In this document: piece after piece, positions 1 through 64,000 of the stretch
How positions within the stretch are numbered: the stretch's first letter is position 1
Layout of the letters: each line of letters begins with the position of its first letter
Origin: Aureimonas sp. AU4
GTDB taxonomy: Bacteria > Pseudomonadota > Alphaproteobacteria > Rhizobiales > Rhizobiaceae
Length of the DNA stretch: 64,000 bases
Reading direction: 5' to 3'
Assembly: GCF_001463765.1 (NCBI RefSeq)
Contig: NZ_BBWK01000054.1
Location: forward strand, 1 to 64,000
Made by a program: the position numbers and the translations under genes
The notes under the pieces: generated by a model
Databases searched by the model: none
Seen by the model: only the letters and a program-made list of their open reading frames with translations
What the model was told of the DNA's origin: nothing

Positions 1-343
1 TCCTGACCTCCAGTCAAGTTATAGGTTAGGGTTGGGCCTTTGTTACGAAGGACAGCCTTCCCTGCCCCATCCCTGTTGAAAGCCTCAGGTCGTCCCCCTT
101 CGTCTTTCGAGTGTGAGGATATCGACGGGCGCACCGGATGCAATCACCGAAAGGCCACACCCCCGCCACCGAGACACGTTGGTCACACCGCTGTTGCGGC
201 GATGCCACGTTCGTGAGGGGTGCGGCCCTATTTCGCTTGCCCGAACCTGAACAAACCCCTGCCTCGAAGGGGTTCGGACGCTAGCTTCGCGCCAGTTGCG
301 GGACGGGCACGTTCGCGTATCGAAGAATCGGAGCGCACCGGGC
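1..343. other. Intergenic region upstream of kup
   Basis: No gene is supportable here. The short open frames lack family resemblance and a convincing ribosome-binding site. The first 100 bases are less GC-rich than the rest of the window, as expected of a promoter region, but I see no clear -35/-10 pair. The last 100 bases can fold and form the leader of kup. Confidence 0.5.
241..277 (+). promoter_or_regulatory. Possible alternative hairpins in the kup leader
   Basis: AACCCCT (254-260) can pair with AGGGGTT (268-274). CCGAACC (241-247) can pair with GGTTCGG (271-277). The two pairings share bases 271-274 and so exclude each other. They lie about 70 bases before the kup start codon. This is seen directly; any regulatory role is inference, and no U-tract follows. 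Confidence 0.25.
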
Positions 344-2224
344 ATGGCGGTGAACGAGGCGGAAACGAGGCTGGAACGCGCCACGGCCTGGGCAGCGGTG
401 GGGGCGCTCGGCGTCGTCTTCGGGGATATCGGCACCAGTCCGCTCTACGCGCTGCAGGAGGGCGTGCGGGCGGCGTCCGTCGGGGGGAACGCCGCGCCGG
501 CCGCTATCCTCGGCGTCCTGTCGCTCGTGACCTGGGCGCTGATTCTCGTGGTGACGGTGAAATACGTCACCTTCATCCTGAGGGCCGACAACGACGGCGA
601 GGGCGGCATCCTGGCGCTCGTCACGCTGCTGCGTGTCCACCAGGGCCGTCGGCGCGGCCAGCTCATCCTTCTGGGTCTCGGGCTGACCGGCGCGGCCATG
701 CTGTTCGGCGACGGCGTCCTCACGCCCGCCATCTCGGTGCTCTCGGCCATGGAGGGCATCCGGGTCGTGGCCCCCTCCTTCGATCGCTTCATCGTTCCGG
801 CGACGGTCGTCGTGCTTCTGGCGGTCTTCGTGCTCCAGCGCCTGGGAACCGCGCCGATCGCGCGCTTCTTCGGTCCGATCATGCTTCTCTGGTTCGCGGC
901 GCTCGGCCTATTCGGCGCCCTCGCGATCGCCGGGCAGCCGGGCATCCTTGCCGCCGTGAACCCCGCGCACGGCATCTCCCTCCTCGTGTCGGAGCCCGGC
1001 CGGGCGCTGGCGATCATGGGATCGATCTTCCTGGCGGTCACGGGCGGCGAGGCGCTCTACGCCGATCTCGGCCAGTTCGGGCGCCGGACGATCCGCAACG
1101 CCTGGACGATGATCGCCCTTCCCGCGCTTCTCATGAACTACTACGGCCAGGGCGCGCTGTTTCTCTCCAGCCCCGATGTGCGCCATCCCTTCTTCGAGAT
1201 CGTGCCCGCGCCCTTCGGCCTGCCGATGCTGGTTCTGGCGACGCTTGCCACCATCATCGCCTCGCAGGCGATCCTGACCGGCGCCTTCAGCCTCGCGAAC
1301 CAGGCCGTGGAGCTCGGCTTCCTGCCGCCCATGCGGGTGCGCAACACCTCGGCGCACAACGAGTCCGATGTCTATATCGGGCGCGTCAACTGGCTGATCG
1401 GCATCCTGGCGATCGCCGTCGTCGTCAGCTTCGGCTCGTCCGAGCGGCTGGCTTCGGCCTACGGCATCGCGGTGGCGCTGGCCATGGTCACGACCACGGT
1501 GCTCTTCGTGTTCGAGATGGGGCGCGCTTGGCGCGTGCCGCGCTGGCTGGTCTTTGCGGTCGGCGCCTTGTTCCTCAGCCTCGACCTTCCCTTTGCGACG
1601 GCGAACCTGACCAAGCTTCTGGACGGCGGTCTCCTGCCGCTCTCGATCGGCGGCGTCGTGCTGCTCGTCATGTGGGCCTGGCGCCACGGCCTGAAGCGGC
1701 TTCGCAGCGGGTCGCGCCTTGCGTCCATGCCGATGAAGGAGTTGCCCGGCCGGCTTGCGGGCAGCCGCCGCCTGCCGCGCCCCGCCGTCTTCATCACGCG
1801 CACGGGTGAAACGGCGCCGCTCTCGCTCGTGCGCATGCGCAAGCTGGCCGATGTCAGCTTCTCGCCCTCGATCGTCTGCGTGGTGCGGCAGGTCGACAAG
1901 CCGCGCGTGCCGGACGGCGACCGCGCGCATTTCACCCGCATCGCCGAGGACATCGTGCGTGTGGACATCGGCTTCGGCTACATGCAGCGCCTCAACCTGC
2001 CCTCCGTGCTGGTGCCGGTGCTGCGCGCTCACCAGATCCCGTGCGACGACCTGATCTACTTCACGGCCATGGACCGCGCGGTCCCGAGCGACACGATCCG
2101 CTCGTGGAGCGACATCCTCGACCGGCTCTTCACCTTCCTGTTCGACACGGCGGAGCGCCCGGTGGACCGCTTCGGTCTGCCGGAGACGCGGACCGTCTCC
2201 TTCGGAACGAGCCGTCACATCTGA
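344..2224 (+). CDS. kup: KUP/HAK/KT family potassium transporter
   Basis: Inner-membrane potassium uptake protein, in this family a K+/H+ symporter. The family signature GDIGTSPLYA is at about residues 28-37. About twelve hydrophobic segments follow, to roughly residue 455, then a hydrophilic cytoplasmic C-terminal domain of about 170 residues. The 626 residues match the usual Kup length. The frame is open further upstream, but I chose the ATG at 344 because GGAG lies 10 bases before it and the conserved protein begins only a few residues later. No kdp or trk genes are nearby, so it looks like a stand-alone transporter. It ends 7 bases from the convergent nuclease gene, leaving no room for a separate terminator. 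Confidence 0.95.
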   Translation: MAVNEAETRLERATAWAAVGALGVVFGDIGTSPLYALQEGVRAASVGGNAAPAAILGVLSLVTWALILVVTVKYVTFILRADNDGEGGILALVTLLRVHQGRRRGQLILLGLGLTGAAMLFGDGVLTPAISVLSAMEGIRVVAPSFDRFIVPATVVVLLAVFVLQRLGTAPIARFFGPIMLLWFAALGLFGALAIAGQPGILAAVNPAHGISLLVSEPGRALAIMGSIFLAVTGGEALYADLGQFGRRTIRNAWTMIALPALLMNYYGQGALFLSSPDVRHPFFEIVPAPFGLPMLVLATLATIIASQAILTGAFSLANQAVELGFLPPMRVRNTSAHNESDVYIGRVNWLIGILAIAVVVSFGSSERLASAYGIAVALAMVTTTVLFVFEMGRAWRVPRWLVFAVGALFLSLDLPFATANLTKLLDGGLLPLSIGGVVLLVMWAWRHGLKRLRSGSRLASMPMKELPGRLAGSRRLPRPAVFITRTGETAPLSLVRMRKLADVSFSPSIVCVVRQVDKPRVPDGDRAHFTRIAEDIVRVDIGFGYMQRLNLPSVLVPVLRAHQIPCDDLIYFTAMDRAVPSDTIRSWSDILDRLFTFLFDTAERPVDRFGLPETRTVSFGTSRHI

Positions 2225-2231
2225 GCGTGGT

Positions 2232-4835
2232 TCACAGCCGGATGATCGGCGCGCCGAGATCGCGGAAGTCGCGCTCGCGGCAGGTGAGCACGATCACCTG
2301 CAACCCCGTGTCGGCCGCCCGCTGCAGCGCCATGTGCATGCGCTGGAGGCGAACCTCGTCGGTGTTGACGAGCGCGTCGTCGAGGATGACCGCCGCCGGA
2401 TGGCCGCCGCGCTTGAGCACCTCGGCCAACGCCAGCCGCGTTACCACGGCCACCTGCTCGCGCGCGCCCATCGACAGGCGATCGAAGCGCTCCTCCGTGC
2501 CGCGACGGCGAAGGGCCGCGATCTCCAGCGTCGACTCGTCGAACTCGACGTCGCTTTCGGAATGGAGGAGCCGCAGGTAGGGAGCGACCCGCTGCTTGAT
2601 CGGTCCGAGCCAGCTTTCGCGAGCCTCGCGCTGGGCGTCGAGAAGGGTCTGATGGAGAAGCCGCGATGCCTCGGCCTCGAGCGACAGACGCTGGCGCTGC
2701 ATCTCGGCCGCGGCGATCTCGCCCTGCAGGCGCTCGATCTCGGAATGAAGGGAGACGAGCCCCTGCGCGCCGAGTTCGCCCTCGAGCGTCGCGACCTCCG
2801 CCTGAAGGCGGGTCTGGTCCTCGCGCACGGCGGCCAACGCGCGCTGGCGCGCCTCCATCGTGCGGCGCGCAGTGTCGGGATCGGCCGCCTCCAGAGCCTC
2901 GCGGCGCTGCGTGAAGGCGAGCGCGCGGCCAGCGCGCTCCGTGTCGGCGGCCGCCAGATCCGCAAGAAGGGCGGCACGGGGGCGGTCGCGCTCGGCCTCC
3001 GCCAATTCGGCTCCGCGCCGCCGCGCCTCGGCCTCGGCGTGGGCGGCCTCGCTGCGCAGGGCGCCCAGCGCCTCGCGCGCCTGCGACAGGGTACGCCCGG
3101 CGCTGGCCATGGCGCGTTCCGCCTCGGCCAGCTCGCGCCGCGCCTCGTCCCAGCTCCCCGCCGCGCCCTCCACCGGCTCGGGCTCGTCGGTCCGCGCCAG
3201 TTGCGCGCGGCGGGCCGCCATGCGCCCGGCCAGCGCCGCCAGCCCTTCCGGCACGAGCAGGCGGATCTGTGCGTCCAGCCGCTCTCGCGCACGCGCGCGT
3301 TCCTCGCTCTCGCGAACGCGCCGCCGCGCCTCGTCGACGTCGCTTGCGCCGATCGTCCGAAGCTTGTCGGCCAGCGCTCTCCTGGTGCGGTCCGCCTCGC
3401 GTCCCAAAGCCTCGCCGTCGCCGCCCGGCTCGATCTCGATCGCGCCGAAGCCCTCGAGCTCGAGCCGCGTCAGCCGGCCGATCCGCAGCACCTCGCCGGG
3501 CATGACCGGAGCGTCGGCGGTTCGCGCGGTTCGGCCGTCGAGAGGATAGAGCCGCAGAACGGGGCTCGCGCCTTCGAGACGGATCGCCGCCTCGCGCGCA
3601 GCCCGCTCCAGCGCATCCAGCGTCTTCAGAAGCGCGGCATCGAGGCCGGGCTCGGGCTGCGCGACGGCATCGCGCTCCTGCACGAGCGCAATGGCCCGCG
3701 CGTGCCGCGCGTCATCGGCTGCGAGCTCGGCCGCCAGTTGCCGGGCCTCGGCGCGTCGCGCGGCCTGTCCGGCCTGCGCGGCCAGCCGCTCCTCGGCCGC
3801 CCTCGCCGCTTCGAGCCGTGCCCCGACGCGGGTCGACACCTCGACCTCGCGCGCCAGTCGCGCCTCGCCCTCACTGAGGCGTTCGGCCGTCTCGCCCGCG
3901 CGCGCCTGCGCGCCGCGAAGCGCTTCGCTTGCGGTGTCCCGCGCCTTGAGACGTTCGGCACTAGTCTCGCGCGCCATCTCGGCCTGACGCAGGGCGCGCT
4001 GGGCCTCGCCCGCCTCGCGCTGCAGCGCGCCGAGCCCGGCCAGCGTCTCCTCGGCTGCCCGCAGCGCCCGCTCGGCCTGCCGCACGACATCGTCGCGCTC
4101 GTAGCCGCGCAGCCGGTCGCGCTGGCGATGGAGGCGCTCGATCTTCTCCTGGTAGCCCCGTGCCAGCGCCTCGCGCTCGTTCAGCTCGCGGCCGAGATCG
4201 GCCAGCCGGTCCTCGACGGCCTTCAGCGGCGAGTTGACCGAGACACGCCCGCGATCGGTGAAGAAGCGATCGTGGCGCGCCTTCGCGAGGGCCAGCAGCG
4301 AGCGGCCCCGGTCGCCGCCGAGCACCTGCGCGACCTCGCCCTCCAGCGAGGCGGCGACCGCGTCGCGACCCTGCCCGAGGTCGAGCCCCTGGAAGGCGCG
4401 GCCCTGGTCGGCCCAGAGCAGGCCGAAGGCGCCGGGATAGTCGCCTTCCTTCACCTTGCGGGCGCCCGAATGGTTGAAGCGGAAGATCTCGGCCAGCCGC
4501 TCCTCGACGGCCTCGCCGGTCAGGCTGCCGGTCGCCCAGGTCAGCTCCGCGTCGGGCTTCTGGAGGAAGCCCTTGCGCAGGCGATAGCTCTCGCCGCCCG
4601 TCTCGAATTCGACGGTGACCTCCGGGCGAACCTGACGCCCGTAGGGCGCGAAGAGACGAACGACCTCCGTCTGCGCCCGGTGGCGCTGGAAGAACGCGGA
4701 GCGCAGCGCCAGAAGAAGCGTCGACTTGCCGGCCTCGTTGTCGCCGACCACCACGTTGAGCCCCGGCTGGAGGCCGTCGAGGTCGCGCGTTTCGGAGCCG
4801 GCGAAGTTGCGCAAGGAAAGCGAGCGAAGGAACAT
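2232..4835 (-). CDS. SbcC/YhaN-like AAA ATPase of a nuclease complex
   Basis: SMC/Rad50-type ATPase of 867 residues, expected to pair with the metallophosphoesterase encoded just upstream as an SbcCD-like DNA end-processing complex. The N-terminal Walker A (GDNEAGKST, about 31-39) follows a strand motif LRSLSLRNFAG. The long Ala/Arg/Glu-rich middle reads as coiled coil, with runs such as EAQRALRQAE. The C-terminal half-site carries an ABC-type signature (LSMGAREQVAVVTRLALAE) and a Walker B-like AVILDDALVNTDE. The start ATG lies 4 bases beyond the partner's stop codon; the frame is open well upstream, but only inside the partner gene. It resembles Bacillus YhaN more than E. coli SbcC in length. 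Function is by family resemblance. Confidence 0.85.
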   Translation of the reverse strand: MFLRSLSLRNFAGSETRDLDGLQPGLNVVVGDNEAGKSTLLLALRSAFFQRHRAQTEVVRLFAPYGRQVRPEVTVEFETGGESYRLRKGFLQKPDAELTWATGSLTGEAVEERLAEIFRFNHSGARKVKEGDYPGAFGLLWADQGRAFQGLDLGQGRDAVAASLEGEVAQVLGGDRGRSLLALAKARHDRFFTDRGRVSVNSPLKAVEDRLADLGRELNEREALARGYQEKIERLHRQRDRLRGYERDDVVRQAERALRAAEETLAGLGALQREAGEAQRALRQAEMARETSAERLKARDTASEALRGAQARAGETAERLSEGEARLAREVEVSTRVGARLEAARAAEERLAAQAGQAARRAEARQLAAELAADDARHARAIALVQERDAVAQPEPGLDAALLKTLDALERAAREAAIRLEGASPVLRLYPLDGRTARTADAPVMPGEVLRIGRLTRLELEGFGAIEIEPGGDGEALGREADRTRRALADKLRTIGASDVDEARRRVRESEERARARERLDAQIRLLVPEGLAALAGRMAARRAQLARTDEPEPVEGAAGSWDEARRELAEAERAMASAGRTLSQAREALGALRSEAAHAEAEARRRGAELAEAERDRPRAALLADLAAADTERAGRALAFTQRREALEAADPDTARRTMEARQRALAAVREDQTRLQAEVATLEGELGAQGLVSLHSEIERLQGEIAAAEMQRQRLSLEAEASRLLHQTLLDAQREARESWLGPIKQRVAPYLRLLHSESDVEFDESTLEIAALRRRGTEERFDRLSMGAREQVAVVTRLALAEVLKRGGHPAAVILDDALVNTDEVRLQRMHMALQRAADTGLQVIVLTCRERDFRDLGAPIIRL

Positions 4836-4839
4836 CGGG

Positions 4840-5961
4840 TCAGCCTCCCTTGGCCGGGCGGGCGTGGTCCACGAAGGCCATGCGCAGCGCGAGCGCGGCG
4901 GCCTCGCGCTCGGGGTCGGCCGGGTCCGCCGCCTTTCGGCGCAGCCTCTCCACCGCCACGCGCACGAAGCCCGACAGATCGATCGCGTCGAGGTCGTCGA
5001 CATCCGGTTCGTCCACGAGACCGGCATCGTGGATGCGAAGATCATGAAAGCGCGCACGCCATTCGTCGAGGCGCTCTTCCAGCGCGACGCGCTCGCGGAT
5101 CGGCAAAGTGCCGCGCAGTCTGAGGTCCAGCAGCGTCGCGCCGGTGGGCCCGAGCGCGTCCAGCGCGGCGTCCAGCGCGCCGATCTCGCCGTGAAGTTCC
5201 ACGTCGAGGCTCGTCCAGCGAAAGCGGGCCGTCGCCACCTTCTCGACGCGCGGCGCCGCGCCCGGTCCGTCGATCTCGACCAGCGCCGCGAAGCCCGGCT
5301 CGTTGGCAGGGTAGCGGTCGGGTTCGGGTGTGCCCGCGTAGAAGGTGCGGGGTGCGATCTGGAGGAAGCCGTGCCAGTCGCCAAGCGCCAGGTAGTCGAG
5401 TCGGGCGCGGTTCGCGCGGTCGTCGGCGATCGGATTCTCGCTTTCGGCGCTGGCCGGCAGGCGGTTCGCGACGGCGCCATGCGCCAGACCGATGCGGATC
5501 GCGCCGGGCGCCGTTTCCGCCGCGTCGAACCACGCGGTGACGTCGGCGCCCTCGTGTCGGCGCCGCAGCGGCGCTGGCAGGACGACGACGCGCCCCTCGC
5601 ACAGGACGACGGGCTCGGGCCGATCGGCGACCCGCACCCGCGCGCCGTGCCGGAAGCGATCAAGCCGCGTCCAGACAGACACGGAGACGGCGGCGTCGTG
5701 GTTGCCGGGAAGCAGCACCCAGTCGCCGGGATAAAGCGCCATCGCGTCGAGCGTGCGCTGGATGGCGCGGTCCGACGCCGTATTGGCGTCGAAGACGTCG
5801 CCCGCCACCAGAACGAAGTCGGCCCGCCTCTCGGCCGCCAGACGAGCCAGGCGCTCCACCGCGGCAAAGCGCGCCTCCTTCAGCGCGAAGGCGACCTCGG
5901 GCGCATAGCCGCCGAAGGGCTTGTCGATCTGCCAGTCGGCCGTGTGGAGGAAACGGATCAT
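4840..5961 (-). CDS. SbcD/YhaO-like DNA repair metallophosphoesterase
   Basis: Calcineurin-type phosphoesterase of 373 residues, the likely nuclease partner of the adjacent ATPase. The metal-binding motifs are in order: HTADWQ near residue 6, VAGDVFDA near 53, LLPGNHDA near 83, and a later LGDWHG block. These match the Mre11/SbcD active site with manganese-type ligands. I took the ATG directly before IRFLHTADW because the family begins there; the frame extends upstream but that part has no resemblance. The gene is first in a two-gene operon with the ATPase, separated by 4 bases. A substrate preference cannot be read from sequence. Confidence 0.88.
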   Translation of the reverse strand: MIRFLHTADWQIDKPFGGYAPEVAFALKEARFAAVERLARLAAERRADFVLVAGDVFDANTASDRAIQRTLDAMALYPGDWVLLPGNHDAAVSVSVWTRLDRFRHGARVRVADRPEPVVLCEGRVVVLPAPLRRRHEGADVTAWFDAAETAPGAIRIGLAHGAVANRLPASAESENPIADDRANRARLDYLALGDWHGFLQIAPRTFYAGTPEPDRYPANEPGFAALVEIDGPGAAPRVEKVATARFRWTSLDVELHGEIGALDAALDALGPTGATLLDLRLRGTLPIRERVALEERLDEWRARFHDLRIHDAGLVDEPDVDDLDAIDLSGFVRVAVERLRRKAADPADPEREAAALALRMAFVDHARPAKGG

Positions 5962-6116
5962 GATCGGGAGAAGCGAACGCGGGACATGGGACAGGGTGTG
6001 AGGAGACGGATGCGGCGCTTCAAGGGCGGCGGCGCGCCGAGCGACGGTTGTCCCACGCTTTTCGCCCCGCCGGTCCGCCCACCGCAAGCCCGTTTCGTTC
6101 GCCGCGCGAAGTGCCT

Positions 6117-7250
6117 ATGACGAAGCGGTCCGAAACGGAGGCATGGCCGCTCGTGTTCTTCACCCCTCGCACCCAGTCGTTGCCCGCCACCGTCCCCTTC
6201 GTCGGCCCCGAGGCGCTGGAGCGGCGGCTCGGACGCCCGTTCCGGGCGCGGCTCGGCGCGAACGAAAGCGTTTTCGGCCCCTCGCCGCGCGTTCTGGAGG
6301 CGATGGCCGAGGCCGCGCACGGAAGCTGGGCCTACGGCGACCCGGAACAGCACGCGCTGCGCGAGGCGATCGCGGCCAAGCTCGGCCTGACCGCCGCCCA
6401 TGTGACGGTCGGCGAAGGCATCGACGGCCTGTTCGGCCTCCTGGCGCAGCTGACGCTCGACCCCGGCGACGCGGTCGTCACCTCGCTCGGCGCCTATCCG
6501 ACCTTCAACTACCATGTCTCGGGCCATGGCGGATGCCTTGACTTCGTGCCCTACCGCGACGATCGCGAGGACCTCGACGCGCTGGCCGAGCGAGCGAGAA
6601 CGCTCCGCCCGAAGCTCGTCTATCTCGCCAATCCCGACAATCCGACCGGAAGCTGGCACACGGCGGACGAGATCCGCGCCTTCGCGCAAGGCGTGCCGCC
6701 CGAAACGCTCGTCGTCCTCGACGAGGCCTATAGCGATCTCGCACCCGCCGAGGCGCTGCCGCCGAACGACTGGCTTTCGCCCAACGTCCTGCGCTTCCGC
6801 ACCTTCTCCAAGGCCCACGGCATGGCGGGCGTGCGCGTCGCCTACGTCTTCGGCGAACCCGAGACGGTCCGCCAGTTCGACAAGGTGCGCAACCATTTCG
6901 GCGTCTCGCGCATGGCGCAGGCCGGCGCGCTCGCAGCCATGGCCGACGAGGGCTACCTCGCCGAGGTCGTGTCCCGCATCGTGCGGGCGCGGGGCATTCT
7001 TGGCGACATCGCGCGCGGCGCGGGCCTCGAGCCCCTGCCGTCGGCGACGAACTTCGTCGCGATCGACTGCGGCCGCGACGGCGACTTCGCCCGGCGCGTC
7101 CTAGAAGGCGTCCTGGCCGAGGGCGTCTTCATCCGCATGCCGGGCGTCGCACCGCTCGATCGGCTGATCCGCGTGACGGTCGGCCGCGACGACGAACTCG
7201 AGATGTTCGCGCAGGCGCTGGGCCGTTCGCTCGAAGCCGCGCGCAGCTGA
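6117..7250 (+). CDS. PLP-dependent aminotransferase, HisC-like
   Basis: Fold-type I aminotransferase of 377 residues related to histidinol-phosphate aminotransferase. The motif NPDNPTG is at 172-178, DEAYSD at about 202-207, and the pyridoxal-phosphate lysine is in FSKAHGMAGVR (Lys232). The phosphate-binding Arg follows in GVRVAY. A pre-tail of some 23 residues is possible upstream but unlike the family, so the ATG at 6117 is preferred. No other his gene is near, so this may be a HisC paralogue acting on aromatic or another amino acid rather than in histidine synthesis. It is convergent with the next gene with a 6-base gap. Confidence 0.85.
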   Translation: MTKRSETEAWPLVFFTPRTQSLPATVPFVGPEALERRLGRPFRARLGANESVFGPSPRVLEAMAEAAHGSWAYGDPEQHALREAIAAKLGLTAAHVTVGEGIDGLFGLLAQLTLDPGDAVVTSLGAYPTFNYHVSGHGGCLDFVPYRDDREDLDALAERARTLRPKLVYLANPDNPTGSWHTADEIRAFAQGVPPETLVVLDEAYSDLAPAEALPPNDWLSPNVLRFRTFSKAHGMAGVRVAYVFGEPETVRQFDKVRNHFGVSRMAQAGALAAMADEGYLAEVVSRIVRARGILGDIARGAGLEPLPSATNFVAIDCGRDGDFARRVLEGVLAEGVFIRMPGVAPLDRLIRVTVGRDDELEMFAQALGRSLEAARS

Positions 7251-7256
7251 CGCCCT

Positions 7257-7529
7257 TCAGTGGCGGACGAGCCACTCGCGCGCCTGCCGCAGGGCCCGCC
7301 CGAGCTCGACCTTGGTCAGCGAGGCGGCGATCTCGGCGCGGTGGTAGGCCGCGTCCTCGGCGCCCAACTGGTCGGCGAGGTTGAAGTACATGTGCGCGGA
7401 AACGAGATCGACCGGACCCTCGCGACCGGCGGCGGCGGCGAGGCCCCGCTCCATCAAGGTCTCGCCGATCGGCATCGGGGCCACGAGGGCGGTGCCGAAG
7501 TCTGCATGCGGAATGTCGAACCGTGCCAT
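7257..7529 (-). CDS. Small Sel1-repeat-like protein
   Basis: Ninety-residue protein with one Sel1-like helical repeat. The segment DLVSAHMYFNLADQLG resembles the repeat consensus, where a residue pair VDLV..H.YFNLA follows a glycine. A helical basic tail ends in REWLVRH. Such single-repeat proteins are common in Hyphomicrobiales and have no assigned function. AGGAG lies 10 bases before the ATG. No signal peptide is seen, so it is probably cytoplasmic. Confidence 0.75.
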   Translation of the reverse strand: MARFDIPHADFGTALVAPMPIGETLMERGLAAAAGREGPVDLVSAHMYFNLADQLGAEDAAYHRAEIAASLTKVELGRALRQAREWLVRH

Positions 7530-7911
7530 GGTTGTCGCTCTCCTGATCCTTTGCCCTTTGTTGTTCGGGCGTTGGTTGAAGAGTGACGCGTAAGATTTGA
7601 CTGCAATTTAAGGGGCTTGGCTAACCGAAGCTGAAGCGGACGTTCACGTTTCGGCAAGTTCGGGAGCCGCTTGTGCGCAAAGCCCTATGCGGCAGGGTTC
7701 GCGTCCAGGCTGTGGCGTTCGGGGCGCGGCGGATCGCCGGACGATGTTCGGGTTTTCCACAGCCTTGTTCGGATGGCTTTCGATTCGGGCGTTCGGAACG
7801 ACGGGACGCTTCGCCTCCCGCCCTTGCCGAGCCGCGGGCTTTCCGCTTACGTCTTCGTCAATGGCGACCCGACACGACGAAGCGTGGCGCCGCACCCGGA
7901 GGAACGACCCG
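7530..7911. other. Intergenic region between divergent genes
   Basis: Contains the 5' regions of two divergent genes and no gene I can support. A TTGACT at 7597-7602 is the best -35-like element on the plus strand, but the hexamer 17 bases on is a poor -10. The longer frames crossing this stretch run into the DUF2147 gene without any family resemblance before its signal peptide. Confidence 0.45.
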
Positions 7912-8271
7912 ATGCGCATGACGAACCCGATCGCGGCGGCGCTCGCCGCGATGACCCTTCTGGCCGCCACGGGCGCGGCGATGGCGGACCCGATCGAGGG
8001 GCGCTGGAAGATGCCGTCCGGTTCGGACGCGACGATCGCCGCCTGCGGCGGCGACTTCTGCCTGACCTACGTGAACGGTCCCAACAAGGGAAAGACCTTC
8101 GGCCGGATGCGCGCCACCGGGAGCGGCGCCTACGAGGGCACGGTCACGGACTATACGCGCGGCGGCAAGGAGTTCACCGGCAAGGGCAAGCTGAGCGGCG
8201 ACACGCTTTCAGTGTCGGGCTGCGTTCTAGGCGGGCTGATCTGCCGCTCGCAATCCCTCACGCGCATCTGA
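7912..8271 (+). CDS. DUF2147 family secreted protein, copy 1
   Basis: A 119-residue DUF2147 protein. It begins with a signal peptide (hydrophobic AAALAAMTLLAATGAAMA, with predicted cleavage after AMA), so the mature protein should be periplasmic. The mature part starts DPIEGRWK, the usual W-containing opening of the family, and ends CRSQSLTRI. Cysteines in ACGGDFC and in GCVLGGLIC could form disulfides. GGAGGA sits 9 bases before the ATG and fixes the start. A second, related copy follows within 60 bases, suggesting a tandem duplication. The family is of unknown function, though some members bind or act near lipid or polysaccharide ligands. Confidence 0.85.
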   Translation: MRMTNPIAAALAAMTLLAATGAAMADPIEGRWKMPSGSDATIAACGGDFCLTYVNGPNKGKTFGRMRATGSGAYEGTVTDYTRGGKEFTGKGKLSGDTLSVSGCVLGGLICRSQSLTRI

Positions 8272-8328
8272 GGTTGACGCGGCTCGCGGATCGGGCAGAA
8301 CGGGCGCCCGATCCGCTGAAGGCCGCGC

Positions 8329-8661
8329 ATGACCCATCTTCTTCTCGTTATCGCGATGATGCTTGGAACGCTGTCCCTCGCGCGGGCGGAGGCGATCCTG
8401 GGAGAATGGAGGGTCTCCAACGGCGAGCGCGTGGTCTACGCGCCCTGCGGCGGCGCCTTCTGCGGCCGGGTCGAGAGCGGGCGATACAGGGGCAAGAGCG
8501 TCGGGCGAATGAGCGGTTCGGGCCGAAACTATACCGGCACCGTCACCGACCCCTCCACCGACAAGACCTATGAGGGCCGCGCCGAGGTGTCGGGCGACCG
8601 GCTGGTCCTGACGGGCTGCGTGGCGAAGGTCTTCTGCCGGTCGCAGACCTGGACGCGCTGA
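8329..8661 (+). CDS. DUF2147 family secreted protein, copy 2
   Basis: A 110-residue paralogue of the preceding gene. It has a short signal peptide (LLLVIAMMLGTLSLARA) and the same layout: GEWRV opening, CGGAFCG cysteine pair, and C-terminal GCVAKVFCRSQTWTR. Homology to copy 1 is clear along the whole mature part, but identity is modest, so the duplication is not recent. The acyltransferase gene begins 5 bases after its stop codon, pointing to co-transcription. Function is unknown. Confidence 0.85.
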   Translation: MTHLLLVIAMMLGTLSLARAEAILGEWRVSNGERVVYAPCGGAFCGRVESGRYRGKSVGRMSGSGRNYTGTVTDPSTDKTYEGRAEVSGDRLVLTGCVAKVFCRSQTWTR

Positions 8662-8666
8662 GCCGC

Positions 8667-9743
8667 GTGCCGCCCACCCCCGCGCCCCTGCCGCGCAACC
8701 GCAACGTCCAGTGGCTGCGCGCGGCGGCGGCCCTGATGGTGCTGCTCTATCACGCCTCCCATTACCTTGCCGCAGAGCGCGGCGACGGTTCCATGGCGGC
8801 GATCTTCGGCGGCGAGTTCGGACTTCTGGGCGTCGCGATCTTCTTCGCCATCTCCGGCGCGCTGATGGCCGAGATTCTGCCGCGCACCGCGCCGCCGCTC
8901 TTCCTGCTGCATCGCATCGCCCGGCTTTATCCCGCCTTTCTCGTCGCCTCGCTCCTCCTGCCGCCGTTTCTCACGGGCCGGCTGTCGATCGACCTGCGCG
9001 CGCTCTCGCTCGTGCCGGTGGGCGACAACGGCTCCTATCGGCTGCGCGTCGAGTGGACGCTGATCTTCGAGCTCTTCTACTACATGGCGCTGACGGGGCT
9101 GGCGGCCCTCGGCGGCGCGCGCCTCCTGCGCCTTTTCGCGCTCGGCTGGCTGGCGGTGATCCTCGCGGCGGCGGCCTGGCTGCCGGAGCTGCGGCAGGCG
9201 ACGCTCGTTCCCACCATCGTCGACCTGCCGTTCCTGGCGGCGAACGCCGCCTTCGCGGGCGGCCTTCTCGTGCCGGAGCTCGTGCGGCGCGGCGTGTTCC
9301 AGCCGGCGCTCGGCGCGGTGGCGGCGGGGCTCGCCATGCTGCTCCTCGGCTTCGGCTTCACGGCGGGCCGGCTCCTCGCCTCGCTGGTCGGGGTGATCCT
9401 GGTCGGCCTCGCCCTCTCGGCCGCCCCCCGTGCGGGACCGGACGGCTGGATCGCGCGCGGCGCGACGCGGCTCGGCGACTGGAGCTACGCGCTCTATCTC
9501 TGCCACGTGCCCGTGGTGCTGGTGGTGATGCGGAGCTTCGAAGCCCCGCCCCTCGCCCTCTGGTTCGCGGCCGTCGCGCTGTCGCTCCTCGTGTCGGTTC
9601 CGCTCGGACTTCTCGATCTGGCGATCTACCGCCGCCTGCGGGCCCGGCTCGACGCCGCCCGGCCCCAAGCGCTCGCGCGCGGGGCCGGGATCTACGCCGC
9701 CGTCTACGTTGCGGTGGCCGCCGTGTTCCTCTTCAAGACCTAG
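8667..9743 (+). CDS. Acyltransferase 3 family membrane protein
   Basis: Integral membrane acyltransferase of 358 residues, the family that O-acylates sugars or lipopolysaccharide and exopolysaccharide units. The start RNVQWLRAAAALMVLLYHASHY contains the family's R(A)xA..V..YH motif with the catalytic His. About ten hydrophobic segments follow, with YALYLCHVPVV near residue 275, another conserved block. The start is GTG. It follows the DUF2147 pair closely and probably shares their transcript, so a cell-envelope modification role is a reasonable inference. Its 3' end overlaps the convergent glutathione transferase by 4 bases. Confidence 0.85.
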   Translation: MPPTPAPLPRNRNVQWLRAAAALMVLLYHASHYLAAERGDGSMAAIFGGEFGLLGVAIFFAISGALMAEILPRTAPPLFLLHRIARLYPAFLVASLLLPPFLTGRLSIDLRALSLVPVGDNGSYRLRVEWTLIFELFYYMALTGLAALGGARLLRLFALGWLAVILAAAAWLPELRQATLVPTIVDLPFLAANAAFAGGLLVPELVRRGVFQPALGAVAAGLAMLLLGFGFTAGRLLASLVGVILVGLALSAAPRAGPDGWIARGATRLGDWSYALYLCHVPVVLVVMRSFEAPPLALWFAAVALSLLVSVPLGLLDLAIYRRLRARLDAARPQALARGAGIYAAVYVAVAAVFLFKT

Positions 9744-10441
9744 CGGGCGCGCTGGTTGAACAGGACGCCCTGCGCGTTCTTGTCCTGCGCAAGGTTCAGG
9801 CGCTCGCGCTCGGCCTTGCCAACCTCGAGCCCGCGCCGGACGGCGGGACGCGCGTTCATGCGCTCGAACCACGCCTTGAGGTGGGGGAAGTCGTCGAGGT
9901 TCTGGCCCTGGTTGGCGTGCGGCACGATCCAGCCGACGCTGGCCATGTCGGCGATCGAATAGTCACCGGCCAGGTACTCCCGCCCCTCGAGCCGCCGGTT
10001 CATCACGCCGTAGAGGCGGTTGCACTCGTTGGTGTAGCGGTCGATGCCGTAGGGGATCTTCTCGGGCGCGTACTGGCGGAAGTGGTGCGCCTGGCCCGCC
10101 ATGGGCCCGAGCCCGCCGACCTGCCAGAAGAGCCACTCCTCGCAGGCGACGCGGGCGCGCTCATCCGTCGGATAGAAGCGCGCGAACTTGCGGCCGAGAT
10201 ACTGCAGGATCGCGCCCGACTCGAAGACCGAGATCGGTTCGCCGCCCGGACCGTCGGGATCGACGATGGCGGGCATGCGGTTGTTGGGCGCGATCGCGAG
10301 AAACTCCGGCTTGAACTGGTCGCCCGCCCCGATGTTCACGAGCTTCAGCTCGTAGGGCACGTCCAGTTCCTCCAGCATGATGCTGATCTTCCAGCCGTTC
10401 GGGGTCGGCCAGTAATGCAGTTCGATCGGGCGCTGTGCCAT
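9740..10441 (-). CDS. Glutathione S-transferase, YfcG/YghU-type
   Basis: Cytosolic glutathione transferase of 233 residues. The N-terminal thioredoxin-like domain starts IELHYWPTPNGWKISIMLEEL, with the TPNGWK active-site stretch typical of the YfcG/YghU (nu) class, and includes the cis-proline segment NNRMPAIVD and the glutathione-gamma-Glu contact VFESGAILQYLG. The C-terminal helical domain contains the SIADMASVGW N-capping motif. These enzymes reduce disulfides or organic peroxides using glutathione. The ATG precedes the conserved first strand. Confidence 0.9.
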   Translation of the reverse strand: MAQRPIELHYWPTPNGWKISIMLEELDVPYELKLVNIGAGDQFKPEFLAIAPNNRMPAIVDPDGPGGEPISVFESGAILQYLGRKFARFYPTDERARVACEEWLFWQVGGLGPMAGQAHHFRQYAPEKIPYGIDRYTNECNRLYGVMNRRLEGREYLAGDYSIADMASVGWIVPHANQGQNLDDFPHLKAWFERMNARPAVRRGLEVGKAERERLNLAQDKNAQGVLFNQRAR

Positions 10442-10617
10442 CGCGGGCTCCTGTCTTGCCTGTCGGGCCGGGAGCTAGCGCGGCAAGGGCCGGCCGCCAC
10501 CGTTCGCCGGCCGCGCCCTTCCTGAACGCAGCTTGAAGGCGGACGCAAGGCCGGGTTCAGCCTCGCCGTGCCATGGTCGCCCATCGCAATCGGGGCTTGA
10601 GGAGGAGACGAGCCGCC

Positions 10618-10785
10618 ATGATCATACGCCTCTCCGTTCTCACCGCCCTGATGGCGCTCTTTGCGGTCGGCTTCTCGTCCCTGGTCCGCATCGAGCGGCC
10701 GTCGAGCGGCCCCGTGTTCGCCAAGGGCGACTGCCTCGACACCGGTCTCGTCTGCGCGCCGCGCAAGGCACGCGTCGGTCTCTGA
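10618..10785 (+). CDS. Small membrane-anchored or secreted protein
   Basis: Fifty-five residues. A hydrophobic N-terminus (IIRLSVLTALMALFAVGFSS) could be a signal or a membrane anchor, followed by a short tail with two cysteines (GDCLDTGLVC) that may form a disulfide. GAGGAGGAGA lies just upstream and fixes the ATG, which is the main argument that this is a real gene. I do not recognise a family. The AMP nucleosidase gene follows 40 bases later. Confidence 0.6.
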   Translation: MIIRLSVLTALMALFAVGFSSLVRIERPSSGPVFAKGDCLDTGLVCAPRKARVGL

Positions 10786-10825
10786 AGCCGTTTCCCGCGC
10801 CGTGCGGGATGGGGTAGAAGGGGCC

Positions 10826-12346
10826 ATGAACGAGCTCTCGCTGGCCGCCCGCCACCCCGACACCCTGGCCATCCCGGCGATCGTCTCGCCGCCCCCCTCG
10901 CCTGTCCGCGTCTTCTTCGACGCGCGCGAGGCGGTCGGCGAGCTGCGACGCCTCTACGACGCCGCGACGCATTTCCTGGTGGAGAGCTTCCGCGAGGTCC
11001 TGCGCACGGGCGACACGAGCCGGCGCTATCGCGTCTTCTACCCGCAGGTCTCGGTGCGGACCGTCGGCCATGCCCGCGTCGACTCGCGCCTTTCCTTCGG
11101 CTTCGTGCCGGGGCCGGGCCTCTACTCGACCACCGTCACGCGGCCCGACCTCTTCGAGACCTATCTCACCGAGCAGCTCGACCTTCTCATCCGCAACCAC
11201 GGCCAGCCGGTCGAGGTCGGCGCGTCCGAGACGCCCATTCCGCTCCACTTCGCGCTGCCCGAGGGCAGCCATGTCGACGGCGCCTCGGCGGACCGGCTCG
11301 ACAAGCCGCTGCGCGACATCTTCGACGTGCCCGACCTCGACGCGACCGACGACCGGATCGTCAACGGCAACTTCGAGCCGGTGCCGGGCGGACCCATGCC
11401 GCTCGCGCCCTTCACCGCGCAGCGCGTCGACTACTCGCTCCACCGCCTCGCGCACTACACCGCGACGAGCCCCCGCCACTTCCAGAACTTCGTGCTCTTC
11501 ACCAATTACGGCTTCTATGTCGACGAGTTCTGCGCGCTGGCGCGGCGCTGGATGGCGGAAGGGGGTCACGGCTACGAGAGCTTCGTGGAGCCCGGCAACG
11601 TCGTGACGCGGGCGGGCGCCTCGCATGCCGAGAGCGGGCTTGCGGTTCCGCGCCTGCCGCAGATGCCGGCCTACCACCTGACGCGCGGCGGACAGTCCGG
11701 CATCACGCTCGTCAACATTGGCGTCGGTCCGTCCAACGCCAAGACCATCACCGACCACGTGGCGGTGCTGCGCCCGCATGCCTGGCTGATGCTCGGCCAC
11801 TGCGCGGGGCTACGCAACACGCAGGCGCTTGGCGACTACGTGCTCGCCCACGCCTATGTGCGCGAGGACCACGTGCTGGACGCCGACCTTCCGGTCTGGG
11901 TGCCGATCCCCGCGCTCGCCGAGGTGCAGGTCGCGCTGGAGGAGGCCGTCGCCTCCGTCACCGGCCTGTCGGGCTACGATCTCAAGCGCATCATGCGCAC
12001 GGGCACGGTCGCCACCATCGACAACCGGAACTGGGAGCTGCGCGACCAGCGCGAGCCGGTGGAGCGGCTATCGAAGTCGCGAGCGGTCGCGCTCGACATG
12101 GAGTCGGCCACGATCGCGGCCAACGGCTACCGCTTCCGCGTGCCCTACGGCACGCTGCTCTGCGTGTCCGACAAGCCGCTGCACGGCGAGCTCAAGCTTC
12201 CGGGCATGGCGACGGACTTCTACAAGCGCCAGGTATCGCAGCATCTCGAGATCGGCATCCGCGCCATGCAGAGCCTGGCCGACATGCCCCACGAGCGCCT
12301 CCATTCGCGCAAGCTGCGGTCCTTCTTCGAGACCGCGTTCCAGTAG
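10826..12346 (+). CDS. amn: AMP nucleosidase
   Basis: Cleaves AMP to adenine and ribose 5-phosphate. The 506 residues divide into the Amn N-terminal regulatory domain (to about 175) and a C-terminal nucleoside-phosphorylase-like domain. This holds TLVNIGVGPSNAKTITDH, the HAWLMLGHCAGLR block, and ALDMESATIAANGYRFRVPY, where the Met-Glu pair contacts the ribose. It ends LRSFFETAFQ, close to family C-termini. E. coli Amn is of similar length. The ATG is preceded by a weak GGGG. It fits purine salvage and energy-charge control; no purine genes are adjacent. Confidence 0.95.
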   Translation: MNELSLAARHPDTLAIPAIVSPPPSPVRVFFDAREAVGELRRLYDAATHFLVESFREVLRTGDTSRRYRVFYPQVSVRTVGHARVDSRLSFGFVPGPGLYSTTVTRPDLFETYLTEQLDLLIRNHGQPVEVGASETPIPLHFALPEGSHVDGASADRLDKPLRDIFDVPDLDATDDRIVNGNFEPVPGGPMPLAPFTAQRVDYSLHRLAHYTATSPRHFQNFVLFTNYGFYVDEFCALARRWMAEGGHGYESFVEPGNVVTRAGASHAESGLAVPRLPQMPAYHLTRGGQSGITLVNIGVGPSNAKTITDHVAVLRPHAWLMLGHCAGLRNTQALGDYVLAHAYVREDHVLDADLPVWVPIPALAEVQVALEEAVASVTGLSGYDLKRIMRTGTVATIDNRNWELRDQREPVERLSKSRAVALDMESATIAANGYRFRVPYGTLLCVSDKPLHGELKLPGMATDFYKRQVSQHLEIGIRAMQSLADMPHERLHSRKLRSFFETAFQ

Positions 12347-12357
12347 GACGATCGATC

Positions 12358-13362
12358 GTGTCGCATCGGCATGCCGCCGCCCGCCTCCTGGGCGGGCTTA
12401 TCACGCTCGGCTCGGTACTCGGCGCGGGCGCCGTCCTTGTCTCCTTCGCGGGGGGCGAGCTTCACCCGTTCGACAGCGTCGGGCATTTCCGGCTGCACAT
12501 CGCCGTCGCCCTCGTGCTGATCGGCCTGGGAGCGCTTTTCTTCCGGCGGTGGATCGGCGCGGGCGTCGCGACCGTCGGCGCCGTCGTCGGCCTGGCGACG
12601 ACGCTGCCCTTCGTTCTGCCGCAACCGAGCGCCGAAGCCGCCGGGGCGAGCTACACGCTGCTGCAGATGAACCTGCGCTACGACGCCCCCGAACAGGACC
12701 CGGCGGTGCAGCTGGTCGCAGAGCTGCGGCCCGACGTCGTGACGCTGGACGAGGTGACCGAAAGCTGGCGCGCCCGCTTCGAGGCGCTGGAGAGCGCCTA
12801 TCCCTACCAGCACTATTGCGGCACCTACGGCAAAGGCGGCACGGCGGTCCTGTCGCGCCGACCCTTCGCGACCGATCCGGAAACCTCGGTCTGCCGCATC
12901 GAGGACGGCTTCGCCGCGCGCGGCGTCGACTTCAACGGGCGCGTCGTCACGATCGCCGCGCTGCACCTCGACTGGCCCTGGCCGAGACACCACTGGGGCC
13001 AGGTTCGAAGGCTCGAGCCCATTCTGCCCAAGCTCCCGAAGCCCGCCATCCTCGCGGGCGACTTCAACGCCGCGCCCTGGAGCGCGGCGGTCGGAACGGT
13101 CGCCGCGGACGGCGGTTGGCGCGTGGTGAAGGGCATCGGCCCGAGCTTCATGCTGGCCGACCTGCGCCGCATTCCCGCCCATGTCTTCGGACTGCCGATC
13201 GACAACGTCCTCGCCTCCGCCGACGTGCGGGTGCTGGAGGCCGAAACGCTGGCGCCGACGGGCTCGGATCACCTGCCCGTGCTTGTTCGCTTCTCGGTCG
13301 AGGCGGGCCCCTCGGCCGCACCGGACGCCCCCTCCGTCGCCGCGCGCGTGAACGCGAATTAA
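12358..13362 (+). CDS. Endonuclease/exonuclease/phosphatase-fold membrane protein
   Basis: A 334-residue protein with three N-terminal hydrophobic segments (to about residue 90) and a C-terminal EEP domain. The motifs are QMNLRYD (Asn ligand), DEVTESW (metal-binding Glu), LHLDWP, AGDFNAAPWS (Asp-x-Asn) and the terminal GSDHLP (Asp-His). These are the catalytic residues of the fold. It probably faces the periplasm, as similar YafD/YbhP-like proteins do; substrate is unknown. The start is GTG, 11 bases after amn. Confidence 0.8.
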   Translation: MSHRHAAARLLGGLITLGSVLGAGAVLVSFAGGELHPFDSVGHFRLHIAVALVLIGLGALFFRRWIGAGVATVGAVVGLATTLPFVLPQPSAEAAGASYTLLQMNLRYDAPEQDPAVQLVAELRPDVVTLDEVTESWRARFEALESAYPYQHYCGTYGKGGTAVLSRRPFATDPETSVCRIEDGFAARGVDFNGRVVTIAALHLDWPWPRHHWGQVRRLEPILPKLPKPAILAGDFNAAPWSAAVGTVAADGGWRVVKGIGPSFMLADLRRIPAHVFGLPIDNVLASADVRVLEAETLAPTGSDHLPVLVRFSVEAGPSAAPDAPSVAARVNAN

Positions 13363-13420
13363 CATGCGGCGCCGGTCGGGCGCTGCCATGATGCGCGCGC
13401 TTCCCGGAGACCGTTAGCCG

Positions 13421-14659
13421 ATGTTCGTCTCGTTCTTTCCGCGTCCGCGCGCCTTCTTCCTGTCCGTCGCGGGCTGGACACTCGTCTGCGTCGCGCTCTG
13501 GTACGGCTTCGGGCGCGGGCTCGGCGTGAACCTCGGCTTCACGCCGCCGGCGGAGGGCGAGGTGGGCATCCAGACCTTCTGGTCGGGCTCGTTCCTCTGG
13601 TTCTACCTCTATTTCGCGCTGGCGGTCGCGATCTTCTATGCCGCGTGGCGGGCCATCGCGAACCACCCCTGGCAGAACTGGTCGATCCTCGGCTCGGCGC
13701 TGATCCTGTTCGTGACCTACTTCCAGGTCGAGATCACGGTCGCCATCAACAACTGGTACGCGCCGTTCTACGACATCATCCAGGCCGCCCTATCCAAGTC
13801 CCGCCCGGTCGAGCCGGGCGAGATCGTCGCGAGCATCACCTACATCTTCGGCGGCCTCGCGCTGGTCGGCGCGACGGTCAGCGTCCTGAACGCCTTCTTC
13901 GTCAGCCACTACATCTTCCGGTGGCGGCAGGCGATGAACGACTTCTACATGTCGCACTGGCCCAAGCTGCGACACGTGGAAGGCGCCTCGCAGCGCGTGC
14001 AGGAGGACACGATGCGCTTCTCCACCACGATGGAGACGCTGGGCGTGCGCCTGATCGACTCCGTGATGACCCTGATCGCCTTCCTGCCGATCCTTCTCGG
14101 CCTTTCGGCGGCGATCACGCGGCTGCCGCTGATCGGCGACGTGCCCTATGCCCTGGTGCTGGCGGCGATCCTCTGGTCGGTCGTCGGCACGGCGCTGCTG
14201 GCGCTCGTCGGCATCAAGCTACCGGGCCTCGAGTTCAAGAACCAGAAGGTCGAGGCGGCCTACCGAAAGGAGCTCGTGATCGGCGAGGACCGGGCCGACC
14301 GGGCGCGTCCGCCGGAGGTGCGCGAGCTCTTCGCGCATGTGCGCCAGAACTACTTCCGCCTGTATTTCCACTACATGTACTTCAACGTCGCGCGCTACGC
14401 CTACCTGAACGCCGACACGGTCTTCGCCTACCTGATCCTGGCCCCCACGATCGCCGCCGGCGCCATCACGCTGGGCATCATGAACCAGATCCTGAACGCG
14501 TTCGAGCAGGTGCGGTCCTCGTTCCAGTTTCTCGTGAACAGCTGGACGACGATCGTGGAGCTGCTCTCGATCTACAAGCGCCTGCGCACCTTCGAGGGCG
14601 TCATCGACGGCGGGCTTCCCGCGCCCGCCGGCCCGCAGCTGGCCCAGCCGGCGCAGTGA
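13421..14659 (+). CDS. bacA: BacA/SbmA-family peptide transporter
   Basis: Inner-membrane transporter of 412 residues in the SbmA/BacA family, which imports proline-rich and nodule-derived peptides and affects very-long-chain lipid A in rhizobia and Brucella. Diagnostic stretches include [49 protein letters not shown] and the C-terminal [24 protein letters not shown]. Seven to eight hydrophobic segments are visible, and no ATP-binding cassette is fused, unlike the ABC-fused relatives, which agrees with proton-driven import. Its 3' end is 22 bases from the convergent oxidoreductase. Confidence 0.88.
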
Positions 14660-14681
14660 CCCGCCGGCCGCGAGCCGCCCG

Positions 14682-16358
14682 TCACATGGAGGCGTAGACC
14701 GGCCCCTCGCCGCCCTGCGGCGGCACCCAGCGGATGTTGCCGTTGGGATCCTTGATGTCGCACGTCTTGCAGTGGACGCAGTTCTGCGCGTTGATCACGT
14801 AGCGAGGCGCGGCCGGATCGGTCTCGTCCCATTCATAGACGGCGGCGGGGCAGTAGCGCTGGCTGAGGCCCGCATAGACGTCGTGCTCGGATCGCTTTTG
14901 CAGCGCCATGTCCTTCACCACGAGATGCACCGGCTGGTCCTCCTCGTGATTGGTGTTGGACAGGAAGACCGAGGATGTCCGGTCGAAGGTCAGCTTGCCG
15001 TCCGGGCGCGGGTAGTCGATCGGCCGGTGCTTCTGTGCCGCTTCCGTGGATTCGGCGTCGGTCTTGCCGTGGCCGAGCGTCCCGAAGAACGAGAGTCCGA
15101 GAAGCTGGTTGGTCCACATGTCGATGCCGCCGAGGATGACGCCGAGCCCCGTGCCGAAGCGCGACCAGAGCGGCTTGACGTTGCGCACGGGCTCGAGGTC
15201 GCGCCCGATCGGCGAGGCACGCCAGCCGTCCTCGTAAGCCGACAGGCGATCGGCCGAGCGGCCCGCCGCGATCGCTTCCGCCGCCGCCTCCGCGGCCATC
15301 ATCCCGCTGGTGATGGCGTTGTGGACGCCCTTGATGCGCGGCACGTTCACGAAGCCCGCCGAGCAGCCGATCAGCGCACCGCCCGGGAAGGCGAGCTTGG
15401 GCACCGACTGCCAGCCGCCTTCCGAGATCGCGCGCGCGCCGTAGGCGATGCGCTTGCCGCCCTCAAGCAGCGACGCGATGTCGGGGTGACGCTTGAAGCG
15501 CTGGAACTCCTCGAAGGGCGACAGATACGGGTTCTTGTAGTTGAGGTGGACCACGAAGCCGACGTAAACGCGGTTGCCCTCCAGATGGTAGAGAAAGGAC
15601 CCGCCCCCGGTGGCCAGATCCAGCGGCCAGCCGAACGAGTGCTGCACGAGGCCGGGCTGGGCCTTGGCCGGATCGATCTCCCACAGCTCCTTGATGCCGA
15701 GGCCGTATTTCTGCGGCTCGGCGCCGTGGGCGAGGCCGTATCGCTCCACGATCTCCTTGGCGAGCGAGCCGCGCACGCCCTCGCCGACGAGCACGTACTT
15801 TCCAATCAGGGCCATGCCGCGCTGGAACGCGCCGCCCGGCTCGCCTCCGCGCGTCACACCCATATCGCCGGTCGCGACGCCCACGACATTGTCGTTGTCG
15901 TCGGTCAGAAGCTCGGTCGCCGCGAAGCCCGGATAGATCTCGACGCCGAGACCTTCCGCCTTCGCGCCCAGCCAGCGGCAGACTGCGCCGAGCGAGACCA
16001 CGAAGTTGCCCTCGTTGCTCATCAGCTTCGGCATCAGCGCGTTGGGCAGCCGCACCGCCCCTTCCGGTCCGTAGAAGTAGAAGCGGTCGGCGGTCACGGG
16101 CTGGCGGATCGGCGTCTCTTCCGAGCGCCATTCGGGCAGCAGGGTGTCGAGCGAGGACGGGTCGAGGACGCAGCCCGACAGGATGTGCGCGCCGACCTCG
16201 GCCCCCTTCTCGAGGACGACGACCGACAGTTGGGGGTTCACCTGCTTCAGCCGGATCGCCGCCGAAAGCCCGGCGGGGCCCGCCCCCACGATCACGACGT
16301 CGAACTCCATCGACTCGCGCTCGGGAAGCGCTTCGTGTTCGGACGCCAAGTCGCTCAA
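14682..16358 (-). CDS. Electron transfer flavoprotein-ubiquinone oxidoreductase
   Basis: Passes electrons from ETF to ubiquinone in beta-oxidation and amino-acid catabolism, at the inner membrane. The FAD-binding motif VVIVGAGPAGLSAAIRL is near residue 20. The C-terminal 4Fe-4S site uses Cys-Pro (in RYCPAAVYEW) plus CVHCKTCDIKDP. The 558 residues match the family. I place the start at a TTG, because GGAGG lies 7 bases before it, whereas the ATG 11 codons further upstream has no visible ribosome-binding site and adds family-foreign residues. The genes for ETF itself are not in the window. Confidence 0.92.
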   Translation of the reverse strand: MSDLASEHEALPERESMEFDVVIVGAGPAGLSAAIRLKQVNPQLSVVVLEKGAEVGAHILSGCVLDPSSLDTLLPEWRSEETPIRQPVTADRFYFYGPEGAVRLPNALMPKLMSNEGNFVVSLGAVCRWLGAKAEGLGVEIYPGFAATELLTDDNDNVVGVATGDMGVTRGGEPGGAFQRGMALIGKYVLVGEGVRGSLAKEIVERYGLAHGAEPQKYGLGIKELWEIDPAKAQPGLVQHSFGWPLDLATGGGSFLYHLEGNRVYVGFVVHLNYKNPYLSPFEEFQRFKRHPDIASLLEGGKRIAYGARAISEGGWQSVPKLAFPGGALIGCSAGFVNVPRIKGVHNAITSGMMAAEAAAEAIAAGRSADRLSAYEDGWRASPIGRDLEPVRNVKPLWSRFGTGLGVILGGIDMWTNQLLGLSFFGTLGHGKTDAESTEAAQKHRPIDYPRPDGKLTFDRTSSVFLSNTNHEEDQPVHLVVKDMALQKRSEHDVYAGLSQRYCPAAVYEWDETDPAAPRYVINAQNCVHCKTCDIKDPNGNIRWVPPQGGEGPVYASM

Positions 16359-16552
16359 ATGCCGTTCCTCCGCTCGTGCCGCGCGAGGCACGCCCGCCCC
16401 GTCTGGAATCGTTCCGTTCTGGCCTTCGGTCTTACAGGTCGGAGCGCCGCGACGACACCCTCGCCGCCGATCATTCTTACGTAAACGTCAAAGTGTCGCC
16501 CCGATTTCCGCCTGCGCATGCGGGGCGCACCGCTTCGTGCTAGAAGCGCCCC

Positions 16553-17422
16553 ATGAGCGTCGCATCCCAACCGGCCGAGATCATTGCGGGCCTTCTCGCC
16601 TGGTACGAGACGGTCGGCCTGCGCGACTTCGCCGGCGAGGTGCCGCGCGACCGCTTCGCGGAAACGGCGCCCCTGCGCGCTGCTGCGTCCGCGACGCCTG
16701 CCGTGCGCGCGGCGGAGGCCGCCGCTCCCCAGCCGGTCGACCGGCGCCCCTCGCCGAGCGCCGAGCCGCCGGCGGCGCCCGTGCGACCGGCGCTTGCCTT
16801 CGAGAGCGACGATGCGGCGGCCGACGACGCCCGAGCCCGCGCGCGGCGGGCGAAGACGCTGGAGGAGCTGGAAGCCACCTTGCGCGAGTTCGAGGGTTGC
16901 GCCCTGCGCGCCTCGGCCCGCTCGCTCGTCTTCGCCAGCGGCCGGCCGGATGCGCGGCTCATGATGGTGGGCGAGGCGCCGGGCCGCGACGAGGACCTTA
17001 TGGGCGAGCCCTTCACCGGGCGCTCCGGCCAGCTTCTCAACCGGATGCTCGCGGCGATCGGGCTGGAGCGCGACGCCGTGCGCATCACCAACACCGTGTT
17101 CTGGCGTCCGCCCGGCAACCGAACGCCGACGCCCGCCGAGACCGAGACCTGCCTGCCCTTCACGCTGCGTCATATCGAGCTGGTTCGACCGCGCGTCCTG
17201 ATCTGCCTCGGCTCCCCGTCGGCCAAGGCCCTTCTCCATATCGAGGAGGGCATCATGCGCGCGCGGGGCCGCTGGTCGAGCCTGCGCCTTGCCGACGGGA
17301 CGGAGATTCCGGCCATGGCGATGCTCCATCCCGCCTATCTCCTGCGCCAGCCCGCCCATAAGCGACTTGCCTGGCGCGACCTTCTCGCACTCAAGGCGAA
17401 GCTCGACGAGACCGGTGCATGA
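16553..17422 (+). CDS. Uracil-DNA glycosylase, family 4-like
   Basis: Removes uracil from DNA in base-excision repair. After a variable Ala/Pro-rich N-terminal 110 residues comes the core: GEAPGRDEDLMGEPFTG (motif 1), NRTPTPAETETC, and HPAYLLRQP (motif 2 with its His). Family 4 enzymes bind a 4Fe-4S cluster through four cysteines. Here only two equivalents remain, in EGCALRAS and ETETCLPF; the partner position in NTVFWRPPG is Trp. So the cluster is probably missing, as in some other alphaproteobacterial members. The 289 residues are longer than family 4 because of the extra N-terminus. Confidence 0.85.
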   Translation: MSVASQPAEIIAGLLAWYETVGLRDFAGEVPRDRFAETAPLRAAASATPAVRAAEAAAPQPVDRRPSPSAEPPAAPVRPALAFESDDAAADDARARARRAKTLEELEATLREFEGCALRASARSLVFASGRPDARLMMVGEAPGRDEDLMGEPFTGRSGQLLNRMLAAIGLERDAVRITNTVFWRPPGNRTPTPAETETCLPFTLRHIELVRPRVLICLGSPSAKALLHIEEGIMRARGRWSSLRLADGTEIPAMAMLHPAYLLRQPAHKRLAWRDLLALKAKLDETGA

Positions 17423-17508
17423 GACCCATGTCGAATCGCCGACATGAAACGGCGATAGGACGCTCGCGCCGCCTTCCCTCATAGGGTAGCGAGACGGCGA
17501 TTCTGTCA

Positions 17509-18753
17509 GTGTCGAGCCGTCGCATGGGCGCCCAACTTCTTCCGATCGTCGCGCTTCTGACGTCGACCTTCTTCCTCCTGGTCGGCATCGGCCTCCAGGG
17601 CATCCTCATGCCCGTGCGGGCTGCGAGCGAAGGCTGGAACGCCTACGAGATCGGCCTCATGGGCACGGCCTACGCCATCGCCTTCACGATCGGGTGCCTC
17701 GTCGCGCCGCGCCTCGTCAAAAGCGCAGGCCACATCCGCACCTTCTCGAGCCTTGCCGCTCTGCTCGCCGTCTGCGTTCTCCTGAACGGGCTCTGGGTCT
17801 CACCGATCGGCTGGATTCCGGTGCGCGCCCTGTCGGGCTTCGCGATCGCGGGCGCCTACATGGTGATCGAGAGCTGGCTCAACGAGCGCGTCACCAACGA
17901 GACGCGCGGCCTCGTCTTCTCGCTCTACATGGCGGTGTCGATGGCCGCGATGATGGGCGGGCAGTTCTCGCTGCCGGTCGTCGGCGAAGGCGTTCCCGCC
18001 GCCTTCATGCTGTGCGCGATCTTCTACGCGCTGGCCGTCATTCCCAACGCGCTCTCGCGCGCCCCCAGCCCCAAGCCCCTCGTCCAGGCCAGCCTCGACC
18101 TTCGGATGATCTGGCGCAACTCGCCGGCGGCGGTGGTCTGCGTGACGCTGTCGGGCGTCCTGTCGGGGGCCTGGACCAACATGGCGCCCGTCTTCGGCCA
18201 GCGCGTCGGCCTGTCCACCGCCGAGATCTCGACGCTGCTCGTCGCCACGATGGGCGGCGGGCTCGTCTTCCAGTTCCCGCTCGGCCGCCTGTCGGACCGG
18301 ATCGACCGCCGCCTCGTCATGGTTCTGGCGGGGCTGATCGGCCTTTCGGCCGCGCTCGCGGGGCTGCTCGTCTGGGGCAGCGGCCACCTGCCGCTCTTCG
18401 CCATCGCCTTCGTGATCGGCGGCGTGATCTATCCCGCCTACTCGCTGGCAGTGGCCCATGCCAACGACTTCGCCCGCCCGACCGACTTCGTGAAGATTTC
18501 CGGCGGGCTCCTGATCCTCTACGGCTTCGGCACGATGGCGGGCCCGATGCTGGCCGCGTGGCTCATGGAGACGATCGGCCCGCGCGGTCTGTTTTTGGCG
18601 ACCGGCGCGTCCCATGCGAGCTTCGCGACTTATGCGGCCTGGCGCATGGCGCGCCGACCGGACGTGGTCCCGCCGGCAGAGCGGTCCGACGCTCCCTCGC
18701 TCCCGACCGCGCCCCTCACCACGCCGGAGTCGCTGCGCCGCGAAATGGCCTGA
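17509..18753 (+). CDS. MFS transporter
   Basis: Major facilitator superfamily protein of 414 residues with twelve hydrophobic segments in two halves. The loop GRLSDRIDRRLVM in the second half is the usual MFS cytoplasmic motif, and the first half has the matching GCLVAPRLVKSAGHIRTF loop. A Pro-rich tail follows. The GTG is used as start; an ATG five codons later is also possible. I cannot name a substrate: no biosynthetic or catabolic neighbour helps. It lies 86 bases after the uracil glycosylase and may be transcribed on its own. Confidence 0.8.
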   Translation: MSSRRMGAQLLPIVALLTSTFFLLVGIGLQGILMPVRAASEGWNAYEIGLMGTAYAIAFTIGCLVAPRLVKSAGHIRTFSSLAALLAVCVLLNGLWVSPIGWIPVRALSGFAIAGAYMVIESWLNERVTNETRGLVFSLYMAVSMAAMMGGQFSLPVVGEGVPAAFMLCAIFYALAVIPNALSRAPSPKPLVQASLDLRMIWRNSPAAVVCVTLSGVLSGAWTNMAPVFGQRVGLSTAEISTLLVATMGGGLVFQFPLGRLSDRIDRRLVMVLAGLIGLSAALAGLLVWGSGHLPLFAIAFVIGGVIYPAYSLAVAHANDFARPTDFVKISGGLLILYGFGTMAGPMLAAWLMETIGPRGLFLATGASHASFATYAAWRMARRPDVVPPAERSDAPSLPTAPLTTPESLRREMA

Positions 18754-18900
18754 AGCGCAGTGCACATTAAACCTTGGCAAGCTGACGGTTCCGCCCGAAC
18801 CCGATCACGATGTCGTGCATTCTAGGATGCGTAATGTCCGCCGCGCCGCCCGGCAGGGGCCGGGCGCTCCCAGCGGAAACGCCTTTTGGGAGGCATTCTA

Positions 18901-19224
18901 ATGAAGACCCGTTTGATTCTCGCCAGTCTGGTTCTGGGTACGCTGGCCACCGGTGCCGCTTCAGCCGCCGAGCCGATGGTGCATCACCGCAAGCCCGTGC
19001 ACCACGCCGTGATGAAGCATCGCGCGCCGGTCAGGCATCACACGGCCATGCGCACGACGACCGCGGCGACCTACGGCGCGCCGAACCGCCGTCCGCTGAG
19101 TTCCGGCGACTCGCCGACCGTGGCGCGGGAGGGCAAGGTCGTCGATCCGCTGGCCGTTCCGGGCTCGGATGCGGCGATCTACAACTACAGCCCGAACGAC
19201 CGGAACTCGGCCTACGGCTACTGA
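18901..19224 (+). CDS. Secreted histidine-rich small protein
   Basis: A 107-residue protein with a signal peptide (LILASLVLGTLATGAASA) and a His-rich first third (MVHHRKPVHHAVMKHRAP, then RHHTAM) that might bind metal; this is inference. The C-terminus is neutral and Tyr/Asn-rich (YNYSPNDRNSAYGY). GGGAGG lies 8 bases before the ATG, fixing it over a possible earlier start. The leader contains a 7-bp hairpin (CGCCCGG/CCGGGCG, 18847-18866). I do not recognise a named family. The gene ends at the hairpin shared with the convergent transporter. Confidence 0.7.
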   Translation: MKTRLILASLVLGTLATGAASAAEPMVHHRKPVHHAVMKHRAPVRHHTAMRTTTAATYGAPNRRPLSSGDSPTVAREGKVVDPLAVPGSDAAIYNYSPNDRNSAYGY

Positions 19225-19237
19225 GCCGTGAGCCCCA

Positions 19238-19266
19238 GCGTCAGCCCCCCGTGCCGGGGCTGACGC
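19238..19266. terminator. Hairpin between convergent genes
   Basis: A perfect 11-bp inverted repeat, GCGTCAGCCCC and GGGGCTGACGC, with a 7-base loop. It begins 14 bases after the plus-strand stop and covers the last codons of the minus-strand gene. No T-tract is present on either side, so intrinsic termination would be weak, but it can fold in either transcript and protect 3' ends. Confidence 0.55.
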
Positions 19267-20191
19267 GCTTGGCCGCGCGCCGCTCCAGACCGAGCCGGTG
19301 CTCGCGGAAGATGATGAAGACGCCGGCGCTGATCACGATGCCGGCGCCCGCCAGCGTCGTCCCGCTCGCCTCCTCCCCGAACAGGAAGTAGCCGACCGCC
19401 ACCGCCAGGATCATCGAGGTGTACTCGAAGGGCGCGATGGTGGAGGTGTCGGCATGCCGATAGGAGGCGGTGAGGAGGAGCTGCCCCACCCCGCCGCAAA
19501 GGCCCGCCAGAACCAGGAGCACGGCCTGCGGCCACGTCGGCCACGTCCAGCCGAACACCGCCGTCGTCGCGGAGATGATCGTCGAGGTCAGCGAGAAGTA
19601 GATCACGATCGTCGCTGTCTTCTCCGTGCGCACGAGCCGCCGGATCTGGATCATCGCGACCGCCGCGATCGCCGCGCCCGCAAGAGACGCGAGGATGCCC
19701 GCCGTCTGCGAGGCGTCGATGCTGTCGGCACTCAGCGTGAAGTTCGGCGCGACCACGACGACGACGCCCGTCAGCCCGACCAGCACGGCCGCCCAGCGAT
19801 AGGCCCGGACCGTCTCGCGCAGGAACACGGCCGCCGCCACCACCGTCAGCAGCGGCGAAGCGTAGGACACCGCGATCCATTCGGGATAGGGCAGCCGTCC
19901 GAGCGCGTAGAAGCCGCAGCCCATGGACGACACGCCGATCACGCCGCGCAGGAAGTGCCCGCCGATATCGTCGGTGCGCAGCGAGCCGCGCAGGTCCCCC
20001 AGCCAGATCAGGTAGGCGACCACCGGGACGAGCGCGAAGAATGAGCGGAAGAAGACGAGCTGACCCGCCGGAAAGGCGTCGCCGGTGGCCTTCAGCGCGG
20101 TCTGCATGCCCACGAAGACCACCACCGAGACGACCTTGAGCGCGATGCCCAGCATCGGGCTCGTGGTGTCGGAGTCGATCGCGAGGGCCAT
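19241..20191 (-). CDS. EamA/DMT-superfamily transporter
   Basis: Drug/metabolite transporter of 316 residues with ten hydrophobic segments in two EamA repeats. The first repeat ends with YPEWIAVSYASPLLTVVAAAVFLRE, the second with FEYTSMILAVAVGYFLFGEE, which are the typical repeat ends. The N-terminus is short and polar. Substrate is unknown; related proteins export amino acids or carry S-adenosylmethionine. Its last codons lie in the shared hairpin. It is divergent from pepN, with a 208-base space for both promoters. Confidence 0.8.
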   Translation of the reverse strand: MALAIDSDTTSPMLGIALKVVSVVVFVGMQTALKATGDAFPAGQLVFFRSFFALVPVVAYLIWLGDLRGSLRTDDIGGHFLRGVIGVSSMGCGFYALGRLPYPEWIAVSYASPLLTVVAAAVFLRETVRAYRWAAVLVGLTGVVVVVAPNFTLSADSIDASQTAGILASLAGAAIAAVAMIQIRRLVRTEKTATIVIYFSLTSTIISATTAVFGWTWPTWPQAVLLVLAGLCGGVGQLLLTASYRHADTSTIAPFEYTSMILAVAVGYFLFGEEASGTTLAGAGIVISAGVFIIFREHRLGLERRAAKRVSPGTGG

Positions 20192-20399
20192 GGCATCCGG
20201 CGAGTGGAAACGGGAGCGGGAGGTCGGCCCCGCTTACGCCCACCGTTCCGGCGGGTCGACCCACCTTCTGGCATCATCCGTGAAACTTATGGTTAGCATG
20301 GGACACGACCCGTGATCGTGAACCGGGGCCGCGCGGTTGGCGTCCGGCGCGCGGACCGGTTACGGACGGCCGAACCCGGGCCCAACGAGGAGAGCTTTG

Positions 20400-23051
20400 A
20401 TGGCGCGCAGCGACGATGGACAGGTTGTCCGGCTGGAAGACTACCGCCCGACCGACTTCCTGATCGAACATGTCGAGATGCGCTTCGAGCTCTTCGAGGG
20501 CGAGGCGCTGGTGGAAACGGTCTCGACGCTCCGCCGGCGCGAGGGAACCGACCCGGCGCGCCCGCTCGTCCTCGACGGCGACGCGCTCGACTTCGTATCG
20601 GCGACGCTGGACGGGCGCGAAATAGAGGCGGGCCGCCTTGAGGCGTCACCCGACCGCCTGACCATCCACCTCCCCGAGGCAACGCCCGCGCAATCCGTGC
20701 GCCTGGCCGTCCGCACCCGCCTGCGGCCGGAGGAGAACACCCAGCTCATGGGGCTCTACCGCTCCAACGGCGTCTGGTGCACGCAATGCGAGGCGGAGGG
20801 CTTCCGCCGCATCACCTACTTCCTCGACCGGCCGGACGTACTCGCGACCTACCGCGTCCGCGTCGAGGCCGACCGGCGCGCCGCCCCGATTCTCCTGTCC
20901 AACGGCAATCCGGTCGAGGCGGGCGTCACGGACAACGGCCGCCACTTCACTGTTTGGGACGACCCCTTCCCCAAGCCCTCCTACCTCTTCGCGCTGGTGG
21001 CGGGCGACCTCGACCATATCGAGGAGCCGTTCCGCACCCAGTCGGGTCGCGAGGTGAGGCTCGCCATTTACACCGAGAAGGGCCTGTCGGACCGCGCCGG
21101 CTACGCGATGGACGCGCTCCGGCGCTCCATGGTCTGGGACGAGCGGCGCTTCGGGCGCGAGTACGACCTCGACGTCTTCAACATCGTCGCGGTCGGCGAC
21201 TTCAACATGGGGGCGATGGAGAACAAGGGTCTCAACGTCTTCAACCACAAGTACGTGCTGCTCGACCCCGACACCGCGACCGACGCCGACTACCAGGGCG
21301 TCGAGACCGTGATCGCCCACGAGTACTTCCATAACTGGACCGGCAATCGCATCACCTGCCGCGACTGGTTCCAGCTCTGCCTGAAGGAAGGGCTGACGGT
21401 CTTTCGCGACCAGGAGTTCACGAGCGACGAGCGCTCGCGGCCCGTCAAGCGCATCGCCTCGGTGCATACGCTGAAGTCGCACCAATTCCCGGAGGACCAG
21501 GGGCCGCTGCAGCACCCGGTGCGCCCGACGCGCTACCGCGAGATCAACAACTTCTACACCGCGACCGTCTACGAGAAGGGCGCGGAGCTGGTGCGCATGA
21601 TCGCGACGATCCTCGGCGAGACGCGCTTTCGCGCCGGCATGGACCTCTACTTCGAACGGCACGACGGCGACGCGGCGACGATCGAGGACTTCGTCCGCTG
21701 CTTCGAGGAGGCGGGCGAGACGGACCTGTCGCAGTTCTCGCGCTGGTACGCCCAGGCCGGCACGCCGACACTGGAAATTCGCGAGAGCTTCGAGGACGGC
21801 CGGCTGACGCTCGACCTCGCGCAGACGCTCGTGCCGGGCTCGGCCGGAACCGGCACAGCGCCCCTCGTCATCCCGATCCGCTTCGGTCTGGTGGACGGAA
21901 GCGGACGCGACATGCAGGCGGTGCCGGAGGCCGGCAGCGCCGATGTGGAGGGCGACGTCATCCTCCTCACCGAGGCGCGCGCGAGCGTCGTCTTCGCAAA
22001 CCTGCCGGAGCGGCCGCTCGTGTCGGTCCTGCGCGGCTTCTCGGCCCCCGTCACGCTCAGCTACCCGCAGGCCGAGGCGGACCGACTGGCGCTGGCGCGG
22101 CTCGATCCCGATCCGTTCGGGCGCTGGCGCGCGCTGACCGATCTGGTGGGCGAGCGCCTGCGCGACGCGGCCAAGGCGGGCGGTGCGGCGGGCGCGACCG
22201 CAGTGGATCCGGCCATCGTCGAGACGCTGGTCCGCAGCGCCGAGGACGAGCGGCTGGAGCCGGCCCTCCGGGCGCAGATGATGCAGCTTCCCGGCGAGGC
22301 CGAGATCGCGCGGCTGATCGGGCGCGATGTCGATCCCGAACGCGTCCATGCCGTGCGCGAGGCGGTGCTGCGCGAGATCGCGCGCGTCGGTGCCGAGCGG
22401 CTCGCGCGCGTCGAGGCGACGCTCGGGGGCGATGCCGCCTTCTCGCCGGACGCCGCCAACGCCGGGCGGCGCGCCCTGCGAAACGCGCTGCTTCTGCCGC
22501 TCTCGCTGGCCGACGCTTCGCCCGCGCGGGCCGCGCGCCGCTTCACCGAAGCCGACAACATGACCGACCGTCTCGCGGCGCTGACGATTCTGGCTCACGT
22601 CTTTCCCGAAAGCGCCGAGGCCGACGCCGCGGTGGACGGCTTCTTCCGACGCTTCGAGGGCGACGCGCTCGTCATGGACAAGTGGTTCCTGCTGCTGGCG
22701 ACCGTGCCCCGTCCCGAGACGCTGGAGCGGGTCGAGGCCCTCGCCCGCCATCCGCTGTTCCGTCTTGCCAACCCGAACCGGGCCCGCGCGCTGATCGGCG
22801 GCTTCGCCACCGGCAACCAGCGGGCCTTCAACCGGGCCGACGGCGCGGGCTATCGCTGGGTGGCGGAGCAGCTTCGCCGGCTCGACCCGGTCAACCCGCA
22901 GACGGCGGCGCGCCTTGCCACGGCGTTCCGATCCTGGCGGGCCTTCGAGCCGACGCGGCAGGCCCATGCCCGCGCCGCGCTGGAGGATCTGGCGGGGGCC
23001 TCCGGTCTCTCGCGCGATCTTGCCGACATCGTCGCGCGGAGCCTGAATTGA
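20400..23051 (+). CDS. pepN: Aminopeptidase N
   Basis: M1-family zinc aminopeptidase of 883 residues. The exopeptidase motif GAMEN is at 271-275, and the zinc site HEYFHNW starts at His307, with the third ligand in the downstream LKEGLTVF block. An Ig-like domain and a long helical C-terminal domain follow, as in E. coli PepN (870 aa). The ATG is chosen because GAGGAGA precedes it; the frame is open further up from a TTG. It is cytoplasmic and degrades peptides from the N-terminus. Confidence 0.95.
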   Translation: MARSDDGQVVRLEDYRPTDFLIEHVEMRFELFEGEALVETVSTLRRREGTDPARPLVLDGDALDFVSATLDGREIEAGRLEASPDRLTIHLPEATPAQSVRLAVRTRLRPEENTQLMGLYRSNGVWCTQCEAEGFRRITYFLDRPDVLATYRVRVEADRRAAPILLSNGNPVEAGVTDNGRHFTVWDDPFPKPSYLFALVAGDLDHIEEPFRTQSGREVRLAIYTEKGLSDRAGYAMDALRRSMVWDERRFGREYDLDVFNIVAVGDFNMGAMENKGLNVFNHKYVLLDPDTATDADYQGVETVIAHEYFHNWTGNRITCRDWFQLCLKEGLTVFRDQEFTSDERSRPVKRIASVHTLKSHQFPEDQGPLQHPVRPTRYREINNFYTATVYEKGAELVRMIATILGETRFRAGMDLYFERHDGDAATIEDFVRCFEEAGETDLSQFSRWYAQAGTPTLEIRESFEDGRLTLDLAQTLVPGSAGTGTAPLVIPIRFGLVDGSGRDMQAVPEAGSADVEGDVILLTEARASVVFANLPERPLVSVLRGFSAPVTLSYPQAEADRLALARLDPDPFGRWRALTDLVGERLRDAAKAGGAAGATAVDPAIVETLVRSAEDERLEPALRAQMMQLPGEAEIARLIGRDVDPERVHAVREAVLREIARVGAERLARVEATLGGDAAFSPDAANAGRRALRNALLLPLSLADASPARAARRFTEADNMTDRLAALTILAHVFPESAEADAAVDGFFRRFEGDALVMDKWFLLLATVPRPETLERVEALARHPLFRLANPNRARALIGGFATGNQRAFNRADGAGYRWVAEQLRRLDPVNPQTAARLATAFRSWRAFEPTRQAHARAALEDLAGASGLSRDLADIVARSLN

Positions 23052-23278
23052 TAAGGGCGAACCGATAAATTTTTACGTTTACCCTTCGTTCACCTTGATC
23101 CGCGAAACACGTGGAAAAACGGTGTGTAAGCCTTGCAACAGGCCCCCTCGCGGCTTGCGCGGGGACGGTTTGCGTGACCCCGGCTTGCTGGACAACTGAG
23201 TCGCCGACTGGTTGAATGTTGTTAAGGTTTCGGGTGGCGGCGCCCGATGCCAATGATCGACATTCGAGGGGTCGGTGA

Positions 23279-25611
<2,333 letters not shown>

Positions 25612-25615
<4 letters not shown>

Positions 25616-28545
25616 CCGAGCTTCGGGTCGAACGGCAGGAGCGCGGAAAACATCTCGCGCACCGCCCGCGCCGTGTCGCCGACCTCGGTCTCGATAGCGG
25701 CCGGTTCGGCCAGGTCGAGCGCAGAAGCGATGCGCCGCGCAAGGCCGAGCGGCAGGTCCGCCACCCGGTTCGCGGTTCCCGTTCCCAGTCGCAGAAGCTG
25801 CATCAGCCGCGTCATGCGGTCCATCGCGTCGCTCGGGTCGAGGCCGAGCCCGGCGCGGTCCTCCGGCCGCAGATGGCGCAGCACCTCCGCCGTCGGGCGT
25901 CCGATGGCCTCCAGCGGCGCGCGCCCCGTCAGGATCGCCCATTGCGCGAGGAATTCGAGGTCCGTCAGCCCTCCGGCGAGGCGCTTGAGATCGAGGACGC
26001 CGCGCGGGGGCTTCTGCACGTCGAGCCGGGCGCGCATGTCGGCCACGTCGTCCGAGAGGAGCGGGTCTGCGCGGTGGGTCTCGATCGCCTCGCGCACGGC
26101 GGCCACGATCTCCGCCGCGAGCGCCGCGTCGCCGGCCACCGGGTGCGAGCGCGTGAGCGCCATGCGCTCCCAGGTCCAGGCCTCGGCCTGATAGCGCCGG
26201 AAGGCATCGACATGGGTCGCGAGCGGGCCCTTGTTGCCGGACGGGCGAAGGCGGAAGTCGACCGCGTAGAGCACGCCTTCGGCCATGGGCGCCGAGAGCG
26301 CGGCGATGAGCCGTTGGGTGAGGCGCATGTAGTAGGTCGAGACCGCGAGCGGGCGCTCGCCGTCGCTCTCATCGGCGCCCTCGTCGTGGTCGTAGAGGAG
26401 CATCAGGTCGATGTCGGAGCTGGCCGTCAGCTCGCGCGAGCCGAGCCGGCCGAGGCCGAGAACCGCGACCCGCCCGCCCGGAACCTTGCCGTGAACCCGC
26501 GCGAACTCGGCCTGCACGGCTTCGAGGACCGCCTCGATCACCACTTCCGCCAGAACCGTGAAGGCCGCGCCCGCCGCGGGACCCTCGATCGCGCCCGACA
26601 GAAGCCGGACGCCGATCAGGAACCGCCCCTCGGAGGCGAAGATGCGCAGGCGTACGAGGCGATCCTCGAGCGAGGTCGCCTCGGCGAGAAAGGCATGGAG
26701 TTGCGCGCGTCGCGCCTCCGCGCTCGGCATGTCGCGGAAGAAGGCGGGTTCGAGCAGGGCGTCGAAGACGTGGGGCCGCGCGGTGATGGTGCGGCCAAGC
26801 TCGGGGGCCGAGGTCACAATCAGCGCCAGTAGGTCGAGAAGGCGCGGGTTGGAGGCGATCAGCGAGAAGAACTGGAGCCCGGCGGGAAGTGCGGCAAGGA
26901 AGCGATCGAACTCTGCGAGCGCGGCGTCCGGGTCGGGTGCCGCCGCGAAGCTCTCGAGGAGACGCGGCAGGACCTGGGCCAGCGGCTCGCGCGCCGCTTC
27001 CGAGCGCGTCGCGCGCAGACGCCCCTCCGTCCAGCCGCCGAGGATGCGCGCCATGTCGGCCGGTCGGCGATACCCGAGCCCGGCCAGCCGCTCGCGCGTC
27101 CGCTCGTCGTCGCCGTAGCTCTCCGTCGCCTCGTCCTCGCGCCCGTCCGAGAACAGCGCCGAGAAGCGCCATTCGACACGCCGCAGGTGGTTGGTGAGCT
27201 CCGCCGAGAAGCTCGCGGCATCGGGATGGTTGCAGAGACGCGCGACGGTCTCGAGCCCCTGAGCGCTCTCGGGCAGCGTATGGGTCTGCTCGTCGGCGAT
27301 CATCTGCACGGCGTGTTCGGCGCGGCGCAGGAACCAGTAGGCGCGGGTCATCTCCTCAGCGACCTCGGCGTCGATCCAGTCGCTCGCCGCCAGCTGCGCC
27401 AGCGCCTCGTCGGTGCGCCGCATGCGCAGGCGCGGCGACCGGCCGCCCGCGATCAGCTGCTGGGCCTGCGCGAAGAATTCGATCTCGCGGATGCCGCCGC
27501 GTCCGAGCTTCAGGTTGTGGCCGGCGACCTCGATGCCGGTGAAGCCGCGATGCTGGTCGATGCGCGCCTTCATGTGACGGATGTCGCGGATCGCCACGAA
27601 GTCGAGATAGCGCCGCCAGACGAAGGGCGTCACCTCGCGCAGGAACCCCTCGCCCGCCTCGCGGTCGCCGGCGACGACGCGCGCCTTGATCATCGCGGCG
27701 CGCTCCCAGTCGCGGCCGGAGCCCTCGTAGTAGACGAGCGCGGCCGGCAGCGGGATGGCGAGCGGCATGGCGGAGGGGTCGGGCCGCAGCCGCAGATCGG
27801 TGCGGAAGACGTAGCCCTCGCGCGTGCGCTCGCCGATCATGCGCACGAGGCGGCGCGCGAGCTTTCCGAAGGTCTCGACGCTTTCCGACGTGTCGAGGAC
27901 GGCCGGCGCGCCGGGGTCGAAGAAGAGAATGAGGTCGATATCCGAGGAGTAGTTCAGCTCCCCCCCGCCGAGCTTGCCCATGCCGAGCACGAAGAGGCCG
28001 AGCCCCTGCTCCGGATCGGCCCGGTCGGGAAGCCGCAACGCGCCGCGCCGGTCGAGGTCGAGCGCGAGGAAGCGCACCGCATGGCCGACGGTCGCATCGG
28101 CAAGCGCCGAGAGATCGCGGCAGGTCTCGTCGGGCGTCGCCGCGCCGAAAAGATCGCGAAGCGCGACGAGGAGCGCCCCTTCCGCCTTGGCACGGCGAAG
28201 GTGCGCCATGACCTCGCCCTCGCTTGCGCCGTCGCCGACCGGCGCGTTCAGGTTCCCGACGATGGCCCGCACGCGCGCGCCGGCCTCCTCTTCGAAGAGA
28301 AGATCCAACCATTCGGGATGGGCCAGCGCGATCGAGAAGAGATGGGGCGAGAGCGACCAAACGGCCGCAAGGCGGGGGTCGCAGCGCTTCGACCGCAGCC
28401 ACGCCGCCAGACGTTCGCATCCCGCCTCGCCGGCGCGCTCGGCGAGCTCGGCGCCTCGCCGCGCGGCCAGATCCGCGTCGAGAGCGTCCAGCGGCAGCGT
28501 GCCGCCGATCCGCAGGCTAGGCGCTGCCCCGCTCGCCATCTCCAT
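25612..28545 (-). CDS. glnE: Bifunctional glutamine synthetase adenylyltransferase/deadenylase
   Basis: Controls glutamine synthetase by adding and removing AMP in response to PII. The 977 residues hold two nucleotidyltransferase domains. The N-terminal, deadenylylating one has GMGKLGGGELNYSSDIDLI (about 188-206); the C-terminal adenylylating one has GLGRLGSRELTASSDIDLML. Both carry the D-x-D metal-binding pair. The family usually has about 950 residues. Its start lies 29 bases inside the upstream kinase gene, so translation is probably coupled. Confidence 0.95.
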
Positions 28546-29947
28546 CTGATCCCTCGCCCTCGCCAGCCGGAAAGCTCAGCGTCACCACGAGGCCGGGCCC
28601 CGCGTCGCTCAAGCTCATGGTCCCGTCATGGATGCGCGCGATGGCCTGCACAAGGGACAGGCCGAGGCCGGAACCGGGCTTCGTGCGGCTTTCGTCGAGC
28701 CGGTAGAAGCGCTCCAGCACGCGATCGCGCTTGTCCTCCGGAATGCCCGGCCCGTTGTCGGCGACCGACAGCTCGACGCGCTCGCCCAGCCGACGCACGC
28801 GCACGCGCACCTCCAGCGGACGCTCCGCCGTCTCGCCGTATTTCAGCGCGTTGTCGATGAGATTGGAGACGGCCTGCGCGATCAGCTCGCGGCTCACCAC
28901 GGCCGGCAGCGGGCTGATCGCCTCCACGTCGAGGCGTCCCCCGTCATCCTCCACCAGGGGCTCGTAGAGTTCCGCCACGCCGGCCACGAGCTCCGCCAGA
29001 TCGACCCGATTCTTGATCGCGGGATGCGAGCCTGCCTCGACGCGGCTGATCATCAGGAGCGCGTCGAACGTGCGGATCATGTTGTCGGCCTCCGCCATCG
29101 CGCCTTCCAGCGCCTGTCGCGACTGACGCTCGTCGGCGCCACCCGAGAGGCCGGCCTCGACCCGGTTTCTCAGGCGCGTCAGCGGCGTCTTCAGGTCGTG
29201 GGCGATATTGTCGGAAACCTGCCGCAGCCCTTCCTGAAGGAGCGCGATACGGGCCAGCATCATGTTGAGGTTGGCTGAAAGCCGGTCGAACTCGTCGCCC
29301 GAGCCGTCCACCGGCAGGCGCTCGTGGAGATCTCCGGCCATGATGCGGGCGGTCGAGGCCGACATGCGGTTCAGGCGCCGCAGGGCCGTGCGGCCGACGA
29401 GGACCCAGGCCGCGAGCGCGCCCACCGTCATGAGGACGAGCGCCAGGATGACCGCGTTGCGCACCACGAGGCGGATGCGCTCGAGGTCCGAGACGTCGCG
29501 GCCGACAAGGACGCGCATCCCGTTCGACAGCGTCAGCACCTCTGCGACGGCCGTGTGGACGCGGTCCGTCTCGTTCTCGGAATAGCGGGCATAGCCGAAG
29601 GCGCGCTGGGTGAAGCCGGGATCGTCGAGCGTGCCCGGCTGGATGCTCTCGACGTTGCCGGCCAGGATGCGGCCCGACGCGTCGGACACGAGATAGAGCG
29701 AGGCGCCGGGCCGGCGCGAGCGGCGGTCGATCGATCGCACGAGCCCGACGATGCCCGCGCCCTCGTAGATCTGGTTGAGCTCGGTGATCTCCTCGGCGAT
29801 CGTCGCGCGGCTCTGCGACTGCAGGAGCGTCTGCGCCGTCGAGGTCACGTAGAGAAGCAGAACCGCCGCGAACACGGCGAAGAGCAGGAGGAACACCGCC
29901 GAAAGCCGGACGGCGGTGATCCGCATCAGGTCGCGCAGCCGCGTCAT
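28517..29947 (-). CDS. Sensor histidine kinase of the degP-linked two-component system
   Basis: A 476-residue membrane kinase. Two transmembrane segments (about 12-33 and 163-187) flank a periplasmic sensor domain of about 130 residues. A HAMP segment follows, then the HisKA phosphoacceptor in SDNIAHDLKTPL (His250), NLIDNALKY (N box), DNGPGIP, and GSGLGLSLV. It lies 22 bases after the response regulator gene and overlaps glnE, all in one direction, as in the Sinorhizobium degP region. The signal is unknown; the neighbouring degP suggests envelope stress, as inference. Confidence 0.88.
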   Translation of the reverse strand: MTRLRDLMRITAVRLSAVFLLLFAVFAAVLLLYVTSTAQTLLQSQSRATIAEEITELNQIYEGAGIVGLVRSIDRRSRRPGASLYLVSDASGRILAGNVESIQPGTLDDPGFTQRAFGYARYSENETDRVHTAVAEVLTLSNGMRVLVGRDVSDLERIRLVVRNAVILALVLMTVGALAAWVLVGRTALRRLNRMSASTARIMAGDLHERLPVDGSGDEFDRLSANLNMMLARIALLQEGLRQVSDNIAHDLKTPLTRLRNRVEAGLSGGADERQSRQALEGAMAEADNMIRTFDALLMISRVEAGSHPAIKNRVDLAELVAGVAELYEPLVEDDGGRLDVEAISPLPAVVSRELIAQAVSNLIDNALKYGETAERPLEVRVRVRRLGERVELSVADNGPGIPEDKRDRVLERFYRLDESRTKPGSGLGLSLVQAIARIHDGTMSLSDAGPGLVVTLSFPAGEGEGSDGDGERGSA

Positions 29948-29969
29948 GGTCCGGCGCCCGGTCGCCCGG

Positions 29970-30689
29970 TCACGCCCCCTCGCCGGCCTTCATGATGTAG
30001 CCGGAACCCCGCACGGTGTGGAGCAGCGGCTCGCCGAAGTCGCGCTCGATCTTGGAGCGCAGGCGCGAGATGTGGACGTCGATGACGTTGGTCTGCGGGT
30101 CGAAGTGGTAGTCCCAGACGTTCTCGAGCAGCATGGTGCGCGTGACGACCTGACCCGCGTGCTTCATCAGGTATTCGAGAAGCCGGAACTCGCGCGGCTG
30201 GAGGAGGATGCTCTTGCCCGCGCGGCGCACCTCGTGGCTGAGACGGTCGAGCTCGAGGTCGCCGACCTGGTACTGCATCTCGACGTCGCGAGAGCCCCGC
30301 CGCCGGCCCAGCACCTCGACGCGCGCGAGAAGCTCCGACATCGCATAGGGCTTGGAGAGATAGTCGTCGCCGCCGGCGCGAAGGCCGGTGACACGGTCGT
30401 CCACCTGCCCGAGCGCCGAGAGGATCAGCGCGGGCGTCGCGTTCTTCTTTTCGCGCAGGCCCGCGATCACCGACAGGCCGTCGCGTTCCGGCAGCATCCG
30501 GTCGACCACGAGCACGTCGTAGTTCTGCGTATCGGCCATGTGGAAGCCGGTCTCGCCGTCGGCCGCATGGTCGGCCTGATGCCCGGCCTCCTTGAAGGCC
30601 TTCACGAGGTAGGAAGCGGCTTCCCGGTCGTCTTCGATGATGAGGATGCGCATGGCTGAGGATGTAGGGGAAACGGCGGCCAGCGTCAT
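29970..30689 (-). CDS. OmpR-family response regulator of the degP-linked system
   Basis: A 239-residue transcription factor with a receiver domain (IIEDD near 18-21, phosphoacceptor Asp63 in VVDRMLPERDG, Lys in LSKPYA) and a winged-helix domain (LQPREFRLLEYLMKHAG, TNVIDVHISRLRSKI, VRGSGYIM). I used the ATG at 30689 because GGAGG sits 5 bases before it. An internal ATG at 30653, beginning MRILIIEDD as the family does, lacks a visible ribosome-binding site but is possible. It pairs with the downstream kinase and probably regulates genes around degP. Confidence 0.85.
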   Translation of the reverse strand: MTLAAVSPTSSAMRILIIEDDREAASYLVKAFKEAGHQADHAADGETGFHMADTQNYDVLVVDRMLPERDGLSVIAGLREKKNATPALILSALGQVDDRVTGLRAGGDDYLSKPYAMSELLARVEVLGRRRGSRDVEMQYQVGDLELDRLSHEVRRAGKSILLQPREFRLLEYLMKHAGQVVTRTMLLENVWDYHFDPQTNVIDVHISRLRSKIERDFGEPLLHTVRGSGYIMKAGEGA

Positions 30690-30721
30690 CTGATCCTCCG
30701 GCGTTCGAGGGACTGGATCTC

Positions 30722-30757
30722 AAAAAAGGGGCGGCGAACCCACCGGCTCGCCGCCCC
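30722..30757 (-). terminator. Intrinsic terminator after degP
   Basis: On the minus strand a 10-bp GC-rich perfect stem (GGGGCGGCGA with TCGCCGCCCC, 10-base loop) is followed by TTTTTT. It lies 52 bases after the degP stop and before the response regulator gene, so most degP transcripts should end here. Confidence 0.85.
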
Positions 30758-30770
30758 GACACCTTCGGGG

Positions 30771-30799
30771 GATCCCGCGCCCTCGACCGGCGCGGGATC
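30771..30799 (-). terminator. Second hairpin directly after degP
   Basis: A perfect 10-bp inverted repeat (GATCCCGCGC and GCGCGGGATC, 9-base loop), starting about 10 bases past the degP stop on the minus strand. No T-tract follows, so it probably protects the 3' end or assists the terminator that comes after it. Confidence 0.5.
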
Positions 30800-30808
30800 G
30801 TCGTCCGA

Positions 30809-32329
30809 TCAGCTGCCGGCGATAGGCAGCGCGACGAAGCGGTTCTGGTCGCCCTGGCGCAGCTGGAACAGGGCGGCCTTGCGGCCCGAGTCCTTGGCGG
30901 CCTTGATGGCGTCCTGCACCTCGCGCTGCGAGTTCACGCTCTTGCCGTTCACGGCCACGATCGTGTCGCCGGCCGAGACGCCGCGCGTGGCGGCCTCGGA
31001 GTCCGGGTCGACGTCGGTGACGACCACCCCGTTGCCCTCGTCGGAGGGCGTCAGCGTCAGGCCGTAGCCCTGCAGCGAGGACGGGTTCACCGGCACGCGG
31101 CTGTTGCCATTGCTCGCGTTCGAGGCCTCGTCGAGCGAGGCGATATTGCCGAGCGCGACCTTGACGTCCTTGGCCGACCCCGAGCGCCAGAGCGTGACGT
31201 CGATCGTCGTGCCGGGACGGTAGGCCGCCACCTTGCGGGCGAGGTCGCGCGGTCCGTCCACCGTCTCGCCGTTGACGGCGGTGATGACGTCGCCGGTCTG
31301 GATGCCGGCCTTGGTGGCGGGCGTCTCGTTGTCGGGCAGCGTGACGATGGCGCCCTTCTCGTTGGCGAGGCCCACGGCTTCCGCGATGTCCTTGGTCACC
31401 GGAGCGATCTGGACGCCGAGCCAGCCGCGCTGGACGTTGCCGTTCTCGCGCAGCGACTGCACCACGGACTGGGCGGTCGAGGCGGGGATGGCGAAGCCGA
31501 TGCCGACCGAGCCGCCCGAGGGCGAGAAGATCGCCGTGTTGATGCCGATCACCTGACCCTGCTGGTTGAAGGCGGGGCCGCCCGAGTTGCCGCGGTTCAC
31601 CGGCGCGTCGATCTGGATGAAGTCATCGTAGGGGCCCGCGCCGATGTCGCGGCCGCGCGCCGAGACGATGCCCGCCGTCACAGAGCCGCCGAGGCCGAAG
31701 GGATTGCCGACCGCGATCACCCAGTCGCCGACCCGCACCTTGGCGTCGTCCGCAAAGCTCACATAGGTGAACTTCTGGTTCTTGGCGTCGACCTTCAGAA
31801 GCGCGAGATCGGTGCGCGGGTCGGTGCCGATCAGCTTGGCGTCGTACTCGGTGCCGTCGTTCAGGACGACCGTGTACTGCGTTCCGCCGTCGACCACGTG
31901 GTTGTTGGTCACGACGTAGCCGTCGTCGGAGATGAAGAAGCCCGACCCCTGAGCCATGCCGCCGTCACGCGGCGTGCGGCGCTGGGGACCGCGCTGGCCC
32001 GGCTGCCCTTGGCCGTTCGGGCCCTCGAAGAAGCGGCGGAGCGGATGGCCCTCGGGCAGCGAGTCGAAGGGCGAGGCGCCGCTGTTGCCGTCGTCGGCGG
32101 CGGGCCGCACGGCCTCCTTCACGCGCACCGACACGACGGCGGGCGACACCTTCTCGACGACGTTGGCGAAGCCGAAGCTTTCGGCGGCGGGCGCCACCTG
32201 GACGGCCTGGGCAAAGCTCGGGGCGGTCGTGGCGACGACGCCGCCGGAGAAGGCGAGGCCCGCGACGCCGGCCGCGAGCGCTGCGGCGGAAAGGCGGCGC
32301 TTCGTCTTGGATAGGGTCTGGATGCTCAT
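30809..32329 (-). CDS. degP: DegP/HtrA-type periplasmic serine protease
   Basis: Periplasmic quality-control protease and chaperone of 506 residues. A signal peptide ends around ATTAPSFA (residue 40). The catalytic triad is His144 (TNNHVV), Asp174 (DPRTDLALLK) and Ser249 (RGNSGGP). Two PDZ domains follow (about 315-400 and 420-500). A Gly/Gln/Arg-rich loop (GQGQPGQRGPQRR) precedes the catalytic His, the place of the LA loop. In Sinorhizobium degP1 lies beside cycHJKL and this two-component pair; here it also lies next to both. It has its own promoter region and two terminator-like hairpins. Confidence 0.95.
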   Translation of the reverse strand: MSIQTLSKTKRRLSAAALAAGVAGLAFSGGVVATTAPSFAQAVQVAPAAESFGFANVVEKVSPAVVSVRVKEAVRPAADDGNSGASPFDSLPEGHPLRRFFEGPNGQGQPGQRGPQRRTPRDGGMAQGSGFFISDDGYVVTNNHVVDGGTQYTVVLNDGTEYDAKLIGTDPRTDLALLKVDAKNQKFTYVSFADDAKVRVGDWVIAVGNPFGLGGSVTAGIVSARGRDIGAGPYDDFIQIDAPVNRGNSGGPAFNQQGQVIGINTAIFSPSGGSVGIGFAIPASTAQSVVQSLRENGNVQRGWLGVQIAPVTKDIAEAVGLANEKGAIVTLPDNETPATKAGIQTGDVITAVNGETVDGPRDLARKVAAYRPGTTIDVTLWRSGSAKDVKVALGNIASLDEASNASNGNSRVPVNPSSLQGYGLTLTPSDEGNGVVVTDVDPDSEAATRGVSAGDTIVAVNGKSVNSQREVQDAIKAAKDSGRKAALFQLRQGDQNRFVALPIAGS

Positions 32330-32399
32330 GATGACCTCGTTCGATGGGTTCGGTCGGGCGGGGTGCCGCTCTGTCCGTGACCCGGAACGTAGGGATCGT

Positions 32400-32443
32400 C
32401 ACCTTACGGCAATCCTTCGATGGCATGAAACCTTGGTAAGGTG
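32400..32443. promoter_or_regulatory. Dyad element upstream of degP
   Basis: CACCTTAC (32400-32407) and GTAAGGTG (32436-32443) form perfect 8-bp inverted arms about 70-115 bases before the degP start, with a 28-base spacer. The arms could be two binding sites for a regulator. Binding by the neighbouring OmpR-type regulator is only a guess; such regulators usually prefer direct repeats. Confidence 0.35.
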
Positions 32444-32457
32444 CCCGATAACCGCGT

Positions 32458-33133
32458 TTACGGCACGACTCGGCCGTCCACGATCTGGATCGTGCGGTCG
32501 CAGCGGCGCGCCAGATCCATGTTGTGGGTCACGAGGAGAAAGGTCGTGCCCCGCTCCTTGTTGACCGAGCGCATGAGCTCGAAGACGCCCTCGGCCGACT
32601 TCGTGTCGAGATTGCCGGTCGGCTCGTCGGCCAGGACGATGGCGGGATCGACCGCGAGCGCGCGAGCGATGGCGACACGCTGCTGCTGCCCGCCCGACAT
32701 GGTGTTCGCCCGGCTGTCCGCAAACGGGGAAAGCTGCACCTGGTCGATGAGCCGCTCGGCGGTCCGGCGCATCTCGCTGTTGGCGAAGCCGCGCCGGACG
32801 AGAAGCGGCAACATGACGTTCTCCAGCGCCGTGAAGGCCGAGATGAGGTGATGGTACTGGAAGACGAAGCCGATGCTTTGCCCGCGAAGGGTGGTCAAGG
32901 CGGCCTCGTCGAGACCGCCGGTGTCCTGCCCGTCGATGCGCAGCGAGCCGCCGCTCGGGCGGTCGAGCAGGCCGATGATGTTGAGGAGCGTGCTCTTGCC
33001 CGAACCGCTCGGGCCGATCACGGCGCAGAACTCGCCCGTCGCGACCGTGATGTCGATTCCGTGCAGAACCTCCGTCTCGGACGGCGTTCCGACGTTGTAG
33101 GCCTTGCGGATGCCTTGAAGAAGGAGAACGGCC

Positions 33134-33141
<8 letters not shown>
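32458..33141 (-). CDS. ABC transporter ATP-binding protein, MacB/LolD-type
   Basis: ATPase subunit of 227 residues. Walker [10 protein letters not shown] is followed by a Q-loop (FQYHHL), the signature [15 protein letters not shown], Walker [12 protein letters not shown], and the His switch (LLVTHN). The length and motifs match LolD/MacB/DevA exporters. The start is a GTG that overlaps the permease stop by 8 bases, in the pattern GTGgcTGA; the open frame further upstream has no resemblance. It energises the permease encoded just before it. Two alternative assignments are lipoprotein release and peptide or lipid export; the HlyD-type partner favours the latter. Confidence 0.88.
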
Positions 33142-34352
<1,211 letters not shown>

Positions 34353-34360
<8 letters not shown>

Positions 34361-35630
34361 CGGTCCGCACCCGCAAGCGCTGGCCGTCGGCAAGGTTCGT
34401 GCCAAGCCCTCGGACGACCGTTTCGCCGGGCGCGAGGCCGCCAAGCACCTCCAGCGCCGCGTCGCCCCTCAGGCCCGGCCGTATCGTGCGGCGGTGGAGC
34501 ACCCCGTCCTGCGCCACCAGCACCCACGGGTTCGGCCCCGCGACGTCGTGGACATCGCCGAGATCGACCGTGACGGCGTCGGTCTTGCGATTCGTCTCGA
34601 TCTCGGCCGAGACGGTCATGTCCTGCCGGAGGTAGGCGGGCGGGTTCGGCACGTCGAGCTTGACGAGAACCGAACCGCTCTGGGCGTTCACCGCAGGGTT
34701 GATGTAGCCGACCGTCGCCGCGAAGACCTGTGCCGGATAGGCGTCGGCCGCGATGGCGGCGGTCTCGCCGAGCCGGAGAAGGCCGAGGTTCTGCTCGTCG
34801 ATCTGCACCACGATCTGCGTCTCGCCGGCGGGCGCAAGCACCATCAGCGTCTCGCCCGGCTGCACCGTGTCCCCCAGCTCGACATTGCGGGTGATCAGCG
34901 TGCCGTCGCGCGAGGCCCGGATCTGGCTGTCGCGCAGCACGGTCCGCGCCGCCTCGAGCTGCGCCTTCATCTGCTCGACGAGGCTCTGCGCGACGCGGAA
35001 GTCCATGCCGCCCGGCCGGTTGGTCTCGACCTGAAGCTCGGCGGCGCGCAACTGGGAGCCAGCGACGTCGAGAGCGCGCTTGTCGTCGTCGAGGGTCGCG
35101 GTGGTGGCGACGCCGTGGCGCGAAAGGTCGAGCGTCCGACGATAGGTGGCCTCGGCGTTGACCAGCGCCGCCTCGGCCTGACGCCTTGCCTCCTCCGCGA
35201 GCGGCGCGGCCACGTTGCGCAGTTGCTCGAGCTTCGCTTGCGCCTGCGCGACCGCCGTCCCGGCGGTGGCGACGGCCGTTCGGGCCTGCGCGTCGTCCAG
35301 CTGGATCAGGAGATCGCCGGCCTTCACGGCCTGCCCCTCCTCCACCGGCACGCCGGCCACGACGCCGATGATCTTCGAGCCGACGTCGATCCGGAACGGC
35401 GTCTGCACGAGGCCGCTTGTGACAACGGTCTGGACGATGTCCCGGCGCACGACCGTCGTGACCGGGACGACGGGGCCCAGGAACCAGGGAACGGTGAAAT
35501 AGGCGATGCCGCCGCCCACGAGGACGAGGGCCACGATCCAGCCCATGCGCCTGCGCAACCAAGCGAGCGGCCCTTGGGCGGACTTTTCGGCCTGGGTGTC
35601 CGGCCATCGTAGCGCATGTGTGACCGACAT
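34353..35630 (-). CDS. HlyD/MacA-family periplasmic adaptor
   Basis: Membrane fusion protein of 425 residues. A single N-terminal transmembrane segment (GWIVALVLVGGGIAYFTVPW) is followed by the barrel-sandwich hybrid (VGSKIIGVVAGVPVEEGQAVKAGD), a coiled-coil hairpin rich in Ala/Gln/Arg (about 115-225), and the second lipoyl half (IRASRDGTLITRNVELGDTV). It would link the permease to an outer-membrane channel such as TolC, which is not encoded nearby. It is the first gene of the exporter operon, 140 bases after ccmH. Confidence 0.88.
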
Positions 35631-35771
35631 CGCGAACGCCCGATGCGGGCCGCGACGGCGGGCATGGAATGGGAAGCCTCGCCGTGGCCTGCAGCTGCCG
35701 ACGCTAGGAAGCGGGCGGCGCCCGGCCTTGATCCCGATCAGACGCCCGGCGTTTGTCGCACGAGGCGGTCG

Positions 35772-36230
35772 TCAGGCGTCCTCAGCCGTCAGGCGCCGGA
35801 GTTCGCGCTCCTCGGCTTCGCTCAAGGGTTCCGTCTCCATCGCCCTCGCGCGACGCCGCGCGCTCCAGGCGAGGACGCCGCCGAAGACGAGAAGCACCGC
35901 CGGCGTGCCCCAGAGCGCGATCGTCTCCCATTCGAGGCGCGGGCGTAGCAGCACGAACTGGCCGTAGCGCGCGACGAGATAGTCGCGCACGCCCTCGTCG
36001 CTGTCGCCCGCCTGGAGCCGCTGGCGCACGAGGACGCGCAGGTCCTTGGCAAGGGGCGCGTCGGAATCGTCGATCGACTGGTTCTGGCAGACCATGCAGC
36101 GCAGCTCGGCCGAGATCGTGCGCGCCCGCGCCTCCAGCGCCGGGTCGGGCAGGATCTCGTCGGGCTGGACCGCGAGCGCGGGGCCGCCGAGTGCAACAGC
36201 AAGCGCGAGTGCGGCAAGGCGGCGACGCAT
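35772..36230 (-). CDS. ccmH: Cytochrome c-type biogenesis protein CcmH
   Basis: Periplasmic, membrane-anchored thiol reductase/haem lyase component of system I cytochrome c maturation. A signal peptide ([14 protein letters not shown]) precedes CMVCQNQ (Cys45, Cys48), the redox-active pair that acts on apocytochrome c. A transmembrane segment lies near residues 107-123 and a short charged tail follows. The 152 residues match CycL/CcmH. It is the last gene of the ccmIEFH run, 9 bases after ccmF. Confidence 0.95.
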
Positions 36231-36239
36231 GTCCGCGCC

Positions 36240-38225
36240 CTACTCCGCCGGCACCGGTGCGGGCGGGCGGCGCGAGCGGGCCGGCGCGCCGACGCGCAGG
36301 CGGCGATCGCTGAGCGAGGCGAAGCCGCCGAGCGCCATCAGAACGGCGCCGAGCCAGATCAGCGTGATCAGCGGCTTGGTCCAGATGCGGACCACGGTCG
36401 CCCCGCCGTTCGCCGCGCTGTCGCCGAGCGCGATGTAGACCTGGCTGAAGAAGCGGGTGTGGATGCCGGCTTCGGTGGTCGGCATCTGGCGCACGGGATA
36501 GAAGCGTCGCGCCGTCTCCAGCGCGGTCACCTCGCCGTTCGGGCGGATCAGGGTGAAGCGCCCGACATCCTCGCGGTAGTTCGGTCCCTCGCGCGGGGTC
36601 ATGCCCTCGAAGCGCACGGTGATGCCGTCCGCCACGACGCTCGCACCGGGCACCATGGTCGTCACCGTCTCGGTCTCGAAGCTGTTCACCGCCACGACGC
36701 CGAGCATCGTCGCGCCGAGGCCGGCATGGGCGAGAGCCGTGCCGAAAGCCGAGCGCGGCAGGCCGCGAAAGCGCGACCACGCGGTGCCGAGAGGCACGCG
36801 GCCAAGGCCCGCGCGGCTCGCGAGATCGACGAGGCTTCCCGCGATCACCCAGACCGCGAGGCCGAAGCCCAGCGCGGCCAGGATGCGCAGTCCCTGCGTG
36901 ACGGCGAGAACCGCGAGCATCGCCGCCATCGCCATGCCGACCGCCACATAGAGGCGCTGCGCGGCGGCCAGAAGGTCCCCGCGCTTCCAGGCGAGGAACG
37001 GCCCGAAGGGCACCGCCAGCAGCAGCGGCACCATGAGGGGGCCGAAGGTCAGGTTGAAGAAGGGCGCGCCGACCGAGATCTTGGTGCCGGTCACCACCTC
37101 CAGCGCCAGCGGGTAGAGCGTGCCGACGAGAACCGTGGCGGCGGCGGTCGACAGGAACAGGTTGTTGAAGACCAGCGCGCCCTCTCGGCTGATCGGCGCG
37201 AAGATCGAGCCAGCCTCCAGCGCCTGCGCCCGCCAGGCGAAGAGCGACAGCGAGCCGCCGATGAAGACGCACAGGATGCCGAGGATGAAGACGCCGCGCT
37301 CGGGGTCCACCGCGAAGGCATGGACCGAGGTCAGAACGCCGGAGCGCACGAGGAACGTCCCGAGCAACGAGAGCGAGAAGGTCAGGATCGCCAGAAGCAC
37401 GGTCCAGATCTTCAGCGCCGAGCGCTTCTCCATGACGAGCGCCGAGTGAAGCAGCGCCGTGCCTGAGAGCCAGGGCATGAAGGAGGCGTTCTCGACCGGG
37501 TCCCAGAACCACCAGCCGCCCCAGCCGAGCTCGTAATAGGCCCAGTAGGAACCCATTGCGATGCCCGCCGTGAGGAAGGCCCAGGCGAGCAGGGTCCAAG
37601 GCCGCACCCAGCGCGCCCAGGCTGCATCGATGCGCCCGTCGATCAGCGCCGCGACCGCGAAGGAGAACGAGATCGAGAAGCCGACATAGCCGAGGTAGAG
37701 AAGCGGCGGGTGGATCGCGAGCCCGATGTCCTGGAGGATCGGGTTGAGGTCGTTGCCCTCCGGCGGCGCCGGAACCGAGCGCAGGAAGGGGTTCGAGGTC
37801 AGCAGGATGAAGAGGAGGAAGGCCGTCTGGATCCAAGCCTGGACGCCGAGCACGTTGGCCTTCAGCGTCGGCGGCAGGTCGCGGCCGAAGAGGGCCACCG
37901 TCGAGCCGAAGAGCGACAGGATGAGCACCCAGAGGAGCATGGAGCCCTCGTGGTTCCCCCAGACGCCGGTGATCTTGTAGAGGAGCGGCTTCAGCGAATG
38001 GCTGTTCTCGACGACGTTCACGACCGAGAAGTCGGATACGACATAGGCGTGGGTCAGCGCCGCGAAGCTCAGCGCCAGAAGCAGGAAGCCCGCCACCGAG
38101 CTCGCCGACCCCGTCGCCATCAGACGCTCGTCCCTCAACCGCGCGCCCACGGGCGGCAGGACTGACTGAACGAGCGAGAGCGCCAGCGCGAGCACCAGCG
38201 CGAAGTGGCCGATCTCGACGCTCAC
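36240..38225 (-). CDS. ccmF: Haem lyase CcmF
   Basis: Large polytopic membrane protein of 661 residues that attaches haem to apocytochrome c. The WWD domain (GWGGWWFWDPVENASFMPW) marks the haem-binding region, and histidines in flanking loops are present. About 14-15 hydrophobic segments are visible. It corresponds to CycK of rhizobia. The start ATG overlaps the ccmE stop by 4 bases; translation of ccmE and ccmF is probably coupled. Confidence 0.96.
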   Translation of the reverse strand: MSVEIGHFALVLALALSLVQSVLPPVGARLRDERLMATGSASSVAGFLLLALSFAALTHAYVVSDFSVVNVVENSHSLKPLLYKITGVWGNHEGSMLLWVLILSLFGSTVALFGRDLPPTLKANVLGVQAWIQTAFLLFILLTSNPFLRSVPAPPEGNDLNPILQDIGLAIHPPLLYLGYVGFSISFSFAVAALIDGRIDAAWARWVRPWTLLAWAFLTAGIAMGSYWAYYELGWGGWWFWDPVENASFMPWLSGTALLHSALVMEKRSALKIWTVLLAILTFSLSLLGTFLVRSGVLTSVHAFAVDPERGVFILGILCVFIGGSLSLFAWRAQALEAGSIFAPISREGALVFNNLFLSTAAATVLVGTLYPLALEVVTGTKISVGAPFFNLTFGPLMVPLLLAVPFGPFLAWKRGDLLAAAQRLYVAVGMAMAAMLAVLAVTQGLRILAALGFGLAVWVIAGSLVDLASRAGLGRVPLGTAWSRFRGLPRSAFGTALAHAGLGATMLGVVAVNSFETETVTTMVPGASVVADGITVRFEGMTPREGPNYREDVGRFTLIRPNGEVTALETARRFYPVRQMPTTEAGIHTRFFSQVYIALGDSAANGGATVVRIWTKPLITLIWLGAVLMALGGFASLSDRRLRVGAPARSRRPPAPVPAE

Positions 38226-38707
38226 ATGCCCGCTCCGTTCGGCGCGGTCGGCGCGTTGGCGCCCGCCATGACCTCGCCCTCCTTCCAGATGCCGCGACGC
38301 TTCATGTCGTCGACGACCTCCTTGGGCATGTAGGTTTCGTCGTGCTTGGCGAGCACGGTGTCGGCCCGGAAGACGTGGTCCGCCCCGACCGTCCCCTCCG
38401 CCACGACGCCCTGCCCCTCGCGGAAGAGGTCCGGCAGCAGCCCGGCATAGGTCACCTCGACGCTTTCCACCGTGTCGGTCACGCGGAAGCGCACCGGAGC
38501 GCCGTCGGCGCGGGCGACCGAGCCCGCCTCGACGATCCCGCCGAGCCGCAGCCGCTGGCCGGAGCCCGGCTGGTGCGAGAGGATGTCGGTCGGCGAAGCG
38601 AAATAGGCGACGCTGTCGGACAGCGCGGTCAGCACCAGCCCGCCGGCCGCTCCGACGACGGCGAGGATGGCGGCGAGCGAGAGGGCGCGCTTCTGTTTGC
38701 GGGTCAT
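38222..38707 (-). CDS. ccmE: Haem chaperone CcmE
   Basis: Periplasmic haem chaperone of 161 residues with one N-terminal membrane anchor (SLAAILAVVGAAGGLVLTAL). The covalent haem ligand is in LAKHDETYMPKEV (His122, with Tyr126 four residues on), the HxxxY motif. It receives haem from CcmC, which is not in this window, and passes it to CcmF. The Gly/Pro-rich tail is typical. It overlaps both neighbours by 4 bases. It corresponds to rhizobial CycJ. Confidence 0.96.
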   Translation of the reverse strand: MTRKQKRALSLAAILAVVGAAGGLVLTALSDSVAYFASPTDILSHQPGSGQRLRLGGIVEAGSVARADGAPVRFRVTDTVESVEVTYAGLLPDLFREGQGVVAEGTVGADHVFRADTVLAKHDETYMPKEVVDDMKRRGIWKEGEVMAGANAPTAPNGAGM

Positions 38708-39843
38708 GGCGTCGATACCGGTCCGGAGGCGTCGAGGCCGAGCGCTGATGCGGCCTCGGCCACCGTCATACGCCCGGGCGACCCTTGCGGAAAGACGTCG
38801 AGCGCGCGCCGCAGCGCCGCGCCGGCGCGCTCGCGCTGGCCGAGAACCACGTAGGAGCGCATGAGCCGGGCCCAGCCATCGGGGTCGTCGGGCGTGGATT
38901 CGAGGCGGCTGGCGAGCTGCGCCACCATGCCTTCGATCATCGCGCCACTATCCTGCGTCGACAGCGAGGCCGCCGCCTCGACATCGGCAGCGGTCGGCCC
39001 GCTCGAGGGAGCGGACGACGCGGCTCGCGCATCGGCGAGCGCCGCTTCCGCGACAGGCCGGAACGGCGCGTCGGCCGGCGCATCCGCCAGCAGCGCATCC
39101 CAGGCGACGGCGGCTTCGGCATTCTGGCCGCTCTGGGATAGCGCGAGGGCGAGATAGAAGCGCGCGGCCGGCAGGCCCGGCTGGAGCTCCAGCGCGCGGC
39201 GGAAGGTCGCCTGCGCCTCAGGCGAGACCTCGCCGCCCGCCGCCTGCACCATCGCCTCGCCAAGGCCGGCCTGGTTCTGCGGCGTCTCGCCGGAAAGGCG
39301 GATCACGTTGCGATAGGCGTTGGCGGCCTTGGCCCCCTCGCCCATGCGCAGATACACGGGCGCCACGACGCTCCAGCCCTCCGCGTCGTCCGGCCGATCG
39401 GCGAGGCGCTGCTCGATCAGGCCGACGATCGCGGCCACGCTCGGCCGCTTGGCTTCAAGGTCGCGCGAGGCGAGCGGCTGGTCGCCGATCTCCGGGGTGC
39501 CGGTGCGGTCGTAGAACACGAACGCGCCGAGCGGCAGGAGCAGCGCCACGACGAGGGCAGCCAGAACCGGACGCCGCGAGGCGATGGCGGGCTTGGCGGC
39601 GGCCGTCTCGGCACGCAGGAGCCGGCGGCCGATCTCGGCCCGTGCGCCGGCCGCGTCGGCCGGCGCGATCGCGCCCCGCTCGACATCTCCCGCCAGCTCG
39701 CGCAGCTGCGCGCGGAACACCTCGCGGTCGTAGGCCTCGCGCGTGTCGGCCTGTGCGCCGTCGGGCGTCCGGCGCAGGAGCGGAAGGACGATCGCGGCGG
39801 TGACAATCAGCGTGAGAAGCGCGGCGAGGAGCCAGAAGAGCAT
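38704..39843 (-). CDS. ccmI: Cytochrome c maturation protein CcmI
   Basis: A 379-residue membrane protein that presents apocytochrome c to the lyase. Two transmembrane segments are at the N-terminus (LLAALLTLIVTAAIVLPLL and ALVVALLLPLGAFVFY), separated by a coiled-coil cytoplasmic loop. A periplasmic tetratricopeptide domain from about residue 160 to the end carries repeats such as EGWSVVAPVYLRMGEGAKAANAYRN. It corresponds to CycH of rhizobia, first in the four-gene operon. Confidence 0.92.
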   Translation of the reverse strand: MLFWLLAALLTLIVTAAIVLPLLRRTPDGAQADTREAYDREVFRAQLRELAGDVERGAIAPADAAGARAEIGRRLLRAETAAAKPAIASRRPVLAALVVALLLPLGAFVFYDRTGTPEIGDQPLASRDLEAKRPSVAAIVGLIEQRLADRPDDAEGWSVVAPVYLRMGEGAKAANAYRNVIRLSGETPQNQAGLGEAMVQAAGGEVSPEAQATFRRALELQPGLPAARFYLALALSQSGQNAEAAVAWDALLADAPADAPFRPVAEAALADARAASSAPSSGPTAADVEAAASLSTQDSGAMIEGMVAQLASRLESTPDDPDGWARLMRSYVVLGQRERAGAALRRALDVFPQGSPGRMTVAEAASALGLDASGPVSTP

Positions 39844-39930
39844 GAACGGTCCGAAGGGTCAGGCCGCCCGTCTGCCCTTTCGGGGCGGCGACATCAAGGC
39901 GAACGGTCTGGTGAGCCGGTCACGCACGCG

Positions 39931-40347
39931 TCAGGCGACGGGGGTCCACTGGTCCTCGCCCTGCCGGCAGGCGGTGCCGACCTGGCGCACCGTGTTGTCG
40001 CCGCGCGTGATCGTATGGGTGAAGCCACGGCAGTCCTGCGATCCGACGCGATAGAGCTGGGTCGGCACGAACTGCCCCCGGAAGCCGTCGGCCTCCCAGC
40101 TCACGGGCTGGCCGACCGGCCCGAACTGGAGCGCCTGGTACTCGGCGAGGATCGCCCGTTCCTCGGCCGCGGAGGATAGCTTGATGCGCTGGGTCGATGC
40201 GATCGAGCCGCGCAGCGAGGCCGCCCCGGCCGGCAGCGCCACGGGCTGAGAGCCGGTCAGGCGCGGAAGCGAGGTGAGGTTCGCGTTCGCGCAGCCCGCC
40301 AGCATCAACGGAACCAGAAGGAGGATCATTGAACGGGCAAGGCGCAT
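39931..40347 (-). CDS. Lipoprotein, surface-antigen-like
   Basis: A 138-residue lipoprotein: a signal peptide with the lipobox LAGC (acylated Cys about residue 19). The mature part contains QPVSWEADGFRGQFVPTQLY and DCRGFTHTITRGD, then a second Cys in GTACRQG. It resembles the small surface-antigen family of 17-kDa type lipoproteins found next to two-component genes in alphaproteobacteria. The next gene downstream, ccmI, is on the same strand 87 bases on, with a GC-rich hairpin between. Function unknown; probably outer-membrane. Confidence 0.78.
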   Translation of the reverse strand: MRLARSMILLLVPLMLAGCANANLTSLPRLTGSQPVALPAGAASLRGSIASTQRIKLSSAAEERAILAEYQALQFGPVGQPVSWEADGFRGQFVPTQLYRVGSQDCRGFTHTITRGDNTVRQVGTACRQGEDQWTPVA

Positions 40348-40402
40348 GAAACCGGACCGCTGCGGCGCCGCGAGCTCTGGCCGTGGCGCCCTTGAACAAC
40401 CC

Positions 40403-41800
40403 TCAGGACATCGGCGTGTCGGGCGCGCGAGGCAAGACGACCTCCGCGCGCAATCCCCCGATTTCGGCGCGCGCGAGGCGAAAGTCGCCGCGGTATTGCA
40501 GAACGGTATCAGTCACGATCGACAGTCCGAGCCCGCTTCCCGCCACGCGCTCGTCGAGCCGCGCGCCGCGCCGCAGCGCCTCGGCCCGCTGCGGCTCCGA
40601 CAGGCCGGGACCGTCGTCCTCGATCGCGATCAGGAGGTGGTCGGCGTCGAGCAGCCGGAGCTCCGCGCGAATTCGGCTGCGGCCGTATTTCGCGGCGTTC
40701 TCCAAGAGGTTGCCGACGATCTCCTCGAGGTCCTGCGCCTCGCCGGCGAAGACCGCGCGGCCGGCGCCCTCCGCGTCGAGCTCGACCTCGGTACCCGGCG
40801 AAAGGCGTGCGATGACGCGCATCGAGCGCTCCAGAACGGGAAGCGCGGGCGTTCGCGCCACGGCGAGCCCCGCAAGGGCGGCCACGCGAGCCCGGTCGAG
40901 ATAGTGCTGCACCTGGAGGCGCATCGCCTCGGTCTGCTCGGCGACGAGGCGTCCGCGCTCGCCGCCGATGGCGTCCGCCTCGTTGCGCAGGACCGCGATC
41001 GGCGTCTTCAGCGAATGCGCGAGGTTGCCGACCTGCGTGCGCGCCCGCTCCACGATGCGACGGTTGGAATCGATCAGGAGGTTCATCTCGGTCGCCAGCG
41101 GCCTGATCTCGGCGGGAAACGATCCCGGCAACCGGTCAGCCCGTCCCTCGCGCACCTCGGCGAGCGACCGGCGCACGCCGATCAGCGGATGAAGGCCGGT
41201 GAGGATCGCGAGCGCGTTGATGACGATCGAGCCGAGACCGAACACGCCGAGATAAAGGCCGAGCCGCCGGTTGAAGGCGGCGACGTCGCCGTCCACGACG
41301 CTGGCATTGCCCATGACGCGGAAGCGCGCGGCGTGGTTGTCGCCGTCGAGCACGACCTCCGCCTCCTCGACGTAGAGCATCTCGCCGTTGAGGCCCGTGG
41401 TGCGGTAGTCGCGCCGGTACTGGCCGTCGAACGGGCGCTCGCGCTCGCTCGGGGCCTCGATCCGGCCCGGCCCGAGCGAGAAGGACGAGAGGCGCCCGTC
41501 CGTGTTGGCGCTGGCGGGCAGTACCTCCCAGTACCAGCCCGAGAGGGGCTGCGAGTATTCGAGGTCGCCGAGGTCGGGCACGCCCACCAGCCCGCCGTCC
41601 TCGTTCACGGTCACGGCGTTGATGAGGTTGAAGAGCTGCGCGCGCACCACGGCCTGGAAGCCCGACTGCGCGGTGCGCTCGTAGAGCGAGGAGATGAGCG
41701 TGCCGACGACGAGGAAGGCGGCGATCGCCCAGAGGCTCGACAGGCCGATGACGCGGGCCGCCAGGCTCTCGGTCGGACGGAAGCGCGTCGGCCCGATCAC
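40403..41800 (-). CDS. feuQ: FeuQ-like sensor histidine kinase
   Basis: A 465-residue PhoQ-like kinase. A transmembrane segment near 17-38 and another near 183-204 flank a periplasmic sensor domain with GDLEYSQPLSGWYWEV, a stretch recurring in FeuQ-type sensors. The HisKA acceptor is in LAHSLKTPIA (His262), followed by LLENAAKYG, EDDGPGL, and GSGLGLSIV. The GTG start overlaps the regulator stop in a GTGA, which fixes both. In Sinorhizobium the FeuPQ system controls export of periplasmic cyclic glucans. Orthology to FeuQ is by context and motif, not proven. Confidence 0.8.
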   Translation of the reverse strand: MIGPTRFRPTESLAARVIGLSSLWAIAAFLVVGTLISSLYERTAQSGFQAVVRAQLFNLINAVTVNEDGGLVGVPDLGDLEYSQPLSGWYWEVLPASANTDGRLSSFSLGPGRIEAPSERERPFDGQYRRDYRTTGLNGEMLYVEEAEVVLDGDNHAARFRVMGNASVVDGDVAAFNRRLGLYLGVFGLGSIVINALAILTGLHPLIGVRRSLAEVREGRADRLPGSFPAEIRPLATEMNLLIDSNRRIVERARTQVGNLAHSLKTPIAVLRNEADAIGGERGRLVAEQTEAMRLQVQHYLDRARVAALAGLAVARTPALPVLERSMRVIARLSPGTEVELDAEGAGRAVFAGEAQDLEEIVGNLLENAAKYGRSRIRAELRLLDADHLLIAIEDDGPGLSEPQRAEALRRGARLDERVAGSGLGLSIVTDTVLQYRGDFRLARAEIGGLRAEVVLPRAPDTPMS

Positions 41801-42468
41801 GAGGCGTCCGCACCCCCGTTCATGCGGTAGCCGAGGCCGCGCACGGTCTCGATGAGATCGAGGCCGATCTTGCGGCGCAGCCGGCCGACGAAGACCTCGA
41901 TCGTGTTGGAATCGCGGTCGAAGTCCTGGTCGTACATGTGCTCGGTCAGCTCCGAGCGCGACACGATCTCGCCCTGGTGGTGCATGAGGTAGCTGAGGAG
42001 ACGGTACTCGTGCGAGGTGAGCTTCAGCACCTGCCCGTTCAGCGTGGCGCGCGAGGTGCGCGTGTCGAGCCGCAGCGGTCCGCACAGGATCTCCGACGAA
42101 GCGTGCCCGGCCGCGCGGCGAATCAGGGCGCGCAGGCGCGCCAGCACCTCCTCCATGTGGAAGGGCTTGGCGACGTAGTCGTCCGCGCCCGCGTCGATGC
42201 CGGCCACCTTGTCGCTCCAGCGGTCGCGCGCCGTGAGCAGGAGGACGGGCATCGCGCGTCCCTCGCGGCGCCAGCGCTCCAGGACGCTGATGCCGTCCAT
42301 CTTCGGCAGGCCGACGTCGAGCACCACGGCGTCGTAGGGCTCGGTGTCGCCGAGGAAGTGCCCCTCCTCGCCGTCGCCCGCGCGGTCGACGACATAGCCG
42401 GCGCCTTCCAGCGCCTCGGCCAGCTGGCGGTTGAGGTTCGGGTCGTCCTCGACGATCAGGATGCGCAT
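41797..42468 (-). CDS. feuP: FeuP-like OmpR-family response regulator
   Basis: A 223-residue regulator with receiver domain (IVEDD, phosphoacceptor Asp51 in VLDVGLPKMDG, Lys in AKPFHMEE) and winged helix (LTSHEYRLLSYLMHHQG, DRDSNTIEVFVGRLRRKI, ETVRGLGYRM). The HEYRLLSYLMHH and YDQDFDRDSNTIEVF stretches fit FeuP-type regulators closely. It is translationally coupled to the kinase and follows the small periplasmic protein gene by 37 bases, so all three likely form one operon. Confidence 0.85.
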   Translation of the reverse strand: MRILIVEDDPNLNRQLAEALEGAGYVVDRAGDGEEGHFLGDTEPYDAVVLDVGLPKMDGISVLERWRREGRAMPVLLLTARDRWSDKVAGIDAGADDYVAKPFHMEEVLARLRALIRRAAGHASSEILCGPLRLDTRTSRATLNGQVLKLTSHEYRLLSYLMHHQGEIVSRSELTEHMYDQDFDRDSNTIEVFVGRLRRKIGLDLIETVRGLGYRMNGGADAS

Positions 42469-42505
42469 GAAACGGGTCCGCCCTTCAGGGTCTCGCGCGG
42501 GAGCG

Positions 42506-42817
42506 TTACTGCTCGATCGTGATGGTCTGACGGCGCGGCCGGTTGCCGTCCTGTGCGGGTATCAGGACGGTCACGACGCAGACCGTCCGGCCGCCCCGGT
42601 TGGCGGTCTGGACCGACAGGACCTGTCCGCCGGACTGCTGGGCCGCCTCGCGAGCGGCACCCGAGCAGCCTCCTTGCGCCACCTGAATGCCGATCTCGCG
42701 GCCGGGAACCGCCTCGTCCATCCCTCGAGGACCGACATGCAGAGCCTCTGCCGCGGTCGCCGGCATCAGGAGCAGCGCGGCGAGCGCGAGCGGGCGAGAG
42801 GTCGAGGGGCGCGTCAT
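42506..42817 (-). CDS. FeuN-like small periplasmic protein
   Basis: A 103-residue protein with a signal peptide (LALAALLLMPATAAEA). The mature part has a PepSY-like fold signature: ALHVGPR, then a Cys-pair arrangement GGCSGAAREAAQQSGGQVLSV..RTVCVVTVLIP. In Sinorhizobium a similar small periplasmic protein, FeuN, is encoded next to feuP and restrains the kinase FeuQ. The position, size and secretion signal fit, so I regard it as a candidate FeuN counterpart, without proof of homology. It probably governs the same operon from its first position. Confidence 0.6.
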   Translation of the reverse strand: MTRPSTSRPLALAALLLMPATAAEALHVGPRGMDEAVPGREIGIQVAQGGCSGAAREAAQQSGGQVLSVQTANRGGRTVCVVTVLIPAQDGNRPRRQTITIEQ

Positions 42818-42878
42818 CGGTGATCCATTCCAGCAGTCCCCCGAACGCTAGCAACCCGTCGCTGAATGTCCAATGAAT

Positions 42879-42907
42879 GGCGGGCGTTCCGCCCGGGAAC
42901 GCCCGCC
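42879..42907 (-). terminator. Strong hairpin at the end of the GTA operon
   Basis: A perfect 12-bp inverted repeat (GGCGGGCGTTCC and GGAACGCCCGCC, 5-base loop), 20 bases after the last GTA-cluster stop on the minus strand. The bases that follow, ATTCATTGGAC, are only weakly T-rich, so it is a strong stem with a poor tract. It separates GTA transcription from the FeuN-like operon. Confidence 0.7.
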
Positions 42908-42926
42908 CTCCTGACGCAGCCGTGAC

Positions 42927-43130
42927 CTAGCGCAGCGTCTCGCGCGCGGCAAACCGGCCCCAGATCGCGACCAGCGCGCCCGCCGCGCCCGCCAGCGCCG
43001 TCAGGGCGCCGACGGCCTCCTCGCTGGAGGCGGCATCCAGATGAACGCCCGTCATGCCGGCGAGCGCGCCCGCGAGAGCCACGACCGCGCCCCAGACCTT
43101 CCGGGATTTCCACCAGTCCTTCTCGTCCAT
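42927..43130 (-). CDS. Holin-like small membrane protein
   Basis: Sixty-seven residues. An amphipathic start (MDEKDWWKSRKVW) is followed by two hydrophobic segments (GAVVALAGALAGMTGV and ALTALAGAAGALVAIWGRF) and a short basic tail. The layout matches small holin-like proteins found beside GTA and phage lysis genes. I chose this ATG because GGAG lies 6 bases before it; an ATG four codons earlier has no spaced ribosome-binding site. No endolysin gene is adjacent, so the partner must lie elsewhere if the role is lysis. Confidence 0.65.
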   Translation of the reverse strand: MDEKDWWKSRKVWGAVVALAGALAGMTGVHLDAASSEEAVGALTALAGAAGALVAIWGRFAARETLR

Positions 43131-43161
43131 ACCCGTCTCCATCCTCGTTCGCGGAGCGGCG

Positions 43162-45621
43162 TCATGCCGCCCCCACCTCCACGGTCCGGGCCTCGCCCGG
43201 ACCGACCGCCGCGCCGATCTGCGCGACCGATACCGCGAGGCGGCCGGACGCTTCCGCACCCAGCCCCGCCTCGATCTCCTCCCGTGCGACGACGCGGGCG
43301 GGCGTTGTGGTCTCCACGACCATCTCCCGGCCGCCTGGCGTGAGAAGGCGCACGCGATAGCGCTCCGTCGCCTCGCCGAGCGCGATCTCCTCGTCGAAGG
43401 GATCGAGCGGGGCGCGGCTGCGGCGGATCCAGCGGACGGAAAGGCCTCCCGCCTGTCTTCGGGCGCGCAGGTGAACCGGCGCGAGCGGCAGAAGCGCGCG
43501 ACGGCCGAGCGCGAGGGTTTCGCGAACCACCGCCCCGTCGTCGAGCGCGCGCCCCGCCGGGGCGACGAGCCAGTCGAGCGCCGCGCCGGTCTCGCTTTCG
43601 GCGAGCGGAACCGGCACGCAGCGCTCGTCGAGAAGCACGAAGCGCGCGCCGGCTGCCGCCGCGGATCCGCCGGTGGCGCCGCGCCCACGCACGAGGCCCG
43701 CCAGACGGAAGCGATTCGGCGCCACCTCCTCCGCCTCGCGGAACTGCAGCACTTCCCAGCGCCCCTCGGCGCTCTCCACGGCGGCAAGGTTCGCGCCCGC
43801 CAGGAGCCGCGCCGCGTCGATCGACTGGAGCGCGCCGCCCGCCAGATCCACGAGGATGCGGTTCGTCCGGTCGAGACAGCTCTCGCCGCCGGCGCCCAGC
43901 GGCTCGACCAGCCGTCCCATCGCGGCCGGCTGCGACACGCGAAGGCGCGGGCGCATGTCGCCGCCGCCGCGCGAGACGAGTACCTCGCAGGGCACGAAGG
44001 GCCGGGCCGCGAGAGCGACGCGCGGCCCTTCGCCGTCCGGCAGGAGGCCGAGCGTGGGAAGATCGAGGAAGGCGGCAAGCGGGCGCGAGGGAAAGGCCGG
44101 CCCGCCTGACACGGGTCCCGCCGGGGGCATCCGCCCCCCGCCGTCGCCGAGCGCCGGGGCGAACGCCGCTCGCCGCGCCTCGACGCGCCGCATCAGCTCG
44201 TCCTCGATCCGCTCGACGCTCCAGACGCCCGCCTCGCCCGCGATGCGCAGCTCGTCGCCCGGCACGACCTCGAGGCGGGCGGGAGAGAGCGCGAAGCTCG
44301 CGGTCTCGCCGGTTCCGGCCAAGCGACGCAGGAGCCCGGCGGCGAGCCGTCGCGCCGCGTCCTCGCCCAGCGTCAGCGGCAGTTCCACCATCTCCTGCCG
44401 GGGCCGGTCCGCCTCTCCGCGCACGGCGTCGGCGACGCCCGGCTGATAGGCGCGCGCCGGATCGCTGTAGGCGAGGACGAGTTCGCCGGGCCGGTCGCGC
44501 TCCTCCGCGCGCCGCCGCTCAACGAGCGGCCCCCCGTCCTCCTCCGCGACCGCGTCGATCTCGTGAACGGCACGCACGCGGTCCACCGAGCGAAGGCGCA
44601 GCACGCCGTCCACCTGCGCCGCCTCGACGCCGCATACGCGCATCAGCTCCTCGATCTGCGCGCGCGCGCTGCCGGGCGTGGCCAGCAGGAAGCCGCCGAC
44701 CACCCCCTCGACACCGGAGGCGTCCACCGTCGTCACGCCATGGTCGGCGAGAAGCGCGACCAGAAGTTCGCGCAAGGGTGCGGCGCCGAGCCGCCCGCTC
44801 AGCCAGTGCCCCCGCTCCCAGTTCGCGCCGTCGCGCCATACGTCCCGGGCCGCCGGGAAGGCGGGATAGGGTCGCGCGTCCCAGCACCAGAGATGGATCG
44901 CGTCCGGTGGCACCATGCGCTCGCCGGTGAGCGGCGAGAGGGGATTGTCGCTCTCGCGAAAGCCCGGCGCGGCCGGGTCCCAGCGCCGGAGGTGAGCGTC
45001 CAGAAAGGCGCGCTGCGCCGCGTCGTCGCGGTGCCCGGCCGAAAACCAGGGGAAAGCGCTTTCCGCCGACTTGGGGTCCAGGAACACGTTCGGCCGGTTC
45101 GCGCCCCGTTCGATCGCCGGGCAACCGAGCTCGGTGAACCAGATGGGCTTCGAGCGCGGCATCCAGGCCGTGTCGGCGGCCATCTCCTGCCCGCCGCGCC
45201 GTTCACGATGTCGGTTCTCCCACCACGAGCGGATGTCCTTGGCGCGAAACACCCAGGGCTTGCCGAGGCCGTCCGTGATCGCCGTGCGCCGACGCGCGCG
45301 CCGGTCGGCCTCGTCGCGGTAGAACCAATCGAACCACTCGCCCGCCGCGATGCCTTCGCCGAGCGCCGCCTCGTCCAGCGCCGAGGCCGCCCCGTCGGGC
45401 GAGGTGCCCTCCGCGTCCTCGTCACGCCAGTCGAGAAGCGGGAGGTAGTTGTCGATGCCGACCGCCCCGATCGCCGGATCGGCCCAGAGCGGGTCGAGGT
45501 TGAAGAAGACGTCGCCCAAGCCGTCCGCCGGCTGGAAGCCGAAATACTCGCTCCAGTCCGCCGCATAGGTCACGGTCGCCTCCGGCAGAACCGCCTTCAC
45601 GTCGCGCGCCAGCGCCACCAT
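43162..45621 (-). CDS. GTA gp15, C-terminal part after the stop codon
   Basis: An 819-residue frame beginning MVALARDVKAVLPEATVTYA. It contains the second part of the TIM-barrel domain (AADWSEYFGFQP, WFDWFYRDEADRR, IWFTELGCPAIERG) and the Phage-tail_3-like region after it. The C-terminal region has beta-rich segments such as RGATGGSAAAAGARFVLLDERCVPVPL. In intact GTAs this part makes the tip of the tail. Its ATG lies directly after the stop codon, with GGCG only, so its independent translation would depend on restart by the terminating ribosome. Confidence 0.7.
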   Translation of the reverse strand: MVALARDVKAVLPEATVTYAADWSEYFGFQPADGLGDVFFNLDPLWADPAIGAVGIDNYLPLLDWRDEDAEGTSPDGAASALDEAALGEGIAAGEWFDWFYRDEADRRARRRTAITDGLGKPWVFRAKDIRSWWENRHRERRGGQEMAADTAWMPRSKPIWFTELGCPAIERGANRPNVFLDPKSAESAFPWFSAGHRDDAAQRAFLDAHLRRWDPAAPGFRESDNPLSPLTGERMVPPDAIHLWCWDARPYPAFPAARDVWRDGANWERGHWLSGRLGAAPLRELLVALLADHGVTTVDASGVEGVVGGFLLATPGSARAQIEELMRVCGVEAAQVDGVLRLRSVDRVRAVHEIDAVAEEDGGPLVERRRAEERDRPGELVLAYSDPARAYQPGVADAVRGEADRPRQEMVELPLTLGEDAARRLAAGLLRRLAGTGETASFALSPARLEVVPGDELRIAGEAGVWSVERIEDELMRRVEARRAAFAPALGDGGGRMPPAGPVSGGPAFPSRPLAAFLDLPTLGLLPDGEGPRVALAARPFVPCEVLVSRGGGDMRPRLRVSQPAAMGRLVEPLGAGGESCLDRTNRILVDLAGGALQSIDAARLLAGANLAAVESAEGRWEVLQFREAEEVAPNRFRLAGLVRGRGATGGSAAAAGARFVLLDERCVPVPLAESETGAALDWLVAPAGRALDDGAVVRETLALGRRALLPLAPVHLRARRQAGGLSVRWIRRSRAPLDPFDEEIALGEATERYRVRLLTPGGREMVVETTTPARVVAREEIEAGLGAEASGRLAVSVAQIGAAVGPGEARTVEVGAA

Positions 45622-45624
45622 CGC

Positions 45625-47049
45625 CTACACGAAGGGAAAGCGGTCGCGCTCGTCGCGAAGCCGCGTGAGGCCCACCATCTCCGAGCCGATCACGAAGGCG
45701 TCCACACCGCCCGCCAGCCGCGCCAGATGGGCTTGATGCAGCACCATGCGCCGCAGGCTCCACTCGGCGGGCCCGCGGTAGCGCACGCGCCCGGCCTCTA
45801 GCCGGAAGTCTGAGGGCGCGGCGCGACCGACGAAGCGCTCGACCTCGGTCCTCGCCCCGGCGGTCCGGTCCGCCGAACCCGGTCGTCCGGGCGCGACGTC
45901 CAGCGTCATGCGCCCGCGCCAGGGATAGCTGGCCTGCGCCGCCTCGCCATAGGGATCCGCCAGCGCGTTGCCGGCCGGCACGTCCATCAGGAGAAAGGGA
46001 TAGAGCGTGACCTTCAGTCCGCGCGCCCTGAGATCGAGGATCGCGCGCACGACGCCCGCGTCCGAGGGCGTCCCGCCATAGGCCGGTCCACCGTCCGCCT
46101 GGCTGACGAGGTAGGCCCCGTCCCGTCCGGTCTCACCGACGCGCCACGCTTCCGTCTCGTCCCGCACCGCCGTCTCGACGCCCGGCCGCACCTGCGCCCG
46201 CCCCACGCGCAGGTCGTCCGCGAACCAGGCGACCACCAGCGCCGCGCGCTCGAGCCTCGGGCAGAGCGCCGCAAGCTCGTCGATCGAGGCGGTCCAGTCG
46301 CTCGCTCCGTGCAGGACGTGCCGGTTCGCGAGACGGTCCTCGCCGAGCCCGATGCGTTCGCGCACCACGACCGGGTCGAGTCCGTGCTCGCTCGCGCCGG
46401 GAATCACCGTCACGGCGCGGATGTTCGCCTCCAGCGCGCCGACCGGGCGCACGACCTCGCAGGCGATCTGGGGGATGCGGTTGCCCCAGCGCTCCAGGGC
46501 CAGGCGCTCGAACACGACATAGGCGAGGCCGCGATAGGCCGGCGCGTTGCCGCGTCCCTGCCGCGCCTCGATCAGCGGGTCGGGCGCTTGGCCCTCGTCA
46601 CCGGGGTGGAGGCGCCAGTTGACGAGCGAGAGATCCATCTCCTCGCCGTCCGCCCATATGCGGCGCACGCTTGCCACCGGTCCCTCGCACAGCCCGATCG
46701 CGACATTGCCGAAGTAGCTGTAGCTCATGCTTTCGGCGCCGCCGCCGCGCCCGCCCTTGCCGCCCTGCCGCTCGGTGGTCGCGACCTCCTCGAAGCGCGT
46801 CGTCCAGATCACCTGTCCGGCGATGCGCGCCGTGCCATAGAGCCGGGGCACCCCCGCTCCCTCGTCGGCCTCGAGAATGCGCGCGGCCCCGAGGCGCGGC
46901 CCCTCGCGCCGCGCCGCCCCGCCGAACAGCCGCTTGTCGATTGCCGCGCCGCCGAGCGCCCCGAGCGCGCGGCCCGCCATCGCCCCGAACGGGCCGCCGA
47001 CGAGACCGCCCGCCACACCGCCCGCAGCCTGGAGAAGGATCGTCGCCAT
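45625..47049 (-). CDS. GTA gp15, N-terminal part ending in the TAG
   Basis: A 474-residue frame beginning MATILLQAAGGVAGGLVGGPFGAMAGRALG, the Gly/Ala-rich start typical of GTA megatrons. It continues with a compact beta-rich domain (ARILEADEGAGVPRLYGTARIAGQVIW) and the start of the TIM barrel (FVIGSEMVGLTRLRD), where it stops after RFPFV. The ATG is 6 bases after gp14. The first part could still mount on the tail hub, but would lack the fibre region. Confidence 0.75.
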   Translation of the reverse strand: MATILLQAAGGVAGGLVGGPFGAMAGRALGALGGAAIDKRLFGGAARREGPRLGAARILEADEGAGVPRLYGTARIAGQVIWTTRFEEVATTERQGGKGGRGGGAESMSYSYFGNVAIGLCEGPVASVRRIWADGEEMDLSLVNWRLHPGDEGQAPDPLIEARQGRGNAPAYRGLAYVVFERLALERWGNRIPQIACEVVRPVGALEANIRAVTVIPGASEHGLDPVVVRERIGLGEDRLANRHVLHGASDWTASIDELAALCPRLERAALVVAWFADDLRVGRAQVRPGVETAVRDETEAWRVGETGRDGAYLVSQADGGPAYGGTPSDAGVVRAILDLRARGLKVTLYPFLLMDVPAGNALADPYGEAAQASYPWRGRMTLDVAPGRPGSADRTAGARTEVERFVGRAAPSDFRLEAGRVRYRGPAEWSLRRMVLHQAHLARLAGGVDAFVIGSEMVGLTRLRDERDRFPFV

Positions 47050-47055
47050 GAGACC

Positions 47056-47496
47056 TCACGGAAAAAGAAAGCTGCCGCAGATGCGCCGTGCCCAGGCGCC
47101 CGCCAGCGGCGAGGACACCACCGCCGCGCCCTCCAGCGCATGGAGGATGCGCGGGCCAGCCGCGTCCGGCTCGTCGAGGATCGCGCAGTGCCGCGCCGGC
47201 CGGCCGTCGCGCCAGCGAAAGAGCACGAGATCGCCCGGCCGCGCCTCGCTCGGCGGCAGGGCCGCGAAGTGCCGCCGGGCCGCCTCCGACAGGGGGTCGC
47301 CGGCGGAAAGCTCCGCCCAGTCCGCCGCATAGGCCGGCAGCGCCTCGGGCTCCCCGCCGTAGAGCCTGCGCCACACGCCGCGCACGAGGCCCAGACAGTC
47401 GCAGCCGACGCCCGCGCGGCTGCCCTGGTGGCGGTAGGGCGTGCCGAGAAAGCGGCGCGCCTCGTGCAGCGCGGCCACGCGTCGGTCGCCCGTCAC
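47056..47496 (-). CDS. GTA gp14, NlpC/P60-type tail peptidase
   Basis: A 146-residue NlpC/P60 peptidase that opens peptidoglycan during GTA entry. Catalytic Cys34 lies in VGCDCLGLVRG and the His in PARHCAILDE. The family matches the GTA/phage peptidase TIGR02219 by motif. The overlap of 4 bases with gp13 indicates coupled translation. Confidence 0.88.
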   Translation of the reverse strand: MTGDRRVAALHEARRFLGTPYRHQGSRAGVGCDCLGLVRGVWRRLYGGEPEALPAYAADWAELSAGDPLSEAARRHFAALPPSEARPGDLVLFRWRDGRPARHCAILDEPDAAGPRILHALEGAAVVSSPLAGAWARRICGSFLFP

Positions 47497-48374
47497 GGCA
47501 CCACCGGCGAGCCGTCATGCGCCCCGTCGCGCTTGGCGACCCCGAGCGCCGCGTCGTTGCCCGGCATGTGCGGGAAACCGCGAAAGTTGAGCGCGTTGCG
47601 GAAGCGGTCGCGGCAGGTCGCGAACGACCGGTCGCAGCCTGCCAGAAGGCGCAGCGCCGCACCTGGCACGGCGCGCACCCGCGCCTCCGGCTCGGCCAGG
47701 GCCAGCCGCCAGTCGCCGGGCGTTTCCGTTTCGGTAAGCCCGGCGAGAAACAGCGTCTCGTTGCCGAGCACCACGCGACCGAGCCCAAAGAGCGCCGCGT
47801 CGATCCCGGGTCCGAGCCGCGCCACGAGCCGGCCCTCGCCGCCTTCGACGAGCGTGCCATCGCGGCGCCACGCCGCCGCCGTCAGGTCGACGCCGCAGCG
47901 CCGGTCGCCGAGCACGGCATCGCAGCGGCGCCGGTAGGTGCGCCCGTGCACGTCGTCGAGCCGCGCGGCCAGCCCGCGCAGTTCCGCCGAGAATCCGCCC
48001 CCCGCGCGCCGGATGGGTCCGAGTTCGGCGACGTCGACGAGGACGTGCAGCGCCGGCTCGCTCCAGTCGACGCGAAACACCTCGATCCGCGCCCCGTCGA
48101 AGCCCCCGGCCGCAATGTCCTCCTCGCTCAGCGCATCGCAGGACAGCGCCCCCCCCACCGCCGCCGTGCCGGCGACAAGCCCGGCCGTCCCTTCCGCCTC
48201 GCCAGCCGTCCAGCCGCTCGCGGCATGAAACAGCGTCCCATCGAAGCGAAGATCCGCGTCGTGGTCGGTGAAACCCAGCACCGCGCCGTCGCGCCGCGTC
48301 AGGCGCCAAGCGCTGGCCAGCGTCGTCGCCGGCTCGCGCAGCCGCTCGGCCAGTCCTGCGGGGAGCTCTCTCAT
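47493..48374 (-). CDS. GTA gp13, tail hub protein (DUF2163)
   Basis: A 293-residue DUF2163 protein of the GTA baseplate hub. Typical parts are RLTRRDGAVLGFTDHDAD, AELRGLAARLDDVHGRTYRRRCDAVLGDRRC, and the C-terminal CDRSFATCRDRFRNALNFRGFPHMPGND. Conserved cysteines around 155 and 260 are present. Its ATG overlaps the gp12 stop (ATGA). It links the distal tail to the peptidase and megatron. Confidence 0.9.
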   Translation of the reverse strand: MRELPAGLAERLREPATTLASAWRLTRRDGAVLGFTDHDADLRFDGTLFHAASGWTAGEAEGTAGLVAGTAAVGGALSCDALSEEDIAAGGFDGARIEVFRVDWSEPALHVLVDVAELGPIRRAGGGFSAELRGLAARLDDVHGRTYRRRCDAVLGDRRCGVDLTAAAWRRDGTLVEGGEGRLVARLGPGIDAALFGLGRVVLGNETLFLAGLTETETPGDWRLALAEPEARVRAVPGAALRLLAGCDRSFATCRDRFRNALNFRGFPHMPGNDAALGVAKRDGAHDGSPVVP

Positions 48375-49012
48375 GCGCGCACCTCGACAAGCGGGATGGT
48401 CGGAATCTCGCCGGCCTCGAAGGCCGCGAGGTTGATCGCGAGATGGTCGATATCGAAGCGCACCGGCACGTCGAACAGGAAGCCTGCCGTCACGGCGGCG
48501 CCGGCTGCGGGCGCCGCGTCGAAGCGCAGCAGGCCGCTCGAGGCGTCGAGCATGAAGCCGGACGCGATCTCCGAGCCCGCGACGGCGACGCGCAGCGTGT
48601 CGGCCACGGGCTTTGCGATCGGCCGCTCGTAGCCGCCCTCGCCCATGCCGTAGCGCTTCACGAGCTGGAACGCTGCCTGCTCCCCGTCGCCGATGCCCAG
48701 CACCTGGTCGAAGGCCGTCACGGCCAAGCCGAAGCGCGCCGAGGAGTGATCGAACGGGTCGCGGAAGCGGAAGGCGACGAGCCGCCCGCGTCGGGCCTCG
48801 AAGAAGTCGAGCACGATCGCAAGGTCGGCCAGGGCCTTCACGCCCGAGCCCGCGTCGTAGCGCCGGGCCGAGTGTCGCGCGCGCTGGTTGCGGTTCTCGA
48901 AGCCCGTCGACAGGCGCACGATATCGGTACGCCGCTCCGGGCCGCCGCTCGTGTTGAGACTGAGCCGCAAGGGAAAGCGCTCGTCGCAGAAGGAGGCGAT
49001 CCGCATCGTCAA
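48371..49012 (-). CDS. GTA gp12, distal tail protein (DUF2460)
   Basis: A 213-residue DUF2460 protein. It contains CDERFPLRLSLNTSGGPERRTDIV, GFENRNQRARHSARRYDAG and RFRDPFDHS, all conserved in GTA and lambdoid distal-tail proteins. It should form the ring between tail tube and hub. It overlaps gp11 by 4 bases and gp13 by 4 bases. Confidence 0.92.
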   Translation of the reverse strand: MTMRIASFCDERFPLRLSLNTSGGPERRTDIVRLSTGFENRNQRARHSARRYDAGSGVKALADLAIVLDFFEARRGRLVAFRFRDPFDHSSARFGLAVTAFDQVLGIGDGEQAAFQLVKRYGMGEGGYERPIAKPVADTLRVAVAGSEIASGFMLDASSGLLRFDAAPAAGAAVTAGFLFDVPVRFDIDHLAINLAAFEAGEIPTIPLVEVRA

Positions 49013-49611
49013 AGCCCCCGCTGTCCGCGCAGCGCCGCGCGCGCCAGCATGGCCTGGATCTGCCCCTCGGCGCGGCGAAAGCTCGGCGCGTCCGGTGTCG
49101 AGACGTTGAACACCACCGTCGTGGGCCCGCCCCGCGCGCCGCCGCCGCTGGTCGCCACGCCGAGGCTTCCGTCGCTGCCACGCCGGAGCGGCAGGATCGC
49201 CTCCGCCCCCGCCTCGCCCATCAAGCCGGCCGCGCCGCCCATCGGAAAGAAGCTTGGCGCCCGCACGACGCCGCCCTTGGCGAAGGGCACGACGCGCTGC
49301 GGTGCGGCCGCACCCGCCGCGCCGCCGCCGAGCGCCCCACCGAGGCTGCCGATGAGCCCGTTCAGGAGGTTGCCCGCCAGAGTCCCGACCGGCCGCAGCG
49401 CGCTGTCGAGCGCGATCCCGCTGATGCGGGTCGCCAGCTGCTTCAGGACCCCTTCCAGCGACTTGCCGCCGCCGGACGCGTTGCGGAAGGCGCTCGTGAA
49501 GGCCGAGCCCAGCGCCCCCGCCCGCAGCTGCAGGTCGCCCATCGCCCGGTCGAAGCCGCGTGTGTCGGCCTCCACCGCGATGCGCATCGTATCCGCGCCG
49601 TCCTGCGCCAT
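49009..49611 (-). CDS. GTA gp11, tape measure protein
   Basis: A 200-residue protein with a Gly/Ala-rich middle (GGALGGGAAGAAAPQRVVPFAKGG) and the C-terminal GAEAILPLRRGSDGSLGVATS typical of phage tape measures. The short length matches the short tail of GTAs. It begins 1 base after the chaperone gene and overlaps gp12. It sets tail length and plugs the tube. Confidence 0.88.
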   Translation of the reverse strand: MAQDGADTMRIAVEADTRGFDRAMGDLQLRAGALGSAFTSAFRNASGGGKSLEGVLKQLATRISGIALDSALRPVGTLAGNLLNGLIGSLGGALGGGAAGAAAPQRVVPFAKGGVVRAPSFFPMGGAAGLMGEAGAEAILPLRRGSDGSLGVATSGGGARGGPTTVVFNVSTPDAPSFRRAEGQIQAMLARAALRGQRGL

Positions 49612-49612
49612 G

Positions 49613-49831
49613 TCATCCTCCGTCGGGAAAGCGTTGCATCAGCGCGTCGAGCGCAGCGCGGCCGGGATGGCCGAGCCGTTCGGGTGCGTGCGCCTCGAGA
49701 AGGGCGGCGAGCTCGCGCGGCGCGAGGCGCCAGAACTCGGCGGGCGCAAGGCCAAGCGCGAGCGCGGCGCGCATCGCCCGGTCCCAGGGAAAGGCCGCCG
49801 CGCCCGCCGCGTCGGGCGCGGCGGCGCTCAA
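49613..49831 (-). CDS. GTA tail assembly chaperone (gp10.1-like)
   Basis: A 72-residue protein with a FPWDRAMRAALALGLAPAEFWRLAPREL core, the FPW and W.L.P.EL arrangement of the rcc01693-type tail assembly chaperone. I put the start at a TTG that overlaps the gp10 stop in a TTGA, which agrees with the 4-base overlaps of neighbouring genes; the longer open frame upstream has no resemblance. It is needed for tail-tube assembly, not for the final particle. Confidence 0.8.
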   Translation of the reverse strand: MSAAAPDAAGAAAFPWDRAMRAALALGLAPAEFWRLAPRELAALLEAHAPERLGHPGRAALDALMQRFPDGG

Positions 49832-50169
49832 GGGCGAGCGGGCGTTTCCCCGCCGGCTCCCCCGAAGGCCGCATCCAGAAGCTCGGCCGCAACCCGTGCC
49901 GCGCCCGCCACCCCGCCCTCGATGGGAAGGTTTGCCAATTCCGCGTCGCTGACGCAGGCGCCGGCGCCCCGCAGGCCCGCGCCGAGGATGCGCGTCAGGT
50001 CGCGCGCCGACAGGTGCCCCGAGCCGAAGCGCGCGGCGAGCTGTCCGAGGTCCTCCAGCGCGAAGGCGTCCTCCAGCTCGGCCAGCGCCCCGAGCGTCAG
50101 GCAAAGCCGCCGCTCCTCGCCCCCGATCACGGCCGAGACCTCGCCGCGCCGCCGGTTCGCCGCCATCAC
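49828..50169 (-). CDS. GTA gp10, tail assembly protein
   Basis: A 113-residue GTA family protein. The conserved part is GEVSAVIGGEERRLCLTLGALAELEDAF, followed by LTRILGAGLRGAG. It resembles tail-tube assembly proteins (chaperone type) that follow the major tail gene in GTAs. Its ATG overlaps the gp9 stop in an ATGA; the TTG-started chaperone overlaps its own stop. Confidence 0.85.
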   Translation of the reverse strand: MMAANRRRGEVSAVIGGEERRLCLTLGALAELEDAFALEDLGQLAARFGSGHLSARDLTRILGAGLRGAGACVSDAELANLPIEGGVAGAARVAAELLDAAFGGAGGETPARP

Positions 50170-50576
50170 AGCGCCTCGAAGACGAGCGCGCCGGCCGATT
50201 CCAGCGTCATCTCGAATGACACCTCGCCGTCGTGCTCGCCGCCGTATTCCAGCGCCGTCACCTGGAACGGACCGGTCACCGTGCCGAAGTCCGGCACCAC
50301 GGCCTGGAAGGGCACGGGGCGCCCCTCGAAGAACACCCGGCGGAGCGCCGCGTCGGAGGCCGCGTCCTTGAAGAGGCCGGCGCCCGAGAGCGAGGCACGC
50401 TGCACGCCCGCCCCGCCCAGAAGCTCGCGCCAGCGCCCGGCGCTCTCGCCGTCGGTCACGTCCACGATCTCGGCGTTCATGGCCAGCCGGCGCGTGCGCA
50501 GGCCGGCGACGGTCTGGAACGGCGCGCCGTCCAGCGAGATCTTGAGAAGAAGGTCCTTGCCGCGCTGCGCGCCCAT
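50166..50576 (-). CDS. GTA gp9, major tail tube protein
   Basis: A 136-residue TP901-1-family tail protein. The opening GKDLLLKISLDGAPFQTVAGLRTRRLAMNAEIVDVT is diagnostic, and FKDAASDAALRRVFFEGRPVPFQ matches the family core. It forms the tail tube in many copies per particle. It is separated from gp8 by a terminator-like hairpin, so its expression may be set apart from the head genes. Confidence 0.92.
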   Translation of the reverse strand: MGAQRGKDLLLKISLDGAPFQTVAGLRTRRLAMNAEIVDVTDGESAGRWRELLGGAGVQRASLSGAGLFKDAASDAALRRVFFEGRPVPFQAVVPDFGTVTGPFQVTALEYGGEHDGEVSFEMTLESAGALVFEAL

Positions 50577-50602
50577 GGTTGGCGATCCCCGATCGTGAAA
50601 CG

Positions 50603-50631
50603 AAAAAGGGGCGGTCCCTTCGGACCGCCCC
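50603..50631 (-). terminator. Intrinsic terminator-like hairpin between gp8 and gp9
   Basis: On the minus strand GGGGCGGTCC and GGACCGCCCC form a perfect 10-bp stem with a tetraloop, followed by TTTTT. It lies 29 bases after the gp8 stop and 26 bases before the gp9 ATG. It splits head-and-connector genes from tail genes within one operon. No promoter is visible in the short space after it. Confidence 0.85.
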
Positions 50632-50660
50632 TTGCGATGGCGTGGATGGCTGGAATGCCG

Positions 50661-51071
50661 TCAGGCGAGCGGTTCGGTCACCGCCCGGAAGCGCAGGATG
50701 CCGTGATAGGCAGGCGAGTCCGGCTCCTGCCGGGCCTCGGCGAACTGGAGGCGCAGGTTGACGAGCCGGTGGCCATCCATCGGCAGCGTCGCGTCGTGAA
50801 GCCTGTTCGTCACCTTGTCCATGATCGCGTAGGTCTCCTGCTTCGAGCCGCCGCGTCCCCAGACGTGAAGCGTGAGAATGTGCTCGGAGCCGTCCTCCGA
50901 GCCGGTGGACCAGTCCACCACCGCGGTGCGCCCAAGCGTCAGGTAGGGAAAGGCGGCGCGCTCCGGCTGCCGGTCGAAGACCTTGGGCCCGCCCAGCATC
51001 GCGGTCAGCGCCGGGTCGCCCATCAGCGCGGAGACGATCGTGGTCTGAAGTTCGGCGCTGGCCTGCATCAT
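50661..51071 (-). CDS. GTA gp8, tail terminator protein (DUF3168)
   Basis: A 136-residue DUF3168 protein. LTAMLGGPKVFDRQPERAAFPYLTLGRTAVVDWSTGS and ILTLHVWGRGGSKQETYAIMD fit the GTA tail terminator, which closes the head end of the tail. The first codons are ATGATG; I took the outer one. A 65-base AT-richer gap upstream holds a pair of direct repeats. Confidence 0.9.
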   Translation of the reverse strand: MMQASAELQTTIVSALMGDPALTAMLGGPKVFDRQPERAAFPYLTLGRTAVVDWSTGSEDGSEHILTLHVWGRGGSKQETYAIMDKVTNRLHDATLPMDGHRLVNLRLQFAEARQEPDSPAYHGILRFRAVTEPLA

Positions 51072-51094
51072 GGCCGGTGATCTCCCTGTTTCAC

Positions 51095-51119
51095 GATATG
51101 CGTGTCACGGATGATATGC
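51095..51119. repeat. Direct GATATGC repeats upstream of gp8
   Basis: GATATGC occurs at 51095-51101 and 51113-51119, start-to-start distance 18 bases, in the only AT-rich stretch inside the GTA operon, upstream of gp8 on the minus strand. It could be a regulator or promoter site, but it may be chance. Confidence 0.35.
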
Positions 51120-51136
51120 ATTGAAATGTGGCGTGA

Positions 51137-51313
51137 TCAGGCACGCGCGTCCAGCCGATCCGTTAACTTTTCCTCACCTTCGAACGGCTTTCCACCGCCC
51201 GACGATGCTCCGTCCAGCCGCAGCTCCGCCTCGCGGGCCAGCCGCTCGCGCAGCCGTCGCAGCATCAGCGCCCGCAGCTTCGCGCCGGCCGGTCGCCTCA
51301 CAAGCGCCCTCAC
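51137..51313 (-). CDS. Small basic protein between GTA gp7 and gp8
   Basis: A 58-residue basic protein with a helix MRALVRRPAGAKLRALMLRR and a Glu/Arg-rich rest. The GTG start overlaps the gp7 stop as GTGA and is preceded by GAGGAGGAGG, a strong ribosome-binding site within the gp7 end. These are the same features used by neighbouring genes, so I accept it as a gene. It has no function I recognise; similar tiny frames lie here in other GTA clusters in my memory, not verified. Confidence 0.6.
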   Translation of the reverse strand: MRALVRRPAGAKLRALMLRRLRERLAREAELRLDGASSGGGKPFEGEEKLTDRLDARA

Positions 51314-51642
51314 GCCTCCTCCTCGCAACGGCACACGAGGTAGCGACCCGTCTCGTCCGGGTCGTGCATCGTACGGATCACCAGCCGCCGCGCGCCGAGA
51401 CGAAAGGCCATGCCGCGCTCCAGCCCGGCGCGGCGGCGCAGCGTCACGCGATGCGTGACGTTCGCGATCCGCTGTCCCGCCTCCGGCCCGACCTCGACGC
51501 GGGCGGGCTCCACCCGCACCGACGTCTCGCCCACCTCGCGCCAGCGTTCGGTCGCCCCGCCCATGGCGTCGGGCACCGGCTCGTTGCGCTCGATCAGCGC
51601 GCGGTGCCGCAAGAGCCCTGCATCCAGAAACAGAGTCGACAT
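51310..51642 (-). CDS. GTA gp7, head-tail stopper protein
   Basis: A 110-residue head-closure protein (SPP1 gp16-like). The core LRHRALIERNEPVPDAMGGATERWREVGETSVRVEP is diagnostic, with VTHRVTLRRRAGLERGMAFRLGARRLVIRT later. It closes the head after packaging. Its ATG shares one base with the gp6 stop. Its last codons carry the ribosome-binding site of the small gene that follows. Confidence 0.88.
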   Translation of the reverse strand: MSTLFLDAGLLRHRALIERNEPVPDAMGGATERWREVGETSVRVEPARVEVGPEAGQRIANVTHRVTLRRRAGLERGMAFRLGARRLVIRTMHDPDETGRYLVCRCEEEA

Positions 51643-52190
51643 CAGATCGCCAGGCTCCGGTAGGGCGACAGGAGGCTGCCGACGAGCGGCGGGATCGTGT
51701 CGGGCTGCAGCGCCGGGGCGAGCAGCGTGCGCGTCTCGTAGGCTGTCGCCGCCAGCCTTAGCATGGCGAGCCGCAGCGATTCCGGCACGAGTTCGGGCGG
51801 CAGGCCGGCGCGCAGTTCCAGTTCCGCCCCGCCGGCGGCCACCACCGGGCGGCGCCAGTGAAGCCGCGTGTGCAACGGCGAGTTCTCGAAGCGCAGGTCG
51901 GCCAGATCGCCCAGACGGGTCGCGCCGTCCTCGTCGAACAGCGTCACGCCGAGGATTGTCGTCACCGGCCGGAAGCCAAGCGCGAGCGTCCCGACCGCCG
52001 CCTCCACGACGAGGCGGCCCGTGCGTTCGGCGACGAGCAGCCCCGTGCGCCGCTCCACGTCCTCGCGCGCCGCCCGCAGGAGGCGCCCGAGCAGCGCGTC
52101 CTCGTCCTCGCGGTCCAGCCGCAGGAAGGCGCGAAGCTCCGCCACGCCCACCGGCTCCTCGGCCGGCGCGCTGGTCTCGATCCAGATCAT
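51642..52190 (-). CDS. GTA gp6, head-tail adaptor
   Basis: A 182-residue gp6-like head-tail connector. VGVAELRAFLRLDREDEDALLGRLLRAAREDVERRTG is the N-terminal helical signature of the HK97 gp6/phage connector family. It docks to the portal. A hairpin separates it from the capsid gene before it. Confidence 0.88.
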   Translation of the reverse strand: MIWIETSAPAEEPVGVAELRAFLRLDREDEDALLGRLLRAAREDVERRTGLLVAERTGRLVVEAAVGTLALGFRPVTTILGVTLFDEDGATRLGDLADLRFENSPLHTRLHWRRPVVAAGGAELELRAGLPPELVPESLRLAMLRLAATAYETRTLLAPALQPDTIPPLVGSLLSPYRSLAI

Positions 52191-52222
52191 GGGTGCAAAC
52201 CTCGGCTGATGGGGAAGAGTGA

Positions 52223-52248
52223 GGGCCGGGCGAGAAACCGCCCGGCCC
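52223..52248 (-). terminator. Perfect hairpin after the GTA capsid gene
   Basis: GGGCCGGGCG and CGCCCGGCCC form a 10-bp stem with a 6-base loop, 6 bases past the capsid stop codon on the minus strand. No T-tract follows. Such a hairpin stabilises upstream mRNA and could partly reduce transcription of connector genes, but that is inference. Confidence 0.55.
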
Positions 52249-52254
52249 GCCCGG

Positions 52255-53517
52255 TCAGGCGTTGAAGGCGAGAAGCTTCGCCGCGTCGAAGTCCTGCACG
52301 CCGCCGCCCACGCGCTTGGTCGTGTAGAAGAGGACGTAGGGCTTGGCGGAATAGGGATCGCGCAGGACGCGCACGCCCTGGCGGTCCACCACGAGGTAGA
52401 AGCGCCCGAAGTCGCCGAAGGCGATGGCCTTCGCCCCGTTCGCGATGTCGGGCATGGCCTCGGCCTCGACCACGGGGAAGCCCATCAAGCTAGCGCGTCC
52501 GCCCGCCACGCTCGGCGGCGCCCAGAGGTAGTTTCCGTCCGCGTCCTTGAGCTTCCTCACCGCGCTCTGCGTGCGGCGGTTCATCACGAACGTGGCGTTC
52601 TGCCGGTAGCTGCCCTTCAGCGCGTAGACGAGGTCGATCAGCGCGTCGCCGCCGAGCCCCGGCAGGAAACCGCCGTTGGCCCCGGTCGCTACCGTCCCGA
52701 TCTTGCCCCAGGCCCAGTCGGCCTCGGCTGCGGTCGGGTAGGTCATGAAGCCCTTGGGCTTGGCGACCCCGTCGCCCGTCACGAAGGCCGCGCCCTCCTG
52801 GCCGGCGAAGGCCTGCTCCACTTCCTCGCCGAGCCAGCGGTCGAGATCCACCGCCGCGTCGTCGAGAAGCGCCGAGGTCGCCGCCGGCATGGCGTAGAGC
52901 TCCATGGTCGGGAAGCTCAGCTCCGAGAGCTGCGGCGCATTCGTCTGCGGCCTCGCGTCGGCCTCGCCCACCCAGCCTGTCTGCGCGCCGTTCACCGCGA
53001 AGGGCTTGCGCAGAACGGCCGAAGACACGGCGCGAACGCTTGCGATCGAGCGGATCGGCGAGACGCTGGCGAGACGCCGCCCGATCTCCGTCTCTGTCTC
53101 GGGCGGCACGAGGAAGCCGCCGTCCTGGCCCGACAGGCCCGACATCGCCTTCTCCTCGAGGCGACGGATGCGCCCCTCGTCGCCGCCGCGCACGTAACTC
53201 TCGAAGGCGGAACGGTGCTCGCTCGGCTCGGCCGACATGCCCTCCGCGCCCCCGCCCAGCGGCGGCCGCAGGCCCTTCAGGACGAGACGCTCGAGGCGCC
53301 GCTCCTGCTCGTCCACCGCACGCGAGATGCGGTCCGCCTTTTCCTGCGTCACCGTATCGGCGCTCATGCGCCGCTCGATCTGGCTCAAGCGCTCGTCGTT
53401 CGCCTCGCGGAAGCCCTCGAAGGCGCGCATGAACTCGTCGAAGGCGTCCGCCGTCTCGCCGTTGCGCGGCGCGTCTGCTGCCTTGGTCTCGTGCGACGGC
53501 ATGGGGATGGTGTGCAT
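52255..53517 (-). CDS. GTA gp5, HK97-type major capsid protein
   Basis: A 420-residue capsid protein. The first 110 residues are a charged, helical scaffold region (KADRISRAVDEQERRLERLVLKGL), probably removed by the protease. The core starts with SGLSGQDGGFLVPPETETEIGRRL and contains FVTGDGVAKPKGFMTYPT, the typical HK97 motif. It makes the T=3-like head in GTAs. AAGGA lies 8 bases before the ATG. It is followed by the hairpin. Confidence 0.93.
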   Translation of the reverse strand: MHTIPMPSHETKAADAPRNGETADAFDEFMRAFEGFREANDERLSQIERRMSADTVTQEKADRISRAVDEQERRLERLVLKGLRPPLGGGAEGMSAEPSEHRSAFESYVRGGDEGRIRRLEEKAMSGLSGQDGGFLVPPETETEIGRRLASVSPIRSIASVRAVSSAVLRKPFAVNGAQTGWVGEADARPQTNAPQLSELSFPTMELYAMPAATSALLDDAAVDLDRWLGEEVEQAFAGQEGAAFVTGDGVAKPKGFMTYPTAAEADWAWGKIGTVATGANGGFLPGLGGDALIDLVYALKGSYRQNATFVMNRRTQSAVRKLKDADGNYLWAPPSVAGGRASLMGFPVVEAEAMPDIANGAKAIAFGDFGRFYLVVDRQGVRVLRDPYSAKPYVLFYTTKRVGGGVQDFDAAKLLAFNA

Positions 53518-53552
53518 CGGGTCGATCCTTGTTGGCTTTCGGGGTGAAGGGG

Positions 53553-54095
53553 TCAGCGCGCCGCGAGCGGCGGCGCCAGCGGCGGCAGGAGCAGCCGCCG
53601 CGCCGCCTCGACGAGGCGCAGGGAAAGGTCGCGGGCCGGCAGCGTGCGCGAGCGCGTCTGCGTCACGCGCGCGGCCTCCTGCATCGGGAAGGTGACGATC
53701 GAGATCTCCCAGAGATCGAGCTCGACGAGGCTGCGCCGCGCCCGCCCGTCGTGCACGGGCGCCGAGCGCCGCGTGTGGAAGCCGATCGACAGCCCGTCGA
53801 TCGCCCCGGCGCGCAGGAGCTCGAAGGCCTCGCGCCCTGCGCCCGACTGAAGCGCCAGCCGTCCTTCCGCGAAGAGCCCGACCTGATCCTCGGCGAGCCG
53901 CGTCCAGACGCCGATCGGCCGAGCCGGGTCGTGCTGCCAGAGCATGCGGATGCCCGCCGCCCCGCGCCGCAGGAGCGATCGGCGGAAGGCGCCGCGCTCG
54001 ACACGGTCGCCGCCGTTGTCGGGCCGGTCGAAAAGGCTGGCATAGCCCCTCACGGTGCCGTCCGCGTCCAGCCGCGCGGGCTGCGCCGCGCTCAC
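53553..54095 (-). CDS. GTA gp4, prohead protease
   Basis: An S78-type protease of 180 residues. Key stretches are VRGYASLFDRPDNGGDRVERGAF, WQHDPARPIGVW (catalytic His) and IDGLSIGFHTR (catalytic Ser). It cuts the capsid scaffold region. The start is a GTG that overlaps the DUF6107-like gene as GTGA; the longer open frame upstream has no resemblance. Confidence 0.9.
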   Translation of the reverse strand: MSAAQPARLDADGTVRGYASLFDRPDNGGDRVERGAFRRSLLRRGAAGIRMLWQHDPARPIGVWTRLAEDQVGLFAEGRLALQSGAGREAFELLRAGAIDGLSIGFHTRRSAPVHDGRARRSLVELDLWEISIVTFPMQEAARVTQTRSRTLPARDLSLRLVEAARRLLLPPLAPPLAAR

Positions 54096-54439
54096 GGCTG
54101 GCCTCCCCGGCGGCGCTGGCGGAACAGCCCGTCCGCAAAGCGCCCCAGCGCTCCCAGCGCCCACCAGGCCGAAAGGCTCGCCGCCGCCGAGCCCATCACC
54201 GCCGTCTCGGTGGCGCCCAGCGCCTGCCCGAAGCCGAGATGGTCGGCCAGAAGCAGCCCCGCCGGGCCGCCGAAGACCAGCCCGGTCGCGAGCCCGATCA
54301 GGAAGCGGGTCGCCGCCTCGCGCCGTCCCTCCGGCAGGAGATAGGCGATCGAGATCACCGAGCCGCCGATCGCCCCGACGCATTTGGCGCCGAGCAGCGC
54401 GAGCGGGGACGCGACGTCCCCGGCCACCGTCGTATCCAT
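54092..54439 (-). CDS. DUF6107-like membrane protein in the GTA
   Basis: A 115-residue protein with three to four hydrophobic segments (GAIGGSVISIAYLLP, FLIGLATGLVFGGPAGLLLA, ATETAVMGSAAASLSAWWALGALG). It sits between portal and protease, the place of the gp3.5 proteins of Hyphomicrobiales GTAs. I think it is DUF6107, from position and composition. Role unknown; it may act in assembly or at the membrane. It overlaps gp4 by 4 bases. Confidence 0.7.
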   Translation of the reverse strand: MDTTVAGDVASPLALLGAKCVGAIGGSVISIAYLLPEGRREAATRFLIGLATGLVFGGPAGLLLADHLGFGQALGATETAVMGSAAASLSAWWALGALGRFADGLFRQRRRGGQP

Positions 54440-54468
54440 GGCTTGCCTCCATCAGTGGATGTGAAAGT

Positions 54469-55680
54469 TCAGCGCACGCCCGCGCGCGGGCCGTAGCCGA
54501 CCGCCTCGCGCTTCTCGTCCTCGGACAGGAACTCCGCTCCCCCGAGCCGTCGCCACAGCGCCTCGCGCTCCAGCGCCAGGCCCTCGATCCGGTCGGCGTC
54601 GAAGCCGAGCCTCAAGGCCGGTTCGCCGTGAAGCGCGGCCAGCCAGTCGCCCACCGCCGCGCAGAGACGCGACACGAGCGGCAGGACCGTCAGCCGGAAC
54701 AGCGCCCGGTTGGCTTCGGCGTAGTTCGCGTAGGTCGCGTCGCCCGGGATGCCGAGCAGCATGGGCGGCACGCCGAAGGCGACCGCGATGTCGCGGGCCG
54801 CGCCGTTGCGCGCCTCCACGAAGTCCATGTCGCGGGGGGAAAGCGCCATGGTCTTCCAGTCGAGCCCGCCTTCCAGCAGCATCGGCCGCCCGGCGCGCGC
54901 CGCGCCGACATAGCCGTTCTCCAGCTCGCTCTTCAGCCGGTCGAACTGGTCGGGCGAAAGGTTCGAACCGTCGCCCGGCTGGTAGACCAGCGCACCGCTC
55001 GGCCGCGCCGAGTTGTCGAGAAGCGCCTTGTTCCAGCGCGTCGCGGCGTTGTGGAGGTCGAGCGCCGTGCGCGCGGCCTCCAGCGGGGCGAAGCCGTCCG
55101 CCTCGCCGAGCGGATGAAAGAGCCGGATCGCGAGGACCTGGGGCGGCCGTCCGCCCTCGCCTTCGAGACTCAGGCGACGCACGCTCGCGCCATGCCGCAG
55201 CTCGACCGCCGCCGGCCAGCCGTCGTTCCCGGCCAGCGTGCGCACCGTGTCGGGCCGCAGCGCATGAAGAAGGCGCGGCTCGCCGTCGAGCATCACCGCC
55301 TCAAGGTGCGCCGCCCCCGAAAGAAGAAGGTGCCCGCACAGCGCCTCCACCAGCGCCGCCCCGTCCTGCGCCCCGTTCGGCCGGCGCAGCAGCCCGAGCA
55401 TCGGGTGCTCGGCCACCTCGCGGGCGCCGTCGTAGAGGAGAAGCGGCACCGCCGCCGTGCTTTCGGCCAGAAGCCGCACGCAGCGATAGGCGACCGGGTT
55501 GCGCATGAAGCCCTCGCGCGCCGCCGACACGTAGCCCCGCTCGCTCCAGCTCGCCCCGTCCGTCTGCCCGCCCGCGAACACGAGCGAGCCGCCGGCGAAC
55601 CCGCCTTCCTTGCGCTCGGGCGCACGCGCGCCCGCCGGCCCGCGCGCCCAGGCACGCAGCCTCTCCACTGGTCCCACCAT
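54469..55680 (-). CDS. GTA gp3, portal protein
   Basis: A 403-residue HK97-type portal. AAREGFMRNPVAYRCVRLLAESTAAVPLLLY is the N-terminal conserved portion, and KALLDNSARPSGALVY, GLDWKTMALSPRDMDFVEARNGAARDIAVAFGVPPMLLG match the core. It forms the dodecameric DNA gate. It begins 10 bases after the terminase gene. Confidence 0.93.
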   Translation of the reverse strand: MVGPVERLRAWARGPAGARAPERKEGGFAGGSLVFAGGQTDGASWSERGYVSAAREGFMRNPVAYRCVRLLAESTAAVPLLLYDGAREVAEHPMLGLLRRPNGAQDGAALVEALCGHLLLSGAAHLEAVMLDGEPRLLHALRPDTVRTLAGNDGWPAAVELRHGASVRRLSLEGEGGRPPQVLAIRLFHPLGEADGFAPLEAARTALDLHNAATRWNKALLDNSARPSGALVYQPGDGSNLSPDQFDRLKSELENGYVGAARAGRPMLLEGGLDWKTMALSPRDMDFVEARNGAARDIAVAFGVPPMLLGIPGDATYANYAEANRALFRLTVLPLVSRLCAAVGDWLAALHGEPALRLGFDADRIEGLALEREALWRRLGGAEFLSEDEKREAVGYGPRAGVR

Positions 55681-55690
55681 CGATGTCTCC

Positions 55691-57007
55691 TCAGATCGTC
55701 CGAACGCGCGGCTCGATCACCGGGCCGCCCAGCGCCGTCACCGCCCAGACCAGCGCGTCGAGCCGGTCCGGCGAGCGGCCGTTCGACAGGCCGTCGGGGC
55801 CGAAGTCGGCCATCTCGTCCTCGAGTTCGGGAAAGCTCCCGACGTGGTGCACCAGACCCTGCTCGTAGAGCGCGGCCACCGGCTCGGCGCGCAGCCACTT
55901 GCCGCGCGTCGCCCGCACGCCGGATACCGGCACCCCCGGCGCCACCGCCCGGATCACGGCCTCCACCATGTCGCCGCCCTGGTTCACCTCGGCGACGATC
56001 CGGTCGGCCTCGAGCTCGCGAAACAGCGTCACCGCCCGCTCGGCCCATTGCGGCGGCGAGAGGCCGCGCCGCGAGCGGTCGGCGAGGACGTGGATGATGC
56101 CGTCCACCCCGCGCCCCGCGGCCACGATGCCGCAGGCGTCGGAGCGCCGCGTCGCCGAGGCCGGCGGGTCGACCGCCACCACGATGCGCCGCATCTCGGG
56201 TGCGACGCGCAGCCGCCCGGCGTCGATCCGCTCGCGGCGGAACAGCGCGTCCTCGCGCCCCTCCACCAGCTCGCCGTCGAGTTCCTGGCGCCCGAGCCGC
56301 GAGCCGCCGTAGCGCCGCTCCATCGCCGCGATGAAGCCGCCCGCGAGGTTCTCGCGGTTTTCCGCCGTCGGCATGCGCGTCACCGCCGTGCCCTCCTCGG
56401 CGAGCAGCCGTTTCACGAGAGGCACCGGTCGCGGCGTCGTGGTGAGCACCATGCGGGGGTCCTCGCCGAGGCGCAGTCCCAGCTGCAGGTTGTCGAAGGT
56501 CGCCTCGTCATGCGTCCACTTGGCGAGCTCGTCGCCCCAGGCCGCGTCGAACTGGTAGCCCCGCAGGCTGTCGGGGTCTTCGGAGGAGAAGATCTGCGCC
56601 ACCGCCCCGTTGGAGAAGACGAGCCGGCGGCGCGTCGCCTCGAAGACCGGGCGCTCGCCGTAGTCCAGAGACCGCAGGCCGCTCTCGCCCTCCACCATCA
56701 CCTCGCGCGCGTCGCCCAGCGTCTCGGCCACCAGTGCGATCCGGCCGCAGGGCCGCCCCGCGAAGGGCGCCTCGCTCAGCGCCTGCGCCCGGATCCACTC
56801 AGCCCCAGCCCGCGTCTTGCCCGAACCGCGACCGCCCATCAGCAGCCACTGCCGCCACGATCCGGCCGGCGGGCGTTGCGAGGGCCGCGCGATCGCGGCC
56901 CAGGGCGGCATGGCCCCGCGCAGGACGACGGGCGGCAGATCGCGGAGGCTTCGCTCCAGCTCCCGCCAGAACGCATCCGCCGTCGCGGCCTCCCCCGGCG
57001 TGCTCAC
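55691..57007 (-). CDS. GTA gp2, large terminase
   Basis: A 438-residue packaging motor. Walker A GGRGSGKT (58-65) and Walker B in QFDAAWGDELAKW (about 152-163) are present, then LTTTPRPVPLVKRLL (coupling motif). The C-terminal nuclease domain begins VVAVDPPASATRR, with the first acidic ligand. The GTG start overlaps the gp1 stop in a GTGA; upstream open frame has no resemblance. Confidence 0.93.
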   Translation of the reverse strand: MSTPGEAATADAFWRELERSLRDLPPVVLRGAMPPWAAIARPSQRPPAGSWRQWLLMGGRGSGKTRAGAEWIRAQALSEAPFAGRPCGRIALVAETLGDAREVMVEGESGLRSLDYGERPVFEATRRRLVFSNGAVAQIFSSEDPDSLRGYQFDAAWGDELAKWTHDEATFDNLQLGLRLGEDPRMVLTTTPRPVPLVKRLLAEEGTAVTRMPTAENRENLAGGFIAAMERRYGGSRLGRQELDGELVEGREDALFRRERIDAGRLRVAPEMRRIVVAVDPPASATRRSDACGIVAAGRGVDGIIHVLADRSRRGLSPPQWAERAVTLFRELEADRIVAEVNQGGDMVEAVIRAVAPGVPVSGVRATRGKWLRAEPVAALYEQGLVHHVGSFPELEDEMADFGPDGLSNGRSPDRLDALVWAVTALGGPVIEPRVRTI

Positions 57008-57306
57008 GCCAGCGCCTCCCCGCCCGCCTCGCGGCGGTGGAGCGCGCGCAGGCGCCGCATCAGTTCCTTGCGCAGCTGCTCGCCGTCGCCCGCCGCCGCC
57101 TCCGCGCCCGGCTCGCGCTCCAGGCGCGACAGGTCGAGAAGCTTCTCGAGCGTGCGCGCCAGAAGCGAGATCGCCTCGACCCGCGCCTTGCCGCTCGCCC
57201 CCTCGCCGCCTTCGCTTTCCAGGAGCTCGATCTCCTGCGTCAGCGCCCGCAGCAGCCGTTCCGAAAGGCGCGGCGGCGGCACCCGGGTCGTCTTCGTCTC
57301 GCCCAT
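57004..57306 (-). CDS. GTA gp1, small terminase subunit
   Basis: A 100-residue helical protein. SERLLRALTQEIELLESEGGEGASGKARVEAISLLARTLEKLLDLSRL fits the GTA gp1 family, now regarded as the small terminase (TerS). It would aid DNA packaging start. AAGGGGGA lies about 9 bases before the ATG. It is the first gene of the GTA operon, after a leader with a hairpin. Confidence 0.82.
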   Translation of the reverse strand: MGETKTTRVPPPRLSERLLRALTQEIELLESEGGEGASGKARVEAISLLARTLEKLLDLSRLEREPGAEAAAGDGEQLRKELMRRLRALHRREAGGEALA

Positions 57307-57338
57307 GATCGCTTTCCCCCTTCCGCACGGCGGACACG

Positions 57339-57376
57339 AAAAAGGGCGCCCCTTCCGTTTCCGGAAGCGAGCGCCC
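57339..57376 (-). terminator. Terminator-like hairpin in the GTA leader
   Basis: On the minus strand GGGCGC pairs with GCGCCC and CTTCCG with CGGAAG, with a TTTC-type loop and small internal loop, followed by TTTTT. It lies between the predicted GTA promoter and gp1, and 98 bases after the ycgN-like stop. It could end the ycgN-like transcript, or act as an attenuator in the GTA leader; both fit. Confidence 0.8.
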
Positions 57377-57410
57377 CTGGCGCAACCCGCACTATCTCGA
57401 CCGTGGACAA

Positions 57411-57439
57411 ACCCTACCGTTGCACCGTCACGGTGTCAA
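57411..57439 (-). promoter_or_regulatory. Predicted sigma-70-like promoter of the GTA operon
   Basis: On the minus strand a perfect TTGACA (57434-57439) is followed after exactly 17 bases by TAGGGT (57411-57416), a partial -10. Start of transcription would be near 57404, about 98 bases before gp1. The stretch upstream is AT-rich. Confidence 0.55.
57423..57435. promoter_or_regulatory. Operator-like dyad in the GTA promoter spacer
   Basis: CACCGT and ACGGTG are perfect inverted 6-bp arms with a 1-base centre, lying in the spacer of the predicted promoter and touching its -35 box. A protein bound here would block RNA polymerase. The regulator is unknown; no CtrA-like TTAA pair is present. Confidence 0.5.
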
Positions 57440-57473
57440 TGACTATTTTCCTATTTGTAGGAATTTTTGCCGT

Positions 57474-58031
57474 TCAGGGCCGCTCGTCCGGATCCTCGCC
57501 GGGCCATGCGGCGAGGTGCTCCTCGTACTCTTCCGGCTCGATGCCCTCCTCGCTCATCGTACGTCCCGTCGCCGATGCACCGGCGAGATGCACCGTCTCG
57601 CGGTCGCCCGACAGGAGGTGGTGCCACCAGCGCAGGTCCCGCCCTTCGGCCACGAGGCGGTAGGCACAGCTCGGCGGCAGCCAGGAGATCGTCCGAACCG
57701 TCTCGGCGTCGAGGCCGACGCAGTCGGGCACGGTATCGAGCCGGTTCTCGTAGTCCTTGCAGCGGCAGGTCTCGCCGTCGAACAGGCGGCAGGCGAGATC
57801 GGTCCAGATGATCTCGCCGGTGTCCCAGTCCTCGAGCTTGTTGAGGCAGCACCGGCCGCAGCCGTCGCACAGCGATTCCCACTCCTCGCCGCTCATCTCC
57901 TCCAGCGTCTTCGTGCGCCAGAAGGGCAGCGGCTCGCCCGGCGCCTCGAAGCCGTTCGAAAGCGCCTCGGCGGACGCCCCGTCCTGCGGCGAACGGGGGA
58001 TGGATCGGGCTCCACGCGTTGTCTCGGCCAT
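57474..58031 (-). CDS. YcgN/YkgJ-type cysteine-cluster protein
   Basis: A 185-residue protein of the UPF0260/YkgJ family. [20 protein letters not shown] supplies the Cys cluster (Cys55, 58, 61, 62); more cysteines follow ([25 protein letters not shown]). It probably binds zinc or an iron-sulfur cluster; function is unknown. I chose the ATG directly before AETTRGAR; the frame runs far upstream opposite the next gene, which is a coincidence of GC-rich sequence. It lies divergent from the PBP gene. Confidence 0.82.
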
Positions 58032-58067
58032 GTCTTGCTGTAGAATAGAGGCTGGCGCACTGGTGGG

Positions 58068-60260
58068 GTGCGCCCTGGAATGGTGGGTGCGGTGCCGAAG
58101 ATGTTGGAACGCAAGGGGAAGTCCCGCGGCGGCCCGTCTCGGCTGATCGAGGTCGACGCCTGGCTGGATACCAGCCTGTGGCGTCTTTTTCATGGTCTTT
58201 CGCGCTTCTGGGAAGGCGTCACGATTGTGTCGCGCCGCATGCGCGTGCGCGGCTTCAGCCGCTGGGTGACGGAGCTCACCGGCGAGGCGATGACACTCGG
58301 CGTGGCCGGCTTCGTGGTGCTCCTGCTCCTCAGCCAGTCGGCCATGAAGATGACCGTGAACGGCCTGCCGCAGCAGGCGGACTATTCCGTCCTCTTCCTC
58401 GACCGGCACGGCAACGAGATCGGGCGGCGCGGCATCCTCAAGGCCAACGCCGTGCCGATCGACGAGTTGCCCGACCACTTCGTGAAGGCCGTGCTCGCCA
58501 CCGAGGACCGCCGCTTCTTCGAGCACTGGGGCATCGACTTCCTGGGCCTTGCCCGCGCGCTCTCCACCAACGCGCGCGCCGGGGGCGTCGTCCAGGGCGG
58601 GTCGACCCTCACCCAGCAGCTCGCCAAGAACGTCTTCCTGTCGAACGAGCGCTCGCTGGAGCGCAAGGTCAACGAGGCCTTCCTCGCGCTCTGGCTGGAG
58701 GCCAACCTCACCAAGCGCGAGATCCTCGGCATGTATCTCGACCGCGCCTACATGGGCGGCGGCACGAACGGCGCGGCGGCCGCCGCGCAGTTCTACTTCG
58801 GCAAGAACATCCGCGACGTGAACCTCGCCGAGTCGGCCATGCTCGCCGGCCTCTTCAAGGCGCCGACCCAGTACGCCCCGCACGTCAACCTTCCCGCCGC
58901 CCGCGCCCGCGCCAACGTGGTGCTCTCGGCCATGGTGGATTCGGGTTTCATGACCGAGGGCCAGGTCGTCGCCGCGCGCCGCCATCCCGCGACCGCCGTC
59001 GACCGCTCGGTGATCCAGTCGCCGGACTACTTCCTCGACTTCGCCTTCGACGAGGTGCAGCGCATCGCGGCCAACCTGCCCCAGCGCACCTTCGTCGCCC
59101 GCACCACGATCGACATGGGCCTGCAGAAGCTCGCCGACGAATCGGTCGACTTCCACCTGCGCCAGTTCGGCAAGACCTACGGCGTGGAAGAGGGCGCGAT
59201 GGCCGTGCTTGACGACAATGGCGGGCTCGTCGCCATCGTCGGCGGGCGCGACTACGGCCTGTCGCAGTTCAACCGCGCGACCCGCGCGCTCCGCCAGCCG
59301 GGCTCCTCGTTCAAGGCGTACGTGTATGCCGCGGCCATGGAGAACGGGCACAAGCCGACCGACTACGTGATCGACCGTCCCATCACGGTCGGCAACTGGA
59401 GCCCGCAGAACTACGGCAACTCGTTCGCCGGCCGCATCCAGATCCAGGACGCCATGGCGCGCTCCCTGAACACGGTCGCCGTCCAGCTCAGCCAGGAGAA
59501 GGGTGTCGGGCCCGGCCGTGTCGCGGCGCTCGCCAAGAGTTTCGGCGTCGAGACCCCGCTGCGCGGCGACAAGACCATCGCGCTCGGAACCAACGAGGTG
59601 ACGGTTCTCGACCAAGCGACCGGCTATTCGGTCTTCCCGTCGGGGGGCCTCAGTTCCCATCGCCACGCGATCGAGGAGCTCACCGACGGCGATGGCCACG
59701 TCCTGTGGAACGCCGACCGCGACATGCCCCCGCGCCACCGCGTCCTGTCGGAGCAGGCGTCGAAGAGCATGATCGAGATGATGGTGCGCATCCCGGAGGT
59801 CGGCACGGCCCGCCGCGCCCAGCTTTCCATGACGCGCGCCGCCGGCAAGACCGGAACCACCCAGAGCTACCGCGACGCCTGGTTCGTCGGCTACACCGGC
59901 AACTTCACCGCCGCCGTCTGGTTCGGCAACGACAGCTACAAGCCCACCAACAAGCTGACCGGCGGCGGCCTGCCGGCCATGACCTGGCAGCGCTTCATGG
60001 AAGCGGCGCACCAGGGCATCGAGCTGCGCCCCTTGCCCTATATCGACAACCCGCTGCCCAAGCCCGGCTCGGTCAAGGTGGCGCAGGCGGAAGGGGCGGA
60101 CGGCCAGCCGGTGCTCGCGCGACCCACCCTCGTCAACAACTCGGCGCAGAAGGTCCTGGCCGACATCGCGAACCTCTTCGACAGCGCGCCGGTCGCCGCC
60201 GCGCCCGAGAAGTTCGCGGCCACCGCCGGCGCGAGCGACGAAGCGCTCGCGCGCCGCTGA
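58068..60260 (+). CDS. Class A penicillin-binding protein
   Basis: Bifunctional peptidoglycan synthase of 730 residues. An N-terminal membrane segment ([13 protein letters not shown], near 83-95) precedes the glycosyltransferase domain, which has [14 protein letters not shown] (catalytic Glu) and [12 protein letters not shown]. The transpeptidase domain has the active-site Ser413 in GSSFKAY (SxxK), SLN in the middle, and KTGT (594-597). GTG at 58068, ATG at 58080 and ATG at 58101 are all possible starts. It fits the short, PBP1-like group of Hyphomicrobiales. It lies divergent from the YcgN-like gene. Confidence 0.92.
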
Positions 60261-60279
60261 CGGGACCGCCAGGCAGCCC

Positions 60280-60867
60280 ATGCGATTCCTTTTCCTGACC
60301 GTTCTCGCGGTGGCCATCGCGCTCGGCCTCGGCACGGCCTCGGTCGTCTTCATGCTGGAGCGCTTCGAAGGCGCGGACGCTCTGGTGGTCGGGCCCTGGC
60401 ATGCCGACCGCACGACGGGCTCGCCCACCGCCGACCCCTACGCCAAGGCGCGCCTCGCGCGCTCCGGCAACCTGACGCTGGGGCTCGGCGAAGGCGTCGC
60501 CTTCCAGGCGCGCGTCGACACGGCGAACCGCGAGCTACGGCGCGAATGCGCCTACCGTTTGGAGGGCGCCTATCCGCCGGCCCGCGTGTGGACGCTCGCC
60601 GCCTTCGACAACGGCGGCCGGCTGATCGGGGGCGACGGCGGGCGCCCCCGCCACCTCGTCTCGCTCAACCTGATGCGCGAGGACGACAACTCCGCCTTGA
60701 TCTCGATCGGCCGCGAGGCGCGTCCGGGCAACTGGCTCGCCAATGCCGGCACCGGTCCCTTCGTGCTCGCCCTCACCTTCTACGACACGCCGGTTTCGAC
60801 CGACAGCGGAGCGGCGCCGGTCGCCATGCCGCTGATCGTGCGCACGGGATGCCTCGCCGATGGGTAA
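60280..60867 (+). CDS. DUF1214 domain protein
   Basis: A 195-residue protein with an N-terminal membrane anchor or signal ([22 protein letters not shown]). The rest shows DUF1214 features: [26 protein letters not shown], and [42 protein letters not shown]. Its 3' end overlaps the DUF1254-like gene by 8 bases. In Hyphomicrobiales these two occur as a pair. Function is unknown; probably periplasmic. Confidence 0.8.
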
Positions 60868-61459
60868 GTTCCTGCTGGCGATCCTGATCGGGCTGGTCGG
60901 CGCCGCGATCGTCCATATCGCGGTGATCTTCGCCATCCCCGGTCTGGCCCAGAACGACAGCTGGAGCCGCCTGTCGCGCCTCGGCCCCCTGTTCTCGACC
61001 GTTCAGATCACCAGCGTCCCGGCGCAGGGCGCCGACCCGACGCCGGGCGCCGACTTCGTCTTCGTGGATCCCGCCTTCATCGACGTCGCCTGCCGCTTCG
61101 ACCTGTCGGACGCGCCCGCGCGCGTTCGGGCAGGCGAGCGGACCGGCTTCTGGAGCGCGTCGATCTACGCGCGCAACGGCGACAACCTGTATTCCATCTC
61201 GGAGCGCGTCGCGCTCGAGGGCCGCCTCGACCTCCTGATCGGAACGCGCGAGCAGCTCGACCTCGCGCGAGCCGAGGGAACCGAGAGCGACGACACGGCG
61301 ATCCCGGTCGAGCTTCCCGCAGGCGAGGGCTACGTCACGGTACGGGCGCTGGTGCGGGCCGAAAGCGAGCGTCCCTTCGTCGACCGCTTCGCGCGGTCGG
61401 TCGCCTGCCGTCCCGCCAGCCCCGAGGAGTCGGGCCAGGCCGCAACCGCGTCGCCCTGA
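60860..61459 (+). CDS. DUF1254 domain protein
   Basis: A 199-residue protein with a membrane anchor (LLAILIGLVGAAIVHIAVIFA). It includes GLAQNDSWSRLSRLGPLFSTVQI, DPAFIDVACRFDLSDAPARVRAGERTGFWSASIYARNGDNLYSISER, the typical DUF1254 blocks, and ends with Ala/Thr. It overlaps the preceding gene and is likely its partner. Its stop codon lies within a 14-base perfect palindrome (61455-61468). Confidence 0.8.
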   Translation: MGKFLLAILIGLVGAAIVHIAVIFAIPGLAQNDSWSRLSRLGPLFSTVQITSVPAQGADPTPGADFVFVDPAFIDVACRFDLSDAPARVRAGERTGFWSASIYARNGDNLYSISERVALEGRLDLLIGTREQLDLARAEGTESDDTAIPVELPAGEGYVTVRALVRAESERPFVDRFARSVACRPASPEESGQAATASP

Positions 61460-61463
61460 CGCG

Positions 61464-61607
61464 TCAGGACGCCGAGGCGGGCGCGGCTGCCAGCGGCTCG
61501 CGGCGGATGCAGGGCAGGATGACGATCTCCGCCGGTCCGCGCGGGGCCGGTTGAGGTCTTTCCCGGGTTTTTCCCGGAGCGGTCTCCAGGCGATGAACGA
61601 CTGCCAT
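61464..61607 (-). CDS. Possible tiny gene with conserved-looking C-terminus
   Basis: A 47-residue frame. PAEIVILPCIRREPL resembles a short AEI-L/F-P-G-x-R-x-E pattern seen in tiny Hyphomicrobiales proteins. GGGGA lies about 12 bases before the ATG, a weak ribosome-binding site. Its stop is inside the same palindrome as the DUF1254 stop, in convergent orientation. I regard it as possible only. Confidence 0.35.
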   Translation of the reverse strand: MAVVHRLETAPGKTRERPQPAPRGPAEIVILPCIRREPLAAAPASAS

Positions 61608-61994
61608 GGTCTTCGTGTCCCCGCTGGCCTGCCCGAACGATATGCCGCGGCAAGCCGGCTCTTCCAGGTTCTGACAATGGATCGCGCAAGCGCCCGGCAA
61701 GGGTCCGGCGATCCTTATGGCCGCCGATGCGGACGCCCTGTCGGGGTCCGAACCGGCGCTCGGTCTGCGCTGGGCGGCGTCACGCACGACCTCGCCGCCC
61801 CTGATGTCGGGTCTGTCATGCCAGCGTCGGCTTTCCCGAAACCGGCGTGGTTGTGTGCGCACAATCTCGCGAGCGCGATACCGATCAGATCAAAGCCAGG
61901 GTTAACAGCTTCATAAGGAGTTGGGCGCAAATTGATCGATGCGCCCGGTGTGACCGGGATGCATCGTCGGTTTCGAGCGCATGCCGGGAGTTCC
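61608..61994. other. Intergenic region upstream of the DUF2336 gene
   Basis: No gene of recognisable family is present. TTAA (61902-61905) and ATAA (61913-61916) are separated by 7 bases, one base off the CtrA box TTAA-N7-TTAA. AAGGAG at 61915-61920 may be a ribosome-binding site for a TTG at 61932 in the frame of the next gene. Confidence 0.4.
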
Positions 61995-62993
61995 ATGAAG
62001 GACGCCAGCCCCAAGGTCTTCCGGTCCCTCGAGCGACAGGGCGGGCCCGACTTCGACGACGTGGTGACCGCCGCCGTCGCCGCCTTCGCCGCCCTGCGCC
62101 GGCCGACCCCCCGCCAGTGCGACGACCTCGCCCGGCTCGTCCTACCCCTCTGGGACCGCGTGTCCGGCGACACGTTGCGCAACTGCGCGGCCTCGCTGTC
62201 GCATTCGGAGCGCGTTCCGCGCAGCGTCGTGGAACGTCTGGTCGCGGCGCCGATCGAGGTGTCCGCGCCGTTCCTCGTCTCGAGCCAGCTTTTGACCGAG
62301 GAGGACCTCGCCCGCCTAGCCGCCTCGCCGGACGAGCGCGTCCGCCGCCTCGCCACGTCGCGCGCCGCGCGCGAGGCGGACGCGCCCCCTCCCCCGAGCC
62401 GGCCCGACATCGAGGCACCGCCGCTCGCGCCTTTCGACCTTTCGGGCGAGGCCGGGCCCGTCCAGCCGGCGCGGCCGGTGGCGCTGGGTACCGCCGAGAT
62501 CACGGCCAGCGCTGCGGGCGTGCGCGAGACGCTGCGCCGAATGGTGCTGGGCTCTCGCGCGGCCGCCGCCCGCCTCTCGCCGGCGGACCTCATCCAGGCG
62601 GCCATGGAGCGCGACGGCGCGCTGTTCGCCGACCGTTTGGCGGCGATGCTGCGCATCGACGCCGAGACGCTGGCGCTGATCGAGGCGGATGCCACGGGCG
62701 AACGCCTCGCCGTCGCGCTCAAGGCGCTGGAGATGCGCCCCGCCGACGCGATGAGCGTGCTTCTCCTGATGAAGCCGCGCATCGGCCACGACGTCGCGGC
62801 CTTCGACGCGATCGGCCGCTACTACGCGCAGCTTCGATCCGAAGACTGCCGCCGTCTGGTGGGGACCGCGCAGGCGCCCGCCGCCCCTGCCGCACGCGCC
62901 CCCGCGCGCCCGCGCATCGAACCGGTCGCCGAGCCCCGCTCGACCTTCGGCCGCCGAGCCGATCGCCCGGACGGGCGCAGCGCCAAGGGCTGA
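61995..62993 (+). CDS. DUF2336 domain protein
   Basis: A 332-residue protein with helical repeats of the DUF2336 type: RQCDDLARLVLPLWDRVSGDTLRNCAASLSHS, APFLVSSQLLTEEDLARLA, and a central Pro/Ala linker, then IQAAMERDGALFADRLAAMLRIDAETL. The C-terminal tail is basic. I chose ATG 61995 (GGGAG 4 bases before); a TTG at 61932 with AAGGAG upstream is also possible. Cytoplasmic; function is unknown. Confidence 0.8.
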   Translation: MKDASPKVFRSLERQGGPDFDDVVTAAVAAFAALRRPTPRQCDDLARLVLPLWDRVSGDTLRNCAASLSHSERVPRSVVERLVAAPIEVSAPFLVSSQLLTEEDLARLAASPDERVRRLATSRAAREADAPPPPSRPDIEAPPLAPFDLSGEAGPVQPARPVALGTAEITASAAGVRETLRRMVLGSRAAAARLSPADLIQAAMERDGALFADRLAAMLRIDAETLALIEADATGERLAVALKALEMRPADAMSVLLLMKPRIGHDVAAFDAIGRYYAQLRSEDCRRLVGTAQAPAAPAARAPARPRIEPVAEPRSTFGRRADRPDGRSAKG

Positions 62994-63005
62994 TCCCGCC
63001 GCCGC

Positions 63006-63332
63006 TCAGACGATCGCGAGATAGCGCTCCGGCGTGTCGGTCTCGATGTCGATCATCCAGAAGTCCGGATCGAAGCGCGCTTCGCGGCGAAGGCGCGCGT
63101 CGAGCGCCTCGTCGTCGCTCTCTGGCTCCAGCGTGAAGCGGCGCTCGCCGTCGGGCTCGGCCAGGGTCTGGGGCGCGGGCGCATAGAAGCGCAAGGAGCC
63201 GTCGCGCCCGCGCACCGTCACGAACACCGCGCCCGCCGCCTCCGCCCCGCGCCGCACGACCGCCGCGAAGCCGCCGTCGGCAAAGACGCGCCGCGTGAGC
63301 GCGGCGGCGAAGATCTCGCTGGTCAGGCGCAT
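63006..63332 (-). CDS. DUF1491 family protein
   Basis: A 108-residue DUF1491 protein: MRLTSEIFAAALTRRVFADGGFAAVVRRGAEAAGAVFVTV then RFDPDFWMIDIETDTPERYLAIV. This opening and ending are typical. The frame extends upstream but without resemblance. It is convergent with the DUF2336 gene (12-base gap) and 19 bases after the partial peptidoglycan-binding gene on the same strand, so they may be co-transcribed. Function unknown. Confidence 0.88.
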   Translation of the reverse strand: MRLTSEIFAAALTRRVFADGGFAAVVRRGAEAAGAVFVTVRGRDGSLRFYAPAPQTLAEPDGERRFTLEPESDDEALDARLRREARFDPDFWMIDIETDTPERYLAIV

Positions 63333-63351
63333 GCGTGCTCTGTCCCGCCTA

Positions 63352-64000
63352 TCAACGGCTCGCCTTTTCGAGCCGGCGCAGGATCTCGGGGCTGGGCTCG
63401 CCGGTCGGCTCCATGCCCTGAAGCGCCTCGAAGGTGCGGATCGCCGCGCGCGTGCGCTCGCCCAGGATGCCGTCCGGCTGGACGTCGGCGATGCGGGCCT
63501 TCGCAAGGCGGTCCTGGATGCGGCGAACGAGTTCGCCCTCCGTGGAGCCCGGGCTCGCGTCCGAGACCACCGCGCCGGTCGCCGCCGGATCGGTGCCCTC
63601 GATCAGGCTCGCCACCTGGTCCGTGGCCTGGTCGGGCTGCAGCGTGTCGGCCTGGCGCAGCTGCGACAGGAGCAGCGGCGTCGCCATGCCGTCGACGCGC
63701 AGGCCGTGGTCGCGCTGGAAGGCGCGGATCGCGAGGTCCGTCGCCTGGCCCGCGCGCCCGTCCACCGGCAGCTTGTAGTAGCCGGCCTCCGCCAGAAGCG
63801 TCTGGACGTCGCTCACCAGCGGAAAGGCGATGATGCGCGGATCGTTCTCGATGCGCGGCGCGCTGGCGACGCGAGAGGCGGCGGGCGCGGCCTGCGTGCT
63901 CGCGCGTTGCGCCGGCGCGCCGGCCGCGGGCCGGGTCACGAGCATCGGGTGGGGATGACGCCCGGCCTGCCGGTTCAGCGCATTGTCGCCGACGAGCCCG
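63352..64000 (-). CDS. Peptidoglycan-binding domain protein, partial
   Basis: The 3' part of a gene that runs off the right edge. Two PG_binding_1-like domains are visible, around VQTLLAEAGYYKLPVDGRAGQATDLAIRAFQRDHGLRVDG and RIQDRLAKARIADVQPDGILGERTRAAIRTFEALQGM. Between them is a Thr/Asp-rich linker. The reading frame is open to the edge, so an ATG at 63945 is internal; the part before it (QAGRHPHP) looks like the region after a membrane anchor. Such proteins attach to or act on the cell wall. Confidence 0.85.
   Translation of the reverse strand, partial: GLVGDNALNRQAGRHPHPMLVTRPAAGAPAQRASTQAAPAASRVASAPRIENDPRIIAFPLVSDVQTLLAEAGYYKLPVDGRAGQATDLAIRAFQRDHGLRVDGMATPLLLSQLRQADTLQPDQATDQVASLIEGTDPAATGAVVSDASPGSTEGELVRRIQDRLAKARIADVQPDGILGERTRAAIRTFEALQGMEPTGEPSPEILRRLEKASR

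What the first reader, a model, noticed from the sequence alone, without database searches (positions are those of the whole stretch)
45600..45650. GTA megatron gp15 cut by one in-frame TAG with a restart ATG one codon later
Seen: the codons run GTG TAG GCG ATG GTG, with both halves in the same frame, and together they give the full gp15 length. All other GTA genes look intact. It could be a recent inactivating mutation, translational suppression of TAG, restart by the terminating ribosome giving a two-part protein, or a sequencing error. The ATG 3 bases past the stop makes restart plausible.
Basis: partly seen in the sequence, partly recalled or inferred. Interest (0 to 1): 0.7.

Follow-up and report, generated by a model that had tools for sequence, protein, structure and literature searches.

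The report
Gene transfer agent tail gene interrupted
A bacterium's domesticated-virus gene for the tip of a DNA-delivery particle is cut in two by a single stop codon, most likely a recent breakage like those found here and there in the same gene of unrelated bacteria.

Summary
On the minus strand the gp15 (megatron) gene of an RcGTA-type gene transfer agent runs 47049-43162 in one frame, with TAG at codon 475 (45625-45627), then GCG ATG GTG. The 15 congeners that have gp15 show no stop in it; Aureimonas jatrophae gp15 is 82% identical and uninterrupted. The stop cuts the peripheral TIM-barrel domain, ahead of the central domain that helps hold the tail tip to the tail. No second copy was found, no CUA-anticodon tRNA among 42 typed tRNAs, and TAG is an ordinary terminator nearby: suppression is unlikely. 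Restart at the ATG 3 nt on is possible, but it has no Shine-Dalgarno. One point favours restart: the Met is Leu in 35 of 35 other loci, a coincidence of about 1-3%. Across 284 genomes, 7 carry one nonsense codon in an otherwise complete gp15, at seven places; the other six have no in-frame ATG in the next five codons. Divergence shows no relaxed selection, so the lesion is recent, or a base-call error that cannot be tested here. Best reading: recent inactivating nonsense mutation. Interest low.

The parts
45625..47049 (-). gp15 (megatron) 5' part, ATG to TAG, 474 aa: iris/penetration, adhesin-like and first part of the peripheral TIM-barrel domain
   Evidence: aligns to RcGTA megatron 1-489; domain names from PMC7296036 passages
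45625..45627 (-). in-frame TAG, codon 475
   Evidence: sense codon in 35 of 35 other loci that cover the site
45619..45621 (-). possible restart ATG 3 nt past the stop (codon 477), at a position that is Leu in 35 of 35 other loci; no Shine-Dalgarno
43162..45621 (-). gp15 3' part, 819 aa if started at the ATG: rest of the TIM barrel, central and fibre-binding domains
47056..47496 (-). gp14, NlpC/P60 peptidase, open
47493..48374 (-). gp13 hub protein, open
48371..49012 (-). gp12 (DUF2460), open
49009..52190 (-). gp11 to gp6 (tape measure-like protein, tail tube, connectors), open
52255..53526 (-). gp5 major capsid, open
53553..57385 (-). prohead protease, DUF6107, portal, large terminase; 5' ends of the open frames used are not start-corrected

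Best explanation
A recent, lineage-specific nonsense mutation in gp15 (megatron) of an RcGTA-type gene transfer agent. Read by the standard code, translation ends after 474 residues (shown by the sequence). The product would keep the pore/iris helix and the adhesin-like domain but lose most of the TIM barrel and the central and fibre-binding domains. In RcGTA the central domain, with the hub, attaches the baseplate to the tail, so (inference) the tail tip is not built and particles, if made, do not deliver DNA.
For: Stop seen only here in the genus: none in gp15 of the 15 other gp15-bearing congeners; sense codon in 35 of 35 other loci covering the site. One TIM-domain match in the genome, so no spare copy (likewise one gp15 match). 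Domain map of RcGTA megatron from PMC7296036 passages and alignment. Site modelled in the first turn of a confident helix between two strands. One nonsense codon in an otherwise complete gp15 frame in 7 of 284 genomes, at seven positions, 5 TAG and 2 TAA. The GTA is dispensable in the genus: 5 of 20 congeners have no gp15 match, and of these 3 have no capsid match and 2 only capsids at 36-38% identity that I take for other phages.
Against: Both halves diverge no faster than in intact relatives (3' part: amino-acid to fourfold ratio 0.55 against 0.54-0.94 in eight other congener pairs; derived residues 20 in the window against 22 in A. jatrophae). That fits a recent lesion but equally fits continued use. 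The ATG two codons on is derived at an otherwise constant Leu, which a dead gene does not need. Loss of function is inferred, not shown.
Confidence: 0.66

Rival explanations
1. Two-part megatron: the ribosome ending at TAG restarts at ATG 3 nt on, and the two pieces assemble into a working tail tip.
For: Stop and start are only 3 nt apart, and very short distances are what termination-reinitiation needs (abstract of PMC10666635). The Met is derived: Leu in 35 of 35 other loci. Derived Met are 7 of 1279 gp15 columns with enough relatives, this one included, so a new Met within 2-5 codons by chance is about 1-3%. The 3' part shows no relaxed selection. The cut lies at a loop/helix border of the barrel.
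Against: No Shine-Dalgarno: predicted anti-SD duplex +0.6 kcal/mol; 96% of gp15 codon positions do as well or better; twelve GTA start codons give -5.7 to -9.5. SD removal substantially reduced reinitiation in 4 of 5 E. coli pairs (passages of PMC6728339). The same abstract stresses overlaps of 4 or 1 nt and says scanning is rare; here there is no overlap. None of the six other nonsense-carrying gp15 genes has an in-frame ATG within five codons after the stop; one (G171) has TTG as the fifth. Leu to Met occurs in the window at 2 of 217 otherwise constant Leu columns, this site being one.
Confidence: 0.13
2. Base-call or assembly error, or a change that arose in culture of the sequenced isolate.
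For: Draft assembly of 139 contigs; a single codon is involved; no relaxed selection; no second genome of the species is held (one genome per species).
Against: No other internal stop that I judge real among the 49 frames compared with A. jatrophae in the window, so the error rate is not visibly high; genome listed as 100% complete and 0.48% contaminated.
Confidence: 0.17
3. TAG is read through as an amino acid by a suppressor tRNA or a changed code.
For: The frame stays open for 820 codons after TAG.
Against: 43 tRNA hits: 42 with ARAGORN anticodons, none CTA; the 43rd reads CGU by eye from the alignment. TAG ends eight conserved frames in the window, seven of them also in A. jatrophae. Against this: I saw no tRNA for Ile-GAT, Ala-TGC or Arg-CCT, so the set is incomplete.
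Confidence: 0.03
4. A conserved, programmed split of gp15.
For: Two-frame and part-length gp15 forms exist elsewhere in the order.
Against: Stops and breaks lie at different places; of five split or partial cases opened in detail, one looks like a frameshift, two like remnants without the N part, one is a partial copy and one runs through N's. All 15 gp15-bearing congeners lack the stop.
Confidence: 0.01

Closest known systems
RcGTA megatron, Rcc01698/g15 (PDB 6tba, 6teh)
   Same: collinear homology over both halves (E 5.2e-115 and 3.8e-127), same place after gp14
   Different: one uninterrupted chain of 1304 aa; here a stop at the equivalent of about residue 490
Roseophage vB_DshS-R4C megatron (PDB 8gtc chain M)
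   Same: homologous over both halves; top fold match of the modelled barrel domain
   Different: phage, uninterrupted, 1447 aa
gp15 of the Aureimonas jatrophae GTA
   Same: 82% identity, same gene order, same length of 1295 codons
   Different: no stop; Leu where the window has the possible restart Met
Termination-reinitiation gene pairs (E. coli, Haloferax volcanii)
   Same: stop and start very close together
   Different: 3 nt apart rather than overlapping, no Shine-Dalgarno, junction not kept in relatives

Membership tests
RcGTA-type gene transfer agent head-tail cluster | collinear terminase, portal, protease, capsid, connectors, tail tube, gp12-gp15 | tested here: met
RcGTA-type gene transfer agent head-tail cluster | same chromosomal setting in a relative | tested here: met
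   same order and neighbours in A. jatrophae
RcGTA-type gene transfer agent head-tail cluster | packages and transfers host DNA | not testable with these tools
   needs particles
Megatron (PF13547 GTA_TIM, PF13550, PF23666) | family domains in order over one gene | tested here: met
   all three domains present in order, but GTA_TIM is divided by the TAG
Pseudogene by nonsense mutation | lineage-specific stop in an otherwise intact frame | tested here: met
Pseudogene by nonsense mutation | relaxed selection after the lesion | tested here: not met
   no excess of derived residues; a very recent lesion would not show it, so I call it a likely inactivating mutation rather than an established pseudogene
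Pseudogene by nonsense mutation | loss of product function | not testable with these tools
   inferred only
Termination-reinitiation gene pair | stop and start overlapping or very close | tested here: met
   3 nt, no overlap
Termination-reinitiation gene pair | Shine-Dalgarno ahead of the second start (usual, not absolute) | tested here: not met
Termination-reinitiation gene pair | junction kept in relatives | tested here: not met
Stop-codon suppression | CUA-anticodon tRNA in the genome | tested here: inconclusive
   none among 43 hits, but the tRNA set is incomplete

The most novel reading that the evidence does not exclude
The lineage survived a nonsense mutation in its DNA-delivery tip by gaining a restart ATG two codons on, turning a one-chain megatron into a two-chain one that splits a glycosidase-like barrel between two of its invariant glutamates and still works.
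Probability: 0.12. Interest if true: 0.5.

Novelty: new member of a known kind. Interest (0 to 1): 0.2.

Why it matters
It documents what looks like an early step of gene transfer agent decay: the longest GTA gene lost to a single codon while the other GTA genes stay open. It also gives a base rate: 7 of 284 genomes (about 2.5%) carry one nonsense codon in an otherwise complete gp15, so a single in-frame stop in this gene should not be read as recoding without peptide evidence.

Tried and rejected
Recurrent TAG in gp15 as a sign of recoding: the first extra full-frame cases (G034, G134, G395) were all TAG (the broken G028 row showed TAA), but the wider survey gave 5 TAG and 2 TAA at seven places, and one-step codons in this gene favour TAG anyway (182 TAG, 40 TAA, 64 TGA).

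Rows with stops not counted among the seven (15 such rows in all): TGA in G281 and G392 is the true terminator at the query end. G308 (TAA near the N end) and G382 (TGA at the end of a frame) are two-frame forms. G210, G028 and a partial copy in G183 are fragments in which no stop appeared in the aligned stretch. A short secondary copy in G269 was not fetched.

TAG in the G007 capsid lies at residue 9 of the query, most likely upstream of the real start. C-part-only genes in G210 and G114, beginning near the window's restart, looked like natural two-part genes, but no N part was found upstream in the stretches fetched, so I take them for remnants. G209's apparent split runs through N's and was left alone. 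Six rows besides gp15 carry flagged stops: gp8 (ends one codon earlier), two with a stop at codon 1 or 8 (start extensions), two poorly coding or antisense frames, and the frame at 2232-5674; only gp8 and the last (the window's own frame is open and the flagged part overlaps the neighbouring gene) were checked further, the rest is judgement.

No control gene of similar length was surveyed across the same genomes, so I cannot say whether gp15 breaks more often than other GTA genes. Paper searches for GTA with gp15 and stop codon (2 papers), GTA with Aureimonas (none) and GTA with pseudogene and stop codon (7 papers) showed nothing on this point in titles and abstract starts. Passages only were seen of PMC8601537, PMC7296036, PMC10276861, PMC6821227 and PMC6728339; abstract and outline of PMC10666635.

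Full report
What is there. The window is contig C54 of a 4.49 Mb draft genome in 139 contigs. The minus strand from about 57.4 to 43.2 kb carries an RcGTA-type head-tail cluster: large terminase, portal, DUF6107, prohead protease, capsid, connectors, tail tube, tape measure-like protein, gp12, hub gp13, NlpC/P60 peptidase gp14 and megatron gp15. In gp15 the codons read GTG TAG GCG ATG GTG, TAG at 45625-45627. The two pieces give consecutive parts of phrog_4271, of Pfam GTA_TIM (positions 1-45 and 49-299) and of the RcGTA megatron chain (1-489 and 495-1304).

Is it unique? In one search, 40 records were searched: three are the window itself, 35 others covered the site (34 if the contig present twice, L003/L032, is counted once), and two (L030, L031) gave no hit over it. 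All 35 have a sense codon there: among the 15 congeners 13 Glu and 2 Asp, more varied outside the genus. The residue two codons on is Leu in all 35 and Met only in the window. In the genus 16 of 21 genomes have the TIM domain and only the window's has a stop; the whole gp15 of the other 15 shows none (G002's lies on two contigs). The genome has one such match, so no spare copy.

How common are such stops? I searched the intact A. jatrophae gp15 in 284 distinct genomes (list checked): the 265 gp15-bearing genomes of an even draw of 397 from the order (which includes G000), plus 19 others from the genus and family; 283 matched at E 1e-30, G218 did not. Fifteen rows showed stops; 14 were read at the base level. 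Seven genomes have one internal nonsense codon in an otherwise complete frame: G000 at 475, G034 at 501, G134 at 693, G395 at 723, G171 at 275 (all TAG), G118 at 952 and G248 at 1026 (both TAA), in A. jatrophae numbering. The other eight rows are explained in Tried and rejected. None of the other six full-frame cases shows an in-frame ATG in the five codons after its stop. Other genomes have gp15 in two frames or in part (for example G308, G382, G391, G380, G221, G250, G234, G404); I did not count these fully. One search's batch was chosen to include the cases then known, so the rate should be read from the whole 284 only.

How old? Polarised by nine or ten congeners, derived residues in the 5' part are 8 in the window and 13 in A. 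jatrophae (35 unresolved), in the 3' part 20 and 22 (132 unresolved). The ratio of amino-acid to fourfold-site divergence for the 3' part is 0.55 for this pair against 0.54-0.94 in eight other, partly overlapping, congener pairs. So there is no sign of relaxed selection: the stop is young, or the gene still works, or the base is wrong.

What would it do? In RcGTA the megatron has iris/penetration (1-46), adhesin-like (47-229), peripheral (230-744), central (745-984) and fibre-binding (985-1304) domains; the megatron's central domain and the hub's attachment domain attach the baseplate to the tail (PMC7296036, passages). The window's stop falls in the peripheral domain. A model of that domain from A. 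jatrophae (12-row alignment, 11 distinct; mean pLDDT 68, pTM 0.78) puts the site at the fourth residue of a confident helix (248-263) between strands 227-232 and 268-274. The best Foldseek match is the R4C megatron, followed by GH113 beta-mannanases (E from 4e-8, TM-score about 0.36 by query length). Of five invariant glutamates in the alignment, residue 233 follows strand 227-232 and 416 lies in strand 412-417, as clan GH-A catalytic pairs do (recalled, not tested); the cut lies between them. A 474-residue fragment without the central domain should not assemble a tail tip (inference).

Could it be rescued? Suppression: 43 tRNA hits, 42 typed, none CTA; the untyped one reads CGU by eye. TAG closes eight conserved frames in the window, seven of them also in A. 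jatrophae (three further frames ending in TAG were set aside as poorly coding or antisense). Restart: the distance is short (abstract of PMC10666635), but the anti-Shine-Dalgarno match is poor: +0.6 kcal/mol, against -6.3 for gp15's own start and -5.7 to -9.5 over twelve GTA start codons; a thirteenth coordinate, labelled gp5, was not a start codon and gave -0.4; the GTG right after the ATG gives -2.4; spacing was not enforced. SD removal reduced reinitiation in 4 of 5 E. coli pairs (PMC6728339 passages). The derived Met is the main point in favour: derived Met make up 7 of 1279 gp15 columns in the window, so a new one within two to five codons of the stop has a chance of about 1-3%, before allowing for its being noticed after the fact. 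ATG/GTG/TTG within five codons follows a quarter of all gp15 codons.

Verdict. A stop found only in this genome at this site; most likely a recent nonsense mutation in a dispensable particle gene. Read error and restart are the live rivals; suppression and a programmed split are not supported.

Noticed in passing
A1 and model m8f873602d49e; A. jatrophae gp15 residues about 225-745: The megatron peripheral domain resembles GH113 beta-mannanases (Foldseek E from 4e-8); two of its five invariant glutamates sit at barrel strand ends, so it may be an active glycosidase.
   Followed up: partly
L131 (G010): A congener's GTA keeps terminase, portal, gp14 and gp15 but shows no match for DUF6107 and gp4-gp12 and only the end of gp13; about 5 kb of ORFs that I did not identify lie in their place.
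   Followed up: partly
G005, G012, G014, G015, G018: Five of 20 congeners have no gp15 TIM match; three of them have no capsid match and two only capsids at 36-38% identity.
   Followed up: partly
L089 (G000:C18:9072-9172): Odd tRNA-like gene, 30.6 bits, G+C 0.51, enlarged D-arm region, anticodon loop UUCGUAA; ARAGORN does not call it.
   Followed up: partly
L124-L128 (G380, G221, G250, G234, G404): gp15 in two overlapping or abutting frames at differing places, as if frameshifted or split; not checked in sister species.
   Followed up: no
G003:C1:2774253-2778197: A second full-length gp15-like gene (45% identity to A. jatrophae gp15) in a congener, besides its 61% copy.
   Followed up: no
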